From contig JANSWY010000002.1 in NCBI GenBank assembly GCA_024743255.1, forward strand, positions 310,001 through 374,000: 64,000 bases of DNA, given 5' to 3'. The notes under the pieces were generated by a model that saw only the letters and a list, made by a program, of their open reading frames with translations, was not told the origin of the DNA and ran no database searches. Made by a program: the position numbers and the translations under genes. This stretch comes from a bacterium. Its GTDB lineage: Bacteria > Bacteroidota > Bacteroidia > Cytophagales > Cyclobacteriaceae. This document shows positions 1-64,000 of this stretch, piece by piece; within the stretch, counting starts at the first letter, position 1; each line of letters opens with the position of its first letter.

Positions 1-2977
1 CACAGTATCATTTGTAGGCTATGAAACTATTTCACAGGATGGAGTTTTCCTTGCTTTAGGACAAAACCTAAGTATCAATTTCGAATTAAGAGAGAGTTCT
101 GAGGAACTTCAAGAGTTAGTAGTTACCGCAGAGAGTGGCACTTTTGATGACGACAAACAAGGATTCAGTGCCAACTACGATAATACACTTATTCGTAAGA
201 TGCCAACCATCACAAGATCTAGTAGTGATATCTATCGTTTAACTCCAGCGTCAGACGGGAATTCATTTGGAGGTAGAAATGATCAGTACAATAACTTCTC
301 ACTTGATGGTTCAATATTTAACAATCCCTTCGGTCTTGATGCTGCTACTCCAGGAGGTCAAACAGATGCTCAACCTATTTCATTGGATGCCATTGATCAA
401 ATTCAGGTATCTATTGCTCCTTATGATGTAACACAAGCTGGATTTACTGGTGCTGCTATTAATGCGGTAACCAAAAGTGGTACAAACGAATTAAAAGGAA
501 CTGTATTTGGGTTTACCAGGTCTGATGCTTTGACTGGTAATAAAGTGGATGGAGAAGATATCATTGTTCCGGAATTAAACCAATTACAAACTGGGTTCAG
601 CTTAGGGGGACCAATTGTAAAAAATAAGGTTTTCTTCTTTGTGAATTTCGAATTGGAACGAAGAGAAGATCAAGGTTCTGCATTCGTTGCAAACTCTGGA
701 AGTGGAGCTCTTAATGAATCCAGAATTCCTGAGCAGGATCTAATTGATGTAAGAAATGCCTTACAATCAGTTGGCTATAACCCTGGAGAATACCAAGGCT
801 TTACACATGATACTGATAACCAAAAAGGTATTATCAAAATCGATTGGAACCTTAGCAAGAACCATACATTAGTAGCTACTTACAACTTCCTTGATGCTTC
901 TAAGATGAAGCCTGCTCACCCTTCTGCACTTGGTAGAAGAGGACCTGATGCGACTACACTTCAATTCCAAAATTCCGGATATCAGATTAATAATAAGATA
1001 CATTCAGGGTTACTTGAATTAAGGTCTTTGCTAGGAAATAAATTCTCTAATAAACTCCAGGTTGGTTATACCAAATTTGAAGATAGCAGAGATCCTATGA
1101 GTACTCCTTTCCCTGTTGTTAATATCAATCAATTTGGTGTAAGAGGGATTGTTGCTGGTCATGAACCGTTTTCAATCAATAACAGACTGGACCAGGACGT
1201 TTTTCAAATCACAAACAATTTTGACATATATGCTGGAAACCACACTTTAACAATTGGTACATCATTTGAAAGGTTTGCATTTGACAACTCATTCAACCTT
1301 GGTGTTTATGAGCCATTTGAAATACCTGGTGTAACTCCAGCTTACAATAACAATATCGACTATTATCCTGGAGGATCTTTCGGATTTGGGTTTAATTCTG
1401 TTGCTGAATTTCTTGCTTTCGCTAATACTACTAATACTGATGGAATTAGCCAACTGGAAAATATAGCTAATTATTCTCAAGGAGTTTTCGATGGAAACAA
1501 TGCCAATGACACTTGGGCTCTTGCAGAAACAAATGTGGGCCAATGGGCATTTTACATACAAGACAAAATCGCTGTAAATGATAATTTCACTTTAACTGCA
1601 GGTGTAAGAGTTGATGTACCTCTTTACTTCGATACAAGTGAGAAAATCCAGGAGAATATAGATAGGAACTGCTGCTACAATCCAGACATAGTCTATACAG
1701 ATGAAAATGGTGAGTCAATCCAATTTGATCACACGGTTTTGCCGGATCAAACTCCTTTGTTCTCTCCAAGAGTTGGGTTTAACTGGAATGTTGGAGGAGA
1801 ACAAAAGACTCAAATAAGAGGTGGAAGTGGGCTTTTCACTGGTAGACTACCATTTGTATGGATCGGTAACCAGGTAGCAAATCCCAATGACTTCTTCTAC
1901 AACATGACTGCACAGGATTTCAAGTTCCCACAAGTTTGGAGATCCAACATTGGTATTGATCAGGCATTTGGAGAAGGATGGATTGGAACTGTTGATCTTG
2001 CTTATACAAATGATGTAAATGCGATGATGGTAAGAAACTACGGTTTGGGAGGTGCTCCTCAGGGAACACTTAATGCGCCCGGTGATAATAGACCTTACTA
2101 TTTAAACACTCAAAAAATCAATAATGCTTACATCTTCACAAACACTGATGAAGGTAGAAGTATTAACCTAACTCTTGAGTTGAAAAGAAACTGGTCAAAC
2201 GGTCTTTATACCAGCCTCGCATACAATTATCTGGACGCTAAAGATGTTACATCAATTGAAGCAGAGATCACAAGTGACGCATTTGATAGAAATCCTACAT
2301 TAGGTGACGTTAATCAAACTGTTCTTGCTCCTTCTATTTATGGAAACAAGAACAGAGTGGTTGGTAATATCTACAAGACTTTCAGTTATTCCAGCAACAA
2401 ATGGGGAACTACAATCTCCATGTTCTTTGAATATGCTCAGGGAGGAAGGTTCAGTTATACTTATGCTGGTGATATCAACAATGATGGTGCATTCAGTTTT
2501 GGTAATGACCTGATTTACATCCCAACCGATTCTGAAATTGACAATATGAACTTTGCAGATACTCCTGATCCAGTAGATGGAACTACCGTTACAGCTGCTA
2601 CTCAAAGAGCTGCATTAAAATCGTTTATCGCTCAAGATGATTACCTGAGTGAAAACAGAGGTGAATATTCTGAAAGAAATGCTATTCTAAGTCCTTGGTT
2701 CTCAAGATGGGATTTCAGATTACTTCAGGATTACAATTTGTCTAATGGTCATCAAATACAGTTCAGTGTTGATGTGTTAAACATAGGGAACTTAATCAGC
2801 TCTAAATGGGGCATCAGACAATTCCCTACCAATACTCAAATCATTGGAGCAAGCACAGACGCAACAACTGGTGATGTGACTTACACATTTGATCCTTCTT
2901 TAACAGAAACTTTTACTCCAAGTACAGATTTATTGTCGAGATGGCAATTACAACTTGGGTTGAGATATACTTTCTAA
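1..2977 (+). CDS. TonB-dependent outer membrane receptor, Oar-like (5' end outside window)
   Basis: The reading frame is open from base 2 to the TAA at 2975-2977, so the N-terminus (signal peptide and most of a carboxypeptidase-regulatory-like domain) lies upstream of the window. The first visible residues (VSFVGYET, then FELRESSEELQELVVTA) look like the end of that beta-sandwich and the start of a plug domain. The plug contains FSLDGSIFNNPFGL and AINAVTKSGTN, followed by a long beta-barrel ending in LGLRYTF with a terminal Phe, as is usual for outer membrane barrels. Oar-like receptors take up substrates or act in surface adhesion, powered by TonB/ExbBD. The substrate cannot be read. Methionines around base 200 are internal, not the true start. 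The gene is followed by a terminator-like hairpin. Confidence 0.9.
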   Translation, partial: TVSFVGYETISQDGVFLALGQNLSINFELRESSEELQELVVTAESGTFDDDKQGFSANYDNTLIRKMPTITRSSSDIYRLTPASDGNSFGGRNDQYNNFSLDGSIFNNPFGLDAATPGGQTDAQPISLDAIDQIQVSIAPYDVTQAGFTGAAINAVTKSGTNELKGTVFGFTRSDALTGNKVDGEDIIVPELNQLQTGFSLGGPIVKNKVFFFVNFELERREDQGSAFVANSGSGALNESRIPEQDLIDVRNALQSVGYNPGEYQGFTHDTDNQKGIIKIDWNLSKNHTLVATYNFLDASKMKPAHPSALGRRGPDATTLQFQNSGYQINNKIHSGLLELRSLLGNKFSNKLQVGYTKFEDSRDPMSTPFPVVNINQFGVRGIVAGHEPFSINNRLDQDVFQITNNFDIYAGNHTLTIGTSFERFAFDNSFNLGVYEPFEIPGVTPAYNNNIDYYPGGSFGFGFNSVAEFLAFANTTNTDGISQLENIANYSQGVFDGNNANDTWALAETNVGQWAFYIQDKIAVNDNFTLTAGVRVDVPLYFDTSEKIQENIDRNCCYNPDIVYTDENGESIQFDHTVLPDQTPLFSPRVGFNWNVGGEQKTQIRGGSGLFTGRLPFVWIGNQVANPNDFFYNMTAQDFKFPQVWRSNIGIDQAFGEGWIGTVDLAYTNDVNAMMVRNYGLGGAPQGTLNAPGDNRPYYLNTQKINNAYIFTNTDEGRSINLTLELKRNWSNGLYTSLAYNYLDAKDVTSIEAEITSDAFDRNPTLGDVNQTVLAPSIYGNKNRVVGNIYKTFSYSSNKWGTTISMFFEYAQGGRFSYTYAGDINNDGAFSFGNDLIYIPTDSEIDNMNFADTPDPVDGTTVTAATQRAALKSFIAQDDYLSENRGEYSERNAILSPWFSRWDFRLLQDYNLSNGHQIQFSVDVLNIGNLISSKWGIRQFPTNTQIIGASTDATTGDVTYTFDPSLTETFTPSTDLLSRWQLQLGLRYTF

Positions 2978-2997
2978 GATAATTTTATCAATGGTAG

Positions 2998-3029
2998 AAA
3001 CCGTTCCGGGAAACTGGAGCGTTTTTTTT
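2998..3029 (+). terminator. Intrinsic terminator after the TonB receptor
   Basis: An imperfect stem (AAAC, bulged C, GTTCC paired with GGAGC and GTTT, one G-U pair) has the loop GGGAAACT and runs into eight T residues. It begins 21 bases after the receptor stop codon. Confidence 0.7.
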
Positions 3030-3075
3030 GTTGTCAGTTATTGTCAGTTTTCAGTAAACGCGTTGCGGGTTACGA

Positions 3076-3097
3076 GGTTGTTCTCCTGCGGAGAACC
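3076..3097. repeat. Short GC-richer hairpin in spacer
   Basis: GGTT and CTCC pair with GGAGAACC across a small loop with a 3-base bulge, inside a locally GC-richer patch (about 3057-3110) of the otherwise AT-rich spacer. It looks like the intergenic hairpin DNA at 9742-9940. No coding capacity is seen. Confidence 0.35.
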
Positions 3098-3131
3098 TAC
3101 GAGTTTGCCTTAAAGACTGATGTATTTTGAT

Positions 3132-3341
3132 CATATAGAAATGAATGCTGACCATACCAAATTATGTACAGGCCAAACCGAAACATGTTCTGACTGTATC
3201 GGTATCAATGCTGGCCGCACCGGAATATAATCTGACAGTACAGAAATGAATGCTGACAGCACAGAAATATGCACTGACCGTATAGAAATGAATGCTGACT
3301 GCTTCGAAATATTTTCTTGCCGCATAGAAATGAATATTGAC
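3132..3341. repeat. Degenerate 21-bp tandem repeat, 10 units
   Basis: Ten consecutive units of exactly 21 bp begin at 3132, 3153, 3174, 3195, 3216, 3237, 3258, 3279, 3300 and 3321. A decayed eleventh may follow at 3342. The consensus is about NGYAYAGAAATGAATGCTGAC. The units at 3132, 3237 and 3279 are nearly identical and the others have drifted. The period is a multiple of three, so frames across it give heptapeptide repeats on the minus strand, but none has a convincing start or family resemblance. The array fills most of the 2978-3461 spacer between the receptor and the amylase. Confidence 0.85.
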
Positions 3342-3379
3342 TGCAGAACATATTACATTTGATATGATAGAGTAACAAA

Positions 3380-3409
3380 AAAGTGGCAGATTCAACATCC
3401 TGCCACTTT
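3380..3409 (-). terminator. Intrinsic terminator of the amylase gene
   Basis: A perfect 10-bp stem, AAAGTGGCAG paired with CTGCCACTTT, is separated by 10 bases. On the minus strand it is followed by six T residues. It lies about 50 bases after the amylase stop codon. Confidence 0.85.
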
Positions 3410-3461
3410 ATTAATTCTAAATCAGAATTTCGAAACTCTAAACTCAAGACTCAAAATTCCA

Positions 3462-6400
3462 TCACCTCCTAATCACTAATCGTTTGCTTATCATGCCTTG
3501 AGCTGAAAATGCTCGGTAGAAATAAACACCTTCAGGAAAGACACTTACATCTACTGCAATACTGTGATTTCCTTTTATAAATTGTTTATCAGTGAGATTA
3601 GATATTAATTGGCCATGCATATTGTATAGAGCAATTCGAATATTTTGATCTTCTGGTACACTAAAATCCAGAGTTGCAAAACTGCTACTTGGGTTTGGAT
3701 ATGCTTGTCCTAGTGTATATGTAAAAGTCTCTTCAAATAATTGCGAATCCCCCTCTACCCTGGCACTACTTGACCAGCCATTATCGTAATATCCTTCTCC
3801 ACATCTTGATAAATCCATCGTCTGAGATCCTCCATTATCGTTGAATACAATATTGGTACACTCTGCTCCTTCTATTGTGTAGCTCCACCAGCCGTTATTG
3901 TCATTTTGCATTTGAACACCAGGCCAATTGGTTCCAGGAATTCCGGCTGGTGTTATATTCCAATAGTGCATTCTTGCTGTCCCCCAACTGGTTGGTTTTA
4001 GGAAATGTATTGTTAAGCCTGCTGGCGGTTCTGGTTTGGAGTCGTACCATTGTCCGTCAACATACCAACCCTCAGAACATCTTGTTAAATCTGGAGTCTG
4101 TCCTCCCCCATTGTTACTGAATATAACATTAGCACATTCAGCTCCAACAAATGTGTATTTGTACCAGCCATCACCTTCGGGTTCCATATCATTACCTGGC
4201 CAGCCAATTGTTTCGCCCGACGGAACTACTCCCCAGAAGTATATTTTAGGGTTAGCATATCCATTAGGTTTATAATGAACAACTAAGTCCGACGATGGAG
4301 GATTAAATGTATATGTTTCTTCAGCAACGGGACTTGATTGATCAATATCGTCAAAAGAAACTGCCTTAATTGTTGTTGTAGACGTTATATCAAAACTTCC
4401 GGAATAAGGAATTGACGCTTGAGTAGGATCAGTACCATTATCCGTATAGAAAATTGCCGGGCTTGGATCAGTATCATCTGTAGCGGAAAGAGTGATTGTT
4501 ACAACATCACCTTCAGTGAAGTTACCTCCTGCTGGGCTTATGGTAATTGTTGGTGGACTGTTGACTGGCGGTCTTGGATCTGTGCTGTGCCAAACGCCAT
4601 TAATATCATACCAGCCTGTCCCAACTCTGAAAAGATCATCTGTTTGATCTCCTCCATTATCATTAAATACCAGGTTTGTACTTTGAATCCCTACAAAATC
4701 GTATCTGTACCAGCCGTCACCTTCACTCGCCATAGTTGGTCCTGGCCAGGTACTGTTTGATACAATTCCTGCTGGAGACGCGCTCCAATGATGAATATTA
4801 GCTGTGGACCAATTAGCAGGTTTTTCAAAGTAAATTGATAATACATCGGCATCACCAATGATATAATCTCTAGTTACTACTGAAGACTGTACACCATTGT
4901 TGTCCCTTGCCATAGCCTTGACGGTGGTAGTTTCATTTATAGTGATTGGTCCATTGTATACATTACTGGATGTAGTTGGATCTACTCCTGTGGTAGTGTA
5001 GTATATTGTAGTAGGGTTGTTCTGAGAAGTCGCAGACATGGTGACCTGAATCGGATCAGCATAGATTCCACCATCTGGGGAAATATTCACAACCGGAACA
5101 GAGCCGCCTGTACCAGGTTGGAAGAACCCAACACCATTTCCTCCGATCATTCCAGGACCATTTAACACATAAATTCCGGCAGAAGCTGGTTGCACAGTGA
5201 AACTAATTGACCCATTGTTTACCTGAATTTCATTTCCTGTTACGGCATCACGATAAGTTCCATTAGTAAGTCCTGAGAAGTTAAAAGTAACTTGCCCGTC
5301 TTTTGCCAGACCTACTGCTACTTCACTATCTCCATGAACTCTAACGTAACCAACGCCATTTCCACCTCCATTACCGTCCCATCTCCAGGACCCTTTTTGT
5401 AGGGCAGGAATAGCTCTCCTCATTGCGTTTAGCTTCTTGATATGTTGATACATTATGTGATTTGGTGCATTATCAAATTCAGCACCATAATATGCTCTAC
5501 CTGTCAAATCAATTGACTGCTCAATTCCAGCTGCATTGTGAATATCAGCGTATTCTCCTGCTTTAAATCTTGTTTCTGTTCCGTAATAAACAATCGGAAT
5601 TCCTCTCCATGTAAACATGAAGTTCATAGCTGCTGCAAGATTTTCTGTTGTACCTCCGTACCTTCTGTTCCAATCATTGTTTGGACCAAAATCATGATTA
5701 TCCAACCATGTTAAAAGAGTAGATGGATCGCTGTATAAGTGGTCATATCTTGCTGCAGCAGTTACACCTGAGAAATTCTGACCTTCTTCAAATACTCCAT
5801 GAAAAGTAGCTTGAGCAAAGAAGTCAATTACTGCAATTCCAGAATTCGCAGAATTATTCACATCACCTCTCCAGGTATAGTAGTGCGGGTTTATTTCTTC
5901 GAGATTGTGTAATTCATGTCTAAGCTGAGCTACTTCTCCAAATATGAATAAGTCTGGATTGGCTTCTTTGAAACGATCATAAAAATAAAGCACATCATCC
6001 TTACTCATGTGTTTCATGGTATCCCATCTAAACCCGTCCACACCCATGTTAATAAATGTAGTGTAAGCAGCAACCAAGTAATCTCGGACCACCTGGCTTC
6101 CAGTATTGAGATCGGGTGTGTCTCCTGCTAATGCTCTGTTGTGTAAGTTCTCTGTATCATCAAACCCCTGAGCAAACCCATTTCCGGAATGATGGTACCA
6201 GTTCGGATCAGAAGTATCAACATAACTCTCCTTGCTTGGCCATTGGAAGGCTGCCAGGTTCTGATTGTAAGGTGGTGGCATCTTGGCAAGGTTTGCTCTA
6301 CTCCAAATTCTTCCATCATCAGGATTTGCAGTAAGCCCATCGTATTCCCAATTAGGATTGTCTTGCAAAGGATTTCCATTCAAATCCTGACCCCAAGGTT

Positions 6401-6917
6401 GAGTTGGATCAGTATTGTATTTGATCTCAGCGACATCTTTGATTCCAAATCTTCCAGAGTGATTAGTCACTACGTCCAATACAATCTTCATTCCTCTTGC
6501 ATGAACTTCATTAATAAGATCCTGGAATGTAGCACCTGGAGATTCAAGTCTTGGGTCCACTTTTGTAAAATCCCAAGCATGGTAACCATGATAATCCAGT
6601 GGTCCACGGTTTTGTACAATTGGAGTAATCCAAATTGCAGTGAATCCGAGATCCTGGATGTAATCTAACTTCTCAATAAGACCTTTAAAGTCTCCTCTCC
6701 ATGTAACATCTTGTGGATCGGTTATTAATGGATTAAGATTTGGATCAGGATTATAAGAGCTCCACTCTGTTGGTGCGTTATTATTGGGGTCACCATCGAA
6801 GAATCTTGTGGTCATTAAAAAGTAGATCGATTCTTCTCTAAAATCTACTTGCGCTTTGCCGGGAATGACTGAAAGACACATCAATCCTGTCAGCAAACAC
6901 AGTACTGCTTTCTTCAT
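3462..6917 (-). CDS. Secreted GH13 alpha-amylase with starch-binding modules and T9SS sorting domain
   Basis: This is an extracellular or surface-anchored starch hydrolase of 1151 aa. The chosen start MKKAVLCLLTGLM gives a clean signal peptide cut near GKAQ; an ATG at 6962 would add 15 implausible residues. All four GH13 motifs are present: DVVTNH (about 148-153), GFRWDTMKH with the nucleophile Asp near 299, FGEV with the acid/base Glu near 328, and LDNHD near 405-409. After the catalytic domain come two chitobiase-like beta-sandwich linkers (ISPDGG and ISPAGG starts) and three repeated modules resembling CBM26 starch-binding domains (about 695-785, 875-965, 967-1060). Each of the three has a WPG and a NDNGG or SNNGG motif. 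The last 83 residues (LGQAYPNPSS onward, ending LVIRR) form a T9SS type A sorting domain. No SusCD pair lies next to it. Confidence 0.93.
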   Translation of the reverse strand: MKKAVLCLLTGLMCLSVIPGKAQVDFREESIYFLMTTRFFDGDPNNNAPTEWSSYNPDPNLNPLITDPQDVTWRGDFKGLIEKLDYIQDLGFTAIWITPIVQNRGPLDYHGYHAWDFTKVDPRLESPGATFQDLINEVHARGMKIVLDVVTNHSGRFGIKDVAEIKYNTDPTQPWGQDLNGNPLQDNPNWEYDGLTANPDDGRIWSRANLAKMPPPYNQNLAAFQWPSKESYVDTSDPNWYHHSGNGFAQGFDDTENLHNRALAGDTPDLNTGSQVVRDYLVAAYTTFINMGVDGFRWDTMKHMSKDDVLYFYDRFKEANPDLFIFGEVAQLRHELHNLEEINPHYYTWRGDVNNSANSGIAVIDFFAQATFHGVFEEGQNFSGVTAAARYDHLYSDPSTLLTWLDNHDFGPNNDWNRRYGGTTENLAAAMNFMFTWRGIPIVYYGTETRFKAGEYADIHNAAGIEQSIDLTGRAYYGAEFDNAPNHIMYQHIKKLNAMRRAIPALQKGSWRWDGNGGGNGVGYVRVHGDSEVAVGLAKDGQVTFNFSGLTNGTYRDAVTGNEIQVNNGSISFTVQPASAGIYVLNGPGMIGGNGVGFFQPGTGGSVPVVNISPDGGIYADPIQVTMSATSQNNPTTIYYTTTGVDPTTSSNVYNGPITINETTTVKAMARDNNGVQSSVVTRDYIIGDADVLSIYFEKPANWSTANIHHWSASPAGIVSNSTWPGPTMASEGDGWYRYDFVGIQSTNLVFNDNGGDQTDDLFRVGTGWYDINGVWHSTDPRPPVNSPPTITISPAGGNFTEGDVVTITLSATDDTDPSPAIFYTDNGTDPTQASIPYSGSFDITSTTTIKAVSFDDIDQSSPVAEETYTFNPPSSDLVVHYKPNGYANPKIYFWGVVPSGETIGWPGNDMEPEGDGWYKYTFVGAECANVIFSNNGGGQTPDLTRCSEGWYVDGQWYDSKPEPPAGLTIHFLKPTSWGTARMHYWNITPAGIPGTNWPGVQMQNDNNGWWSYTIEGAECTNIVFNDNGGSQTMDLSRCGEGYYDNGWSSSARVEGDSQLFEETFTYTLGQAYPNPSSSFATLDFSVPEDQNIRIALYNMHGQLISNLTDKQFIKGNHSIAVDVSVFPEGVYFYRAFSAQGMISKRLVIRR

Positions 6918-7188
6918 TTTTACATTTATAGGTTTAAGTAAACAATTGACACTTGGAACCATCGCATATGTTCCAATTTAGTATCTCAATTTATAGTTCC
7001 TTAAAATTGAATTCGTGTCAATCCTTCAATTGATCCCTAATATGATTTCGGTTTTTTAGAATATTTTAAATTATTCATTCAGAAAATTAAATTTTCATAT
7101 CAATTTTCATAACTCATCACAAATAACGGCACATTTCAAATAACCTTTGGTTTTAAAATCAGTCTGACGAAAAAATAAGTGTCAATAA

Positions 7189-7226
7189 AAAAGGTGTCAA
7201 CCATAAATCACTGGTTGACACCTTTT
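7189..7226 (-). terminator. Intrinsic terminator of the ABC permease gene
   Basis: A perfect 15-bp inverted repeat (AAAAGGTGTCAACCA and its complement) has an 8-base loop and lies about 30 bases after the permease stop. The minus-strand side continues with T residues. The rest of the 6918-7188 spacer should hold the amylase promoter, but no recognised motif was found there. Confidence 0.85.
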
Positions 7227-7254
7227 GTGAGTGCCATATTATAATCTGATTTCT

Positions 7255-9669
7255 TTATTCATCCTTAAGAGAATCAACTGGGTTGACAATTGCAGACCTC
7301 AGTGCCTGATATCCCACCACAAGTAAACCAAAGACAAGCGCCAAAAGACCTGCTCCTATGAAAACAGTTGGGTTTACAGAGATACTGTAAGCAAAATCTT
7401 CCAGCCAATCTGTTGCCCAAAAGTATGAAAGTGGAGCTGCTATGATTATTGCAATCACAATCAACTTTAGAAAATCTTTAGAAAGCATCATAATAATTGA
7501 ATTAACAGAAGCGCCAAGTACCTTCCTTACTCCTATTTCCTTTGTTTTCTGTCCAGCTGTGTATGCCGCTAAGCCTAGTAAACCAATACAAGCGATGAAG
7601 ATTGCCAACATTGAGAAAATTGTAAATATGCTACTTGAGGTCCTTTCATTTTGGTAGAAGTCGGCTAATTGTTCATCCACAAAGTGATGTTTAAATGGAT
7701 TTCCTGGAGACAGTTCACTCCATCTTGATTCAATAGCAGACAAAACAGTTGAAGACTCCCCGCTGATTCTAACTGGCATAAAATTACCAGGAAGACCTGC
7801 GTCATTATGCATAATTGCTAATGGCTCTATTGTTCTGTGTAATGATTGGTAATGATAATCATCGATTACTCCTACAATTGTAAATGTTCTGTTTTGTGTA
7901 GGATCATTCTGTACATCTGTTACTTTCTTACCAATTGGATCTTTGATATTTAGTTTTTCAATGAATGACTTATTTAAAATGACACTTAATGAATCATTGA
8001 ATTCCCGTTGAAAGCCTCTACCTTCCAGAATTTCAATACCCATAGTCTCCAGAAAATTATCATCAATTGCAATCTGTCTACATACATAGCTTTCCTCTTC
8101 GGTTCCCTCAACTTTCATTACCAGACCTGGATAAAAACCACCTGGCATTGAAGTAGTATTACCAGCTTGCTCCACTCCTCGTTGAGAAAGAAGGAATTGT
8201 CTGAAAGTTTCTGTTTTGTCTTGCAACAGAGCGGTATTTTCAACCACAAGTACCTGATCCTTAGTAAAACCCATCTCTTTATTGACCATGAAGTTCATCT
8301 GATTATAAATGATGATCGTGCAGGAGATCAAGAAGATAGAAATAGCAAATTGAAGTACTACTAGACCGTTTCTTAGGTTCCTACCTGTTTTAGATGACTT
8401 CATTTTACCTTTCAAAACACTTACTGGTTTAAATGCTGAAAGTACAAATGCTGGATATGCTCCTGCAAGTAACCCAACCGTCAGCGCCACACCTAAAACA
8501 AGTAAAACGTTAGTCCATGAAAGTAGCATAGTAAAAGAAATGTCTCTTTCTGCTAGTTGGCTAAATGGAGGTAATAAGAAATAAACAAGCCCAATTGCAA
8601 TTACCAAACCACTCAGGCTAATCATGATTGATTCAGTAAGAAATTGATTAATTAATTGCTGCTTAAGAGATCCTAAAACCTTCCTCACTCCTACTTCTTT
8701 TGCTCTTTCTGTTGATCTGGCTGTGGAAAGGTTCATAAAGTTAATAGCGGCAATTACCAATATGAATAAAGCAATCGCTGTGAAAACCATTACATAAGTA
8801 AGGTTACCATTATTCTTAAATTCTCCTTCTCTATGCGAGTTGAGATGAATATCCTTCACGTTTTGCAATGAATAGACATATCCATTTCCTGCAGCAACAT
8901 ATTCATCATAGGATATTCCGTTTCTTCTTTGCATCTGGCCTTCAGCATACTTTTTAATAAATGCAGGAATCTTTGCTTCAAGAGATTTGTAATCAGAACC
9001 TTCTTTCAATTTCACATAAGTAATTGTCGCAAAGCTTAGCCAGTTTTCCTGATTGTAAAATGGGAATGATTTTAATGAGGCAATCAGATCAAATTCGATA
9101 TGTGAGTTTTCAGGGTAATCGTATGCTATTCCTGTAATGTCGAATTTACCAAAGTTGGTTTCCAGGACTTTACCAAGAGGATCTTCATTCCCAAAATACC
9201 TCTTTGCAGTTGATTCAGTAATAACCAATGAGTTGGGTTTATCCAATGCAGTTTCCTTATCTCCCGACTTAAGTGGAATGCTCAATACATCGAACAAAGT
9301 AGAATCCGCTAGAATGAGTCTTTGCTCATCAAAAAATCGATCTCCGTTTCTAAATACCACGGAACCAAACGGAGGCTGAATTCTTGCTTGCTGGATTACC
9401 TCGGGAAAATCAACAACAAGTTGAGGGCCAATTGAATGAGGAATAACAGCATATTCTGTAGATCTACCAGGGTAAATCCTGTTTAGACCAAAACGATAAA
9501 TATTTTCATGGTCTTCCTGAAAGTCATCATATGAGCGTTCATATTGAACAAAAAGCATGATTAACAAACAGCAGGTAAAACCAATTGCTAATCCAAGAAT
9601 GTTTACGAGAGAAAATGCAGGTTTCTTAACCAGCGTACGATAGGCGATTCGAATGTAGTTCTTGATCAT
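7255..9669 (-). CDS. ABC transporter permease, MacB/FtsX type, 804 aa
   Basis: This inner-membrane protein has the duplicated layout of Bacteroidota MacB-like permeases. There is an N-terminal transmembrane helix (FSLVNILGLAIGFTCCLLIM), a periplasmic MacB_PCD domain, an FtsX core with three helices (about 285-420), a second single helix (LQFAISIFLISCTIIIY), a second periplasmic domain, and a C-terminal FtsX core ending NPVDSLKDE. ERAKEVGVRKVLG and QKTKEIGVRKVLG are the two repeated coupling segments that contact an ATPase. No ATP-binding subunit is adjacent, so its partner must be encoded elsewhere. Such proteins export lipoproteins, peptides or antimicrobials, or act as mechanotransmitters. 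The substrate cannot be predicted. Confidence 0.9.
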   Translation of the reverse strand: MIKNYIRIAYRTLVKKPAFSLVNILGLAIGFTCCLLIMLFVQYERSYDDFQEDHENIYRFGLNRIYPGRSTEYAVIPHSIGPQLVVDFPEVIQQARIQPPFGSVVFRNGDRFFDEQRLILADSTLFDVLSIPLKSGDKETALDKPNSLVITESTAKRYFGNEDPLGKVLETNFGKFDITGIAYDYPENSHIEFDLIASLKSFPFYNQENWLSFATITYVKLKEGSDYKSLEAKIPAFIKKYAEGQMQRRNGISYDEYVAAGNGYVYSLQNVKDIHLNSHREGEFKNNGNLTYVMVFTAIALFILVIAAINFMNLSTARSTERAKEVGVRKVLGSLKQQLINQFLTESIMISLSGLVIAIGLVYFLLPPFSQLAERDISFTMLLSWTNVLLVLGVALTVGLLAGAYPAFVLSAFKPVSVLKGKMKSSKTGRNLRNGLVVLQFAISIFLISCTIIIYNQMNFMVNKEMGFTKDQVLVVENTALLQDKTETFRQFLLSQRGVEQAGNTTSMPGGFYPGLVMKVEGTEEESYVCRQIAIDDNFLETMGIEILEGRGFQREFNDSLSVILNKSFIEKLNIKDPIGKKVTDVQNDPTQNRTFTIVGVIDDYHYQSLHRTIEPLAIMHNDAGLPGNFMPVRISGESSTVLSAIESRWSELSPGNPFKHHFVDEQLADFYQNERTSSSIFTIFSMLAIFIACIGLLGLAAYTAGQKTKEIGVRKVLGASVNSIIMMLSKDFLKLIVIAIIIAAPLSYFWATDWLEDFAYSISVNPTVFIGAGLLALVFGLLVVGYQALRSAIVNPVDSLKDE

Positions 9670-9741
9670 GATACAAGTAGTAGTAGGTTAATGATTATAC
9701 TGTTTTTTGGTGAAATTTGGTTTGGATTTTATTTGAGTGGT

Positions 9742-9767
9742 TCCGCCTTCACTAAAGTTTCGGCGGA
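9742..9767. repeat. Inverted repeat TCCGCC...GGCGGA
   Basis: A 6-bp GC-rich stem with a 14-base interior (TTCACTAAAGTTTC) stands out from the surrounding AT-rich DNA. There is no T-tract, so it is not a standard terminator. Confidence 0.4.
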
Positions 9768-9781
9768 CAAGTCCCTCTAAG

Positions 9782-9802
9782 TGTTGACTGTTGACTGTTG
9801 AC
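9782..9802. repeat. Three tandem copies of TGTTGAC
   Basis: A perfect 7-bp motif is repeated three times in the spacer, followed by TGG. It is short and likely a slippage product. Confidence 0.6.
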
Positions 9803-10109
9803 TGGATGTGCGTCCCTGATATAGGTTGAACATAAATTGATTGAACATGAAAACAAATATTAGGAAGCTCCAGGATACGAGTTACGGATTACGGGGATGT
9901 CCTCCTTTCACCGGCGGCCATAGCTTCTGGCGAAGGACTCGACGAACAAACGGATTATTTAAAGAATGTGTATTTAGGATTTAGATATTAGAACTTAGGA
10001 TTTTCAAAACCGTGCCGTCGTTCCAGAATTTCTGTAATAAAACGAAAGAAATAGCCGGAATAACTGATCGCTCAATTTACTTCTGTCTTCGGTCTTCTAA
10101 CTTCGGTCT

Positions 10110-11171
10110 TCAAACCTCCACTGCATAAACATCCACCAATTCAGACTTACCTTTAAGATTAATTTGCCCAAGTGGTTTTGTATTCAAGTCATTGGATTTA
10201 AGGTTTTTAAGAAGAGTTTTTGAGATGAGGAGTTTTTCTCCGAAGGTGTTGCATTCAGCTTGAATTCTTGCTGTTGTGTTGATAACATCACCATGGTAAG
10301 CGATCTCTTTTTTGACAACACCTACTTCTGTTACTACCAGCTTTCCCCCATGCAATCCGGCCTTAAAGACTGGTAGCACTCCAAATTTCTTTTTGTATAC
10401 TGACTCCTTAAGTTGTAGTTGAGTTTGAAAATCTATGAAGCATTTGATGCATTGGTTGTTGGCGATTCCTTTTTTGTATGGCCAGGAAATTACTACCTCG
10501 TCTCCAACATATTGGTAGATCTCACCTCCATGTTTGAAAACAACTTCATTTAGATCATAAAAGCACTGTTGTATTAACCTGCTGTAATTGAAATGTCCTA
10601 ATTTCTCGGCGAGTCTCGTTGAAGATTTTAGGTCAATAAACATGAAGATTCTGTCTTCTTCTTTTGGTGTTCTGTAGCTTCCAGACAGTATTTTTAGCAA
10701 GACGCCCTTACCAAATTTCTCATTCACCATTCTATAGAACGAAAAGATAAAACTGAATAAGGTGAAATAAGCTACAAAAACCCAGAATACCCGATAGGTA
10801 TAAATTGGGCCATCTACTAGCTCTATATTGAATGTGGCCGTTATTAGGTTATTTATGGTAACTGCTATAAACAATAATAATGCAGCATAAAGTGTGACTT
10901 GTAGAAGGATGATAAACCCAAATGACTTTCTTTTGAAATATGGTAGTTCAGTTACAACTCCTGCAAGGAAATAGAATGAGCCAATTAATATTCCCCCTAC
11001 ACCTGTTACAAGAAACCAATCAGAAGTACGCTCTGCAACTATGGGGTTAACAGAAATAGCATTTTCATCCTGAAGGCCAAAGTATCTGAATACATAAAAA
11101 AGCATCATTACAAGGAACCAATAGATGATCGAGGATATAAAAAAATTCACTCGGTTGGCAACAAGTATCAT
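10110..11171 (-). CDS. Membrane-bound class III adenylate/guanylate cyclase
   Basis: This 353-aa protein has four predicted transmembrane helices (about 10-30, 52-73, 84-106, 128-148) followed by a cytoplasmic class III cyclase catalytic domain (about 172-345). The metal-binding aspartates are in MFIDLKSST (Asp180) and YVGDEVV (Asp224). The transition-state Asn and Arg are in INTTARIQ. The residue three before the Gly of YHG, normally Asp in adenylate cyclases, is Ala291, so preference for ATP or GTP is not settled by sequence. It likely makes cyclic nucleotide in response to a membrane signal. The gene stands alone, divergent from dinB, with 111 bp between the starts. A cNMP-binding regulator lies at 37621-38661, but no direct link is shown. 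Confidence 0.88.
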   Translation of the reverse strand: MILVANRVNFFISSIIYWFLVMMLFYVFRYFGLQDENAISVNPIVAERTSDWFLVTGVGGILIGSFYFLAGVVTELPYFKRKSFGFIILLQVTLYAALLLFIAVTINNLITATFNIELVDGPIYTYRVFWVFVAYFTLFSFIFSFYRMVNEKFGKGVLLKILSGSYRTPKEEDRIFMFIDLKSSTRLAEKLGHFNYSRLIQQCFYDLNEVVFKHGGEIYQYVGDEVVISWPYKKGIANNQCIKCFIDFQTQLQLKESVYKKKFGVLPVFKAGLHGGKLVVTEVGVVKKEIAYHGDVINTTARIQAECNTFGEKLLISKTLLKNLKSNDLNTKPLGQINLKGKSELVDVYAVEV

Positions 11172-11282
11172 GTGGTTTGCAAGTTAATCCTACAGTTATA
11201 CGCAAATATATTGCCAATATTTTATTGAATAGAATAAAGAGTTAAGCTAATTTATTTAGTTTTTACTAATTATATTAGCATT

Positions 11283-12494
11283 ATGAAAAGATCTATTATT
11301 CATCTTGATTTGGATACCTTCTTTGTTTCATGTGAAAGATTGGTAAATCCTGAGCTTGAAGGAAGGCCAATAATATTGGGAGGAGTTACTGATAGAGGCA
11401 TTGTATCCTCATGCAGTTATGAAGCCAGACAGGTCGGTATATATGCGAATATGCCAATGAAGCTAGCCAGACAGATCTGTCCGGAAGCTGTAGTTATCAA
11501 AGGGAATAGTGGTATTTACAGTAAGTTTTCCAATATGGTGACAGACATCATTAAGGAAGAAGCTCCACTTTATGAAAAAGCTTCAATGGACGAGTTTTAC
11601 ATTGATTCAAGTGGAATGGATCATTATTTTGGAGTTTACAAATGGGCAAGTGAATTGAGAGATAAAATAATCAAGGAGACTAATCTACCCATTTCTTTAG
11701 GTCTTTCTACAAACAAGACTGTTTCAAAAGTTGGTACCAGTGAAGCGAAACCAAATGGCTCAATCAAAATAGACAATGGTGATGAGAAGATATTCTTAGC
11801 TCCTTTATCGGTTAGGAAGATACCCATGGTAGGAGAAAAGACTTACCTGGAATTGAAGCACATGGGTGTTGAGAGAATTGAAACAGTTCAAAAAATGCCA
11901 ATCAGACTTATGGAGTCTGCTTTTGGCGAGAATGGAAAAACAATTTGGAAGAAGTGCAATGGAATTGATAATACACCTGTAGTTCCATATAATGAATTAA
12001 AGTCGATAAGTATTGAAAGGACTTTTGAAAAAGATACCATTGATATGAATAAGATCAATAGCATTATTGTAGCAATGGCTGAAAACCTTGCTTTTCAATT
12101 GAGGAATGGAAATAAGCTTACTTCATGCGTAGCAGTCAAGATCAAATATGCAGATCTAAATACTTACTCTAAGCAAAAGAAAATACCTTATACAGCTGCA
12201 GATTCCACAATATTAGAGCTTGTAAAAAGTTTATTCAAAAGACTATATGAGAGACGACTTAGAATAAGGACAATAAGTGTAAGGTTTAGTGGCTTGGTAG
12301 AAGGTGGACATCAGATCAACTTTTTGGAGAATTCAGAAGAAACATGCAATCTGTACCAGGCAATGGATAAGATAAGAAACAGATACGGACAAGACGCTGT
12401 GAAGAGAGCAATAGCAATGGGATCAAGAGGTATTGGGAGGACCAACCCTTTTACGGGTGGTCCAACTGTAATACCTGCTCATAGAAGAGCGTAA
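11283..12494 (+). CDS. dinB: DNA polymerase IV (Y-family, translesion)
   Basis: This 403-aa Y-family polymerase copies damaged DNA with low fidelity. The two catalytic carboxylate motifs are visible: HLDLDTFF (Asp9 with steric-gate Phe) and SMDEFYID (Asp103, Glu104). The fingers region has YEAR, followed by the helix-hairpin-helix thumb (VGEKTYLELKHMGVERI) and a little-finger domain. The family is usually 350-420 aa, so it is full length. The C-terminus (TNPFTGGPTVIPAHRRA) is Pro/Gly-rich and could hold a clamp-binding peptide, though no canonical QLxLF is seen. No LexA box was recognised upstream. It converges on the next gene with only 3 bp between the stop codons. Confidence 0.93.
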   Translation: MKRSIIHLDLDTFFVSCERLVNPELEGRPIILGGVTDRGIVSSCSYEARQVGIYANMPMKLARQICPEAVVIKGNSGIYSKFSNMVTDIIKEEAPLYEKASMDEFYIDSSGMDHYFGVYKWASELRDKIIKETNLPISLGLSTNKTVSKVGTSEAKPNGSIKIDNGDEKIFLAPLSVRKIPMVGEKTYLELKHMGVERIETVQKMPIRLMESAFGENGKTIWKKCNGIDNTPVVPYNELKSISIERTFEKDTIDMNKINSIIVAMAENLAFQLRNGNKLTSCVAVKIKYADLNTYSKQKKIPYTAADSTILELVKSLFKRLYERRLRIRTISVRFSGLVEGGHQINFLENSEETCNLYQAMDKIRNRYGQDAVKRAIAMGSRGIGRTNPFTGGPTVIPAHRRA

Positions 12495-12497
12495 TTC

Positions 12498-15400
12498 TTA
12501 TTTAATTATTGAATAATTAGTCGTGATTCCATTCCTGTTTACATTTAGAATGTAATTACCATTTGGAATAGTACTCATCATTAATGTTTTTGTAAACCCA
12601 GAACTAACAGAACTAAATTGGTTTTCAAAGACCATTCTTCCTGTCATGTCATAAATCGAAATAGAAATAGGTTCATCTTCAAATGATCCTTCAAATTGAA
12701 TATTTAGTTCATCACCAATTATTGGATTTGGAAAGACTGCCAAACCTCTGTTAAGTGATGATTCAAATGACACAAACAAAGTAGAGCTAAATTCATAAGC
12801 TCCATCAAAATCAATTTGCTTTAATCTGTAGTAATTGTTTCCATATAGCGGATTAGAATCTAAATAAATGTATTCCGTAAGTTCATTTGTAGTACCATTT
12901 CCAGCAATCTCCCCTATTGTTTCAAACTCCACTCCATCATAAGATCTTTGGATTTCGAATCTATCATTGTTTAACTCACTTGCAGTTAACCAATTCAATT
13001 CCACAGTTTCATCGATTTGCTTAGCTTCAAAAGAAACCATTTCTACAGGCAATGTACTCTCTGAGGAAGCAACTGTGTAATCTGAAAAAGTAGATGAAGT
13101 TGCAGTCAATGTATTGGATGTGTGACTATCATAACCCATCGATTCCCATGAAGTAGTTCCCGTATTATATCTTCCTAATAATAAGTTTGAATTACCAGAG
13201 AATGAATCACCTGTCTCATCCCAATAAAGTGTAACCTGTACATCTCCAGAACCACTTCCCCTTGTAAGAGTCCAATATCTTGTTTGTAAAATGGATTGTA
13301 CTGGAGTTGTAAAACTTGAACTATTGGTTGGAGTAGTTGAAAAGTGCTCTACTGTAAATGTAGAACTACTTACAGGATCCAGGATTACTTGTCTGAAATC
13401 TGATCCATCTCCTACAGGAAATGTTATTGCCGCAGTAAAACTTGACATTGTTACTGGTCCATCAATAAAGCTTGAAGATGATCCACCAGAGAATGGGCTT
13501 GATGAGGTCATTGTTGGAATATTAACTGAAGTGGTCGTGAAGTTACCACTTGTCAGTGTCAATGTCCCATTAATGGTAATTGGTTCAGAAAGTACTACTC
13601 CTGCAGAATTATTTATTGTAATATTATTAACTGCAGTAATGCTGAGGCTTCCAAAGTTGGTATTTTGACTTGCTGTACCATTGAATTCAAAGTTTTCACT
13701 TCCGCTGAATACCAGAGAATTAACATCGATAACTCCTGCTGCTCCTGTTGAAAGTCCGTTAGAACCTTCTGCGATGAGATTTGATCCTGACACAAATGTT
13801 ACAGTCAAATCATTGGCAGTTCCATCGTTTAATTGAAAATTGTCAGACAAATAGAATGTAGAACCTGAATTGAACGTAAAAGTTCCATCTTGAATTTCCT
13901 TGTCAGCAGTCATAGTAACGACTTGAGAACTTGTAAACGCAAAGTCATTAGCGCCAAGATCTAAAACTCCTGCACCACCAAAAAACACTGAGTCTCCAGA
14001 GAAATTAAAGTCTGTATTTGTACTGAATGTCAGGTTTCCTGATCCAGTCAAGCCGTTTCTTAAATCGAGGGTTCCAGCATTTGAGTTACCAATTCCAAAA
14101 TTTGAGTTGACTTCAAGAATTCCATTTACAATGAAATCATCAAAGTTATTTAGGTTGTTAGTGAAATTAGTAATTCTGAATGTAGGTATTACGCTGCTTG
14201 CAACATCAGGGAAATAAGTTACTTCATCGAATGCATTTGTTCCAGTGTATTCAAAGATTGAACCGTGGCTATAAACTACCTCACCAGAGGAATTTGGACC
14301 TGCTAAATCATTCTCTAACGCATCAGATGCTGTTGTAATTACACCACCAGAAGATACTGAAATAGTAGCACCTGTATTAATTGTAATGGCACTTTGAACG
14401 TTCAATGTACCTTCCACGATTAAGTCATCTTCACCGGAAACATCAGATAGAGTCAGTCCGGCTGTTAAGGTTAAAGTAGCTCCACTTTCTACAGTTATTT
14501 GGTCTACTGTAGCAGCAGCATCAAAAGTGATTGTATGTCCATTTTGAATTGTAATAGGACCATCTGTAGATGTTGGGCTACCACTTGCAGCTGTCCATGC
14601 GCCACCTGTAAAGAACTCCCAGCTACCAGCATTACTCCAGTTTCCAGTACCTGTACTTCTATAGGCTTCTGCAGCTATGATATTGGAACTAGTTGCTCCT
14701 GTCAAAGAGGTTCCAGTGTTAGTTGCTACATCAATAGAAAATGTCTCATCAGTATCATAAGTCAGGTCTGAATAATCAAATGTACCTGAGGTTAAGCTGA
14801 TGCCAGTAAGTCCTGTACCACTTGCCAGTGTTCCAGTACCCGCATTTCTTGTTAAATCAAACGATGTGGTTTCATCTGTATCTGTATTTCCGTGAGTATC
14901 AGTTGCAGCAATGGTTAAACTAAAGTCCAAAGAGGTTCCTACACTATTAGGCACATTCTGAAATGCCCATGTTGTTGCTTCAACATCTATTATGTTATTA
15001 CTTGCAGATGAGGTTTCTGTTTCAGTTGTAATAAGAGAACTTGATGCTCCAAAAAAGGTGAAATTGGATGTTTGAGCATTAAACTGAAGCAATTGATTAT
15101 CAATCACTTCTGAATTTGATGTACTTAACCAAACTGAAAGTGTATATGTCTTTGTCCCATTGTCTGCAATGAATCCGAAATCACCCGATGTTGAATTATT
15201 GAATCCATTGAACGTTATTGTATTGGTACCAATAGATGAAGCTGTCACTGTAGTAGTTCCATCCGATAATTGTGCTCCGGCAATAACGTCGTTCCAGTCT
15301 GAAATAGCGTCGCTAGCTCCTTCACCTATTACAATCTCAGAAATCATGGTATTAAATGCATCTGATGAAGGTGAAGCTCCATCATCCAAATAATCAAAAT

Positions 15401-16208
15401 CAAAGACTTGTTGTCCAGAAGAGGAAACCACCAATGAAGAAATAGTTGAAGAACCAACTGAACCAGCTGTAATTGTGGATGTTGAAGCTGGATTAGCAAC
15501 GGTTGGTGTAATATCTATCTGATCGATTGCAACAGCTGTGCTACCACCGTTTTCTGCATCTTCAAAAATCCATTTTATGTAATAAATGTCTCCATCACCA
15601 ATTGATAAACCAGTTATTGTAGCACTGGGTGAAGTACCTGCTGTCCATGTATTTCCTACATTGGCAGCAATTGAAAAATCTAAAGTTCCTGGATCGGTGA
15701 AAGTGGAATTGTCACTACTATGTTCCACTGCAACAGTAATGACTTTATTATTATTTCCTCTAAAATATGGATCATAACTTATTGCAAGGTCTGTGATAAT
15801 ACCACCTGTATTATTCCTAAACCTAAAAATAGCCGAGTTAAACTCGTCTGGATCCCCGAGGTTGTTTTGAATTGGCCTGATTCCGAAGGCATTTCTAGAA
15901 CCGCCATAGTCGTATGCGTAAATTCTACCTTCACTTCCAGTATTTGTCTGAACACCTCCTGCATATGGATTTGCAGTTGTATTGGTAGTCCCAAAATCCA
16001 CATCCATGGTACCGTCATTATCCATGTCAATACCCCATTGATCAGAATCAATGCTGCCGGAAACACTGGAGCCAGATGAAAAACCTGTACCTGTATAACC
16101 TGAAAAATTAATTGTATTTGTTCCAGTAGATAATGAAAATTGCGCAGATGCCGACCCAGCAATTAGACAATATGCTACTATCCCCAGAACCCTAAATGTA
16201 TACCCCAT
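12498..16208 (-). CDS. Very large secreted T9SS-sorted surface protein
   Basis: This 1236-aa protein starts with a signal peptide (MGYTFRVLGIVAYCLIAGSASA). Long Ser/Thr/Gly/Asn-rich beta-repeat regions follow, of the kind seen in adhesins and autotransporter-like surface proteins; 'SGATLTLTAGLTLSD' and 'LILGRYNTGT'-type stretches suggest a beta-helix in the middle. Near 1050-1140 is a fibronectin-like segment, LPVEMVSFEAKQ with ELNWLTASELNNDRFEIQR, that often precedes T9SS sorting domains. The last ~85 residues (LAVFPNPIIGDELNI to NYSIIK) form the type A sorting domain. No enzyme motif is visible, so adhesion or matrix function is an inference. The early DMDNDGTMDVDFG stretch is Asp-rich and might bind calcium. 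Confidence 0.85.
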   Translation of the reverse strand: MGYTFRVLGIVAYCLIAGSASAQFSLSTGTNTINFSGYTGTGFSSGSSVSGSIDSDQWGIDMDNDGTMDVDFGTTNTTANPYAGGVQTNTGSEGRIYAYDYGGSRNAFGIRPIQNNLGDPDEFNSAIFRFRNNTGGIITDLAISYDPYFRGNNNKVITVAVEHSSDNSTFTDPGTLDFSIAANVGNTWTAGTSPSATITGLSIGDGDIYYIKWIFEDAENGGSTAVAIDQIDITPTVANPASTSTITAGSVGSSTISSLVVSSSGQQVFDFDYLDDGASPSSDAFNTMISEIVIGEGASDAISDWNDVIAGAQLSDGTTTVTASSIGTNTITFNGFNNSTSGDFGFIADNGTKTYTLSVWLSTSNSEVIDNQLLQFNAQTSNFTFFGASSSLITTETETSSASNNIIDVEATTWAFQNVPNSVGTSLDFSLTIAATDTHGNTDTDETTSFDLTRNAGTGTLASGTGLTGISLTSGTFDYSDLTYDTDETFSIDVATNTGTSLTGATSSNIIAAEAYRSTGTGNWSNAGSWEFFTGGAWTAASGSPTSTDGPITIQNGHTITFDAAATVDQITVESGATLTLTAGLTLSDVSGEDDLIVEGTLNVQSAITINTGATISVSSGGVITTASDALENDLAGPNSSGEVVYSHGSIFEYTGTNAFDEVTYFPDVASSVIPTFRITNFTNNLNNFDDFIVNGILEVNSNFGIGNSNAGTLDLRNGLTGSGNLTFSTNTDFNFSGDSVFFGGAGVLDLGANDFAFTSSQVVTMTADKEIQDGTFTFNSGSTFYLSDNFQLNDGTANDLTVTFVSGSNLIAEGSNGLSTGAAGVIDVNSLVFSGSENFEFNGTASQNTNFGSLSITAVNNITINNSAGVVLSEPITINGTLTLTSGNFTTTSVNIPTMTSSSPFSGGSSSSFIDGPVTMSSFTAAITFPVGDGSDFRQVILDPVSSSTFTVEHFSTTPTNSSSFTTPVQSILQTRYWTLTRGSGSGDVQVTLYWDETGDSFSGNSNLLLGRYNTGTTSWESMGYDSHTSNTLTATSSTFSDYTVASSESTLPVEMVSFEAKQIDETVELNWLTASELNNDRFEIQRSYDGVEFETIGEIAGNGTTNELTEYIYLDSNPLYGNNYYRLKQIDFDGAYEFSSTLFVSFESSLNRGLAVFPNPIIGDELNIQFEGSFEDEPISISIYDMTGRMVFENQFSSVSSGFTKTLMMSTIPNGNYILNVNRNGITTNYSIIK

Positions 16209-16363
16209 AACTCTTTAAAGTTGACTAATTATGATTACGTAATTATCTGGAGGCTAGAACAGCAAAATTAAGTCTTGTCAACCAGAAAACGCTAATTTTT
16301 TATATTAAAACAGGCAAATAGTTCAAATACCCCCCTCTTATGAATCAAAACATACCATAAAAG

Positions 16364-16392
16364 AAAGTTCCAGCCCAATGAACCGGAACTTT
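16364..16392 (-). terminator. Terminator-like hairpin
   Basis: AAAGTTCC pairs perfectly with GGAACTTT across a 13-base loop. On the minus strand it is followed by the T-rich CTTTTATGG. The T-tract is weak. Confidence 0.5.
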
Positions 16393-16478
16393 ACACTACC
16401 GTTTTTATTCATTTTTATTTTTAGAATATGAAGGACTTTAAAAAATCCATCTCACTCGTATATGTTATGCTGAAAAAA

Positions 16479-16506
16479 CACCCATGAGGAATTTCACACA
16501 TGGGTG
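16479..16506 (-). terminator. Intrinsic terminator, minus strand
   Basis: CACCCATG pairs with CATGGGTG across a 12-base loop. Read on the minus strand it is directly followed by TTTTTT. No minus-strand gene is recognised immediately upstream of it, which is why it is of interest. Confidence 0.65.
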
Positions 16507-16645
16507 AGTGGTATAATAGTATATTGTATATATATGATAACACAAGATTAGTTTAGTCCTGGGAGGTTGAAAAGAACAGACATATTACAAAACCTTAGCA
16601 AATATGTTTTTATTTGATTTCCAGCTACTAAAGGATCATTTAATT

Positions 16646-16678
16646 AAAAAAAGAGGAACAAAAGCCCCTCTCTTTTTT
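16646..16678. terminator. Bidirectional terminator-like hairpin
   Basis: An A-run plus AAGAGG pairs with CCTCT, a bulged C, and a T-run, with a 10-base loop. Because the stem ends in A and T runs, it could stop transcription from either side. Confidence 0.6.
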
Positions 16679-16688
16679 CACTAAATCG

Positions 16689-16737
16689 AGTCAGACAAAG
16701 GGATGAACAATAGTGTTTCATCTCTGTATGGCTGACT
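16689..16737. ncRNA. Two-tier stem-loop, possible structured RNA (unidentified)
   Basis: The outer stem AGTCAG pairs with CTGACT (16689-16694 with 16732-16737). The inner 9-bp stem AGGGATGAA pairs with TTCATCTCT (16699-16707 with 16717-16725, one G-U pair). The nested shape has no T-tract of its own and sits between two terminators. I do not recognise it as any known RNA family, so the ncRNA call is tentative. Confidence 0.3.
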
Positions 16738-16798
16738 GCACCGCCGGAAATTAAATGTTTCCTTTTATCCTTTTCCCACAGCATACAAGCTCTTAAAA

Positions 16799-16834
16799 AA
16801 AGGTCCCAATCTCACTCACAGGGATGGGACCTTT
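16799..16834 (-). terminator. Intrinsic terminator of the relic T9SS gene
   Basis: AAAGGTCCCA pairs with TGGGACCTTT across a 16-base loop. The minus-strand read-out continues in seven T residues. It lies about 85 bases after the stop at 16920, so it is the likely original terminator of that gene. Confidence 0.75.
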
Positions 16835-16919
16835 AACCAAATAACAATCTTTCTACATCATAAATGATGCGCCATATATTTCAATGACAGCTCGGTGGTT
16901 AATTCACCCCTCCTTTAAT

Positions 16920-17234
16920 TTATTTTATGATAATCTTGTGAACTTCTTTTCCTTGAGCTGACCTTAATTCTACCAGGTATACTCCGTTTTGAAATGGCTT
17001 TGGTATTGTACTTTTACCAGGCTTCAATAAGTAGTCGCTAACGATCAATTGTCCATTGATATTGATTAATCTAAGAGAAACATCAATGTCTTGTTTGTTC
17101 GACTTGAAACTTTGTGTGCATCCCTTAAGGTAGCGTTGGATAACAAAGTGATCGCTAGAATGAACAACATCACTGTTGCAGGTGTTAAGAAGAGTATCAA
17201 TTGTTTGAAGAAGAAAATCGAATTTGGGGGCTGA
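16920..17234 (-). pseudogene. Relic of a T9SS-sorted protein (C-terminal domain only)
   Basis: The minus strand from 17234 to the TAA at 16920-16922 encodes about 104 residues with no start codon and a stop (17235-17237) just upstream. The end reads VSLRLININGQLIVSDYLL, then FQNGVYLVELRSAQGK and HKIIIK, which matches a T9SS type A sorting domain. The other minus-strand frame above 17180 encodes a proline-rich linker-like stretch (TSTSPSDPDQPPNS), suggesting a frameshift near 17100-17200. The rest of the gene is missing, so this looks like a decayed secreted-protein gene. Short ORF annotation software would miss it. Confidence 0.6.
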
Positions 17235-17282
17235 TCAGGATCTGAGGGAGATGTTGATGTCTGTGTAAATTGAACATAAAAA

Positions 17283-17306
17283 AAGGTCCTTGGAATAAAG
17301 GACCTT
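17283..17306 (-). terminator. Intrinsic terminator of the cold-shock-domain gene
   Basis: AAGGTCC pairs with GGACCTT across a 10-base loop. On the minus strand it is followed by a run of T residues. It lies about 25 bases after the stop codon. Confidence 0.8.
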
Positions 17307-17330
17307 ATATTTATATATTTATTGTCTTAA

Positions 17331-17771
17331 TTATACTTTCTTAACCTCTGTAGCGTCCATACCTTTTGCTCCCTTGATCGGCTTAAAAGCTACTTTATCG
17401 CCTTCTTTAATTGGCTCCTTTAGTCCACTGGAATGAACGAAGAATCGTTCTCCACTTCCTATTTCGTTGATAAATCCGAATCCTTTGGCATCATTAAAAA
17501 AAGCCACTCTTCCCTGGACAAAGCCATCTTCATCACTTTCCTCTCTTTTAGGAATACCAATTTCAATGCTCTCTGCATCGATTTCCTCCTTCTTTGCATC
17601 CGGATCTGGCGGAGTGTCAGTAATATTACCGAATTCATCCACATATGCAATCATATCATCTAAATCCCCGGATTTAGCATTTGCTTGTCTTTCTTCTTTC
17701 TTCTGAGCTTTTAACTTTTTCTTTTGAGCTCTCTTTTTTTCTTTTTCTTTTTTACTAAAACTATCTGCCAT
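17331..17771 (-). CDS. Cold-shock-domain RNA-binding protein with charged N-terminal extension
   Basis: This 146-aa protein ends in a cold-shock domain (about 84-146) with RNP1-like KGFGFI and RNP2-like RFFVHSS, which binds single-stranded RNA or DNA and melts secondary structure. Ahead of it is a lysine/glutamate-rich tail (SKKEKEKKRAQKKKLKAQKK) and an acidic linker (DPDAKKEEIDAESIEI). Classical Csp proteins are about 65-70 aa, so this is the longer form seen in Bacteroidota. The basic tail probably adds nucleic-acid affinity, which is an inference. The gene is monocistronic with its own terminator. Confidence 0.88.
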   Translation of the reverse strand: MADSFSKKEKEKKRAQKKKLKAQKKEERQANAKSGDLDDMIAYVDEFGNITDTPPDPDAKKEEIDAESIEIGIPKREESDEDGFVQGRVAFFNDAKGFGFINEIGSGERFFVHSSGLKEPIKEGDKVAFKPIKGAKGMDATEVKKV

Positions 17772-18156
17772 TTAGACTTATTAAGGTTAAAAAAACTTGA
17801 GGTCCTCTATTAAGAAGACATAAGATTACTTCTGAGAAACTAACAGATGCTATGTAAGAGAAATATACAGGGAGTAATAAGAATTCCCTTAAATAACAAA
17901 ATCGTAATTGATTTATGAGATCAGTCAGTTAGACATTCCAAAAGTAATGACTCTATGTTCTGAATCCTATTAAAGATAAACATTTAGTTAGCATAATTAG
18001 AATATATTTCAAATTCTGTGCAACGAAACCACTAGTCTTTTTACCAAGAAATTCGACTCAGCTATTTTCATCTAACGAATCCTGCTACTCATCGAAAACT
18101 AGAGAATGTACATCGATCAAATACATAAATTACTCTTTGGATTTTAGGAAGTAATA
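17772..18156. other. Divergent promoter spacer
   Basis: This 385-bp spacer lies between the divergent cold-shock-domain gene and the hybrid kinase. I see no ORF, strong hairpin or known operator in it. Promoters for both genes must lie here. Confidence 0.5.
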
Positions 18157-20475
18157 ATGTCAAAGGTTTTCAAGGTACTGATCGTATTTTTTTTATTGGG
18201 CAACACCTGCCTTGCAGTTACCACAGCTGAAAACGGGCAAATTGACCTTTCTGATATCGACTTCTCTCAAACGCAAATTGAATTAAATGGTGAATGGGAA
18301 TTCTACCCGAACACACTTATTTATATAGATCAAAAAAACATATCTCCCAATATTGTAGCAGTTCCAGGACTTCTTAACAAGCAAGGTTTTGATCTAAACT
18401 CATATGGATCATATAGAATTTTACTCAAGCACAATTACGAGGGAAAATTAGCCTTAAAAATCCCTGATATTTACACTGCCTATAGTGTGTATATTAATGG
18501 TCAATTAGAGCTTACAAAAGGTAAAGTAGGTAAAAGCGCTGGAGAATCAACTCCTAGAATTCTCCTCAATACTTTACGAATAGAAAATCAGTCGGAGGAA
18601 ATAGAGATTGTTATTCATGTGTCTAATTTCGAGCACAGAAAATTTGGCATTAACGACCCGATCGTTATTGGTGATTATGACGCAATATCAAGAACTGATA
18701 CAATATTAGAATCATTCGACATCTTTCTAACGGGTTGTCTTTTGATGGGAGGATTCTTCTTTTTGGGGTTGTTTTACTATGGCAGAAAAGAGATCGCGGC
18801 ATTGTACTTTGCTCTATTTTGTATTTGCTACTCTTACAGAATTATTGGTTGGGAAAACTATGTGTTACATGAGCTCTTTCCAGATTATCCATGGTGGCTT
18901 TCAGTTAGAATCGAATATATAACCTTATATATGTCTGGTTTTTTCTTTGCCAGATACGTGAGACATCTATTTCCAAAAGAAACTCCAATATTATATGCAA
19001 AAGGTGTTGAGTACTTAGCGCTTATTTGGTCTGCTGCAACTATAGTATTGCCAGTAACAATTTATACACACCTCAATATTCCATGGCTATTTGTGATGAT
19101 GGTGGGACTTGGGATTGTATTCGTAACTTATACCAGAGCGATCATTAGACAAAGAACTGGTGCGAAACAATCATTGTATAGTATCATTGGTATATCAATT
19201 GTATTTGTATTGAAATCATTGGCTTACCTCAATTTATTTGAAGAGCCAGTTGGCCTTACAATTATTGGTCAGCTTATATTTTTCTTTTTCCAGGGAATGA
19301 TTCTTTCTGAATTGTTTTCAAGTTCCTGGAAGTTGGCCAAAAGTAATGCGGAAGAAGCAGCTCAAGCTAAGACTGATTTTCTATCCATTATGTCTCATGA
19401 GATCAGGACACCTCTTAACGCAGTAATTGGTACTACTTATCACATGATTGATGAAGGCCCGAGAGAAGATCAGAAAAAGGACTTGCAAGACTTACGAACA
19501 TCTTCAGAAAACCTTCTATCTCTGATAAATAACATCCTGGATTTCAACAAAATAGATGCAGGTAAAGTTGAGTTTGAAAATGATCATGTTGTAATTAAAG
19601 ACTTTATTGAAGGGATCGTATTTTCTCAGAAATCTGTAGCTGCTCACAAAGGAATCAAGTTGCATTGTAATATAGATAATGCTATTCCAGAAGTGTTGGT
19701 TTTAGATAAAACCCGGTTTATTCAAATTCTCACAAACCTGGTAGGTAATGCAATTAAGTTTACTGAAAAAGGCAGTGTGATGGTTCGGGTGACCAATATG
19801 ATCCAGGCTAAGAATTCATGTAGGCTTCTATTTGAGGTTGTTGATACCGGAATTGGAATACCTAAGGACAAACACAAGAAAATATTCAATGTGTTTGAAC
19901 AGGCTAATACTTCGGTCTCAAGAAATTACGGAGGTACGGGATTGGGTCTCAGCATCACCTCCAAATTGCTCAACCTACTTGGATCCCAACTACAACTGGA
20001 AAGTGAAGAAGATGTTGGTTCGAAGTTTTATTTTGATATACACCTTGAAATTGGGCATGAATCACAGGTCATTAGCCTAACTCGTGCTGACTTCAATCTG
20101 GAAGGCACCAATGTATTGCTAGTAGAAGATAACGAACTCAATGCACTAATAGCCACGCGACTACTAAACAAGTGGAATTGCAAAGTGGATGTTGCTCAGA
20201 ATGGGTTAATTGCCGTAGAATCGAATCAGAAGAAAGATTATGACATTATTCTGATGGATATCCAAATGCCAACAATGGATGGCTACACCGCATCCAAAAA
20301 GATCAGAGAAGAAGGATACAATGTACCTATCATTGCACTGACTGCATCAGCTGCATTCGAAAAGAAAGAGGACCTCAGTGCTTCTGGAATTGATGATGTG
20401 GTTACCAAGCCATTTGAGCCAGGTAACCTTTATAATATCATGCGAACGCTGTTGGATAAAAACTCTGCAGCCTAA
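18157..20475 (+). CDS. Hybrid histidine kinase with 7TMR-DISM sensor
   Basis: This 772-aa membrane sensor has a signal peptide (about 1-20) and an extracellular beta-sandwich (about 25-180, with LNGEWEFYP and SYRILL) typical of DISM extracellular domains related to carbohydrate-binding folds. Seven transmembrane helices follow (about 188-385). The kinase core has LSIMSHEIRTPLNAVIG with phosphoacceptor His414 and an HATPase (LVGNAIKFTEKG, VVDTGIGIPKD, GGTGLGLSI). A C-terminal receiver (LLVEDNELNALI, phosphorylatable Asp701 in ILMDIQMPTMDG, Lys in VTKPF) completes it. It lacks an HPt, so the phosphate must pass to another protein or the receiver modulates the kinase. The ligand is unknown. The 3' end overlaps the convergent hemN by 4 bp. 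Confidence 0.92.
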   Translation: MSKVFKVLIVFFLLGNTCLAVTTAENGQIDLSDIDFSQTQIELNGEWEFYPNTLIYIDQKNISPNIVAVPGLLNKQGFDLNSYGSYRILLKHNYEGKLALKIPDIYTAYSVYINGQLELTKGKVGKSAGESTPRILLNTLRIENQSEEIEIVIHVSNFEHRKFGINDPIVIGDYDAISRTDTILESFDIFLTGCLLMGGFFFLGLFYYGRKEIAALYFALFCICYSYRIIGWENYVLHELFPDYPWWLSVRIEYITLYMSGFFFARYVRHLFPKETPILYAKGVEYLALIWSAATIVLPVTIYTHLNIPWLFVMMVGLGIVFVTYTRAIIRQRTGAKQSLYSIIGISIVFVLKSLAYLNLFEEPVGLTIIGQLIFFFFQGMILSELFSSSWKLAKSNAEEAAQAKTDFLSIMSHEIRTPLNAVIGTTYHMIDEGPREDQKKDLQDLRTSSENLLSLINNILDFNKIDAGKVEFENDHVVIKDFIEGIVFSQKSVAAHKGIKLHCNIDNAIPEVLVLDKTRFIQILTNLVGNAIKFTEKGSVMVRVTNMIQAKNSCRLLFEVVDTGIGIPKDKHKKIFNVFEQANTSVSRNYGGTGLGLSITSKLLNLLGSQLQLESEEDVGSKFYFDIHLEIGHESQVISLTRADFNLEGTNVLLVEDNELNALIATRLLNKWNCKVDVAQNGLIAVESNQKKDYDIILMDIQMPTMDGYTASKKIREEGYNVPIIALTASAAFEKKEDLSASGIDDVVTKPFEPGNLYNIMRTLLDKNSAA

Positions 20476-21827
20476 ACTGTTTTACTAAACATTACTTCCT
20501 CCAATAACTTCTCATTCAAACGTGCATCTATTGCCATACAGACATTCCTGACAAATGGTCTCCCCTTTTGAGTTACTTTGATACCCTCATCAGAAAAAGT
20601 AATAATACCATCTGCTTCCAATTCATCAAGTAGGTCGAAATTGACATTTAAACCAAACAGGTGAAATTCTCTTTCAGTCCAGTTGGTTTCGTATCTGCAC
20701 ATTAAATTCAATATGTGCTTTCTTACAATCAGGTCTTGTTCATTTAGTAGATGACCCTTCGTAAGAGGTAACAAATTGTGCTTGATATTGAGGTAATAGG
20801 TCTTTAAATCTTTTGCATTCTGGCTAAAAGCAGTCCATGTATCCGAAACAGAGCTCACCCCCAACCCGATTGACAAGCTTGTATTCTGAGTGGTATACCC
20901 CATAAAATTTCTATGAAGCGAGCCATCTTTAGAAGCAGATGTTAGTTCATCTTCCTGAATTGCAAAATGATCCATTCCAATATCAACATAACCTGCAGCT
21001 AACAATTCTTCTTTTCCAAATTGATACATGTTCAATTTTTGATCAGGTGTTGGAAGAAGATGTTCAAAGCTTTTTTGTGCTGGTTTTATCCATGGAATGT
21101 GAGCGTAACTATAAAAAGCAATTCTGGAGGGACGATACTCAAGAGTCTTCTTAATCGTATATTTTAGACTCTCTATAGTCTGACTTGGCAATCCATAAAC
21201 CAAATCATAGTTAACAGATTCATAGCCAATTTCTCTCGCATTCAAAGTCACTCTCTCAATATCTTCCTCAGTCTGAATACGATTTATAACCTTCTGAATT
21301 TCAGGGTCAAAATCCTGAATACCGAAACTTACTCTTCTGAAACCCAAGTCAAATAGTGTCTGTAAATGCTCATATGTTGTATTTCCTGGATGTCCTTCAA
21401 AACTGTAGTTTGCGTCAATTGGAATCTCGCAGTGATTTTGGATTGTGCACAGTAATTTCTTTAGATTCTCTGGTGCGAAAAATGTAGGAGTCCCCCCTCC
21501 CAGGTGTAGTTCCTTGAGAATCGGTTTCATTGGCAATCTCGACAAATACATTTCCCATTCCTTCAATACCGCATTGATATAAACCTCCTCCACTGCATGA
21601 TTCTTAGTGATTCTGGTATTGCAACCACAGTAAGTGCAAAGGCTTTCACAAAATGGCAAGTGGATGTACAAGCTAATCTCTTTATGACTCTTCCAAAACG
21701 CATGACTGATATGCTCAGACCATTTGTTTTCTGTCATTTGCTTCTCCTGCCAATAAGGAACCGTAGGGTAACTTGTATATCTGGGACCTGGTTGGTTATA
21801 TTTTTTGATTAGTAGCGCTCTTTCCAT
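20472..21827 (-). CDS. hemN: Oxygen-independent coproporphyrinogen III oxidase
   Basis: This 451-aa radical-SAM enzyme decarboxylates coproporphyrinogen III to protoporphyrinogen IX without O2, keeping haem synthesis running at low oxygen. The cluster motif is HLPFCESLCTYCGC (Cys60, Cys64, Cys67, plus the extra Cys69 usual for HemN). Further features are the N-terminal GPRYTSYPTVPYW, the SAM-binding LGGGTPTF and the substrate-channel segment SFGIQDFD. Length matches E. coli HemN. A TGACTTTTATCA operator lies about 63 bp before the start, so expression is probably induced with the neighbouring cbb3 oxidase. The minus-strand cbb3 cluster ends 66 bp upstream. Confidence 0.95.
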   Translation of the reverse strand: MERALLIKKYNQPGPRYTSYPTVPYWQEKQMTENKWSEHISHAFWKSHKEISLYIHLPFCESLCTYCGCNTRITKNHAVEEVYINAVLKEWEMYLSRLPMKPILKELHLGGGTPTFFAPENLKKLLCTIQNHCEIPIDANYSFEGHPGNTTYEHLQTLFDLGFRRVSFGIQDFDPEIQKVINRIQTEEDIERVTLNAREIGYESVNYDLVYGLPSQTIESLKYTIKKTLEYRPSRIAFYSYAHIPWIKPAQKSFEHLLPTPDQKLNMYQFGKEELLAAGYVDIGMDHFAIQEDELTSASKDGSLHRNFMGYTTQNTSLSIGLGVSSVSDTWTAFSQNAKDLKTYYLNIKHNLLPLTKGHLLNEQDLIVRKHILNLMCRYETNWTEREFHLFGLNVNFDLLDELEADGIITFSDEGIKVTQKGRPFVRNVCMAIDARLNEKLLEEVMFSKTV

Positions 21828-21884
21828 GTCGCTATATTACGGCTGCAACCTTCTCAAAACATTGACAAAGTCTGGAATAGAAAC

Positions 21885-21896
21885 TGACTTTTATCA
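21885..21896. promoter_or_regulatory. CRP/FNR-type operator in front of hemN
   Basis: TGACTTTTATCA is identical to the sites at 32244 and 35993. Its centre is about 63 bp upstream of the hemN start. It overlaps the stop codon of the upstream membrane-protein gene, so hemN has its own promoter despite the short spacer. Confidence 0.7.
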
Positions 21897-22586
21897 TATC
21901 GGTCCACAAGTTGTTATTTTCCCAAATCCTGCAGATTCCAACATTGGATCAATAAGTGGCAATTCAATTGCAACACCTCTATATATAAAAAGGACTGCAA
22001 GGCAAGCCATGAAGACAGGAATAACCTTCTGTAATTTCAATTTTGAAGATGGTTTAATCATTGGAATTAGAAAAGCAAAAAACATCATTGGCATAGTGCC
22101 TAATGAAAATATTGACATGTATAGTGCTCCTTCCAAATAAGTAGCTGTTACCAATGATCCAGCTATTGCCGCATATATCAAGCCGCATGGAAGAAAACCA
22201 TTTAAGATGCCAACCATAAATGTGGCTGGCATAGTTTTCTTTTTGAAGAAGAATCCAATTTTATTCTTCACCCATCGCATCCAGAGGCTATTGTAATAAT
22301 GTGATTGATATTTCTTTATAAATCTTGGAATGATGAGATAAAGAAGAATCAAAACACCAATGGAAATAGATAATATATGCTGATAACCAGATAATTGAAT
22401 TGCATATCCAATACTACCCAGAATCAAACCCAGGAACATATATGTGAGGGTTCTACCAAGATTATAAAACACAGCACCAAATATTCTAGACTCTCTTGGA
22501 ATTGGTAATGCCATTGCAATCGGTCCACACATTCCAATACAGTGAAGACTGCCAAAGAGACCGATGATGAATGCTGACCAATACAT
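21894..22586 (-). CDS. TauE/SafE- or DsbD-like membrane protein of the cbb3 operon
   Basis: This 230-aa protein has about six transmembrane helices and starts with SLHCIGMCGPIAMALP, the Cys-containing motif of the DsbD_2 / UreH-like membrane family. A second family block, NGFLPCGLIYAAIAGS, carries another Cys. Members sit at the end of cbb3 operons in many Bacteroidota and are thought to serve copper handling or thiol-redox steps in oxidase assembly. That role is inferred from context, not shown. The gene begins at the base after the fixH stop and is the last gene of the operon. Confidence 0.82.
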   Translation of the reverse strand: MYWSAFIIGLFGSLHCIGMCGPIAMALPIPRESRIFGAVFYNLGRTLTYMFLGLILGSIGYAIQLSGYQHILSISIGVLILLYLIIPRFIKKYQSHYYNSLWMRWVKNKIGFFFKKKTMPATFMVGILNGFLPCGLIYAAIAGSLVTATYLEGALYMSIFSLGTMPMMFFAFLIPMIKPSSKLKLQKVIPVFMACLAVLFIYRGVAIELPLIDPMLESAGFGKITTCGPI

Positions 22587-23009
22587 CTATCTTACAAATA
22601 GGTCTTGTTCCATGAAATAATTCTTGTTGCTATCCTTCCAGGTTACTTTGGCAACATATCTTCCTTGTTTCAATAGCTCATCGCTTACTGAATATTCAGA
22701 AGTTGTCAGTGGAAGCTTTTGGTCCAATTTATTATCATCTGGACGATAGAAATGTATGGTCCCGTTTACATTTTCTGTTGGAACTTTTATAGTGATTTTC
22801 TCACCATCATAATTAATGGAGGCCTCTCCTTTTAGTTCTGCACCATTTGCCTTGGCATCAATGACCTCTTGATATTGCAGTTCTTGTTGATAATAATCCT
22901 CGGAAACAAGATTCACATCATATTGAAAGCTTTTCACAACAATAGCAACAATGAAAGTACAGAAAAGTACAAATGCCACTACAATTCCATTTCCCCAATT
23001 AAGTTTCAT
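22587..23009 (-). CDS. fixH: FixH/CcoH family cbb3 assembly protein
   Basis: This 140-aa protein has one N-terminal membrane helix (GNGIVVAFVLFCTFIVAIVV) and a periplasmic immunoglobulin-like domain. The early YDVNLVSEDYYQQELQYQ segment and the ending RYVAKVTWKDSNKNYFMEQDLFV are typical of FixH. CcoH/FixH binds early cbb3 assembly intermediates. It lies between ccoG and the TauE-like gene with 17 bp and 0 bp spacing, which supports the call. Confidence 0.87.
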   Translation of the reverse strand: MKLNWGNGIVVAFVLFCTFIVAIVVKSFQYDVNLVSEDYYQQELQYQEVIDAKANGAELKGEASINYDGEKITIKVPTENVNGTIHFYRPDDNKLDQKLPLTTSEYSVSDELLKQGRYVAKVTWKDSNKNYFMEQDLFVR

Positions 23010-23026
23010 GATCTCTAATTTTTCAG

Positions 23027-24463
23027 TTACAAATTCGGACCCAGGAATTTGGTATCCACAGTCTCTAATAATTCTCCATTGCCGTACACTTCAATTTCTA
23101 CTTCACTTGACATGGAGGTAATTTTTTCTCTTGGTAAAACAACAAATAATGCGCCTGATGCTGTTCCTTGCTTGTTGAGTTTAAGCGCCTCACCAACTAG
23201 CTCAATTGTTGCTCCTTCAGTTTTGGGCTTAAGTTCGATACTAATCTCATCGTCTGTTTTATTGATGATTTTGATATTATAAAGATTGCTGATGGTTCCA
23301 TCATCTCTCTTCTGATACATTACTCCAGGAGTTCTAAGAATAGTGGTTTCTATATCTGATCTAGTTACAAGCATTCCAGTCAGAACAGTCATTAGAATTA
23401 CTAAAACACTGCTATATGCTACAACTCTGGTAGTAAATTTGAATGGAGTTCCCTTATCAATATTCTCTTCAGAAGCGTATCTGATCAAACCTCTTGGTTT
23501 GTCGATTTTATCCATAATCGAATCACATGCATCGATACAGGCAGTACAGTTTATACACTCAAGCTGGGTTCCGTTTCTAATATCAATTCCAGTTGGACAA
23601 ACTAAAACACACTGTTTGCAATCAATACAATCACCTTTCCCCTCAGCTGCTCTATCCTCTTTCTTTCTAAATTTTGCTCTTGTCTCTCCCCTCTTGTAAT
23701 CGTATCCAACAACCAAACTATTTCTATCCAACAATACACCCTGAAGCCTTCCATAAGGACAAACCTGCGTACAAACCTGATCTCTAAACCAGGCAAAAAC
23801 ACCATAAAATAATCCAGTTAGAATTACCATTGCGAAGAATCCTCCAAGGTTTTCTGTTGGAGGTGAGGTTACGATTTCAAAAGTTCTTTCCACACTGATG
23901 ATATAAGCCATAAACGTGTGCATAATGAGGAAAGAAATAATCAGGAAAATACTATGTTTAGAGACTCTTTTGATGATCTTCTCTGTATTCCATGGAGCCT
24001 TTTTCAGCTTTCGCTGAGCCATGTAATCACCTTCAATTAGGTATTCAATTCTTCTAAAGACAAATTCCATAAAGATGGTCTGCGGACAAATCCAACCGCA
24101 GAATATTCTTCCATATACTACGGTAAATAATATAACACTCACTACAAGTGTTATGAAAGCAATAGCAAATAGAAAGAAGTCCTGAGGCCAAAAGACAATT
24201 CCAAAGATCACGAATTTCCTTTCCAGGATATTGAATAACAAAAGTGGTTGCTCACCAATCTTAATAAATGGAGCACCGAATAAGAAAGTAAGTAGAACGA
24301 TACTTACCAAAGAACGCCATCTGAAAAATTTTCCAGATGGCTTCTTTGGGAATAGCCAAATTCTTTTGCCTTTCTCGTCTACTGTTGCAAGGTGATCACG
24401 GAAAGATTCATTTACTTCACTTTCCTTGTAGATCTCATCTAGCTGTTGGGTGTCGACTGCCAT
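23027..24463 (-). CDS. ccoG: Cytochrome c oxidase accessory protein CcoG (RdxA/FixG)
   Basis: This 478-aa membrane ferredoxin-like protein has an N-terminal region with about four helices and CGWICPQTIFMEF. CTQVCPYGR follows, then two 4Fe-4S motifs, CIDCKQCVLVCPTGI and CINCTACIDACD (about residues 260-310). A further helix and a C-terminal periplasmic beta-domain complete it. CcoG reduces copper during cbb3 oxidase assembly. The family is normally 450-500 aa, so it is full length. It follows ccoP with 3 bp spacing. Confidence 0.95.
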   Translation of the reverse strand: MAVDTQQLDEIYKESEVNESFRDHLATVDEKGKRIWLFPKKPSGKFFRWRSLVSIVLLTFLFGAPFIKIGEQPLLLFNILERKFVIFGIVFWPQDFFLFAIAFITLVVSVILFTVVYGRIFCGWICPQTIFMEFVFRRIEYLIEGDYMAQRKLKKAPWNTEKIIKRVSKHSIFLIISFLIMHTFMAYIISVERTFEIVTSPPTENLGGFFAMVILTGLFYGVFAWFRDQVCTQVCPYGRLQGVLLDRNSLVVGYDYKRGETRAKFRKKEDRAAEGKGDCIDCKQCVLVCPTGIDIRNGTQLECINCTACIDACDSIMDKIDKPRGLIRYASEENIDKGTPFKFTTRVVAYSSVLVILMTVLTGMLVTRSDIETTILRTPGVMYQKRDDGTISNLYNIKIINKTDDEISIELKPKTEGATIELVGEALKLNKQGTASGALFVVLPREKITSMSSEVEIEVYGNGELLETVDTKFLGPNL

Positions 24464-24466
24464 TAC

Positions 24467-25378
24467 CTATTGTAAAAGACTTACCTGATCTTCAACCACA
24501 GCGGTAGTATCAGATTCTTCACTTCCCGCTTCTCTCTCAAACAATTCTCCTTCAGGATCCTTAGGGTTAGATGGATTTGTTCCCTCCATGGTATAGATAT
24601 AACTAGCAATCTGCTGAATCTTTTTCGGATTGAACTGATTCTGCCAGGAGATCATTCCCTTCTCAGGAATACCATACTTAATACTTTTAAATATGTCTTT
24701 AATATCTCCACCATGCTTCCAGTATTTATCTGTAAGATTTGGACCAACTCCACCCTGTCCTTCAGAACCATGACATGCTACACAATTTGCGTCATACATG
24801 TTTTTACCAGAAGTCAGATCTGTATCTGCCAGTAATAATTCAACATTGGTCTCATCAACCAAATTCTCTTGTGTTGCAAGGAATTTCTCTACTTCAATTT
24901 TGGCTGCTGCCATTTCGTTTTTGTATTCCTCATCTTGTAGAGGTGCCCATTGGAAAACATGGTATGCCGCTAGGTAGACAACACTAAATGCTATAGTAAA
25001 GTAGAATCCCCAAAGCCACCATGGAGGAAGGTCATTATCTAACTCCTTAATACCATCATATTCATGGTCAGTAAGCAATGCTTCTTCCTCTTCTTCAGAT
25101 TTGAAGTCATTGATAGAATTCCAGATTCCAGTAAATGCAGAATCTTCCTGTACTAACTCACCCTTGCTTTCTTTGTCGAGTCTGACAAGTGACTGAATGG
25201 TGTAAAGTGCCACAAAGAGAACCAATAATGCTACCAAACAAACGACTACAACCAGTCCTAATACAATCTCAAGCTGGTATTGCTCAAAATATCCAACGGT
25301 TTCTGATGCCTCGCTTTGAGCCCAGGTTATTCCCGGAATCATAAGAAAAAAGGCCATTAAAATTTTTTTGATATTCAT
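24467..25378 (-). CDS. ccoP: cbb3 oxidase subunit III (CcoP), single haem c
   Basis: This 303-aa membrane-bound cytochrome c delivers electrons to the CcoN/CcoO core. It has a signal-like N-terminus and two membrane segments (about 35-60 and 118-140). The FixN-binding acidic stretch follows, then one cytochrome c domain with NCVACHGSEGQG (CxxCH 199-203), GVGPNLTDKYW and the Met ligand in GMISW. Proteobacterial CcoP has two CxxCH motifs; only one is present here. A charged tail ends it. The ATG overlaps the ccoQ stop by 4 bp, indicating translational coupling. Confidence 0.93.
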   Translation of the reverse strand: MNIKKILMAFFLMIPGITWAQSEASETVGYFEQYQLEIVLGLVVVVCLVALLVLFVALYTIQSLVRLDKESKGELVQEDSAFTGIWNSINDFKSEEEEEALLTDHEYDGIKELDNDLPPWWLWGFYFTIAFSVVYLAAYHVFQWAPLQDEEYKNEMAAAKIEVEKFLATQENLVDETNVELLLADTDLTSGKNMYDANCVACHGSEGQGGVGPNLTDKYWKHGGDIKDIFKSIKYGIPEKGMISWQNQFNPKKIQQIASYIYTMEGTNPSNPKDPEGELFEREAGSEESDTTAVVEDQVSLLQ

Positions 25379-25557
25379 TGTAGTTCGCTGTTTTCGTTCA
25401 AAGGAATATTTGATATTTCTTCAATATCCGATTTCTTAAGCTTGATCACATAAATGATAAGCACCGTGAAGAATATGAAGAAAATGAGTAGGGAAATCAG
25501 TGGGAATATTTCAATCCCCACTATAGTTTCCAAATGATGTTTTACATATCTAAGCAT
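25375..25557 (-). CDS. ccoQ: cbb3 oxidase subunit IV (CcoQ/FixQ)
   Basis: This 60-aa protein has one membrane helix (FPLISLLIFFIFFTVLIIYVI) followed by KLKKSDIEEI. That is the size and layout of CcoQ, which stabilises CcoP in the oxidase complex. Its position between ccoNO and ccoP, with a 4-bp overlap into ccoP, supports the call better than the sequence does. Confidence 0.85.
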   Translation of the reverse strand: MLRYVKHHLETIVGIEIFPLISLLIFFIFFTVLIIYVIKLKKSDIEEISNIPLNENSELQ

Positions 25558-25561
25558 GGCC

Positions 25562-27733
25562 TTAATCGTTTTCTTTTACTTTGATATCTGTTCCTAATCT
25601 CTGCAGGTAAGCGATCAGTGCAATAATCTCCCTGTCACTGCTTATTTCAATATCACTTGTAGCCAAATTTTTAGCAATGGCTTTAGCCTGTGTTTCTGCA
25701 TCTCCAAGCGCTTGAGACTCATAACCCTCTTCATAAGGGACTCCTAATGTTCTCATCGCAGATATTTTAGCCTCAGTAGAACCTTTGTCCCAATCCTGCT
25801 CAAATAACCATGGATATGGCGGCATTAATGACTCAGGAGACATACTTTCTGGTTCCAACATGTGGTTGAAATGCCAGCTATCAGGATATTTACCTCCAAC
25901 TCTAAGTAAGTCTGGACCTGTTCTCTTAGAACCCCAAAGGAATGGGTGGTCATATACAAATTCTCCAGCTTTTGAATACTCACCATATCTCTCAGTTTCT
26001 GATCTGAAAGGTCTGATCATTTGTGAATGACAGTTGCTACATCCCTCTCTGATATAAATGTCTCTACCATGTAATTCCAATGAAGTATATGGCTTCACAC
26101 TTGTGATGGTAGGAACATTAGATTTCACAAGGAACATTGGGACGAATTCCACTACTCCTCCTATCAACACAGCAATCAAACTCCAAACTAATAACCTAGC
26201 CGGTTTCCACTCGAAGAACTTTCTGTGCCAGTGATCACTAGATGGTGACTTGTATTCTTTCACCATCGCTGGAGCCTGAGCTTTAGTTTCAGTTTGGAAT
26301 TTACCAGCGTATGCTGTCTTAACAAGGTTATAGATCATGATAAGCGCACCAACAAGGAATAAGAATCCTCCAAATGCTCTTAGCATATACAATGGCTTGA
26401 TTTGAGTTACTGTTTCCAGGAAGTTCGGATAAGCTAACATACCTGTATCAGTAAATTCTTTCCACATTAAGCTTTGAGTAAATCCTGCCCAATACATTGG
26501 AAGCGCATAGAAGATGATTCCTAACGTACCAACCCAGAAGTGAGCATTTGCAAGCTTAGTAGAGAATATTTTGGTGTTATATAATTTCGGTATTAAATAA
26601 TACAACATGGCAAATGTCATGAATCCATTCCAACCTAACCCACCAACGTGTACGTGTGCTACAGTCCAGTCAGTGAAGTGAGTGATGGCATTGAATTTTT
26701 TAAGGGAAAGCATAGGACCCTCAAATGTGGCCATACCGTAACAGGTAACAGCAACCACCATAAATTTCAAAATCGGATCTTCTCTTACTTTGTCCCATGC
26801 TCCCCTTAGTGTGAACAGACCATTGAGCATTCCTCCCCAGGATGGCGCAATTAGCATGACACTAAATACAGTTCCTAAAGATTGTGCCCAATCCGGTAAA
26901 GCGTTATACAGCAAATGGTGCGGTCCTGCCCATATATATATGAATATTAGAGCCCAGAAGTGAACAATAGAAAGTCTGTACGAAAAGATTGGTCTACCCG
27001 AGGCTTTAGGAATGAAGTAATACATCAAACCCAAATATGGGGTGGTTAAGAAGAATGCAACAGCATTGTGACCATACCACCATTGTACCAGAGCATCCTG
27101 AACACCTGCATACCATGAGTAACTTTTAAACATTGCAATTGGTAACTCAAATGAGTTTACAATGTGTAACATGGCTACCGTCACGAAAGTGGCTATGAAA
27201 AACCAAATTGCAACATATAGGTGACGCTCTCTTCTTTTCAGTATGGTCATGAACATGTTTACACCGAAAACGACCCAGATTAATGCGATTGCGATATCAA
27301 TGGGCCATTCCAGTTCTGCATATTCTTTTCCAGTGGTTAGCCCTAATGGAAGGGTGATTGCTGCCGAAAGAATGATTAATTGCCATCCCCAAAAGTGTAT
27401 GTTACTTAAGAGATCGCTAAACATCCTGGTCTTACACAACCTTTGCAGGGAATAGTAGACTCCTGCAAAAATACCGTTACCCACAAATGCAAAAATAATT
27501 GCATTAGTGTGCAATGGCCGTATCCTACCAAAAGTAGTGTACTGAAGTCCGAAGTTAAGATCTGGTAAAAACATTTGGCAGGCAATCAATAGACCTACCA
27601 GCATGCCGACAATACCAAAGATAGATGCCGCAATTAAGAACTTGCGGACTGTGGCATTATCGTAGTAGAAAGTTTCTAATCCCGCTGAACCTTCAGGTTT
27701 GGAGATTTCTGGTTCAATTGTGACTGTTGACAT
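25562..27733 (-). CDS. ccoN: Fused cbb3 oxidase subunits I and II (CcoN-CcoO)
   Basis: This 723-aa protein joins the haem-copper catalytic subunit to the membrane cytochrome c subunit, a fusion known in Bacteroidota. The CcoN part (to about residue 490) has twelve or so helices. Its haem and CuB ligands are in RPLHTNAII (His75), WWYGHNAVAFFL, AGPHHLLYNALPDWAQ and TDWTVAHVHVGGLGWNGF. The CcoO part (from about 495) has a helix and one CxxCH (SNCH at 565-569 in GCSNCHSQMIRPF), with Met ligands later. It reduces O2 to water with high affinity. The ccoS gene overlaps its 5' end by 58 bp. Confidence 0.96.
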   Translation of the reverse strand: MSTVTIEPEISKPEGSAGLETFYYDNATVRKFLIAASIFGIVGMLVGLLIACQMFLPDLNFGLQYTTFGRIRPLHTNAIIFAFVGNGIFAGVYYSLQRLCKTRMFSDLLSNIHFWGWQLIILSAAITLPLGLTTGKEYAELEWPIDIAIALIWVVFGVNMFMTILKRRERHLYVAIWFFIATFVTVAMLHIVNSFELPIAMFKSYSWYAGVQDALVQWWYGHNAVAFFLTTPYLGLMYYFIPKASGRPIFSYRLSIVHFWALIFIYIWAGPHHLLYNALPDWAQSLGTVFSVMLIAPSWGGMLNGLFTLRGAWDKVREDPILKFMVVAVTCYGMATFEGPMLSLKKFNAITHFTDWTVAHVHVGGLGWNGFMTFAMLYYLIPKLYNTKIFSTKLANAHFWVGTLGIIFYALPMYWAGFTQSLMWKEFTDTGMLAYPNFLETVTQIKPLYMLRAFGGFLFLVGALIMIYNLVKTAYAGKFQTETKAQAPAMVKEYKSPSSDHWHRKFFEWKPARLLVWSLIAVLIGGVVEFVPMFLVKSNVPTITSVKPYTSLELHGRDIYIREGCSNCHSQMIRPFRSETERYGEYSKAGEFVYDHPFLWGSKRTGPDLLRVGGKYPDSWHFNHMLEPESMSPESLMPPYPWLFEQDWDKGSTEAKISAMRTLGVPYEEGYESQALGDAETQAKAIAKNLATSDIEISSDREIIALIAYLQRLGTDIKVKEND

Positions 27734-27888
27734 TTATCATCAGGTTTAAGTTGATCATCGTACAGTATCCTAACTGAAGGTGAGTAATCATCCTCGTACT
27801 GTCCATCAGTCTGGGCCCATATGAATGCTCCCAAAAACCCTAATGCAACTAACATGCTTACCCCTATCAATAAGAATATGACAATCAT
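27676..27888 (-). CDS. ccoS: cbb3 oxidase assembly protein CcoS
   Basis: This 70-aa protein is a single membrane helix (MIVIFLLIGVSMLVALGFLGAFIWA) followed by QTDGQYEDDYSPSVRIL. The G-Q-(Y/F)-(D/E)D-hydrophobic pattern after the helix is characteristic of CcoS, which is needed for cofactor insertion. It overlaps the 5' end of ccoNO by 58 bp in another frame, so the longer CcoNO start should be checked. It is the first gene of the operon, 74 bp from the nearer operator. Confidence 0.85.
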   Translation of the reverse strand: MIVIFLLIGVSMLVALGFLGAFIWAQTDGQYEDDYSPSVRILYDDQLKPDDKCQQSQLNQKSPNLKVQRD

Positions 27889-27958
27889 TTCAATTTTTAT
27901 TTTTGCTAAAATGATAATTGCGAGGAGTTCTGCTTATGAGCAATAACAGAGGGAAATC

Positions 27959-27970
27959 TGACTTATGTCA
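27959..27970. promoter_or_regulatory. CRP/FNR-type operator 1 of the cbb3 operon
   Basis: TGACTTATGTCA is a perfect 4+4 palindrome (TGAC-N4-GTCA), centred about 76 bp upstream of the ccoS start. It is the exact reverse complement of operator 2. Confidence 0.7.
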
Positions 27971-28002
27971 GCTCAATTTCATAAACACAGGGGAATATTA
28001 TT

Positions 28003-28014
28003 TGACATAAGTCA
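28003..28014. promoter_or_regulatory. CRP/FNR-type operator 2 of the cbb3 operon
   Basis: TGACATAAGTCA is centred 44 bp from operator 1, about four helical turns away and on the same DNA face. It lies within the ccoI-ccoS gap (27889-28041). Confidence 0.7.
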
Positions 28015-28041
28015 TAATTCCCCTATGGTCTGATTTGCTAA

Positions 28042-30429
28042 CTAAAATTTTAAAGATTTTTTTGCCATGAAATTGATAGCCAGGGTTACAAAACCTACTA
28101 CAGTAACTGAACTAATAGGCATCAAAACAGCTGAAATAAGTGGTGTAAGGAAGCCTAATACGGCAAAACTCATCCCTATAAAATTGTACAAAAAGGAAAG
28201 AATAAATGCAGCATATACAATACGAAGTGAGGCTTTGCTGAACCGTAAAAACTTAGGAAAGTGCACTAGCTGATCTCCTTTTATAATGGCATCACAAGCT
28301 GGAGAAAACTGATGTAAGTCTTCTACTACTGAGATTCCAACATTGGCTGCTGTCAAGGCACCTGCATCATTCAATCCGTCACCAATCATGGCTGAGTTGG
28401 ACTCATCCGTCAACTGAATATGATTGAGCTTATCCTTTGGTCTTTGATTAAATAATAATCGATGAAAGTATGGGGATAACTGGTCATACGAGGCGTTGTT
28501 ATCACCAGAAACCAAATGCATCTCATATTCCGGCTTCATTTCGGTTAGGCTATCCAGAATTCCAGATTTCAATGTGGCTTTCATGACATAATAACCTAAT
28601 TGTTCCCCCTCTATCTCGACAAATACTACTGATTCTTCTGAATCAATTTCATGTCCCTTTGGTGCTGCTCCTACAAAAACTGATAAGCCATTTATAATCG
28701 CGGTGATACCTCTGCCCTTTTCTTCTTCGAATGATTCTGTTGTTAGAATATCAACATCCTGATAATGTGTTGCAATCATTCGGCTGTAAGGATGCATACT
28801 GTTGCTACATGCTGTCTTGATTAATTGCTTAGATGATTCTGTTAAAACTGGACCAACCCATTTTAAGTTGCTAGTCTGAGATGTAGTGATTGTTCCTGTC
28901 TTATCAAATACTAATAGCTTCAACTTGGCCAGATGTTCTATTATCGAGGCATTCTTCAAATAGAATCCTTTGCTTCCAAAAACTCTTAGAACATGTCCAT
29001 ATGTAAATGGTACTGCAAGAGCCAATGCACAAGGACAAGCAACGATTAAAACAGAAGTAACAGTATTCCAAATCTTTGAAGGATCTATAACTGCCCAATA
29101 ACCAGCAGTCACAGCAGCTATAATTAGAATAGCGATTGTGAAATAGCTACTAATACCATCTATAGCTGTCTGAAGATTGTTCTTTTCATTCTTCATACTG
29201 GATTGATTCCAGAGTGAAGTCAGATAACTGGAGGATACTTCTTTGACGATTTCTACCTTTACAAGGCTACCAAAATGCCTGCCTCCGGCATAAACCAAAT
29301 CTCCTACTGATTTCCTGTGAGGATCCGATTCACCCGTAACAAAGCTGTAATCCACAGAAGAAATACCCTCTACAATGGTACAATCTGCAGGAATCACCTC
29401 CTGGTTTCTGATTAGTAATTGATCACCTACCTTTAACTCTTCAATAGGTATATAATTAGATCCTTGATCATCTACTTTGTTTACAGCAATTGGGAAGAAT
29501 GATTTATAGTCACGATCAAAAGCTAACGCTCTATAAGTCTTATTCTGGTACCATTTGCCTATCAATAAAAAGAAGACCAACCCACATAAAGAGTCACTAT
29601 ATCCCGCGCCAGTTTGTGACAAAATCTCGTATGTACTTCTAATAAACAATGTCAAAATCCCAAGAGATATTGGCACATCAATCCCTAAAAACTTGTTCTT
29701 TAGACCAGCATATGCAGACTTGAAATAATCAGCTGATGAGTACAATAAAACAGGTAAAGTGAAGAGTATATTCAGAATTCCAAAATATTGGCTGAACATA
29801 TCCAAACCAAGGAATGACTCATCCAGATAATGCGGTAAGCTGATCAGCATTGAATTTCCAAAAAAGAATCCAGCTACAGCTAATTTGATAATTAGGCTTT
29901 TGCTATAACTATCAGTCGACTTCTCTTTTGACTTTCTTTTTAGATCAGGCTCATAGCCAATTGAGCAAAGGAAGTTGACTAACTTCTGTAAAGAAACTAC
30001 GGAACTGTCATACAATACTGCAGCTTCTTTTTTTATAAAGTTTACCCTGGATTGCTTGACACCTGGTATAATGGTTGTAAGGTTTTCCAGAAGCCAAATA
30101 CAACTGCTACAATGAATAGCTGGAAGCTTCAACGTAATCTTTTCAATATTTTCATTCTTGAAATCTAATAGTCCCTTTACAATTTCCTCATTTTCAAGAT
30201 AGTCAAACTTGTGAGTAGAAGAATTTGATTTGGTACCAGGAGCGCCGTTTAGCTCGTAGTAAGTTTCAAGATTGTTATCCTTTAGAATGTCATATACCGT
30301 AACACAACCATGACAGCAAAATTCTTTGCTGTCATGATTTATGACCTCTTCACAATTGTCTCCGCAATGGAAACAGGTGCTTTGAGTAGAGTGGTTTATG
30401 GAATTACCTTCAGTTAGTTTTGTACTCAT
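28042..30429 (-). CDS. ccoI: Copper-exporting P1B-type ATPase for cbb3 assembly (CcoI/FixI)
   Basis: This 795-aa protein supplies copper for oxidase maturation. The N-terminus has a Cys-rich metal-binding segment (CFHCGDNCEEV, CCHGC, residues 19-42) and an HMA-like domain with HCSSC (Cys107, Cys110). Eight helices are interrupted by the actuator domain (SSVDYSFVTGESDPH). Helix 6 carries ACPCALALAVP, the P-domain has DKTGTITT, and the hinge has IGDGLNDAGAL. The CPC motif and N-terminal Cys-rich segment fit FixI. It starts at the last base of the upstream usp gene (1-bp overlap), so it is co-transcribed with two Usp genes, not with ccoNOQP. Confidence 0.93.
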   Translation of the reverse strand: MSTKLTEGNSINHSTQSTCFHCGDNCEEVINHDSKEFCCHGCVTVYDILKDNNLETYYELNGAPGTKSNSSTHKFDYLENEEIVKGLLDFKNENIEKITLKLPAIHCSSCIWLLENLTTIIPGVKQSRVNFIKKEAAVLYDSSVVSLQKLVNFLCSIGYEPDLKRKSKEKSTDSYSKSLIIKLAVAGFFFGNSMLISLPHYLDESFLGLDMFSQYFGILNILFTLPVLLYSSADYFKSAYAGLKNKFLGIDVPISLGILTLFIRSTYEILSQTGAGYSDSLCGLVFFLLIGKWYQNKTYRALAFDRDYKSFFPIAVNKVDDQGSNYIPIEELKVGDQLLIRNQEVIPADCTIVEGISSVDYSFVTGESDPHRKSVGDLVYAGGRHFGSLVKVEIVKEVSSSYLTSLWNQSSMKNEKNNLQTAIDGISSYFTIAILIIAAVTAGYWAVIDPSKIWNTVTSVLIVACPCALALAVPFTYGHVLRVFGSKGFYLKNASIIEHLAKLKLLVFDKTGTITTSQTSNLKWVGPVLTESSKQLIKTACSNSMHPYSRMIATHYQDVDILTTESFEEEKGRGITAIINGLSVFVGAAPKGHEIDSEESVVFVEIEGEQLGYYVMKATLKSGILDSLTEMKPEYEMHLVSGDNNASYDQLSPYFHRLLFNQRPKDKLNHIQLTDESNSAMIGDGLNDAGALTAANVGISVVEDLHQFSPACDAIIKGDQLVHFPKFLRFSKASLRIVYAAFILSFLYNFIGMSFAVLGFLTPLISAVLMPISSVTVVGFVTLAINFMAKKSLKF

Positions 30430-31307
30430 TAAGCAACTGTTTCCTTGATTTCAGATTTTTTAGGTTTATTCTTTTTCACGTTCAATGAGAAAATCGGGAT
30501 ATTAGAATGATTTGCAACCTTTTCTGTAAGACTGTGGAAAAACAAGTGTGCTAGTCCTGTTCGTCCATGTGTAAACATCGCAATCATATCCGCCCCTACC
30601 TCGTGGCTGAAATTCAATATTCCATCATAAGGGTTGAAATTCCTTCGTACGTTAATTGTGAAGTTTTCAAATTTATTCTCTTTGGTAAGCTCCTGAAGAT
30701 TTTGTGTAACAACATTTTCATTCTCCAATTCATGAGGAGTATTAACCCATAAAAAGTGAATTGTACTGTTTGTCAGAGTCTGCAAATTCTTTACCTCTTC
30801 CAACAGAGTTACACCAATTTCATCATCGTCGTAAGCGACAACAATGTTCTTTACATCCTTCATCTCAGCTGATGCAGGTACAGCAACAACAGGGCACTTT
30901 GCAAATCGAATTGCTCTTTCCGTATTGGAACCTATTAAAATCTCCTTCAGACCAGTAGCACCAGTGGTACCCATAATGATCATGAATGGATTAAGATTCT
31001 CTACGTCATACTTAAACCATTGCGTTAAGTTTCCGGTCTCCACACGCTTTGTAAATTTCACATTTTCCTGTGCATACTTTTCTGCAAGAGTGGATAATTT
31101 ACTTTCAGCGTTTTCTATCATTTCTGTAAGTAAATCCTGAATCAATTGTGCGTTTACCATAGTGTACTCAGCCCCAACTGTTGCTGGCATTGTCACTACG
31201 TGAAGCAACACAATATCTATTGGATCCTCCTTGAATAGATTTGTTGTGAATTCCAACGACCTTTCAGATGCCTCTGAGAAGTCTACTGGGACTAAGATCT
31301 TCTTCAT
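30429..31307 (-). CDS. Universal stress protein, two Usp domains
   Basis: This 292-aa tandem-Usp protein has a first Usp domain (about 1-145) with the ATP-binding loop MGTTGATGLKEILIGSNTERA (Gly-x2-Gly-x9-Gly-Ser-Asn). The second domain (about 150-280) has a less typical loop, FTHGRTGLAHLFFHSLTEKVANHS. Usp proteins bind ATP and are induced by stress; in facultative anaerobes they often follow low oxygen. It sits between another usp gene (24 bp upstream) and ccoI (1-bp overlap). The operator at 32244 in front of the first usp suggests that the whole run is induced at low oxygen. Confidence 0.9.
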   Translation of the reverse strand: MKKILVPVDFSEASERSLEFTTNLFKEDPIDIVLLHVVTMPATVGAEYTMVNAQLIQDLLTEMIENAESKLSTLAEKYAQENVKFTKRVETGNLTQWFKYDVENLNPFMIIMGTTGATGLKEILIGSNTERAIRFAKCPVVAVPASAEMKDVKNIVVAYDDDEIGVTLLEEVKNLQTLTNSTIHFLWVNTPHELENENVVTQNLQELTKENKFENFTINVRRNFNPYDGILNFSHEVGADMIAMFTHGRTGLAHLFFHSLTEKVANHSNIPIFSLNVKKNKPKKSEIKETVA

Positions 31308-31331
31308 CTCTTTAAAAATTTAATGTTATAA

Positions 31332-32171
31332 CTAAACTTTTACAGTTAATACAGGCTTCTTAGAGTGATTTGCAACTGACTCAGCTCTACTTCCCCATAA
31401 TAAATGAGGTACTCCTGTGTATCCATGTGTTCCCATAAATATTAAGTCCGCACCTATCTTTTGGGAGAACTCCAGAATACCATCCTCTACAAATGGTGAG
31501 TCAATCACATTAATGGTGAAATTGTCAAACTCTTCATCCTTAGCAAATCTTTGCAATTCACTTTTTGCAGATTCAGAAGTGTAAGACCACCTATTGGTAT
31601 TATATACCTTAAGCAAGTGAACATTTATTCCAAGAAGCTCCTGAATATACTTCGCCAACTTCACACTCTGATTATGACCAAAATCGGTAGCATATACCAT
31701 GTTTTTAATAGCGGTCAAATCAGTTGGTTCTTTAATCGTAATTACCGGAACCTCGCTATGTCTGATAACTTTCTCAGTATTTGATCCAATCAGAATCTCC
31801 TGTAATCCACTTGCTCCTGTGGACCCCATGATAATCAGATCAAAACCGTTTTCTGTGATTTTATTATAGATATGTTTGAATATATTACCTAATTTCAAAT
31901 GGGATGTAGTCTCAACTCCTGCTGATGTTGCTTGATCTTCCCACTCTTGAAGAGTTGCTTTAGTTTTCTCTATAAGCTTGGTAGTGAAGACATTATCAAA
32001 ATCATCATTTGAGCTATAAGCTTCGCCCATTATACTGAATGAGCTAGATGGCAACTCTAAGACATGTAATAATGTAATACTTGCATTAGCCTTCTTCGCC
32101 CATTGAATAGCAAAATCCAACGCGTATTGCGCTTCTTTCGAAAAATCCGTGGGTACTAGTATGTTGTTCAT
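31332..32171 (-). CDS. Universal stress protein, two Usp domains
   Basis: This 279-aa protein has the same layout as the neighbouring usp. The first ATP-binding loop is MGSTGASGLQEILIGSNTEKV and the second is MGTHGYTGVPHLLWGSRAESVA. The N-terminus is VPTDFSKEAQYALDFA. It is the first gene of a usp-usp-ccoI operon. The 144-bp divergent region to the usp at 32316 holds a TGACTTTTATCA operator. Physiological role cannot be read, but context points to low-oxygen adaptation. Confidence 0.9.
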   Translation of the reverse strand: MNNILVPTDFSKEAQYALDFAIQWAKKANASITLLHVLELPSSSFSIMGEAYSSNDDFDNVFTTKLIEKTKATLQEWEDQATSAGVETTSHLKLGNIFKHIYNKITENGFDLIIMGSTGASGLQEILIGSNTEKVIRHSEVPVITIKEPTDLTAIKNMVYATDFGHNQSVKLAKYIQELLGINVHLLKVYNTNRWSYTSESAKSELQRFAKDEEFDNFTINVIDSPFVEDGILEFSQKIGADLIFMGTHGYTGVPHLLWGSRAESVANHSKKPVLTVKV

Positions 32172-32243
32172 GATTGAAACTTTTTTATTACAATTTAATG
32201 GGAGGGCGCATTTATTGATAAGGCCTTAAGTCAACCACTGAAA

Positions 32244-32255
32244 TGACTTTTATCA
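32244..32255. promoter_or_regulatory. CRP/FNR-type operator between divergent usp genes
   Basis: TGACTTTTATCA is exactly the hemN and PAS-kinase site. Its centre lies about 78 bp from the minus-strand usp start and 66 bp from the plus-strand usp start, so it could serve either or both. Confidence 0.7.
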
Positions 32256-32315
32256 GCCCAATTCCATTTGGTCAACTCTATATTTATTGATATGAAGACT
32301 TAAAATACTATTCCA

Positions 32316-33146
32316 ATGGAAACGATCAACAATATTCTTGTAGCAACTGATTTCTCCTTAAATGGAGCAAAGGCCATTAATTATGCCGCTAGCTTGGCTT
32401 CACAGTTTAAATCCAGATTAATCATTCTACACGTGGAAGATGATCGGCAAAAACAATACATCAGTAGTGAAAAATATGAAAGCTATTCGGAATACGTTAA
32501 GTCCAACTTCAACAAAATTTCATCGGAGTACCTGAACTATAAAAAGGTAGATCATAGTCTTCTACATAAAAAAGGAATTATTTCATCCCAAATCGTGGAA
32601 ACCGCTCAAGGAGAAAATGCTGATCTGGTACTTGTTGGAATTAGCGGATTGAATAAAGGGTTTGAGTTAGAATTTGGGAGTGTTACTTTAAAAATTCTAA
32701 ATCAACTGACTTGCCCAATTATTGTAGTTCCAGAATCGTATACTTCATTAAGTCTTAATAATATTATGATCGCTACAGATCAATTGATGCCCGAGAAGGA
32801 AGAAGATACTTCCATGATTAATGAATTAATAAGGAAGTTCGATAGCAATGTATATATGGTTTCAGTAGGTCAATCAGGTGCCGTATATTCCGAGAACTAT
32901 CGTAAACTTATTGACAAGACGATTGTTTTTGCGGATAAGGAACCAATCAACTCACATCGGGATGAAATCATAGAACAACTTAATGCTGAAGCAAAGGCGC
33001 ATCATGCTGATCTTGTGGTAGTCTACAGACGAAAGAATTCCCTTACAGGAAATCAGTTCACTCCTCGCCTATCTAATTTGATTGCTATTAATATGGAGAT
33101 TCCAATTTTGTTCATTCCATGTGAAGATTCAGTTATTACTGACTAA
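32316..33146 (+). CDS. Universal stress protein, two Usp domains
   Basis: This 276-aa protein's N-terminal domain starts ILVATDFSLNGAKAINYAASLA and has the loop VGISGLNKGFELEFGSVT, in which the usual Gly-x9-Gly-Ser is kept. The second half (IMIATDQLMPEKEEDTSM) is less conserved and lacks an obvious ATP-binding glycine loop (VVYRRKNSLTGNQF). It is divergent from the usp-usp-ccoI operon and shares its operator region. It ends 48 bp upstream of the TonB-like gene. Confidence 0.87.
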   Translation: METINNILVATDFSLNGAKAINYAASLASQFKSRLIILHVEDDRQKQYISSEKYESYSEYVKSNFNKISSEYLNYKKVDHSLLHKKGIISSQIVETAQGENADLVLVGISGLNKGFELEFGSVTLKILNQLTCPIIVVPESYTSLSLNNIMIATDQLMPEKEEDTSMINELIRKFDSNVYMVSVGQSGAVYSENYRKLIDKTIVFADKEPINSHRDEIIEQLNAEAKAHHADLVVVYRRKNSLTGNQFTPRLSNLIAINMEIPILFIPCEDSVITD

Positions 33147-33151
33147 GATCA
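33140..33151. promoter_or_regulatory. Possible weak CRP/FNR-type site before the TonB-like gene
   Basis: TGACTAAGATCA fits TGAC-N4-RTCA but overlaps the stop codon of the usp gene. It occurs only once and could be chance. It lies about 50-80 bp before the tonB-like start. Confidence 0.25.
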
Positions 33152-33194
33152 CCATAAAAGGTAATCAGAGTCATGAAATAATCATGGTTTCTTG

Positions 33195-34043
33195 ATGAGA
33201 TTGAGATCGAACAAAACAACAAAGACCATGTTAACTTTTGATCAGAATACACAAACCCTAATAGATCAGCCAGACCCTGCCACGCTGCTTCTCAAAAAGC
33301 CAAAAGTGAATAAAGAAGCTAAAAAAAGAGAAGAGCAGGCGCGATTGATGACTGAGCTGATGGATATGAAAAAAAAGAGAGATGCCGACAACCACCAACG
33401 CAGCAAACTCTTTCTTGCCATTGGATTTACATTAAGTCTTTTAATGGTAATTGTAGCATTCGAATGGAAAACCTACGACAATGGTGAGTTAATGGATCTT
33501 GGAACGGTAAAAGCCGATTTTGATGAAATCGCAGACATTGAACTTACCCAGCAACCACCCCCACCACCTCCAACTAACAAAATCATTCAACCTGTATTCA
33601 AGGAAGTTCCAGATGATGTGGAGCTAGAAGAATTGGAAACAGTGGTTGACGTAGAAATGACTGAGGATCTAGCGATAGAGGAAGTCGTTTACGAAGAGGT
33701 AGAAATGGAAGAAGAAATGGTTGAAGAAATCTTCAGTATTGTGGAAACACAACCAGAACCGGTAGGTGGATTGCAAGAGTTTTATAAGTACGTATCTGAT
33801 AATCTTGACTACCCACTAGCCGCAAGAAAAATGGGTGTTGGAGGAAAAGTATTTGTACGGTTTGTTGTTGAAAAGGACGGTTCTATAACAAACGTTGAAG
33901 TTATTAGAGGAATAGGTCATGGCTGTGATGAAGAAGCAATCCGGGTAATTGCAAACGCACCAGACTGGAAACCAGGTAAGCAGCGAGGTAATCCAGTGAG
34001 AGTGTATGCAATGGTACCAATATTTTTCATTTTCAGAGATTAA
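33195..34043 (+). CDS. Energy transducer TonB-family protein
   Basis: TonB-type protein of about 282 aa. It has an N-terminal cytoplasmic stretch with a charged helix (AKKREEQARLMTELMDMKKK), one membrane helix (about 62-80), and a periplasmic Pro-rich segment (QQPPPPPPTNK). A very acidic Glu/Val-rich linker follows, then a TonB C-terminal domain (about 195-282) with YPLAARKMGVGGKVFVRFVV, EEAIRVIANAP and VRVYAMVPIFF. The domain spans the periplasm to open TonB-dependent receptors. Start choice is uncertain: ATG at 33195, a TTG at 33192, or ATG at 33228 (MLTFDQ), which removes 11-12 residues. No exbB/exbD is adjacent. A terminator follows. Confidence 0.85.
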   Translation: MRLRSNKTTKTMLTFDQNTQTLIDQPDPATLLLKKPKVNKEAKKREEQARLMTELMDMKKKRDADNHQRSKLFLAIGFTLSLLMVIVAFEWKTYDNGELMDLGTVKADFDEIADIELTQQPPPPPPTNKIIQPVFKEVPDDVELEELETVVDVEMTEDLAIEEVVYEEVEMEEEMVEEIFSIVETQPEPVGGLQEFYKYVSDNLDYPLAARKMGVGGKVFVRFVVEKDGSITNVEVIRGIGHGCDEEAIRVIANAPDWKPGKQRGNPVRVYAMVPIFFIFRD

Positions 34044-34073
34044 CCATAGCCTAGTAAGTTCATGGTCGTAATT

Positions 34074-34103
34074 AAGCGCAGATTCCTAGTCTGCGCTTTT
34101 TTT
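34074..34103 (+). terminator. Intrinsic terminator after the TonB-like gene
   Basis: AAGCGCAGA pairs perfectly with TCTGCGCTT across a 7-base loop, followed by T residues to 34103. Confidence 0.85.
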
Positions 34104-34144
34104 ATGAAAGGGATATTATCAAATTATCTTGTTTATATTGAATT

Positions 34145-35539
34145 ATGGATGTTGAAATAAGATTCTTGGGAGCAGCCAAGTCAGTTACTGGATCAAAGTA
34201 TTTATTAAGAATAGATGGTGAAGCATATATGGTGGATTGTGGGCTATTTCAGGGTCCAAGTAATATGAGAAGAAGAAACTGGGAAGATGTGGTTGAGCAT
34301 CCGGATAAAATTAAAGAAGTATTTCTTACTCATGCACATATAGATCACTCAGGATATCTTCCCAGGCTAGTAAAGAAAGGATTTAAGGGCAAGATTTATT
34401 GCACAAAAGCTACTGCTGCCTTACTAAAAATAATGCTTCTAGATGCTGGGAAACTCCAGGAGGAAGAAGCTAAATGGGCATATAAAAAGGGTTACTCAAC
34501 TCATAAGAATCCTGAACCACTATTTACAACAAAAGACGCTGAGAAGTGCCTGGAATTGGTCCATACTTGTGAATATGACCAGACAGTATTAGTAAATGAT
34601 AGAATTCAACTGGTATTTAGAAATGCCGGACATATCCTGGGTTCCGCAATGATCGAGATGAAGCTTATTGGTGATAACATGTCAAAGGAGATCTTATTCT
34701 CGGGAGATCTGGGTAAACATAAGCAACATATGCACGAAGCTCCGTTTGTTAAGGAATCAACGGATGTGCTTTTAGTAGAATCAACATATGGAGACAGAAA
34801 TACTCCAGACATTGATCCGATAAGTGCTTTTGGTGAAATAATAAATGAGGCAGTTGCCGACGGTTGTTTGATCATTCCGTCATTTGCAGTGGGGAGAACT
34901 CAGCAGATCCTTTACTACCTTTATAGGCTTCACAAAAACAAGCAGATCCCTGAAAATATTAGGGTATTTGTCGATAGTCCAATGGCTATTAATGTCACCG
35001 CTTTATATAAAAATTTTAAAAGCGATCATAAATTAGAAATTGAAGATAAAAATCACTCAGTATTTGACGCTGCTTTCATTCGATATATCAATGCCCAAGA
35101 GGACTCAATTAATCTGAATTTGATCAGAAAGAATACGATCATTATCTCGGCCAGTGGAATGGTAACCGGAGGCAGAATACTTCACCATATGTATCATCGG
35201 TTACCAAATAAAAAAGACACAATCCTGTTTGTTGGTTATCAAGCAGAAGGAACCAAGGGTAGAGAAATCTTATCAGGTGAAAATGATGTCAGTATTTTTG
35301 GTATCAATGTACCTGTAAAAGCAAAAATCAGAGAACTGGATGGATTGTCAGCACATGCTGATATGAAGGATTTACATCAATGGCTAGGAAATTTCAAAGA
35401 GAAGCCGAAGAGAACATTTATAGTACATGGAGAGGAAATGGCAGCTCAGGCCTTGCAGAATCATCTGGTTTCAGAAGAATGGTCGAATGTAATTATTCCT
35501 GACTTTCTGGAATCGTTTAAGTTATTTCAAAGCATTTGA
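34145..35539 (+). CDS. Beta-CASP metallo-beta-lactamase-fold RNA hydrolase
   Basis: This 464-aa protein has the zinc motif THAHIDHSG (His63, His65, Asp67, His68), later AGHILGSAM, GDLGKH and VESTYGDR. The beta-CASP insertion follows (DSPMAINVTALY, ISASGMVTGGR, LDGLSAHADMKDLHQW). That combination matches the archaeal/bacterial CPSF-like RNase family. These enzymes process or degrade RNA; substrate and direction cannot be inferred. It is single, with its last 13 bp overlapping the convergent usp gene. Confidence 0.92.
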   Translation: MDVEIRFLGAAKSVTGSKYLLRIDGEAYMVDCGLFQGPSNMRRRNWEDVVEHPDKIKEVFLTHAHIDHSGYLPRLVKKGFKGKIYCTKATAALLKIMLLDAGKLQEEEAKWAYKKGYSTHKNPEPLFTTKDAEKCLELVHTCEYDQTVLVNDRIQLVFRNAGHILGSAMIEMKLIGDNMSKEILFSGDLGKHKQHMHEAPFVKESTDVLLVESTYGDRNTPDIDPISAFGEIINEAVADGCLIIPSFAVGRTQQILYYLYRLHKNKQIPENIRVFVDSPMAINVTALYKNFKSDHKLEIEDKNHSVFDAAFIRYINAQEDSINLNLIRKNTIIISASGMVTGGRILHHMYHRLPNKKDTILFVGYQAEGTKGREILSGENDVSIFGINVPVKAKIRELDGLSAHADMKDLHQWLGNFKEKPKRTFIVHGEEMAAQALQNHLVSEEWSNVIIPDFLESFKLFQSI

Positions 35540-35943
35540 GGTGCTCCGTTATTTAAAGTTGCTGGAGGTACAACGACCACTGGAATATTCATCGATTTAA
35601 TGATATCTGGAATTCGGCTAACAGATGTATCCTTTTGTTCATCAAGTCCAACAACTACGATATCAGCACCATCATTTTGAATATAGTCGGAAATCGCCTT
35701 TTCTAAAATACCTTTTCTAAGTATCCCTCCTATTTCCAGATTATAAATCTCAGAAAGATTTGAGCTCAGGTTCCTCAGCTTCTCCTCAATCATCTCATTA
35801 TAACTGTCGTCATCTATAGAAGTCACATGCAAAATAGACATGCTTGCTTTACTCGTTTTGGCCAGTTTTATCCCCGCTAATACCGCCTGCCAACTTGCTG
35901 ATGAAAAGTCAGTCGGCACTAAAACTTCCTGAAAGTTTTCCAT
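35527..35943 (-). CDS. Universal stress protein, single Usp domain
   Basis: This 138-aa single-domain protein starts EVLVPTDFSSASWQAVLAGIK and ends PVVVVPPATL. The ATP-binding loop is poor (VVGLDEQKDTSVSRIPDIIK, without the Gly-x9-Gly-Ser), so nucleotide binding is doubtful. It is divergent from the PAS kinase, with the operator at 35993 in the shared 119-bp promoter region. It overlaps the 3' end of the beta-CASP gene by 13 bp. Confidence 0.85.
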   Translation of the reverse strand: MENFQEVLVPTDFSSASWQAVLAGIKLAKTSKASMSILHVTSIDDDSYNEMIEEKLRNLSSNLSEIYNLEIGGILRKGILEKAISDYIQNDGADIVVVGLDEQKDTSVSRIPDIIKSMNIPVVVVPPATLNNGAPQML

Positions 35944-35992
35944 TAATAATTACTTTAAGACCAAAAATAGAAGGATCATTATTTTATATTCA

Positions 35993-36004
35993 TGACTTTT
36001 ATCA
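35993..36004. promoter_or_regulatory. CRP/FNR-type operator between usp and the PAS-kinase/receiver-CRP operon
   Basis: TGACTTTTATCA is exactly the hemN and 32244 motif, centred about 64 bp before the kinase start and 55 bp before the usp start. If the receiver-CRP protein binds it, the regulator controls its own operon. Confidence 0.7.
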
Positions 36005-36062
36005 GATTTACTGGTGATATATTTATCAGTGAACCCTTAAGTGATTTAATAAATTAGCCAAA

Positions 36063-37628
36063 ATGGACACAGGAATTGACCTATTAAACTCTGTATTTAG
36101 CTCTGCTGCTGAAGGAATTGTTATTTCTAACGCTAAGGGAACAATTACAATGGCAAACCCAAAATCAGAAGAGATGTTTGGATATGGTCAGGGAGAAATG
36201 ATTGGTCTTACAATTGAGGACTTGATTCCTATTAACTTCAAGAAAGATCATTCAAAACTAAGAGACTCCTATATAAACCACCCTTCTCCCAGACCAATGG
36301 GAATCGGAAGAGACTTGCAGGGTCTAAGAAAAGATGGAGGGGTGTTTCCATTAGAAATTGGTCTAAGCTTTTTCAAACAAGATGATGCAAAATATGTAGC
36401 AGCATTTGTAACAGACATTACGGAAAGGAAAAAAATTGAAGAAAGGCTGGCTGATTACACAAATCAGCTGGAGCAAAAAGTAAGAGAAAGAACTCAGGAA
36501 TTGGAGCATCTCAACCTGGGTCTTCTAAGAGAGAATAAAGAAAGAATTGCAATAGAGGAAAGATTAAGGCAAAGTCAGTTTATGTATGAACTAATTGCTA
36601 AAAACTTCCCTAAAGGACTCATAAGTATTTTGGATAATAACTATTGCTATCTCTTTTGTGATGGAAAAGAGCTTAATGTCCAAACTAAACCTGAAATTGG
36701 AGATCATTTTTTACTAAAGTTTCCTTTAGACATAAGGGATGTGGTTGAAAAGCAATTATCAAATGCAAGTATGGGTATTACCAGCTCATGGGAATATCAG
36801 AATGATGGCAATAACTATGTCATGCATTTTGTGCCCATTGAAGATACCAAAGATAAAGTAGACAAGATTTTAGTAGTGGAAGAAGATATAACAGAGCTTA
36901 AAAAAGCTGAAATAGAAATAAGAGCAAACCTTGAGAGGGAGAAAGAATTAAATGTAATGAAATCCAGGTTCGTAAGTCTGGCATCTCATGAATTCAGAAC
37001 TCCATTAAGCACTGTGCTTTCATCAATCAACCTGATTAGCAAATACACAACGACTGAAGATCAGCCTAAAAGAGATAAGCATATACAAAGAATTACGACT
37101 GCTGTAAAAAACCTAACAGATATATTAAATGATTTCTTATCGCTAGAGCGTCTGGAATCAGGAGCAATCTCTTCTGAAATTATTGAGTTGTCTTTTGCTG
37201 ATCTTGTAAATGAGATTGAGGAACAAATGTCTGCTCTTTTAAAACAGGATCAGAAATTGCTGATCAAAAGAGATTTTAATGGCGACATCATTAAGAGTGA
37301 TCCCAAGCTTCTTAAAAACATTGTGATTAACCTAGTCTCAAATGCTATTAAATACAGTGATGAAGGAAAGGAGATCACACTTGATTTTAAGTTAGAAGAT
37401 CAATGGATTTTTGTAAAGGTTATTGACCAGGGTATTGGAATTCCAAAAGAAGAACAAAAGAACCTTTTCCAGCGCTTTTTTAGAGCAGGAAATGCGGTCA
37501 ACATACAAGGAACAGGTCTGGGGCTTCATATTGTTAAAAAGTATGTAGACTTACTAGATGGTTCTTTAGATTTAAAAAGTGAACAAAACGAAGGAACAAC
37601 CATAACAGTAAATATTCCACATGAGTAA
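36063..37628 (+). CDS. PAS-domain histidine kinase (FixL-like PAS)
   Basis: This 521-aa soluble kinase has an N-terminal PAS (about 8-120) resembling FixL (DSYI, MGIGR with Arg83, LRKDGGVFPLEIGL). The residue matching FixL's haem-ligand His (just before DSYI) is Arg67, so haem binding is not supported; His63 lies four residues earlier. A coiled coil (130-175) follows, then a second PAS-like domain (about 175-280), HisKA with SLASHEFRTPLSTV (His309), and HATPase with NLVSNAIKYSDEGK, DQGIGIPKEEQ and GTGLGLHIV. The gene overlaps the receiver-CRP gene by 8 bp, so the two form a two-component pair. The activating signal is unknown. Confidence 0.9.
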   Translation: MDTGIDLLNSVFSSAAEGIVISNAKGTITMANPKSEEMFGYGQGEMIGLTIEDLIPINFKKDHSKLRDSYINHPSPRPMGIGRDLQGLRKDGGVFPLEIGLSFFKQDDAKYVAAFVTDITERKKIEERLADYTNQLEQKVRERTQELEHLNLGLLRENKERIAIEERLRQSQFMYELIAKNFPKGLISILDNNYCYLFCDGKELNVQTKPEIGDHFLLKFPLDIRDVVEKQLSNASMGITSSWEYQNDGNNYVMHFVPIEDTKDKVDKILVVEEDITELKKAEIEIRANLEREKELNVMKSRFVSLASHEFRTPLSTVLSSINLISKYTTTEDQPKRDKHIQRITTAVKNLTDILNDFLSLERLESGAISSEIIELSFADLVNEIEEQMSALLKQDQKLLIKRDFNGDIIKSDPKLLKNIVINLVSNAIKYSDEGKEITLDFKLEDQWIFVKVIDQGIGIPKEEQKNLFQRFFRAGNAVNIQGTGLGLHIVKKYVDLLDGSLDLKSEQNEGTTITVNIPHE

Positions 37629-38661
37629 GAAGAAAGTACTAGTAATAGAAGATAACCACGAGATGCGAGATAACATCGTGGAATTACTCGAATTGAGTAA
37701 TTACGAAGTGTTCAATGAACCTGATGGGAAAGCAGGAGTCAAAACAGCACTAAACGAGATTCCGGATATAATCATCTGCGACATCATGATGCCAGGAATG
37801 GACGGCTATGAAGTCTTGTACCTTCTTTCTAAGAATGTTGAGACATCTGGTATACCCTTCATATTTCTAACCGCCAAAGCTGAAAAATCTGACTTTAGAA
37901 AAGGAATGAGCCTTGGAGCGGATGATTACCTCACAAAACCATTCGATGAAATGGATCTATTAAGTGCGATCGAACAGCGTTTGAAGAAACACGAGTTGCT
38001 TAAAGAAAATTCACAGCAAGGTCTGGAACCATTCTTAAACCAGGTAAGTACAAGCTACAAGAATTTTGAAGACCTCATTAAGGACAGAAAAACAAGGAGC
38101 TTTGATAAAAAGGAATCCATATACAAAGAAGGTGATTTCAGCCATTATTTATACTACATCAAATCTGGACGTGTTAAGCTTTATAAAATCAATAGCGATG
38201 GTAAAGAATTTATAGTAGATGTCTTAAAGGAAGGTGACTTTTTTGGTCAGCTTGCTCTAATCCAGGATATCAACTACACTGAATTTGCAGAAGCTTTAGA
38301 GACTACAGAAGTATTATTAGTTCCTCGTGCTGATTTTCAGGAGCTCATTTTCAGCAGCAACGAAATCTCCAGTAGGTTTATCAAAATGATTAGCAAGGAT
38401 CTTGCTGACAAAGAAGGGGAACTCATGAGGTTGGCTTATAATACTGTAAGAAAGAGAACGGCTGATGCATTGAAAAAGTTGATTGATGAAGAAAATAAAG
38501 AATTCAGCATTTCCAGAGATAACCTGTCGAGCATCGTAGGAACAGCTACTGAATCCGTAATCCGGGTATTATCGGAATTTAAGAAAGATGGAATAATCAA
38601 AATAGAAGGCGGTAAGGTTACTGTTTTAAGTTATGATAAATTGTCTGCAATAAAATATTAA
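37621..38661 (+). CDS. Receiver-CRP/FNR fusion transcription regulator
   Basis: This 346-aa protein has a receiver (1-120; LVIEDNHEMRD, Asp54 in ICDIMMPGMDG, Lys in LTKPF), then a CRP-like cyclic-nucleotide-fold domain (about 155-265; EGDFSHYLYYIKSGRVKLY, GDFFGQLALI). A winged-helix follows (about 290-335) whose recognition helix TATESVIRVLSEF has the Glu311 and Arg315 of the FNR/CRP class. There is no cysteine cluster, so it should not sense O2 through an FeS cluster as FNR does; control would come from phosphorylation by the adjacent PAS kinase. The TGAC-N4-RTCA sites in this region fit this class of regulator. Binding itself is inferred. Confidence 0.9.
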   Translation: MSKKKVLVIEDNHEMRDNIVELLELSNYEVFNEPDGKAGVKTALNEIPDIIICDIMMPGMDGYEVLYLLSKNVETSGIPFIFLTAKAEKSDFRKGMSLGADDYLTKPFDEMDLLSAIEQRLKKHELLKENSQQGLEPFLNQVSTSYKNFEDLIKDRKTRSFDKKESIYKEGDFSHYLYYIKSGRVKLYKINSDGKEFIVDVLKEGDFFGQLALIQDINYTEFAEALETTEVLLVPRADFQELIFSSNEISSRFIKMISKDLADKEGELMRLAYNTVRKRTADALKKLIDEENKEFSISRDNLSSIVGTATESVIRVLSEFKKDGIIKIEGGKVTVLSYDKLSAIKY

Positions 38662-38743
38662 GGTAAGGTGGTGGGGTAAAATAACTCAATAGCGTTTTAC
38701 CCTATATTGTCAATTACTAAGTTTATTTTTTGCAGCTGAAGAG

Positions 38744-38768
38744 AGCACCTCATTTTGGGGTGCTTTTT
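38744..38768 (+). terminator. Intrinsic terminator after the receiver-CRP gene
   Basis: AGCACC pairs with GGTGCT (extendable with a T-G pair) and runs into five T residues. It ends just before the convergent SpoIIE-phosphatase gene. Confidence 0.8.
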
Positions 38769-38769
38769 C

Positions 38770-39564
38770 TTATTCTTGAGGCAAACTAAAACCAATAATC
38801 AACGCATCATCCAGCGGCTTGTGAGAACCTGACCATTTATCCAGGTAATCATTGATTACATCTTTTTGCTTCGTTATAGGAAGTGAATATATTTCTTCAA
38901 GAAGGGCTTTCAAGTTCTTCATGCCCAACTTTTTATTGTTGGGACCACCTACTAAATCTGTAACTCCATCACTGAACAAATAGAAATTTGTAGCCTTCTT
39001 CTTTTTCAAATCAATGATAACAGTCTTGTACTGATGGTCGTACTCGAACAACTCTCCTATCTGAAGGCGATCTGCTTTAATAGTACTTAATTCCCCTTCA
39101 GAAACCTCATAAAGGTTCATCTTTGCACCTGCAAAATCCAGTTCACCAATATGTGGATTATACTTAACTATCCCCATATCAGCACCAGTACCAAGCAACT
39201 TCTTCTCCTTGCTTCCAAACTTCTCCTTTATTTCTTCATGCATCAAATAAAGAATTCTGTTCGGAAAAGTCTCTTCGTCGTTCAGTATGGCTTTTTTTAA
39301 TGCATTGGTATAAATCCTTGTCATCATACTTGCCAGATGACCGTGACCCATACAATCGAATACAGCTAAAAAAATACTGTCATCAACTTCATGAAGCCAA
39401 TATCCGTCACCTCCTACTCCACTCATAGGGCGATTAATGATAAAGGCATTTGGAATACTTGACGCTAGTGTTTCCTCGTCGGGGAATAACTCAAAATAAT
39501 TCTTTTTAGTAGCGTCCTCTACACGTTTCTCATATGTAGAATTGTCGTAAGGTCTTTTATTCAT
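38770..39564 (-). CDS. SpoIIE/PP2C-type serine phosphatase
   Basis: This 264-aa phosphatase is the last gene of the chemosensory operon. Metal-binding acidic residues are in GVGGDGYW (Asp53), FDCMGHGH (Asp70), LFSDGVTDLVGG and DDALIIGF. Such phosphatases dephosphorylate STAS- or SiaC-type partners in partner-switching systems. Candidates within the window are the STAS protein (52417) and the SiaC-like protein (56349). It has no sensor domain and no membrane segment. A close paralogue at 53047-53865 is broken by a stop codon. Confidence 0.88.
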   Translation of the reverse strand: MNKRPYDNSTYEKRVEDATKKNYFELFPDEETLASSIPNAFIINRPMSGVGGDGYWLHEVDDSIFLAVFDCMGHGHLASMMTRIYTNALKKAILNDEETFPNRILYLMHEEIKEKFGSKEKKLLGTGADMGIVKYNPHIGELDFAGAKMNLYEVSEGELSTIKADRLQIGELFEYDHQYKTVIIDLKKKKATNFYLFSDGVTDLVGGPNNKKLGMKNLKALLEEIYSLPITKQKDVINDYLDKWSGSHKPLDDALIIGFSLPQE

Positions 39565-39596
39565 TAAATGATTTAAATAGCCGATTTAGCTCAAAG

Positions 39597-40073
39597 CTAT
39601 TCAAATCCTACGACAACATAGGCCTCATAGTTTTTCCATTTTATAGGAATTACATAAACCGATCTGTTGGAAGGGAATTGTAACTCATCAGGATTGCCTT
39701 CAAAAACTACCGGGACCGAGATCATAAAGTTTGTTCCAAGGTTAGCTCGTACGTTACCTGCTACTACATTAGAAATTTCTCCTGCCATATCCAGGATATC
39801 CTCATTAGAAGGTTCATCAATTCCAATAAACATACTAATCAGGTCAACAAGCATATTCTTCTCTGCAGAAAAATATACAAACCCCTTTCTATTACCTGAA
39901 ACCCTGATCATTCCTGTGAAGTCCTTTAGTTTTAGGTCTTCAGTTTCCTTTAAGTAGGGAATACTCATCTCGGAATCAACTTCAGTAAGTACTTTAAAAT
40001 AATTACTTACTGAATCAATAAACAGTTTACAGGTAGCTTCAAATTCTTCGCGTCTTCTTTCCATCTTATACAT
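39597..40073 (-). CDS. cheX: CheX-type CheY-P phosphatase
   Basis: About 158 aa from the chosen start. CheX-family fold with one active-site pair, MAGEISNVVAGNVRANLG, in which the Glu and Asn (E-x2-N) are the residues that dephosphorylate CheY-P. It ends YVIPIKWKNYEAYVVVGFE. The frame is open back to 40118, which would overlap cheY by 53 bp; I chose 40073 (MYKMERR), giving an 8-bp overlap, and 40064 is also possible. It sits directly after a CheY, its likely substrate. Confidence 0.82.
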   Translation of the reverse strand: MYKMERRREEFEATCKLFIDSVSNYFKVLTEVDSEMSIPYLKETEDLKLKDFTGMIRVSGNRKGFVYFSAEKNMLVDLISMFIGIDEPSNEDILDMAGEISNVVAGNVRANLGTNFMISVPVVFEGNPDELQFPSNRSVYVIPIKWKNYEAYVVVGFE

Positions 40074-40434
40074 TTCTACTAAGAAGTTTATCAAACGCTT
40101 TCTGCAAAGATTCTGCACTCACAGGTTTGTACAAAAAGCCTCTTGCTCCTTTGTCGAGAGCCAATAGTCCTGTCAACTTATCTGATAGTGCTGTGATTAT
40201 CATCACCTTAGCCTCAGGATGAATTTCCATTATTCCCTCAAGACATGTAATACCGTCCATTTCTGGCATTGTTATATCTAGAGTAATTACATCCGGCTTC
40301 TTCTCCTGAACAACTTCAAGTGCTTCCACACCGTTTGAAACAGTTCCAATTACTTCTAAATCATATCCCGTTAGATTCTTCTCAATTGTCCTCCTCATAA
40401 TGGAAGAATCATCAACAATTAATACTGTTGTCAT
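40066..40434 (-). CDS. CheY-like single-domain response regulator
   Basis: This 122-aa receiver alone has LIVDDSSIMRRTIEK (acidic pocket), a phospho-Asp in VITLDITMPEMDG, the conserved Thr/Ser position in MIITALSDK, and Lys in FLYKPVS. No output domain. It lies between the membrane CheA-like kinase (4-bp overlap) and the CheX phosphatase, so it is probably the phosphate sink or messenger of that kinase. Confidence 0.9.
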   Translation of the reverse strand: MTTVLIVDDSSIMRRTIEKNLTGYDLEVIGTVSNGVEALEVVQEKKPDVITLDITMPEMDGITCLEGIMEIHPEAKVMIITALSDKLTGLLALDKGARGFLYKPVSAESLQKAFDKLLSRNV

Positions 40435-43043
40435 GCTAGTTCAGTTTTTTCTCGATTTGCTAAAGGAAGCTTAATTATCATTTCAAAGAACTGACCCTCC
40501 TCCGAGCTGATCGAAAACGAACCTTCTTTGCTGTCAATTATTGATTTTACCAGAGCCATTCCCTCACCTCTTCCTGAATAGTTATCTGCTTTTTCCGAAG
40601 TAGAGAATCCAGGATGAAATATTAAGTCTCTGATTTCATCATCTTTTAAACTGTCTGCCTGCATCTCCGACACAAGTCCTTTTAGCAATGCTTTTTCCTT
40701 TATTTCCTTTAAATCCAACCCTTGCCCATCATCGCGGTAAGTAACTACCATTTCGTCAAACGAATTGTGATCTAAAGTAACGCTGATATTTCCTCTAATT
40801 AATTTGCCCACCTTCACTCTTGAATTAGGAGCTTCAATTCCATGAGAAAGTGTATTTCTCATCAATTGAATCATAATATCCTTGAAAGGGGTTGTGTAGT
40901 GATCTGGAATTACTACATTCTTGTCGTTTGAGAAAGAGAAATTAACATCTTTACCGACCTCCTTACTCATTCTGTTCAGACCTCTTTCAAGGGTATCAAT
41001 TACAAGAATATTGGATACTACATGTCCTTGCGATGGGAACTTTCTGTAAACATCTGCAACTTTCAACAACAGATCCTGCATATCAGCAATGATCTTGTCT
41101 ACGGAATCAATCTCGTATAGGATAGTTAGGAAGTCATTACCTGACATATCTCTACCCCTCAACTTGGATATTGACTCCTCAATGGTGTGCAGCTTTTCCG
41201 TGATCAATGTGACTCCAATAAGCACGGAGTTACCTTTAATATTATGAACAGTCTGGAATGTAAACTCCAATAAAGTTTCAAAATTGGTTCCGTCCTGCTT
41301 TTCATAGCTTTCAGAGATACTTCTCAGTGATTTCCTTGAATTATAAAGGAATCCTCTCAAAACAGAAGGATCAATCTTCAGGATACTTAACATAAGCTCA
41401 GTTTCCTGCTGCTTGATGGTCTCTGCTTCCTCCATATGCTGTTTCAATAATACAGCCTGGGTTTCATCAGAGATAGTAACCATTATATTCTGAATTTCAT
41501 TTTCTCTTTCAATTCTAGAAAATGCAACTCTTATATATTTCGTATTAATACCTTCACTAGTCTCTGTATATATCTTCACCTGCTCAATTGGATTTAGCTG
41601 ATTTACAACATCCTCATCCATATCTGGATTGAACAAGTGACGCATAAACATTTCAAGTGCCTCTAGATCTCTTGGAATGATGTATGGTCTCATAAAATTT
41701 GAGAACATTTCAGTGGCTATCCTCTTGTTGTCGAAGATAGTTTCCATTGCTTTAGAATAAAGATTACTGATCTTAAATTCCTTATCCAATAAGAATATAC
41801 CTTGTTCAACATTTTCAAAAACTACCTCTGATTGCTTAATCACATTCTCATATAGGTATTCAGCGTGCTCCTTCTGCTTCTTCAAGGCGTCATGAGATTT
41901 ATTAATCTCATCAGCCATCTCGTTGAAGGTTAAGGCGTACTGTCCTATTTCATCTTTAGTTTTGATATCAACTCTGTCGGAAACATCTCCTACCATAAAT
42001 TTTTTGGTATGAGATTCCAGTGTCTTAACATTACCAATCAGGTTGCGAACAATGATGGTCATAATCACAAGAGCCAGAATCCCAATAAAGATGTCCAGTG
42101 CAACGAAAGTATATAAGTCTCTGCTCGACGCAGCTGCTGCATTTTCAGTGTACTCGTGAATCTTGTTAGAGATATAATCCTCAACCTCTTTGTAAGCGTT
42201 GATCTTTTTAGTTTTGATCTCGTACCAGTACTCCGCATTCTCAGTTAAATCTTCCTGTCCAAAGATCAAATTTCTAAGCCTTGCAACTTCAGCCAAATCT
42301 CCTTCACCCTCCTTTACAGTTGACCTATAAAAATCTTTTGAGTCCTGATCTGCTATCACTAAAAAGGCATCCAAATATGAGTCCTGAGCAGCAACCAATT
42401 TCGAAAACCTCACTTTTGTGGTACTATCCATGACATTTTCACTGTATGCCAGGATTCCGAGAGATCGTTCTATACTTGCTCTCTCTTTTGCCTTCAAAAA
42501 GTAGATTGTAGCGTGAACTTGCTGGGCAGCTTCTTTATCTGGTGTTTCGTTTATCAAAAGGTTAACTGTATTCAGCGCAACTTCATTGATTTCAGAAAAC
42601 TGCTCAATTGCTTCACTTGGATCAATCGTTAGTTCGTTTACTTCCCGACGAACTTCCAGAAGTCTATCAAAAAAATCCTTTAAGTGTTCCACATCCTTGT
42701 CGTGATCCTTCATGAATCCGGCAAGATCCGGATTAACGATTTCTTTGTAGAACTCATTCAGTGTACTATCGGTGGTATGTCTTTGGGCCAGAATTTCTTC
42801 AGAAAACTTATTCCCTGAATTTGCCAGGTATCCAGCGGTAATACTTCTCTCCTTTTGAAGTTCGTGAACTACGTGATTGATTTCAATGCCAAGTATGATG
42901 GCTTTGTTGAGTCGAACAGACTCTTTGTAATGGGTAAATTTGTGTTGTACCTGAAAATAGTCAAACCCAATGATTATGACAATCAGGGGTATGATTATGA
43001 CGGCAAACTTATTTCTTATTGAAAGATTGTGTAACGCTTTCAT
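40431..43043 (-). CDS. Membrane receptor with HAMP, HPt and CheA-like ATPase domain
   Basis: This 870-aa protein has an N-terminal membrane helix (about 13-27), a long periplasmic helical sensor (30-308, resembling NIT nitrate/nitrite-sensor bundles), a second helix (312-332) and HAMP (about 333-385). A PAS-like segment (about 405-530) follows, then an HPt-like region with FQTVHNIKGNSVLIG (His600, compare HTLKGNSG of CheA). The C-terminal ATPase has CheA signatures (IQLMRNTLSHGIEAP, YRDDGQGLDLKEIKEKALLKG, HPGFSTSEK, SGRGEGMALVK). It lacks a CheW-like P5. So receptor, phosphotransfer and ATPase sit in one chain, unlike normal MCP-CheW-CheA arrays. The signal it senses is unknown. Confidence 0.85.
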   Translation of the reverse strand: MKALHNLSIRNKFAVIIIPLIVIIIGFDYFQVQHKFTHYKESVRLNKAIILGIEINHVVHELQKERSITAGYLANSGNKFSEEILAQRHTTDSTLNEFYKEIVNPDLAGFMKDHDKDVEHLKDFFDRLLEVRREVNELTIDPSEAIEQFSEINEVALNTVNLLINETPDKEAAQQVHATIYFLKAKERASIERSLGILAYSENVMDSTTKVRFSKLVAAQDSYLDAFLVIADQDSKDFYRSTVKEGEGDLAEVARLRNLIFGQEDLTENAEYWYEIKTKKINAYKEVEDYISNKIHEYTENAAAASSRDLYTFVALDIFIGILALVIMTIIVRNLIGNVKTLESHTKKFMVGDVSDRVDIKTKDEIGQYALTFNEMADEINKSHDALKKQKEHAEYLYENVIKQSEVVFENVEQGIFLLDKEFKISNLYSKAMETIFDNKRIATEMFSNFMRPYIIPRDLEALEMFMRHLFNPDMDEDVVNQLNPIEQVKIYTETSEGINTKYIRVAFSRIERENEIQNIMVTISDETQAVLLKQHMEEAETIKQQETELMLSILKIDPSVLRGFLYNSRKSLRSISESYEKQDGTNFETLLEFTFQTVHNIKGNSVLIGVTLITEKLHTIEESISKLRGRDMSGNDFLTILYEIDSVDKIIADMQDLLLKVADVYRKFPSQGHVVSNILVIDTLERGLNRMSKEVGKDVNFSFSNDKNVVIPDHYTTPFKDIMIQLMRNTLSHGIEAPNSRVKVGKLIRGNISVTLDHNSFDEMVVTYRDDGQGLDLKEIKEKALLKGLVSEMQADSLKDDEIRDLIFHPGFSTSEKADNYSGRGEGMALVKSIIDSKEGSFSISSEEGQFFEMIIKLPLANREKTELA

Positions 43044-43399
43044 ATGATTTTCTTTATTACTTCTACCAGCCCTTCAGAGGTGAAAGGCTTGACTATATAG
43101 TCAGAAGCACCTAATTCCATTCCTTTGTTAACCATAGTTTGCTGGCCAACTGCACTAATCATAACTACTTTAGAATCAAGGCCTTCCTCATTGAAAACTT
43201 TAAGAATCTCAAGGCCCATCATGTCTGGAAGAACATTATCCAGTGTTACCAGATCTGGTTGTAGCTCTAATGCTAGTTCTATTGCTGACTCTCCGTCACC
43301 TGCTTCTCCTACAATTTCATATCCTTCACCAACCAAAGCATCTTTGATCAGTGTTCTCATGTAAACAGAGTCGTCAACTATTAATATCGTTTTACTCAT
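43040..43399 (-). CDS. CheY-like single-domain response regulator
   Basis: This 119-aa receiver has ILIVDDSVYMRTLIKDAL, phospho-Asp in TLDNVLPDMMG, and Lys in YIVKPFT. The stop codon overlaps the start of the CheA-like membrane kinase by 4 bp. It is clearly paralogous to the CheY at 55335 (shared DSVYMRTL, TLDNVLPDM, SAVGQQT, LGAS-YIVKPF). Confidence 0.9.
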   Translation of the reverse strand: MSKTILIVDDSVYMRTLIKDALVGEGYEIVGEAGDGESAIELALELQPDLVTLDNVLPDMMGLEILKVFNEEGLDSKVVMISAVGQQTMVNKGMELGASDYIVKPFTSEGLVEVIKKII

Positions 43400-43471
43400 A
43401 ATTAAGTGATTTTCTCGAAATAAATGTAATTTTTTCCCTCTATCCCTATGCTGGTTATTATCAAGGTTTAA

Positions 43472-44077
43472 TTATACTAATTCTTTTATTCTGTCCAGAA
43501 ACTTTTCGTTAAAAATCCATACAAAATCAGGATTAATTTCTAACTCTGTTCCATGGAACTGAGCCTTGAAGTGTATGATCGAATCCATTTCTGATGCTTG
43601 TGATTGCAAATATTCTTCAACTTCAGTTGATGGCATAATATGTAGGTGTGGAATATGTCCAAAAATTTCCAAACCCAGAATGTTAGCAAACTCAGTAACA
43701 ACCGCTGCTGCAACCATATTATCGACTTCCTTAAGGAACTCCATCTTCATGGCTCTACTGATCTCATTGTCCTCTTTTATCAAACTCTCAGGAAGACACG
43801 CTTCCGTAATTTTTGTGACCTCCTCTTCTGAAAAAATAAGATGACACGAACCTTTAAGTTCGCCCATTAGCTCGGTTCTCAACAAGTGCACTTCCTGTCC
43901 GGATTTCTGAAGAAACCTTGGAACCTCATGATCATCTTCATTAAGATCAATTTTGCTCAATTGAATTGGACTCTGGAGAATCTGTTCCATAGACTGTTTG
44001 GCCATGGATAAACCTCCATTGATCAGGTCTGTAGCAGCCTTAAATTCGTCTTCGTTTAGTTTTGCTAACATAGTCAA
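43472..44077 (-). CDS. CheC-like phosphatase with degenerate first active site
   Basis: This 201-aa CheC-family protein has the second active-site helix FLKEVDNMVAAAVVTEFAN with Glu117 and Asn120, the residues that hydrolyse CheY-P. The first helix (ATDLINGGLSMAKQSM) has lost the matching Glu/Asn pair. It lies between cheB and a cheY. It probably acts on one of the cluster's CheY proteins or on CheD. The paralogue is at 55731-56321. An internal ATG at 44071 is an equally possible start. Confidence 0.8.
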   Translation of the reverse strand: MTMLAKLNEDEFKAATDLINGGLSMAKQSMEQILQSPIQLSKIDLNEDDHEVPRFLQKSGQEVHLLRTELMGELKGSCHLIFSEEEVTKITEACLPESLIKEDNEISRAMKMEFLKEVDNMVAAAVVTEFANILGLEIFGHIPHLHIMPSTEVEEYLQSQASEMDSIIHFKAQFHGTELEINPDFVWIFNEKFLDRIKELV

Positions 44078-44119
44078 ATTGGGTTACACCTTTAATTTCT
44101 TTAATTATTCTCTTTTTTA

Positions 44120-45181
44120 CTAATTTAATTTCACTTGCTTTAACATCGCTTCAGCAATTCTGTGCAAAGGCAGAACCTCATCAACTGTACCAAGTTTTAT
44201 CGCTTCTTTTGGCATTCCAAATACAACACTTGTGGATTCATCCTGAGCTATCGTATGAGCGCCTTCATTTTTCATCTCAAACATACCCTGTGCTCCATCC
44301 TTTCCCATTCCAGTCAAAATCACACCAACTGCATGTCCTCTGGCATACCTGGCTGTGGACTTAAATAGCACATCAACTGAAGGCATGTGTCTATTCACCA
44401 ATGGACCTGCCTTAACTTCAACATAATAGTTCGTAGCTTGCTTTTTAAGCAACATATGCATGTTTCCAGGGGCAATCAATGCCTGACCTTTAACCACAGC
44501 ATCTCCATTTGTTGCTTCTTTCACACTTATTTGACATTCCATATTGAGCCTGTCAGCAAACTGCTTTGTAAATACTTCAGGCATGTGTTGAACAATTACA
44601 ATTCCTGGGCAATCCTGTGGCATTTGTTTAAGAATAGTTCTCAAGGCTTCAGTACCTCCTGTGGAAGCTCCCATAGCAATGACTGTATGGGTATAATCAA
44701 ATGTTTGCTTCTGTGTTTCTGGCTTTGGCACGTTGAAAGTACTCATAAACTTTCTTTGCGCCATGATTGCATTCACATTGGACCTGGCAGCAGCTTTAAT
44801 TTTTCGGCACAATTCCATTGCGTCCTGATGCAAAAGATCTCTTGTATTAACTTTTGGTTTACCAACAACATCAACCGCACCATACTCCAATGCTTTTACG
44901 GCACCTTTTGAACCTTCCTGGGTCAATGTTGAAATAATCACAACCGGAATGGGGTGTTGATTCATTAGTTTTTTCAGGAATGTAATGCCATTCATTTTCG
45001 GCATTTCAATGTCAAGAGTGATAACATCTGGCACCAATCTCTTAAGCTCCTGTGCTGCTTCATAAGGATCGGATGCCATTCCCACCACTTCCAATTCCGG
45101 ATCAGCTGAAAATATCTCATTTAGCGATTGCCTCACTAACAAAGAGTCATCTACGATCAATATTTTAGAAACCTTTGCCAC
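44120..45181 (-). CDS. cheB: Chemotaxis protein-glutamate methylesterase CheB
   Basis: This 353-aa protein has a receiver (1-120; ILIVDDSLLVRQSL, Asp57 in ITLDIEMPKMNG, VGKPK) and a methylesterase domain (about 160-350). The catalytic triad is visible as Ser173 in GASTGGTEAL, His199 in VQHMP, and Asp in GMGKDGAQGM. It removes methyl groups from MCP glutamates for adaptation and is activated by phosphorylation from CheA. It sits 3 bp downstream of cheD. Confidence 0.96.
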   Translation of the reverse strand: MAKVSKILIVDDSLLVRQSLNEIFSADPELEVVGMASDPYEAAQELKRLVPDVITLDIEMPKMNGITFLKKLMNQHPIPVVIISTLTQEGSKGAVKALEYGAVDVVGKPKVNTRDLLHQDAMELCRKIKAAARSNVNAIMAQRKFMSTFNVPKPETQKQTFDYTHTVIAMGASTGGTEALRTILKQMPQDCPGIVIVQHMPEVFTKQFADRLNMECQISVKEATNGDAVVKGQALIAPGNMHMLLKKQATNYYVEVKAGPLVNRHMPSVDVLFKSTARYARGHAVGVILTGMGKDGAQGMFEMKNEGAHTIAQDESTSVVFGMPKEAIKLGTVDEVLPLHRIAEAMLKQVKLN

Positions 45182-45184
45182 TAA

Positions 45185-45673
45185 TTACCTTAACTTATGG
45201 TTTAACTGAGTTGGTTTAATCAATTTCATTTTTACTACTCCTGTTCCGGTATCAAATAGTATCTTTCTTCCCAATGTACCATCAACACTTTGTGCTACGA
45301 TTGATATTCCATATTGGTCCAGGTATTTTTTTGCTATTTCAATATTTCTTTCCCCGATCTTCATGGTAAAATTTGCCTGATTTGCTCCTCCGAAGATTTT
45401 AGCAATCATACTATGTTTTCTTGCTCCAATCAGTTCCATCTCTTTGACCAACTTCTCCATTGCAATATTTCCATATTTAGCAGAAGCTAATCCTTCACCA
45501 TTCCAGAATGGAAGCATGAAGTGATTAATCCCACCAATCTTCTTCTCAGTATCATATAAACACACTGATATACAAGATCCTAGCACTGTTGTCACAAGGT
45601 GTGGTTCCTTGCTTACAAATAGATTGGAAGGATACAAGTAATGTTTCGCTATGCCAACATCCTTATTTATCAA
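45185..45673 (-). CDS. cheD: Chemoreceptor glutamine deamidase CheD
   Basis: This 162-aa protein has the catalytic Cys34 in VLGSCISVCLYD and His51 in GGINHFMLP. It deamidates receptor glutamines and can bind CheC. The later KIFGGANQANFTMKIGERNI block is also typical. The start overlaps the kinase-like gene's stop by 4 bp. The co-occurrence of CheD and CheC in the operon fits the known CheC/CheD partnership. Confidence 0.95.
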   Translation of the reverse strand: MINKDVGIAKHYLYPSNLFVSKEPHLVTTVLGSCISVCLYDTEKKIGGINHFMLPFWNGEGLASAKYGNIAMEKLVKEMELIGARKHSMIAKIFGGANQANFTMKIGERNIEIAKKYLDQYGISIVAQSVDGTLGRKILFDTGTGVVKMKLIKPTQLNHKLR

Positions 45674-46521
45674 AATACTTCTTCATTACTATCATCAGAA
45701 TCAAAGAATATGGCATCATCGTCACCATAAAACTCCATGTCACTTTCATGTAATGTAGCTGGTGGAATCACAACCTTAAAACTTGTTCCTACGTCTACCT
45801 TACTATCAATAAATAGCTCACCATCCAGTAAATCGACAAGAGAATGGACTATTGATAAACCAAGACCATGACCAGCAAATTCTTTTTTTGTGCCGCTATC
45901 CAATTGTTTGAACCTATCAAATATCTCCTGAAGCCTGGCCTCATCAATTCCCACTCCAAAGTCCTGACATAAGATGGTAAGATTTCCATTGTCATCAACT
46001 CCTAATTCCAATAGAATACTAGCGTCATGATGACTGAATTTTATAGCGTTTGACAATAGGTTTGCAATAATCAGGTGAACCATCTCTTTATCTGATGCAA
46101 AAATCTTATGTGCTCCCTGCTTCCAGTCAATGGAAATATTCTTTTTCTCAAATTGATTTTCGAAAGAATGTATGATGTCACTAACCAATTTATGCATATT
46201 GACTTGTGTCACTTCCAGGTTAGCATTACCCGCTTCTATCTCAGCTGCGATGAATACATTTCTTATCTGAAAATTCAGATTATGAACCTCATTATAGATT
46301 AACCTGGCTTTCTTTTGATTACCTTCAGGGTCATTTGGACTGGTGATAATCATTTTAAGCAAACCCAGAATTGAAGTCATTGGGTTATTAATCTCATTTT
46401 TAATGTTTGAAAGGAAGTCAGTTTTCACCTGCTCTGCATGCAAAAGCTTGTCATTCAGAAGTTTAATCTCCCGAATCATTTCTTCTTCAGACATATTATC
46501 GTGTTCGAAATCAACTCTCAT
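45670..46521 (-). CDS. Histidine-kinase-like protein lacking the phosphoacceptor His
   Basis: This 283-aa soluble protein has a HisKA-like dimerisation helix, FLSNIKNEINNPMTSILG, in which the usual S-H-E is K-N-E (Asn42 for His; DNA reads AAA AAT GAG). The ATPase domain is intact (IIANLLSNAIKFSHH, CQDFGVGIDE, GHGLGLSIVHSLVD). It therefore cannot autophosphorylate in the usual way, and may be a pseudokinase, a phosphatase, or a docking partner for CheA or CheR. It lies between cheR and cheD, with a 4-bp overlap to cheD. The C-terminal tail is acidic (FYGDDDAIFFDSDDSNEEVF). Confidence 0.85.
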   Translation of the reverse strand: MRVDFEHDNMSEEEMIREIKLLNDKLLHAEQVKTDFLSNIKNEINNPMTSILGLLKMIITSPNDPEGNQKKARLIYNEVHNLNFQIRNVFIAAEIEAGNANLEVTQVNMHKLVSDIIHSFENQFEKKNISIDWKQGAHKIFASDKEMVHLIIANLLSNAIKFSHHDASILLELGVDDNGNLTILCQDFGVGIDEARLQEIFDRFKQLDSGTKKEFAGHGLGLSIVHSLVDLLDGELFIDSKVDVGTSFKVVIPPATLHESDMEFYGDDDAIFFDSDDSNEEVF

Positions 46522-46522
46522 G

Positions 46523-47374
46523 TCAAACTCTTTTATAAATTGTTGGTTCCAACTGCTTCAGAGGAACATTTTTACCTATTATCGATTCTGAGTGCCCTAG
46601 GAAAAAGTATCCCCCTACTTTCAACTTGCGGCACAACTTATTGATTACACTTTCCTGAGTCTCTTTATCGAAATAGATTAACACATTTCGACAAAAAATG
46701 ATATCATAATCTGACTCCACATCATAATCTGCATCCATTAGATTAACTCTCTTAAAATGCACCTTTGATCGTAGTTCAGGAATAACTCTAACCTGATTAA
46801 CATTTCTATCCTTACTTCTAAGGAAATACTTATTTCTTAGAGGAATTGGCAGGTCCTTAATTCTTTCATGAGCGTAAACTGCATTAACAGCTTTCTTCAG
46901 TATATCTATTGATATATCTGTTCCTAGAATATTGTAATTGATCTTATTTCTTTGGGAGGAATTGAATTCTTCCATCACTATGGCCAGAGAATATATTTCT
47001 TCACCACTAGAAGAGGCTGCACTCCAAATATTCATTCTGTTGCCAGATTTAGAGAATTCCGGCAATAAATGATTCATCATAAAATCAAAGTGCGATGATT
47101 CACGAAAGAAGTCGGTTTTGTTGGTAGAAATCGCATCAATCATTTCCAGTAATTCAGACTTTCCTGCTGTGCTGAAAACAAACTCCAAATAATCATCAAA
47201 AGTCTCGATCCCTGTAACTTTCAACCTTTTTTGTAATCTACCCTCGACCATTACCTTTTTCACTGGTGGAAGTTTGATCCCATAGTTGCTAGTTATGAAG
47301 AGACTCAACTTGCGAAAGTCCGCATCACTCAACCTACGTTTTTCATACCATGCCTTAGAGATGTCGTAGCTCAT
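46523..47374 (-). CDS. cheR: Chemotaxis protein methyltransferase CheR
   Basis: This 283-aa protein has an N-terminal helical domain (FRKLSLFITSNYGIKLPPVK) and a Rossmann SAM-binding domain (IWSAASSSGEEIYSLAI, FCRNVLIYFD, LGHSESI). It methylates MCP glutamates. It lies 16 bp downstream of the MCP gene. Confidence 0.95.
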   Translation of the reverse strand: MSYDISKAWYEKRRLSDADFRKLSLFITSNYGIKLPPVKKVMVEGRLQKRLKVTGIETFDDYLEFVFSTAGKSELLEMIDAISTNKTDFFRESSHFDFMMNHLLPEFSKSGNRMNIWSAASSSGEEIYSLAIVMEEFNSSQRNKINYNILGTDISIDILKKAVNAVYAHERIKDLPIPLRNKYFLRSKDRNVNQVRVIPELRSKVHFKRVNLMDADYDVESDYDIIFCRNVLIYFDKETQESVINKLCRKLKVGGYFFLGHSESIIGKNVPLKQLEPTIYKRV

Positions 47375-47390
47375 TCAATAACTGGTGTTC

Positions 47391-49322
47391 TTAATATTTT
47401 TCAAAATCAGAATCCAAAACGTCGTTTTCTCCTGTCAGATCAATATCAATGCCGCCTTGATCCGAGCTAATAGAACCAGATTCTTCAGATTCTTGCTCAT
47501 CCACAATTGGGCTTTGTTCCTCCACTTGTGCTGGTTCAGCATATGACTCAAAAGATGCTGCAGCTGCTTTTCTTGCAGTACCATTTGAATTTCCATTTTC
47601 ATCAATTTGGAAAAACGATATGGCCTGTAACAATAACTCCGCCTGACTGTAAAGTTCCTGAGAGTTTGCAGCCATTTCTTCAGCCACTGCCGCATTTTGT
47701 TGTACAATTTGATTCAGATTCTGTACTGCACTATTAATTTGATCCGCTCCATTGTTTTGTTCAATACTAGCGGAAGTAATATCCTTCACCAGATCAGCTG
47801 TCTTTTGTATTTCGGGAACTATGGATGATAGCATATCCCCAGAAGCCTGAGCTGTTTCCACACCAAGTAGTGATTCTTCATCAATTTCTGATGCTGCTGA
47901 CTGGCTTCTTTCAGCTAACCTCCTAATCTCTGCGGCCACCACCGCAAAACCTTTTCCATATTCCCCGGCACGAGCAGCCTCTACCGCAGCATTCAAGGCA
48001 AGTAAGTTGGTTTGTCTTGAAATTTCACCGATAATACTGATCCTTTGAGTAATGGACTTCATTGAATCCAGAGTCTTGGATACTAAATGATTACTCTCAA
48101 TAATGTTGTTGGCACCACCTATTGCTATTTGCTCAGTTTGTTTTGAGTTAGCGGTATTTTGATCAATGTTAGCAGCCATCTCTTCCATAGATGAAGAAAC
48201 TTCCTCGGCTGAACTTGCCTGCTCAGAAGCTCCATCTGACATTAGCTGTGAGGACTTACTTAATTCCATACTGGCATTTGCAATGTTATTACTGCTATCA
48301 ACCACGGTTGAAACAATGTCTCTTAGTTTGTCAACCATCTCTTTGATATGTCTCAACAATTGACCTGTTTCGTCATCTCTGTCTGCATCAATGGTGACAT
48401 TCAAGTTTCCAGATGACACTTTTGTAACCACCTTTGATATGGAACTCATAGAACCTGTGATATTTTTGATGAGGAAATAAGAACTAAAGAATGAAACCAC
48501 AACAGCAATGATTATTGCAATCAGTACCTTAATCTGTCCACTCTGAACTGCAGCATCCCCATCAATTTCCAATTGATCAATGACAGGATCTATTATATTT
48601 TCAATTTCAACGATATTATTGGCTGAGAGATTAGCTCTGGCATTTCTCATCTTTTGATCTAACGAAACTACATTTGAAAATTTCGTCTCGTAACTAGTCA
48701 GTAACTCTTGAATAGTCTGATTAGAAGTTCTTCTTTTCATTCTGGCAGCTACGTCCTGAAAATTTCTCAGATAACCAGTTTCAGATCTAAGCAAATAATC
48801 CTTTTCATGTCTTCTTAGATTCAGCAGGTCAATCATAAGGTTTCCACCACCAACCAGTTCCTCCAATTCATGTGCATCTTTCCTCATATCTCCAATCATA
48901 CCTACATCCTCCTGACCAATACTTCTGGCATTCCCAACCAGTTTTTTGAAGGTGTTACTATGATCTTCCAGTAATAAACTAATTCGATCTAGTTCATCTC
49001 CATAGATCTCATTGGTTTCTTCATCCGCCTTCAGGTTAGATATATTGCTCATTGTTTCCTTCATGAGTTCATCAAACCTTGTGATATTACTACTGGATCC
49101 GGAATTTAAAAAGGCTTTTGTCTTGGAATCAACTTCAAAAAAGTATGATTGAGATAGCCGAAGTGATTCCATGTTGTTTTTGATATCAACAAAAACAAAT
49201 CTAATATCTCCAGTTTTAGTAGCCTGTTTTGCAACTAAGTACACTGTGCCTCCAATGAATACTAATAGTACAAATACAGCTACTGCATAAAACTGTAGTC
49301 GCCGCTTTATTGTAAATTTCAT
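47391..49322 (-). CDS. Methyl-accepting chemotaxis protein
   Basis: This 643-aa receptor has TM1 about 12-30, a periplasmic helical sensor, TM2 about 265-287 ([19 protein letters not shown]), HAMP about 288-345, and a long cytoplasmic coiled-coil. Its conserved tip is [20 protein letters not shown] and [15 protein letters not shown]. The C-terminus is an acidic Ser-rich tail (ending [10 protein letters not shown]) rather than an NWETF-type CheR-binding pentapeptide. Ligand unknown. It overlaps cheW by 4 bp. Confidence 0.93.
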
Positions 49323-49861
49323 TTTGTTTGTTCTTTTATGTCCTGTGCGTCCGTTTGTTCTATATTTTGATCTTGCAGGAAGTTCATCTCCTCAATGGAG
49401 AACACCTCATCAAGATTTAGCAACAAAATGAAGTCGTCATCCTTTCTGTACATGCCTCGAATGAATTCCAGCTTGTACTTAGCATCAACACTTGGAGATG
49501 GTTGAATTGCATTATCTGCAACCTCCATTACCTCAAGGACCGAATCTACCAGAGTACCAATTTGGATAGTTTCATCTTCGATTTTAATTTCCATCACAAT
49601 CACGCAGGTATCCACTGTAAATTCAACTGGTTCCAAACCGAACTTCACTTTGGTATCTACCAATGGCAAAACCTTTCCTCGTAGATTAATAATGCCAGAT
49701 AAATACTTTGGTGCAAGAGGTATTTTTGTAATAGCAGGTACCTCCAGAATTTCAATTACTTTTTTCACATCTACAGCAAAAAATTCTCCATCCAAAGTAA
49801 AGGATAGAAATGAATGCATGACCTGATCTAATTCTGCTTCTTTTTCGGAAATAACGCTCAT
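49319..49861 (-). CDS. cheW: Chemotaxis coupling protein CheW
   Basis: This 180-aa protein couples the MCP to CheA. The CheW/SH3-like fold shows [36 protein letters not shown] and [24 protein letters not shown]-terminal extension (about 150-180, [22 protein letters not shown]) is beyond the usual ~150 aa. It overlaps cheA by 1 bp and the MCP by 4 bp. Confidence 0.94.
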
Positions 49862-52044
49862 TATGCTGTTACTTTTTGTTTTGACATTTTTCGTTCTACA
49901 ATCTTATAGGCATCTAATACTAGTGCCAATGAGCCATCCCCAAGAATGGTGGCTCCTGATATAAATTCTTGATCTCTATAATACTTTCCAACAGGCTTAA
50001 GAACTGCCTGGTACTCCCCTTCAATACTATCTACACAGACTCCAATTTTGGTACCCAATTTATGGACTACAATTACGCTAGTAACCTCTGGGTTATCTTC
50101 CATTCCCAGGTTAAACTCCTTTCTTAAATCTAAATATGGAAGCTGTTCATCATCCAGTACTATTACTGAATTAAACTCATTGCTGATTTCCTTTCTATCC
50201 AGTTCAAAGCATTTAGATATTTCGGCAAGAGGAATAATGAAGTGTGTACCTTTTACTTTGATTAGTAATCCGTCAATAACAGAAAGCGTTAGCGGTAGAC
50301 CAAGTGTGATACTGGTTCCAACACCTAACTCTGACTCCACCTGAATATCTCCTCGTAAATCCAGTATGTTTTTTCTAACTACATCCATTCCCACACCTCT
50401 TCCGGATACATCCGTGACGTTAGCAGCCGTACTAAAGCCAGGCGCAAAAATAAGATCAAAGGTCTCTTTCTCCGACAGGTTATCATCCTTTGAAATAAGC
50501 TTTTTCTCTAATGCTTTCTTCCTGATTTTTTCAGGATCCATTCCTCCTCCATCGTCCTCTACCCTGATGTATACTTTGGCACCCGAGTAATAAGACATAA
50601 GCTTAATGGTCCCAGTTTCAGGTTTGCCATTTTTAACTCGTTCTTCAGCAGTCTCGATACCATGATCCAAACTATTTCTGATGATGTGCATTAATGGATC
50701 AGCAAGGTTTTCAATGATGGTCTTGTCTAATTCAGTATCACCACCTTCTGTGACGAATCTTACAGATTTACCTAATTGCGAACTGAGATCTCTTATAACA
50801 CGCTGAAATCTACTAAAGAGATTATCCACCTGAACCAATGTCATACCGAATGAGATATCCCGTAATTGTCTGGTTAGTTTTTCTACGTTATCTGAAATAG
50901 CGTCAAGTGTAGGATCAAAGTTATTTTTTGTGAATAGTGCAAGTGCCGCCTGGGTTGTAACCAGCTCACTAACGTTATTCATTAGTTCATTCAATTTATC
51001 CGAAGAAACACGGATACTAGATGCAGTTTTATTCTTATCAAACAGCTTTTTGACTTTGTTTTTATAAACACTTGGCTCCTCTGAGCTTGAGGTGGAAGTA
51101 CTTGTTTTCTTTGTTTCTACCGGAGCTTTCTTAGTTGCGGGTTCTGGAGTACTTTCTGTCTTTTCAGTCTTTTCCTCGGTTGAAGAATCCGTCGTTTCAG
51201 GTATCACTTCAATTTCTGTATCTCCTGAAGCTGAAGGTCTGTCAATTTCTATTAGTGATCTAAAATCATCAAAACTTAATGGTGCTGATGGCAAATCTAC
51301 CTCCGGCAATCTTTCATGGAACTCCTGATCTGCAAGAATATCTCCATCAAACAACTCATTGATTTCAATCATTGCACTATCTTCCACAAAAATGAAGACA
51401 TCTCTAATTGCATCTAGTCCCTTTTCGGTAACCAGGACTATATTCCAACTAGTGTAGCAGACTTTGGGATCAAATGAATCGCTTAAAGCCTTGGATTCCA
51501 TATGTGAGAACACCTTTGACTTGCCGAGTTCTGCTAATTCATCCAATAGGAGAATTGGGTTTGTTCCATCCTCAAACACATCGTGCTTCGGTTGGAAAAA
51601 GACCAGGTAAGAAACCATTCCAGAAAGTGCCTCAATAGAATGCAGATCAATTGAAACCTCTTCGGTTCTTTTCAAAATCTTCAGAATTTCATCTGTAAGC
51701 GCTTGATTTTCATCAATATTCTCCTGCTCTTCAATCTCAGGATCGTAAATAATTTTCTTGACGTGATCCAGCGACTTAAATGTACATTCAATTATATCTT
51801 CAGAAAGTAATGAGTGATCCGACCGAACTTTTTCATATAAGGTTTCCAGGTTATGCAGGAAGTCAGCCACTTTGGTAAGACCAAACATGCCACTATTACC
51901 TTTCAGTGTATGCATTGATCTAAACACATCCGCAATTAGAGAGGATGAATCTTCCGGTGAATTTTCCAACAGCAAAAGTGCCTCTTCAATTCTCTTGAAA
52001 AGCTCTTCTGCTTCTTCCAGGTATACATCTCTTAAATTCGACAC
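49861..52044 (-). CDS. cheA: Chemotaxis histidine kinase CheA
   Basis: This 727-aa protein has P1/HPt (1-105) with FRSMHTLKGNSGMFG (His45) and a P2-like region (about 130-250). A Thr/Ser/Pro-rich linker (255-330) follows, then P3 dimerisation (IRVSSDKLNELMNNVSELVT), P4 ATPase (LMHIIRNSLDHGIET, DDGGGMDPEKIRKKAL, FAPGFSTA, SGRGVGMDVVRK), and P5 CheW-like (KGTHFIIPLAEI). This is a complete CheA that phosphorylates CheY and CheB. Single-base overlaps with cheW and cheY indicate tight coupling. Confidence 0.96.
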   Translation of the reverse strand: MSNLRDVYLEEAEELFKRIEEALLLLENSPEDSSSLIADVFRSMHTLKGNSGMFGLTKVADFLHNLETLYEKVRSDHSLLSEDIIECTFKSLDHVKKIIYDPEIEEQENIDENQALTDEILKILKRTEEVSIDLHSIEALSGMVSYLVFFQPKHDVFEDGTNPILLLDELAELGKSKVFSHMESKALSDSFDPKVCYTSWNIVLVTEKGLDAIRDVFIFVEDSAMIEINELFDGDILADQEFHERLPEVDLPSAPLSFDDFRSLIEIDRPSASGDTEIEVIPETTDSSTEEKTEKTESTPEPATKKAPVETKKTSTSTSSSEEPSVYKNKVKKLFDKNKTASSIRVSSDKLNELMNNVSELVTTQAALALFTKNNFDPTLDAISDNVEKLTRQLRDISFGMTLVQVDNLFSRFQRVIRDLSSQLGKSVRFVTEGGDTELDKTIIENLADPLMHIIRNSLDHGIETAEERVKNGKPETGTIKLMSYYSGAKVYIRVEDDGGGMDPEKIRKKALEKKLISKDDNLSEKETFDLIFAPGFSTAANVTDVSGRGVGMDVVRKNILDLRGDIQVESELGVGTSITLGLPLTLSVIDGLLIKVKGTHFIIPLAEISKCFELDRKEISNEFNSVIVLDDEQLPYLDLRKEFNLGMEDNPEVTSVIVVHKLGTKIGVCVDSIEGEYQAVLKPVGKYYRDQEFISGATILGDGSLALVLDAYKIVERKMSKQKVTA

Positions 52045-52424
52045 TATCTGATGATTTTATGTACAGTTTTTAACAATTTTTCTTCCTCAAAAGGTTTTAC
52101 CATCCATCCAGTAACCCCTGCCTTTTTCGCTTCCATCTTTTTAGCCATGTGAGACTCAGTAGTTAACATTAAAATTGGGATGTACTGATACCTTTCCAGT
52201 TTTCTAATTTCTTTTATAAGATCAATTCCGTCCATGCCAGGCATAAAAAGATCGGTTATGATCATTGACATATTTTCCTCAGTTGAGGTTAATACTTCAA
52301 GGCCATTTCTACCATCGTATCCTTTGAATACATTAAATCCCGCTTTAGTCAGGATATCTCCTACCAGTTCTCTGATACTTTCAGAGTCATCTACTACCAG
52401 GATGTTTTTTTCCATGTTAAACAA
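52044..52424 (-). CDS. cheY: CheY-like response regulator next to CheA
   Basis: This 126-aa receiver has ILVVDDSESIRELVGDI, Asp in MIITDLFMPGMDG, Thr in MLTTES, and Lys in WMVKPFEEE. It is the likely direct target of CheA. A start at 52415 (MEKNILVV) would avoid the 8-bp overlap with the upstream STAS gene; both starts are possible. Confidence 0.92.
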   Translation of the reverse strand: MFNMEKNILVVDDSESIRELVGDILTKAGFNVFKGYDGRNGLEVLTSTEENMSMIITDLFMPGMDGIDLIKEIRKLERYQYIPILMLTTESHMAKKMEAKKAGVTGWMVKPFEEEKLLKTVHKIIR

Positions 52425-52833
52425 GTTTTGGAATGAACATTAATTCTTCAAACCCCGCGTGAACTATAATTTTCCTAGATTCTCCCGTTAATTCACTATC
52501 AATAGTAACATTCTTACCTTTTTGGGCAAATGAATATTTGAAGTGATATAGTAACTGGATAAAGCTGAGATCCAAGGAAGAAACTTCTTTTAACTGAAAG
52601 TCCAAATAATCAAAATTTTCAAATACTGGAAGCAAAGAAGATCTGGCCTGGTCTACATTCGTAATGTTCAAAGTACCAGACAGAATAAGCTTAATTTTTC
52701 TTATCGTTTTACGTTTACTTGGATGAAGCGAGATTTTCGCATCACGCATTTCAATTACTTCCGGGAGATCCGATTTTTTAGCAGTGGTTTCCTCCTGCTT
52801 TTTTGCTGTAGACTTTGATCGTGAAGCTGGCAT
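52417..52833 (-). CDS. STAS-domain protein at head of the chemosensory operon
   Basis: This 138-aa protein has a Lys/Ser/Glu-rich N-terminal tail (about 1-35) followed by a STAS-like fold (LILSGTLNITNVDQARSSL, FQLKEVSSLDLSFIQLLYHF). The Ser in the LDLSF turn is at the usual phosphorylation position, although the D-(S/T)-S-G consensus is weak. STAS proteins act as partner-switch elements targeted by SpoIIE-type phosphatases, one of which is in the same operon. It is the first gene of the 15-gene run. Confidence 0.75.
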   Translation of the reverse strand: MPASRSKSTAKKQEETTAKKSDLPEVIEMRDAKISLHPSKRKTIRKIKLILSGTLNITNVDQARSSLLPVFENFDYLDFQLKEVSSLDLSFIQLLYHFKYSFAQKGKNVTIDSELTGESRKIIVHAGFEELMFIPKLV

Positions 52834-53046
52834 TTACAACTTTGGGTTTAAGAAGACATATATTCCTTCATCATAGCTAGTTATGGTAATATACCTGATG
52901 TATTGATACAATGCAAGTCCATATAGCTCATTTTTTCTCATTTAGAGTAATATAGAAACATCGAAACACATGCCGAATATATTTCGATAAACACCGCAAA
53001 ATACTGGGTGAAACCGTCAAAAATTAAGAAGGGTCTTTTTAGACTT

Positions 53047-53865
53047 TCAGGAATTCCATTTGAAGCCTATCAAAAGAGCATCATCAAGTGGTTTTTGAGA
53101 ACCAGACCAGACATCCATAAAGTTCTCAAAGAATGCTCTTTGCTCCTGCATTGAGAGGTGCTGGTTTTCAACTACCAATCTCTTCAGCTCACGGAGACTT
53201 AATTTTTTATTATTAGGACCACCTACAAGGTCTGTTACTCCATCACTAAACAAATAGAATGAAGATGTCTCCCTTTTTTTGAGGTCAATGATTTCAGTTT
53301 TATAATTATGCTCATAGTCAAACATCTCTCCTATCTGGAGTCTGTCGGACTTTATAATGTTCAACTCTCCATCAGCAACTTCTACTAAATTCATTTTAGC
53401 TCCTGCGAATTCCAGCTCACCGATATGAGTATTAATTTTTATAATACCAAAATCAGCTCCAGTGCCTAAAAGCTTTTTATCATTATTTTGAAACTTCGCC
53501 TTTATTTCCTGGTGCATCAAATGCAATATGTAATTAGGGAAATTCAATTCGTTACCTACAACAACTTTTTTCAGTGCATTGGTTTAAATCCTGGTCATCA
53601 TACTTGCCAGATGCCCATGTCCCATACAATCAAACGCTACGAGATAAATACAGCCGTCTGCTTCATGGAACCAATATCCGTCACCTCCAACACCGCTCAT
53701 TGGGCGATTTATAATGAAGGAATCCGGCAAAACTTGTTGAATTGCTTGTTCTTCCGGGAATTGCTCGAAGTAGTTTTTCTTCGCCCCGTCAACAATGGTA
53801 TTATTTGAAGCTGGTTTCATACTTTTTAGTACCGAGTCAAAGGCACTTTTACCTGTACTGTACAT
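53047..53865 (-). pseudogene. SpoIIE-type phosphatase interrupted by one stop codon
   Basis: Two stretches of one frame encode a close paralogue of the phosphatase at 38770-39564. The first (53865 down to 53584) keeps RPMSGVGGDGYW and FDCMGHGHLASMMTRI, then TAA at 53584-53586 occupies the codon where the paralogue has Tyr85 (MTRIYTNALKK). The frame continues as TNALKKVVVGNEL and on through LGTGAD, LFSDGVTDLVGG and DDALLIGF to 53047. A single TAT/TAC to TAA change explains it. All metal-binding motifs survive, so it is recent or read through, or a sequencing error. It would have been a 272-aa phosphatase. Confidence 0.85.
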
Positions 53866-54290
53866 AATCGTAATAGTTTAATTTGATGAATTTGGCTGGT
53901 GGGTTCGTTTACTCACCATGTTGCACACCTTTAGTTCCGACCGTAGTTATGCAGTATTAAATTACGTATAATAATCTAAAATGGTGCTAATAATTCTTTG
54001 TAAGTCCAATTTCAGTCGACCAATTCAGCAAAACCAAGGTTGAACCACAATTAAGAATATCACCAATTTTAAACTATCAGAATTACAGATTTGTTCTAAA
54101 ACGTTCCAAAAACTCAGATTTTATTATGTGTGGACAGCTGATTTCTGGAATAATCGAACTCCAATAGATGTAAAGCCATTACCGTTTCTAAGCTAAAACT
54201 ACATTTTGTGCTAAACTAGTTTAGATCATTTTCGATAAACGCAACACAATATTAGGTATTGGAGGTATTTGTACGATAAACGGTTCATCC
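53866..54290. other. Non-coding spacer with unassigned promoter region
   Basis: This 425-bp AT-rich stretch lies between the broken phosphatase and the histone-deacetylase-family gene, both on the minus strand. It should carry the phosphatase promoter. No credible ORF, hairpin or operator is seen. Confidence 0.5.
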
Positions 54291-55193
54291 TTAAAAGAAC
54301 AACTCTTTTGCGACCCTAAAAGTATTGGCGTGAGCTTCAATGATATCACTAATTTTATGACTATAACCTCCTCCCATACTTACTGCTACAGGAATTGACC
54401 TCATTTTACATTGTTCAAATACAAACTCATCCCTTTGCTTACAACCAGGTTTTGTCATTGCTAATCTACCAAGTTTATCTGTCTCAATTACATCAACACC
54501 ACTCAAATAAAATGCGATATCTGGTTTAACTTCATCAAGCAACTTTGGCAATTGCTCTTTCAATATTTTTAGATATTCCTTGTCATTTGTTTTATCAGGC
54601 AAACCAATGTCCAGATCTGACTTTTCTTTTTGTAATGGATAATTGTGTTGGCAATGCATACTGAAGGTAAAAACCCTGGTCTCCTTTTCAAAGATTTTAG
54701 CGGTACCATTACCCTGATGCACATCTAAATCAATTACTATTATTTTGGAAGCATCGTTTGCATGCAGTAACTCATTGGACGCAATTGCAATGTCATTGAA
54801 AATGCAAAAGCCTTCCCCTCTGTCTGCATACGAGTGATGTGTTCCTCCGGCGATATTTAAAGAAACGCCATCTGACATTGCATGATAAGCACACTCTAAT
54901 GTGCCATGAGCAATATGTCTGCCACGTGTAATTAAAGATTCATGAAATGGAAAACCAGTTGCTCTTATCTCTTTGCGGCTGAGCTGACCATCTCTTAGTT
55001 TTTCCCAATACTCTAAAGTATGAGTTCTTAATATCTGATCAACATGCAGCATTTTAGGGTGAAAGAAATGCCTCTCATTCAACGTTCCCTCATAGAGCAA
55101 TTGCTGGGGTAGCAACTCATACTTTTCCATAGGAAACCTGTGATTTTCCGGAAGTTTGCTGTACTTATAAATAGGACTAAATGCTACTTTCAC
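54291..55193 (-). CDS. Histone-deacetylase-family Zn-dependent deacetylase
   Basis: This 300-aa enzyme has AGGTHHSYADRGEGFCIFNDIAIAS, LDVHQGNGTAKIF and SGVDVIETDKLGRL, which supply the catalytic His pair and zinc ligands of the arginase/deacetylase fold. Family members act on acetylated small molecules, polyamines or proteins; the substrate is unknown. It is in its own minus-strand position after a terminator, so the link to the Che genes is only neighbourhood. Confidence 0.9.
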   Translation of the reverse strand: MKVAFSPIYKYSKLPENHRFPMEKYELLPQQLLYEGTLNERHFFHPKMLHVDQILRTHTLEYWEKLRDGQLSRKEIRATGFPFHESLITRGRHIAHGTLECAYHAMSDGVSLNIAGGTHHSYADRGEGFCIFNDIAIASNELLHANDASKIIVIDLDVHQGNGTAKIFEKETRVFTFSMHCQHNYPLQKEKSDLDIGLPDKTNDKEYLKILKEQLPKLLDEVKPDIAFYLSGVDVIETDKLGRLAMTKPGCKQRDEFVFEQCKMRSIPVAVSMGGGYSHKISDIIEAHANTFRVAKELFF

Positions 55194-55262
55194 CTTGCTT
55201 TAATAATTGCGGCAATTCTAAAACATTCAATCCAGAAACTTGTTGGGTACAATTAGAAAAAT

Positions 55263-55293
55263 AAAAGACAGCTACTACATGTGGCTGTCTTTT
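55263..55293 (-). terminator. Intrinsic terminator after the SiaC-CheC-CheY run
   Basis: AAAAGACAGC pairs perfectly with GCTGTCTTTT across an 11-base loop, followed on the minus strand by a T-rich tract. It separates the 55335-56723 run from the deacetylase gene. Confidence 0.8.
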
Positions 55294-55334
55294 AAACACT
55301 AAGGGCACTTAACTACTTGGGAACAAATCTTTAT

Positions 55335-55718
55335 TTACGATGAGAGCGATGGTTGATTGGCTTGGGTGATTTCGTCTGCAGCTTTAATCAATTGCAAAGC
55401 ACTAAATGGTTTTACTATATATCCGGAAGCTCCAAGTTGACTTCCTTTATTCTTAATGGTCTGCTGACCAACAGCACTTACCATTAATATTTTTAATTGA
55501 GGTTGCTCTTCTTTAAGGATGCTTAAAACCTCAAGACCAAGCATATCCGGTAAAACATTGTCAAGAGTAATGAAGTCCGGTTTCAGCTCCAGAGCCATTT
55601 CTATGGCAGTTTGACCATCATGTGCTTCACCAACTATCTCGTAATTCCCTGAAGACAAAGCTTCTCGTACCAGAGTACGCATATAGACAGAATCATCTAC
55701 GACTAATACTTTTTTCAT
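55335..55718 (-). CDS. CheY-like response regulator (paralogue of 43040)
   Basis: This 127-aa receiver has VLVVDDSVYMRTLVREAL, Asp in TLDNVLPDMLG, SAVGQQT, and Lys in YIVKPFSA. It shares most of the CheY-43040 signature and keeps the same CheC-then-CheY gene order (spacing 12 bp). Likely target of a kinase encoded elsewhere in the genome or of the nearby Che kinases. Confidence 0.9.
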   Translation of the reverse strand: MKKVLVVDDSVYMRTLVREALSSGNYEIVGEAHDGQTAIEMALELKPDFITLDNVLPDMLGLEVLSILKEEQPQLKILMVSAVGQQTIKNKGSQLGASGYIVKPFSALQLIKAADEITQANQPSLSS

Positions 55719-55730
55719 TTAAATCGTGTG

Positions 55731-56321
55731 TTAAATAGGATTAAGAATTTCTTTGATTTTTTCCATCAATTGGCTTTGAAACATCCAAATAAATAATGGT
55801 TTGATTTGCAGCTTCTCACATTGCATAAAGGCATTGAAGTGAATCATGGTGTCGTACACTTCGGCTTCTGATTCCAAGTATTCGCTCACTACTGAATTAG
55901 GTAGTTTCATTTGTGAAGGCACATCACCATACAGTAGGATGTTTAATGAATTGGCCAATTCGGTTACCACGGCAGCTGAAATCATATTGTCAATTTCTGT
56001 AATGAAGCCAGTCCTGATGGCTTTTCCGTTTTCAGAATTATCCAGCATTACTGATTTTGGAAGACCCGTAGAGTTTATAATATTGACTTCATGCTCGGTC
56101 AGAATCAAATAGCAAGTACCTATAATTTCTCCCTTCAACACTGTCTTTACAATATGAGATTCCTGATTAGACGGCTTGAAAACCAGATTCTCTTCAGGTA
56201 GTATTTGTAATGATATTGGTGAATTAAGAATTTGCCCCATTGATTTTATTGCAGAATATAATCCTCCATGCATCAACTGTTTGGCAACCTCCAATTCTTT
56301 GGCTCCCTTATAATTGCTCAT
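55731..56321 (-). CDS. CheC-like phosphatase (paralogue of 43472)
   Basis: This 196-aa protein has the second active-site helix FITEIDNMISAAVVTELAN with Glu109 and Asn112. The first helix (AKQLMHGGLYSAIKSM) again lacks the Glu/Asn pair. Overall layout matches the CheC at 43472. It probably controls the phosphorylation level of the downstream CheY. Confidence 0.78.
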   Translation of the reverse strand: MSNYKGAKELEVAKQLMHGGLYSAIKSMGQILNSPISLQILPEENLVFKPSNQESHIVKTVLKGEIIGTCYLILTEHEVNIINSTGLPKSVMLDNSENGKAIRTGFITEIDNMISAAVVTELANSLNILLYGDVPSQMKLPNSVVSEYLESEAEVYDTMIHFNAFMQCEKLQIKPLFIWMFQSQLMEKIKEILNPI

Positions 56322-56348
56322 AATCTTACTTGTTGAGAGTTTGAAATA

Positions 56349-56723
56349 TTAATGTGTTAGTTCAGTTTCGTGGAAAGAAAACTGCAGGCCAGATAATATG
56401 GCAAATTCCTCCCCTAGCTGTTTCATATCATCATCTTCCAGATCATAATGCCAGGTTGCCTGTATTTTATAGCCTTTAGACAGAAAATTGCTTAGTTGCT
56501 TACAAATGAGAAATAACCATTTGTATGAAGCCGTATTAGCGTACTCCAAATGAAAACTAACATTAATGTGACTTCTCTTTGGGACAAAATTGATGATACT
56601 GGATAAAATCGGTTGATAAAAATCCTGACTATCACGTGGATTAGAAATGCCTGATATTTCTAATTCAGACAAATGTTCATCAATCCGTATATACGGAGTG
56701 ACTCTGGTACTTAAAATTTCCAT
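56349..56723 (-). CDS. SiaC-like regulatory phosphoprotein (DUF1987)
   Basis: This 124-aa protein resembles SiaC, a partner-switch protein of the SiaABCD system. The motif YANTASYKWLF matches the phospho-Thr segment of SiaC (Thr64 equivalent), followed by the WHYDLEDDDMKQLGEEF block, also typical of the family. SiaC is phosphorylated by a SiaB kinase and dephosphorylated by a PP2C-type phosphatase. A phosphatase (38770) and a broken one (53047) are near, but no SiaB kinase is in the window. It heads the CheC-CheY run, with 27 bp to cheC. Confidence 0.78.
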   Translation of the reverse strand: MEILSTRVTPYIRIDEHLSELEISGISNPRDSQDFYQPILSSIINFVPKRSHINVSFHLEYANTASYKWLFLICKQLSNFLSKGYKIQATWHYDLEDDDMKQLGEEFAILSGLQFSFHETELTH

Positions 56724-56767
56724 TGGGCGCGTATTTAGTTAATTATGGATTCAAATGGTTTCAAAAA

Positions 56768-56800
56768 CTTAAGACAACCTCCTTACGAGATTGTCTTAAG
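56768..56800. promoter_or_regulatory. Perfect 10-bp inverted repeat upstream of the SiaC-like gene
   Basis: CTTAAGACAA and TTGTCTTAAG are separated by 13 bases. It is 44-77 bp upstream of the SiaC-like start and about 205 bp from the divergent HTH gene. No T-tract follows either arm, so an operator or RNA hairpin is more likely than a terminator. Confidence 0.5.
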
Positions 56801-57005
56801 ATAGCTGGTTGAAAACACTTGTGGAACTAGAGCTATCATTTACTGGACACACCGTAAAAGTAGCTTTAGCTAATATAATTATTTATTCTAAATAAACATA
56901 GATTATAATATAAATTTTATATTTATAGTTTCTATCAACTTATAAATTAACATCTAACACAACCATAGAAAATCTTGCTTAAGTCATCTTTATAATTATT
57001 TTTAC

Positions 57006-57479
57006 TTGGATAAAACAATAGAAACCCTGGAAAACAAGGAACTACTAATCCGGAACCTAAAAAGCTTTGTAGATTCAAAGGAACTATCAGACCGAGCATT
57101 TGAGCAGTCAATTGGGTGGTCCAATGGGTTCTATGGAAAGGTGAAAGCCAATAAGGTTTCATTCTCAATTGACAAGCTTACCACTATCCTTGAAAAATAC
57201 CCTGAAATCAACATACACTGGCTTTTTACTGGAAAAGGTAATATGTTGGTTGGTAAATATGAGGAAGCTTCTATACCAGCAAATATGGGTTCATTGACTT
57301 CCAACATTAAGAAACTGGAATCCTTTATCCCTCCTGCCGCTTCTAAAATATTTGAAAGTATTCAATCTGAAATCTATCTTTTAATTGAAGAAAATCAAAA
57401 GCACAAAAAGCATGTTGACAAACTCCTCAAAAGTCAAAAGGATGCTTTAAAGAAAATGGAAGAGCTATTCAAATTGTAA
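57006..57479 (+). CDS. Phage-repressor-like HTH protein with coiled-coil tail
   Basis: This 157-aa protein has an N-terminal helix-turn-helix-like region (about 12-75; KELSDRAFEQSIGWSNGFYGKV, SIDKLTTILEKYPEINIHWLFTGKGNML), a pattern common in Bacteroidota CI-type regulators. The C-terminal helix (IEENQKHKKHVDKLLKSQKDALKKMEELFKL) looks like a coiled coil. Upstream of the predicted TTG start no in-frame ATG appears before a stop, so TTG is the only long start. It probably regulates an unknown target; divergent from the SiaC run. Confidence 0.7.
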   Translation: MDKTIETLENKELLIRNLKSFVDSKELSDRAFEQSIGWSNGFYGKVKANKVSFSIDKLTTILEKYPEINIHWLFTGKGNMLVGKYEEASIPANMGSLTSNIKKLESFIPPAASKIFESIQSEIYLLIEENQKHKKHVDKLLKSQKDALKKMEELFKL

Positions 57480-57641
57480 AAAGCATAGACAAAACATTAC
57501 AATTACTTAGATTATATTATAATTCCTCATTATTATTTGCTAGATTTAGCGAATCACTTCCACAAATCAATCGCATTTTTAAACTATTGAAATGCATTGT
57601 TAATAAGCCAAATAATAATATTTAGTTCTTTCTAATTCATC

Positions 57642-58757
57642 ATGATCAACAAGAGTAAAATACTTTACCTGGATGACGAGCAAGACAATCTGGAAGTATT
57701 CAAGTTCAATTTTTTTGATGAACACGACATCTTTCTTGCAGACAACATTAGTGACGCCACCAGGATTTTATCCAATGAGGACATCCATGTCTTGATTACT
57801 GATTATGATATGCCCGAAATGACAGGAGCGGACTTTGCCGCATCCATCATTAAAGATCATCCAGATCCAGTCAGGATAGTACTTACAGCGCACAACAATT
57901 ACGAGACTGTCATTGATTCAATTAACAAGGCTCGTGTATTCCATTTTGCAACCAAGCCCTGGAAAAAGGAAGAGCTAGCCAACATTATAGAGAATGCTGA
58001 AAATTATTATCGCCTAAAACAAAAGAATGCTCAACTTCTAGAAAAACTTACAACTATCAATCATCAACTGGAAGTGGAATTGAATGAAACGAAGTACCTT
58101 GTGTCTGCAAAGAGTACAGAAATTGAGAGTTTTGAGAGAATAACGTCACATCATCTAAAAACTCCTCTTAGATCTATTGGTACTATGGTTCAATGGTTGA
58201 TCAAAGATAATATGGATCAAATGGACCAAACCGGTAAAAACTATCTTACCATACTGGATCAAAACCTTAAAAGGATGTATGGTATGATGGATGGACTTCT
58301 TGATTACATCAAAGTTGGCATGAACAACAATTCCAAAATCAATGGCGCTGTTGGTTCTGTATTCTCTCTGTTGGAGTCAGAATTTCCGACTCTGCAATTT
58401 CAAATACAAAGCAATTTGAATACAATAGCTATTAATCAGGATCACTTAGACAAGATGATGACTGAGCTATGTAAAAACGCAAAAGAGGCAGGTGCCAAAA
58501 ACATAAAGTTAACCTTCAACAAATCTAAAAATCATTACCTCATTAACATTGAGGACGATGGAGCAGATACCGATTCGGATATGAATTCTCAAATATTTGA
58601 TCTATTTTATACAAAGAATAGAGATAATAGCAAATTAGGGATCGGTCTGGCTGTTGTTAAGAAAATTGTTGATTTGAATGGTGGAACTATCCAAATCAAT
58701 TCTGATAGAGACACAGGTACAGAATTCCTAATAAGGATTCCAATAACAACTGTGTGA
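57642..58757 (+). CDS. Receiver-histidine kinase (receiver first)
   Basis: This 371-aa protein has an N-terminal receiver (1-125; ILYLDDEQDNLEVF, Asp in LITDYDMPEMTG, FATKPWKKEEL), then a coiled coil and a kinase core. The core has FERITSHHLKTPLRSIG (His pair at the phosphoacceptor position) and an HATPase domain (ELCKNAKEAGAK, DDGADTDSD, LGIGLAVVKKIVDLNGG). The receiver lies before the kinase, so it may be an input switch. It overlaps the next gene by 4 bp (GTGA). Confidence 0.85.
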   Translation: MINKSKILYLDDEQDNLEVFKFNFFDEHDIFLADNISDATRILSNEDIHVLITDYDMPEMTGADFAASIIKDHPDPVRIVLTAHNNYETVIDSINKARVFHFATKPWKKEELANIIENAENYYRLKQKNAQLLEKLTTINHQLEVELNETKYLVSAKSTEIESFERITSHHLKTPLRSIGTMVQWLIKDNMDQMDQTGKNYLTILDQNLKRMYGMMDGLLDYIKVGMNNNSKINGAVGSVFSLLESEFPTLQFQIQSNLNTIAINQDHLDKMMTELCKNAKEAGAKNIKLTFNKSKNHYLINIEDDGADTDSDMNSQIFDLFYTKNRDNSKLGIGLAVVKKIVDLNGGTIQINSDRDTGTEFLIRIPITTV

Positions 58758-61700
58758 TAAAGAATAATGCCACATCGGTTTTTAATTACGAAAAGAGAAT
58801 TTCTGAGATTACAAGTATTTTATTGTTCTCAAGTCTTTTGCTGGTTGGTATTTTCTTTCAATACGCAGATTACTATGATCACGTAGCTACAGAAACAATA
58901 ATTGGATCAGTACTATTCCTGATTCCTTATCTCCTCATCAGAGCTGAGCGTGTAAAACTTGGGGCCATATTGCTTGGTTTTCTTCTACCGCTATCAATAA
59001 TTACCTTATCGGTGCTTGTTAAGAATCACTTCATAGATCAAGGTGCAATTACTTCCAATAATTATATCTATGCCCGGCTACTATTGATTTTTGCCGCTTT
59101 AATTCCTGTATTAATTACTCCAATTACAGATAAGAAATCTCTTTTTCTAAACCTCTCTCCTACTTTTATCATAATAGCGCTATATGATCCCATACATAAT
59201 TTCTTTGGTGTTGGTTTTGAGAAAACAGGTATTGAATCTTCAAATTATTATTGGATAACCAACGCGTTTTGTATTAGTGCTGCTATTCTATTGAATATTG
59301 GTGTTTTATCTCTTAAACATAGTTTAGAAAAGTATATCAGCAGATTTAGGACCATTGCGTCAGACTACATCAAATTTTTTGATTCCGCACACGACCCCAT
59401 ATTGATTATTACCCTGGATGATGAAATAATATTAAATGCCAATGATAGAGCAACAAAACTGTATGGCTTTAGCAAGGAGGAATTGATTGGTAAATCAATG
59501 AAAGATCTTACTGTTGACATTCCAAAAGGCAAAAAACTAATTGCAGAGATCATCGAAAAGTCAAGCTCAAGTGGTGTAAAAACAGAACATTATAATAGAA
59601 GTGGCAAGAAACTATTAATTGAAAGTAATGCTTCAATAATTGACTACAGAGGGCAGAAAGTACTATTGTGTATCAATAGAGACGTAACTGAGGAAAAACA
59701 AAAAGAGTACAACCTTAATAAGGCCAAAGAGCTGGCCCAATTCGGTTTCTGGGAATTCAACCTGCAAACCAGAGATATCACCTGGTCCGAGCAGTGTCTG
59801 ATGAACTTCGGCTTAAATCAAGATGACAATTTGGAGTATGAAAAGCTTTTGAAAATAGTCTCAAAGGAAGATCACCCAATTATCGAGAAGATTTTTGTCA
59901 CTCACTCGCTGGAAAATGGAGCCGTTAGTCATGAGATCAGAATCATTACTGATGATCAAAAAGTGAAATACATCCAGATGATGGCTGAATTGGATATTAA
60001 TTTCACTGGGGAACCGACAAGGATCATTGGAAACACTATGGATATCACGGCGCTTAGGGAGACCCAAAACGCACTGGCTTATTTGGAGGATTCTCTTCAT
60101 GTTGGAACCTATAAATATGATGGAAATACTGGTTTATTTTATGTGTCGGATACTGTTTACAACATTTTCAATCGTCCAACTGAATATCAAACAACAAACT
60201 TTGATGGCTTCATCAAATATGTCCATCCTGAGGACAAAGAGTATGTAATTGAAACATTCAAGGATCACCAACTAAACCAAAAGGAGTTTGGAGTTAACTT
60301 CAGAGTAATTACTGAAGATCAAATTACAAAGTATCTCCTGGTATATGGAAAAGGAGTTTATGATCATACTGGCAAGCTTGTAGAAACTCTGGGTACCGTT
60401 ATGGATATCACAGAAAACCGGAAGTTGGAGTTGGCGAAATTAAAGAATGAACAATTCCTCCAAACGGTATTTGACAATATCCCAAATCTTGTATTTATCA
60501 AAAATGCTGAGGATCTAAAGTTTGCTGAAGTCAATAAAGCAGCAGCACAGGTAATAGGAAAAACCCGGGAAGAAATTATTGGGAGGACAGATTACGAGTT
60601 CTTTGAGAAACATATAGCCGATCAATTTACTCAAAGCGATGAAGCGGTGTTGAACAATGGTAATGATGGTGTCACATTTGAAGAGATTGTTAAAAACGAG
60701 AAATTCCCTACGCCAAGGTTATTTAAAACTAAAAAGATCCCAATCAAGGACAAATCAGGCAAGAACCAATATATCCTTGGGATTACTGAAGATATAACAG
60801 AACAGAAAAAGGCTCTTGAAGACATCAAGCAAAGCGAAGAAAGGCTTAAAATAATTACCGAAACTGCTACAAACGGCACCTGGGAATGGGATATCACCAA
60901 AAAGGTCTTTTCATGGTCAAATACAGCAAAAGATTATTTGGGAATAGAAACGAATGAAATTGAAGATGTAGATGTAAAACTTTTCATTCACCCAGATGAC
61001 TATCATAAACACATTGAAGCACTTAGAAAAAGTATTACAGATAAGAAAAACTACAGTGTCGAATTAAGGCTAAAGAGTAAACTAACAGGTAATTACACCT
61101 GGACTCAAAGTAATGGCAAATTAGTAATGGGTCAGCACGGAAACCCAATTAAAATGCTAGGGATATTTATAGATATTGAAAAAAGAAAACAGGCTGATAA
61201 ACTCTTACTTGAGGGCGAAAGACTCCTTAATCAAATTAATCAAACCGTTCCCAACCTTATATATGTATTCGATAACAAACTAAGAAAATTTGTTTTTATC
61301 AATAACAAAGCAAATGAAATTTTAGGGTACTCTACTGATGAGTTCAAGGCATTTGACATTCATGGGTTAGCAGAACTAAGACATAAAGATGACAGAGAAA
61401 AAGTAGAAAAACATTATCGGTCTCTCAAGGACCAATTTCAGGAAGTCACTTATCGTTTCAGACATAAAAGTGGTAAATGGGTTTGGTTGGAAAGTCGCGA
61501 TGTGATCTTCAGTAGAGACGATGAAGGCAATATCCATCAAATCATCGGTGCTGTCACTGATGTCACGGAAAAGCAAAACTACCAACTGGAAATGGAATCA
61601 GTAAACAACGAACTAAGGTTGTTCAGGCATGCACTCGATGTTTCCTCCCTTGTTTCATTCACCGATAAGGATGGCAAAATCACTTATGTGAATGATAAAA

Positions 61701-62659
61701 TGGCTTCCATGTTTGGGTTTGAGCGACAGGAGCTTGTTGGAAAGGATCACAGAGAAATCAAATCAGGAGAACATAGTAAGGAGTTTATTAGTGATCTGTG
61801 GAGGACAATTCAAAAAGGTGAAATCTGGAATGACATCATGCTTAATAAATCCAAGTCTGGTAAGAAGTACTGGCTTGACACGTTTATTATCCCTCAACTT
61901 AATAGTAAAAATGAGGTAATACGTTATTTGTCAGTTCGCCATGATGTTACTCCTTTGAAAGATGTTGAAGCAAGCCTGGAAAGTAAGAATAGAGAGCTGG
62001 ATGAATTTGTTTATATCGTTTCTCATGATCTAAAAGCACCTTTAAGAGGTATAAATAACCTTGTGCATTGGATCTCGGAAGACTCAAAGGAGGAGAACCC
62101 TCAAGTACTTAGAAACATTGAGTTACTAAAAAATCGAATATCAAGGCTTGATCGATTTATTAATGGTTTATTGGATTATTCCAGAATTGGAAGAGAAGTA
62201 TTGAGAACTGAAAAGGTTGACACCTATTCACTTGTCTCCGATCTGGCTTCTCTGCTTGTACAAATGGAAGAGAATGTCCAACTGGAAATCAACCCGAAAC
62301 TTCCGGAGATAGATGGTTATAGAATATTTCTGACACAAGTTTTCAACAATCTCATTTCCAATGCCATCAAGCATAATGAATCTGATGAAAAACGTGTTAA
62401 AATTGACTTCAGAAGTGAAGGAACTAATATTATTTTTAGTGTTGCTGATAATGGCTCTGGAATTCCTGATTCTGCTGGTGAGAAAATCTTTCAAATCTTT
62501 CAAACTGCGGTTTCCAAAGACAAAAAAGAAAACACTGGAATTGGCCTATCCATTGTGAATAAGATTGTAAATGAAATGAATGGAAAAATCTGGTATGAAA
62601 ATAACACCTCGAATAATGGGTGTACATTTTACCTGGAGCTTCCATTAGTTGTAGATTAA
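58754..62659 (+). CDS. Membrane histidine kinase with seven PAS domains
   Basis: This 1301-aa kinase starts with GTG and has an N-terminal membrane domain of about six helices (15-190). Seven PAS or PAS_3-like domains follow (starts near 207, 325, 445, 575, 695, 825, 950, each with WEW, YVWT or FVFIN-type signatures). HisKA has YIVSHDLKAPLRGIN, and HATPase has NLISNAIKHNESDE, DNGSGIPDSAGEK and GIGLSIV. It has no receiver of its own. Two single receivers follow it. The number of PAS domains suggests integration of several small-molecule or redox signals, which cannot be specified. Confidence 0.85.
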   Translation: MIKNNATSVFNYEKRISEITSILLFSSLLLVGIFFQYADYYDHVATETIIGSVLFLIPYLLIRAERVKLGAILLGFLLPLSIITLSVLVKNHFIDQGAITSNNYIYARLLLIFAALIPVLITPITDKKSLFLNLSPTFIIIALYDPIHNFFGVGFEKTGIESSNYYWITNAFCISAAILLNIGVLSLKHSLEKYISRFRTIASDYIKFFDSAHDPILIITLDDEIILNANDRATKLYGFSKEELIGKSMKDLTVDIPKGKKLIAEIIEKSSSSGVKTEHYNRSGKKLLIESNASIIDYRGQKVLLCINRDVTEEKQKEYNLNKAKELAQFGFWEFNLQTRDITWSEQCLMNFGLNQDDNLEYEKLLKIVSKEDHPIIEKIFVTHSLENGAVSHEIRIITDDQKVKYIQMMAELDINFTGEPTRIIGNTMDITALRETQNALAYLEDSLHVGTYKYDGNTGLFYVSDTVYNIFNRPTEYQTTNFDGFIKYVHPEDKEYVIETFKDHQLNQKEFGVNFRVITEDQITKYLLVYGKGVYDHTGKLVETLGTVMDITENRKLELAKLKNEQFLQTVFDNIPNLVFIKNAEDLKFAEVNKAAAQVIGKTREEIIGRTDYEFFEKHIADQFTQSDEAVLNNGNDGVTFEEIVKNEKFPTPRLFKTKKIPIKDKSGKNQYILGITEDITEQKKALEDIKQSEERLKIITETATNGTWEWDITKKVFSWSNTAKDYLGIETNEIEDVDVKLFIHPDDYHKHIEALRKSITDKKNYSVELRLKSKLTGNYTWTQSNGKLVMGQHGNPIKMLGIFIDIEKRKQADKLLLEGERLLNQINQTVPNLIYVFDNKLRKFVFINNKANEILGYSTDEFKAFDIHGLAELRHKDDREKVEKHYRSLKDQFQEVTYRFRHKSGKWVWLESRDVIFSRDDEGNIHQIIGAVTDVTEKQNYQLEMESVNNELRLFRHALDVSSLVSFTDKDGKITYVNDKMASMFGFERQELVGKDHREIKSGEHSKEFISDLWRTIQKGEIWNDIMLNKSKSGKKYWLDTFIIPQLNSKNEVIRYLSVRHDVTPLKDVEASLESKNRELDEFVYIVSHDLKAPLRGINNLVHWISEDSKEENPQVLRNIELLKNRISRLDRFINGLLDYSRIGREVLRTEKVDTYSLVSDLASLLVQMEENVQLEINPKLPEIDGYRIFLTQVFNNLISNAIKHNESDEKRVKIDFRSEGTNIIFSVADNGSGIPDSAGEKIFQIFQTAVSKDKKENTGIGLSIVNKIVNEMNGKIWYENNTSNNGCTFYLELPLVVD

Positions 62660-62661
62660 AC

Positions 62662-63075
62662 ATGGGGTATATGAAAGAATTAATCGTAATAGAAGATGAT
62701 GAAGTGGATTTGATGACTATTCAAAGGTCTCTTAAGGATCTTGGAAAAGATGTTCCTGTTACACATTTTGAAAATGGTTTGGAAGCAATGGAATATTTGC
62801 AAAGCAATAACAATCGCAATTCCAGGATCATTCTGCTCGATATCAATACTCCAGTGATGAATGGTATTGAATTCCTTGAAAAACGGCTTACTACTCCAGA
62901 ACTTGCTCTAATTCCTGTTATTGTCATGACTACATCAAGAAATGACAGTGACAAATTACAATGCTACGAGAGATTTTCAACTTCCTATTTTGTAAAGCCA
63001 GTAGACTATCCGGAGTTTGTTAAGATAATTGACACCATCACTGAATATTGGGAGCGTGCTGAACTAATTGGGTGA
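62662..63075 (+). CDS. Single-domain response regulator (Rcp-like)
   Basis: This 137-aa receiver has VIEDDEVDLMTIQRSL, Asp in IILLDINTPVMNG, MTTSRNDSD and Lys in YFVKPVDYPEF. A start at 62662 gives 2-bp spacing after the kinase; the longer frame from 62620 overlaps the kinase and is unlikely. Such phytochrome-class receivers typically relay from PAS kinases. Confidence 0.88.
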   Translation: MGYMKELIVIEDDEVDLMTIQRSLKDLGKDVPVTHFENGLEAMEYLQSNNNRNSRIILLDINTPVMNGIEFLEKRLTTPELALIPVIVMTTSRNDSDKLQCYERFSTSYFVKPVDYPEFVKIIDTITEYWERAELIG

Positions 63076-63104
63076 AAATGAGTTAGATATCTGATGAAGT
63101 TATT

Positions 63105-63128
63105 CTAAATATTTTTTGGTATATTTAG
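63105..63128. repeat. Short inverted repeat in gap between response regulators
   Basis: CTAAATAT pairs with ATATTTAG across 8 bases. It has no T-tract and is AT-rich, so it could be coincidental or an operator for the gene at 63180. Confidence 0.3.
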
Positions 63129-63179
63129 GATAACCGTCAAACCTATTTGACAAAACACTTAAGCTAAATTGCTTAGTCT

Positions 63180-63974
63180 ATGGACTTATATACAACCACC
63201 TCAATCTTAATCGCAGAAGACGATGAAATTGATATGATGGCACTTGAAAGGGCAATAAACAAAATGCCTGATAAAGTAATCCATCGAGCATCATCATTTG
63301 AAGAGGCCCAGGAGGTTTTGACCAAAGAAAAATTGGACCTGTTTATAACAGATTATTTTCTGGGAGATGGCGAAGCTATAGACCTTCTAAAGACAACTCA
63401 GGTACCTACGATTTTCATTACTGGCTCAAATCAAATTGACTTAGCAGTAGCAGCAATGAAAGCAGGTGCACGCGATTATCTCATTAAAGATGTAGAAGCA
63501 AAGTACCTCGATCTATTGCCGATTGTGATCAAAAGAATTGAAGGTAATATTCGTAATCAAAGAAAACTACTGTCACTGCAGGCTCAGTTTCAAAGTATGA
63601 TTGAGAATACCACTGACATGGTTGCAATTTTAAACAACGAAAATTCCTTTGAATACATCAACTATTCCTGGGAACATAAATCGGGCTATGACTTGAAGTC
63701 ATTGAGTGACCAGGAACTTGACTTTCAATCATTCTTTCAGCAAGATGCCATTACAGCATTAGAGGAATTGGACAACAATGGAGGAAGTACAGATTTGGAG
63801 ACAAAGTTTCTAGACAAAAACGGCACAGAACACTTAGTAAAATTACATATATCAAGAAATGAAGATGAAAGTGGCATAAAAACGCACTTGATTCTGACAG
63901 ACATCTCCCGTAAGCGAGCTCTGGAAGGGGAAATAGTCAATATTTTAAATAATAGCGTAAAGGGAGACTATTAA
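63180..63974 (+). CDS. Receiver-PAS response regulator
   Basis: This 264-aa protein has a receiver (1-120; ILIAEDDEIDMMAL, Asp in FITDYFLGDG, MKAGARDYLIKDV) and a PAS-like domain (about 140-250; MVAILNNENSFEYINYSWEHKSGYDL, LTDISRKRAL). There is no DNA-binding or kinase output, so it probably signals through protein interaction, or a downstream kinase starts outside the window. Confidence 0.82.
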   Translation: MDLYTTTSILIAEDDEIDMMALERAINKMPDKVIHRASSFEEAQEVLTKEKLDLFITDYFLGDGEAIDLLKTTQVPTIFITGSNQIDLAVAAMKAGARDYLIKDVEAKYLDLLPIVIKRIEGNIRNQRKLLSLQAQFQSMIENTTDMVAILNNENSFEYINYSWEHKSGYDLKSLSDQELDFQSFFQQDAITALEELDNNGGSTDLETKFLDKNGTEHLVKLHISRNEDESGIKTHLILTDISRKRALEGEIVNILNNSVKGDY

Positions 63975-64000
63975 ATCAACTTTATTCAGTTACGATGGAA

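Follow-up and report, generated by a model that had tools for sequence, protein, structure and literature searches.

Five short palindromes within 14 kb of a Cyclobacteriaceae genome raise the question of which protein reads them, and whether the genes behind them are controlled together at low oxygen. The block lies in a window (the whole stretch of DNA that was analysed) of 64,000 nucleotides, and its main genes, together with the regulatory pair beside it, are the following.

20472-21827, minus strand: HemN-type radical SAM protein, presumably HemN; putative target
25562-27733, minus strand: CcoN-CcoO fusion of the cbb3 oxidase; putative target
27700-27888, minus strand: CcoS (FixS family), first gene downstream of the paired sites 27937/27959; frame open at least to 27700
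28042-30429, minus strand: CcoI-type copper P-ATPase
31332-32171, minus strand: tandem-Usp protein usp279; putative target
32316-33146, plus strand: Usp protein usp276; putative target
35527-35943, minus strand: Usp protein usp138; putative target
36063-37628, plus strand: PAS histidine kinase with a FixL-like PAS containing His63
37621-38661, plus strand: receiver-CRP regulator (RR-CRP) with REC, a cNMP-binding fold and HTH_Crp_2; candidate reader of the operator

CcoH, CcoP and CcoG are encoded in the block as well, and the Usp proteins number four in total.

All five palindromes listed in the preliminary description are present in the sequence: TGACTTTTATCA at 21885, 32244 and 35993, and TGACTTATGTCA at 27959 with its complement at 28003. 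They had all been assigned to promoter regions, but the one at 21885 shares bases with the stop codon of ORF 21894-22586, which lies upstream, and is not wholly intergenic. Counted by strand, the pattern TGACNNNNRTCA matched 13 times in the window, at 10 places, of which three are inside genes (2305, 11539 and 46200); the mean of 100 shuffles was 5.28, and one shuffle reached at least 13. Across the genome (6,618,636 bases) TGACTTWTRTCA had 12 matches, compared with 7 for the reversed control. Five of these fall within 21885-36004, a count that is post hoc, since the pattern was picked from this 14-kb block; the independent test is the dyad search in other genomes. Of the remaining seven matches, two lie inside genes and five are intergenic or overlap the edge of a gene; the neighbours of these five are hemA, a Usp gene, a DUF4856 gene, a gene for a transporter of the Na_sulph_symp type, and small ORFs in the vicinity of a ferritin. 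Rfam at gathering score returned nothing for positions 20000-40000 of the window.

The dyad search was carried out de novo on the intergenic DNA of 80 named Bacteroidota RR-CRP loci, leaving out NNNN rows, which are N runs. The top dyads were TGAC-N4-GTCA (40 seen, 1.5 expected) and TGAT-N4-ATCA (87 seen, 6.8 expected), and the FNR/FixK-class core TGAY-N4-RTCA was over-represented upstream of the targets. At these loci the motif was found upstream of ccoNO in 17/19 cases, hemN in 7/7, ccoI in 7/8, the kinase gene in 42/66 and usp279-like genes in 11/15, and upstream of the within-operon genes ccoP, ccoH and ccoG in 0/17, 0/5 and 1/9. The means for 23 permuted half sites were low, even though the highest of them, CGAT, is an unclean control because its degenerate form includes TGAT-N4-ATCA. 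The earlier proposal of an FNR/CRP-class operator common to the cbb3, hemN, usp and kinase upstream regions is supported, and the operator is kept at orthologous promoters in other genomes.

The unit is usually not the single palindrome that had been described, but a pair of sites: 168 of 224 sites had a partner 22-23 bp away, against a mean of 13.9 for control offsets. The base outside TGA in the 224 sites, with both strands counted, was A in 47%, C in 31% and T in 13%. A -7 box started 57 bp from the site in 28 cases and 35 bp from it in 23, the next best distance having 4. This site pairing at 22-23 bp and the fixed distance of the -7 box (35 or 57 bp) are new here. In F. psychrophilum, TAnnTTTG occupies -12 to -5 (PMC9723704). 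Judged by the -7 box distance and by the box position in that species, the site is at the activator position of -41.5 from the predicted start; the spacings of 35 and 57 bp would therefore place the pair at -41.5 and -63.5, which is activator geometry. The elements in the window, with scores from a composite model (two sites and a -7 box), are listed below.

21885-21896, minus strand: distal operator TGACTTTTATCA at the hemN promoter; score 10.6, which random windows also reach
21863-21874, minus strand: degenerate partner (4/8 positions), 22 bp closer to hemN
21832-21839, minus strand: weak -7 box TAATATAG (4/6) of hemN, at +57 as expected
27959-27970, minus strand: distal operator at the ccoS-ccoNO promoter; highest composite score of the window, 27.2
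27937-27948, minus strand: proximal partner (6/8) of the ccoS-ccoNO promoter
28003-28014, no strand assigned: another perfect operator, lying upstream of 27959 by 44 bp (2 x 22)
32244-32255, no strand assigned: operator common to the divergent usp276 (plus, proximal) and usp279 (minus, distal)
32222-32233, no strand assigned: partner site (6/8), 22 bp from the 32244 operator
32279-32286, plus strand: -7 box TATATTTA (5/6) of usp276, +35 from 32244
33140-33151, plus strand: operator TGACTAAGATCA upstream of the TonB_C ORF 33192-34043; score 24.4
35993-36004, no strand assigned: operator common to the divergent usp138 (minus, proximal) and PAS kinase (plus, distal)
36015-36026, no strand assigned: partner site (5/8), 22 bp from the 35993 operator
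35962-35969, minus strand: -7 box TATTTTTG (6/6) of usp138, +35 from 35993
36050-36057, plus strand: -7 box TAAATTAG (5/6) of the PAS kinase, +57 from 35993

The composite model was trained on other genomes, and the ccoS-NO and divergent usp promoters ranked top in the window. The 33140 operator, with a 7/8 partner 22-23 bp downstream, had been overlooked in the preliminary description; its score is nearly equal to those of the usp promoters (25.1 and 24.9). The hemN and kinase promoters do carry the site, but they fit the model weakly, the kinase promoter scoring 10.0 and both lying within the range of the best hits of random windows (10-14). In this genome the tandem with a -7 box, at up to 3 mismatches, gave 9 matches (two of them in the block) and none for the reversed control. 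The 12-mer is also present at hemA, where neither a good partner nor a good -7 box is present, and hemA was therefore rejected as a firm member of the regulon in this genome.

The tandem pattern occurred in 74 of 146 genomes and its reversed control in 2 of 146. Mean tandem numbers per genome were 2.06 with RR-CRP only, 1.47 with FNR only, 2.17 where neither was found and 1.11 with both. RR-CRP and FNR occurred together in 9 of 88 family genomes and are near-exclusive (Fisher one-sided 8e-7), as counted at E-value thresholds of our own choice (1e-50 and 1e-70) and with shared ancestry ignored. For the upstream regions we used 24 of 25 hemN matches, 25 of 30 for ccoNO and 30 of 31 for hemA, the rest having no N-terminus or locus; possible paralogues are the hemA matches at 27-30% identity (G005, G083, G015, G056) and the hemN matches at 41% (G005, G083). 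Within 450 bp (two regions were shorter, at 327 and 448 bp; shuffle chance about 0.06 per region), a site lay upstream of ccoNO in 7/9 FNR-only genomes and 5/5 with neither found, and upstream of hemN in 6/10 RR-CRP, 5/10 FNR-only and 2/4 neither-found genomes. An operator private to RR-CRP is thus ruled out, as FNR-only genomes carry it too, and the motif alone is no pointer to RR-CRP, since it stands at ccoNO and hemN in genomes without that protein.

Of the ccoNO and hemN regions that carry a site, 15 of 17 in RR-CRP genomes and 7 of 19 in the others also had a partner (p 0.002, ancestry ignored, composite model unused). The composite promoter was found in 11/11 ccoNO and 7/10 hemN regions of RR-CRP genomes and in 3/14 and 5/14 of other genomes (reversed control 0/77), a comparison in which the model, trained on loci near RR-CRP genes, may favour RR-CRP genomes; the 7/10 count includes the hemN region of G059, which has no site and scores -1.7. 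At hemA, a TGAY site was present in 6 of the 12 regions listed from RR-CRP relatives (11 genomes), in 2/10 FNR-only and in 2/8 neither-found genomes; five of the six regions had a -7 box matching at 5-6 of 6 positions at +35. Composite scores of at least 14 were reached at hemA in 2/11, 1/10 and 1/8 genomes, respectively, taking one of two G059 copies (the other scores -3.3), and membership of hemA in RR-CRP relatives is weak.

In RR-CRP, the residues D11, D54, T84 and K106 are invariant in 30 proteins, in keeping with a response regulator. Cys ligands for an N-terminal Fe-S cluster were looked for and none was found, the receiver standing in their place and the sole Cys being C53 beside D54. 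The predicted structure (mean pLDDT 81, pTM 0.41) was used for domain folds only. An FNR-like recognition helix had been claimed, and its Glu and Arg are indeed kept, but the Ser of FNR is Ile, and most sites do not have the outer T of TTGAT. The PAS domain of the adjacent kinase aligned gap-free to the haem PAS of FixL (1e-13). His63 falls on FixL's His and, by pairwise alignment, is found in 60 of the 62 kinases whose PAS is of this type; 7 of 69 kinases have no FixL-like PAS, which makes 60 of 69 overall, and the Arg of FixL's GIGR is kept in 35 of the 62 domains. Haem in the kinase PAS and O2 as its signal are predicted from this alignment, and the target genes together with the FixL-like PAS suggest a low-oxygen function.

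The explanation that the motif is a common AT-rich palindrome picked by eye draws on the single-site counts, with one shuffle in 100 reaching the window count and 12 genome matches against 7. It deserves practically no credit, given the de novo enrichment, the 22-bp pairing and the fixed -7 box distance in independent genomes, with reversed controls near zero; we regard chance as ruled out. It is improbable that another CRP/FNR protein, namely P0004 (contig C116) or the FNR-like P0003 (C168), reads the operator here while RR-CRP has a different target. P0004 shares 42% identity with the FNR of a relative and, with its RESLGR helix and two TGAY-N4-RTCA sites in front of its gene, could take part; that helix, however, resembles the one of CRP, whose half site is TGTGA, and is unlike the GTATE[ST]VIR of RR-CRP and several relatives' FNR. 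P0003 has an FNR-type N-terminal CxxC...C and a DEQVIR helix, but its type was thought an unlikely reader, because 12 such loci contained 0 intergenic operators and CGTA-N4-TACG was over-represented there instead (9 seen, 0.22 expected). The retention of the operator by relatives without RR-CRP favours another reader, whereas in G033 and G047 RR-CRP is the sole such protein among the HTH_Crp_2 matches and the operator is present, at ccoNO and hemA in G033 and at hemN in G047; their other matches are of the SRQTVT or RVV(I/V)SR type without Glu, or not CRP-like. In two of the four relatives, G063 (L331, REVVSR) and G036 (L343, REVISR), RR-CRP is not the sole candidate, a second CRP-family protein having a Glu-Arg helix. 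These statements cover 29 plus 7 of 45 HTH_Crp_2 rows, one having no ORF and 8 (G059, G061, G065) being left out.

Alternatively, RR-CRP and FNR-type proteins may both bind the operator where they co-occur, with RR-CRP responding not to O2 but to redox, NO, light or copper and acting on the same target set. The 9 family genomes with both proteins and the breadth of the kinase PAS family, in the FixL Arg and in the presence of such a PAS, speak for this. We nevertheless hold it to be rather unlikely, because the two proteins are near-exclusive (shared ancestry ignored) and the targets cbb3, hemN, ccoI and usp overlap the FnrN/FixK set of cco, hemA and hemN given in PMC4999443. The link of the operator to the receiver-CRP, as first proposed, holds in that the sites adjoin a gene for such a protein with a fitting helix, but relatives with a CxxC-type FNR instead, and some with neither found, also carry the operator. 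RR-CRP is the best candidate for its reader.

We therefore consider it probable that TGAY-N4-RTCA is the operator of a clade of FNR-family class II activators in Bacteroidota, and that it is here most likely read by the RR-CRP at 37621-38661 phosphorylated by the adjacent FixL-like kinase. RR-CRP would bind and activate from a class II site centred at -41.5 from the transcription start, often accompanied by another site at -63.5, farther upstream by 22 bp or two helical turns, and would be switched at low O2 through phosphorylation of Asp54 by the PAS kinase. The gene of this kinase and the divergent usp138 appear to share a pair of operators. With receiver and FNR-type activator fused, two proteins would here make up the three-step FixL-FixJ-FixK cascade. 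More tentatively, and with somewhat more doubt than trust, we propose that RR-CRP took over an Fe-S FNR regulon across Bacteroidota: a haem-PAS kinase and phosphorylation would have replaced cluster chemistry, FixL-FixJ-FixK would have collapsed to two genes, and tandem promoters would be dominant in RR-CRP genomes because phosphorylated receivers would favour adjacent binding of two CRP-type dimers to the 22-bp tandem operator (-63.5/-41.5). The promoter model of two sites 22 bp apart and a -7 box is portable and would make the regulon readable in many genomes, and the split between FNR and RR-CRP offers a natural experiment in which the sensor was swapped and the operator kept. In the literature searched, low-oxygen regulation of environmental Bacteroidota is scarcely covered.

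Among known systems, CRP, the cAMP receptor, shares the fold (4ev0 was the top match in two comparisons), but the alignment to 4ev0 puts Gln, Tyr and Thr of RR-CRP at the cAMP-contact positions, which we take to be Glu72, Arg82 and Ser83 in CRP, so that these residues are not conserved. Fe-S FNR, whose box is TTGAT-N4-ATCAA, has in common with our system the TGAT-N4-ATCA core, the predicted -41.5 position and the Glu and Arg of the recognition helix; it differs in its N-terminal Cys motif, in the Ser replaced by Ile in RR-CRP, and in the outer T/A, in place of which the sites here have mostly A or C. FNR proteins of the CxxC type from this bacterial family (L189-L197 and L202, putatively Fe-S) have the helix GTATETVIRLLS(E/D)FK in L192-L195, L197 and L202 compared with GTATESVIRVLSEFK in RR-CRP, close variants in the remaining proteins, and tandem operators near L189-L197, which were selected on that basis. 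All 10 that were read have an N-terminal CxxC where RR-CRP has a receiver, and their ccoNO and hemN promoters are less often paired. In Alphaproteobacteria, according to PMC4999443, FnrN/FixK control cco, hemA and hemN, and the FixL-FixJ-FixK/FnrN system is similar to the one described here in its FixL-like PAS kinase, its receiver, its CRP/FNR-type activator and these targets. Unlike in that system, one fused receiver-CRP here replaces FixJ and FixK, the sites do not extend to the TT...AA ends of TTGANCNNGATCAA, genes for universal stress proteins are prominent, and the sites stand in 22-bp tandem.

In the draft genome that holds the window (6.6 Mb, 192 contigs), the gene order of the block is hemN, a DsbD_2 protein gene, ccoH, ccoG, ccoP, ccoNO, ccoS and ccoI, followed by three usp genes, the TonB_C ORF, a beta-CASP metallo-hydrolase gene, a fourth usp gene, the PAS kinase (36063-37628) and the receiver-CRP (37621-38661), the candidate reader of the operator TGAY-N4-RTCA. 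The five operator sites claimed in the preliminary description (21885, 27959, 28003, 32244 and 35993) were all found, and TGACTTWTRTCA had 12 matches genome-wide, 5 of them within the block; an additional site of the wider pattern, at 33140, had been missed. The closest named relatives of the receiver-CRP, among the matches listed, were those of Ekhidna lutea (58% identity) and a Marinoscillum MAG (60%), which would probably place the genome in Cytophagales. The protein was also present in two MAGs titled Chryseobacterium gleum (L071) and Azovibrio restrictus (L124), which are probably misassigned bins.

The operator was tested independently by counting all 4-mer dyads with spacers of 0-12 in the intergenic DNA (123,751 bases of 1.31 Mb) of receiver-CRP relatives from named genomes, 80 loci among the matches listed. 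The two strongest dyads were TGAC-N4-GTCA, seen 40 times vs. 1.5 expected, and TGAT-N4-ATCA, 87 vs. 6.8. The motif was located upstream of ccoNO (17 of 19 regions), hemN (7/7), ccoI (7/8), the kinase (42/66) and usp279-like genes (11/15), as well as upstream of 141 of 588 genes unlike any window gene, while it was nearly absent inside operons (ccoP 0/17, ccoH 0/5, ccoG 1/9). Many of the genes named here recurred around the receiver-CRP across the 80 loci.

The operator usually occurs as a pair of sites. Perfect sites were spaced by 22 bp in 25 pairs and by 23 bp in 6, with any other spacing seen at most twice, and a partner at 22 or 23 bp, for which 6 of 8 positions sufficed, accompanied 168 of 224 sites, vs. 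an average of 13.9 and a maximum of 21 for other pairs of offsets. Of 146 genomes, the window's own among them, 74 contain the tandem pattern free of mismatches and 2 contain its reversed control. With the downstream -7 box added and up to three mismatches, the whole genome gave 9 matches vs. 0 for the reversed control: two are inside this block, and outside it there are matches at a usp gene whose divergent neighbour is an ORF without a known family, beside a DUF4136 gene, an FHA gene and a YceI gene, and at an Rrf2 gene divergent from cytochrome c; one match is intragenic and one is without clear assignment. Among the 146 genomes, perfect tandem operators were most numerous in G010 (14) and G017 (13); at the thresholds used, the receiver-CRP and the FNR clade were both absent from G017, where several related CRPs were present, and neither protein was found in the 270-contig draft G056, which has 7 tandem operators. 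Two TGAY-N4-RTCA sites (L015:2245 and 2406) also lie upstream of P0004, another CRP-family gene of the same genome.

Among 246 gene-site pairs, the TA(N2-3)TTTG box began 57 bp downstream of the site start in 28 and 35 bp downstream in 23, the next commonest distances accounting for 4 and 3 cases. The difference of 22 bp between the peaks is expected if the perfect site can be the distal or the proximal one of a pair. The box occupies -12 to -5 in Flavobacterium psychrophilum (PMC9723704). Together, the box distances and this position give site centres of -41.5 and -63.5, of which the former is the usual position of a class II activator.

Both strands of the window were scanned with a composite matrix that covers the distal site, the proximal site and the -7 box and was trained on 193 promoters from other genomes; peaks in five random windows were 10.2-14.1. 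The scores were as follows:

ccoS-NO promoter: 27.2, the top of the window
usp276 promoter: 25.1
usp279 promoter: 24.9
TonB_C ORF promoter, site 33140: 24.4
usp138 promoter: 17.7
ccoS-NO pair in the opposite reading direction: 16.8
42952-43016, + strand: 15.9, with no + strand gene soon downstream

The hemN (10.6) and PAS kinase (10.0) promoters scored in the random range, although both boxes lie at the expected offset. Each of the divergent gene pairs usp276/usp279 and usp138/PAS kinase has one tandem operator in common, located between the two promoters. For the TonB_C protein (33192-34043) downstream of the operator pair 33140-33173, the TTG listed as start precedes the predicted transcription start; an ATG at 33228 is likelier.

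The operator belongs to the clade and not to one protein, since sites upstream of ccoNO and hemN were found in genomes assigned by E-value thresholds to the receiver-CRP (11/11 and 6/10), CxxC-type FNR-only (7/9 and 5/10) and neither (5/5 and 2/4) groups. By such thresholds, the 88 family genomes included 9 with both proteins, 31 with the receiver-CRP only, 36 with FNR only and 12 with neither (Fisher one-sided 8e-7, ancestry not corrected). The composite tandem promoter at ccoNO and hemN was present in 18 of 21 regions of the receiver-CRP group vs. 8 of 28 in the others (p 1e-4) and, given a site, its partner was present in 15/17 vs. 7/19; several genomes of the FNR or neither groups had a single site at the -41.5 distance.

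The receiver domain of the receiver-CRP is intact (D11, D54, T84 and K106 invariant in 30 proteins) and is joined to a CRP fold with the recognition helix GTATESVIR. By their CRP domains, 30 receiver-CRPs fall into a single group (support 100/100). The FNR proteins of ten relatives, taken above threshold, have a CxxC at the N-terminus, and their helix reads mostly GTATETVIR or GTATETLIR. In G033 and G047 no HTH_Crp_2 match other than the receiver-CRP has such a helix; in G036 and G063 a Glu-Arg helix is found in another protein. In G001 (same genus), G008 and G042, the receiver-CRP, FNR, hemN and ccoNO were all absent at the thresholds used, and the hemA regions had no operator site. At loci of P0003-type FNR-like proteins (L159-L170) another dyad, CGTA-N4-TACG, was over-represented (9 seen vs. 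0.22 expected) and may possibly be their own operator; the own P0003 copy (L017:1465-2178) carries CxxC...C and adjoins a second glutamyl-tRNA reductase gene.

The best match of the kinase PAS domain was FixL (1e-13), with DosP also among the matches. In the alignments listed it was gap-free against FixL, and His63 stands opposite the haem histidine of FixL. An alignable PAS was present in 62 of 69 kinases adjoining receiver-CRPs (own included), 60 of the 62 having the His and 35 the GIGR Arg. Low oxygen would be a sound guess for the signal.

We found no description of a receiver-CRP regulon or of 22-bp tandem FNR-type sites for Bacteroidota in the literature searched, outside most subscription journals and RegPrecise. 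Oxygen limitation is reported to induce the cbb3 oxidase and haem-synthesis enzymes in F. psychrophilum, and the accessible part of that paper names no regulator of such a kind (PMC9723704). The CRP/FNR homologues of Flavobacteriales and Saprospiraceae are treated as MalR-like in PMC8510549. Already known, from PMC4999443, are the FnrN/FixK sites with their targets cco, hemA and hemN, and the FixL-FixJ-FixK cascade.
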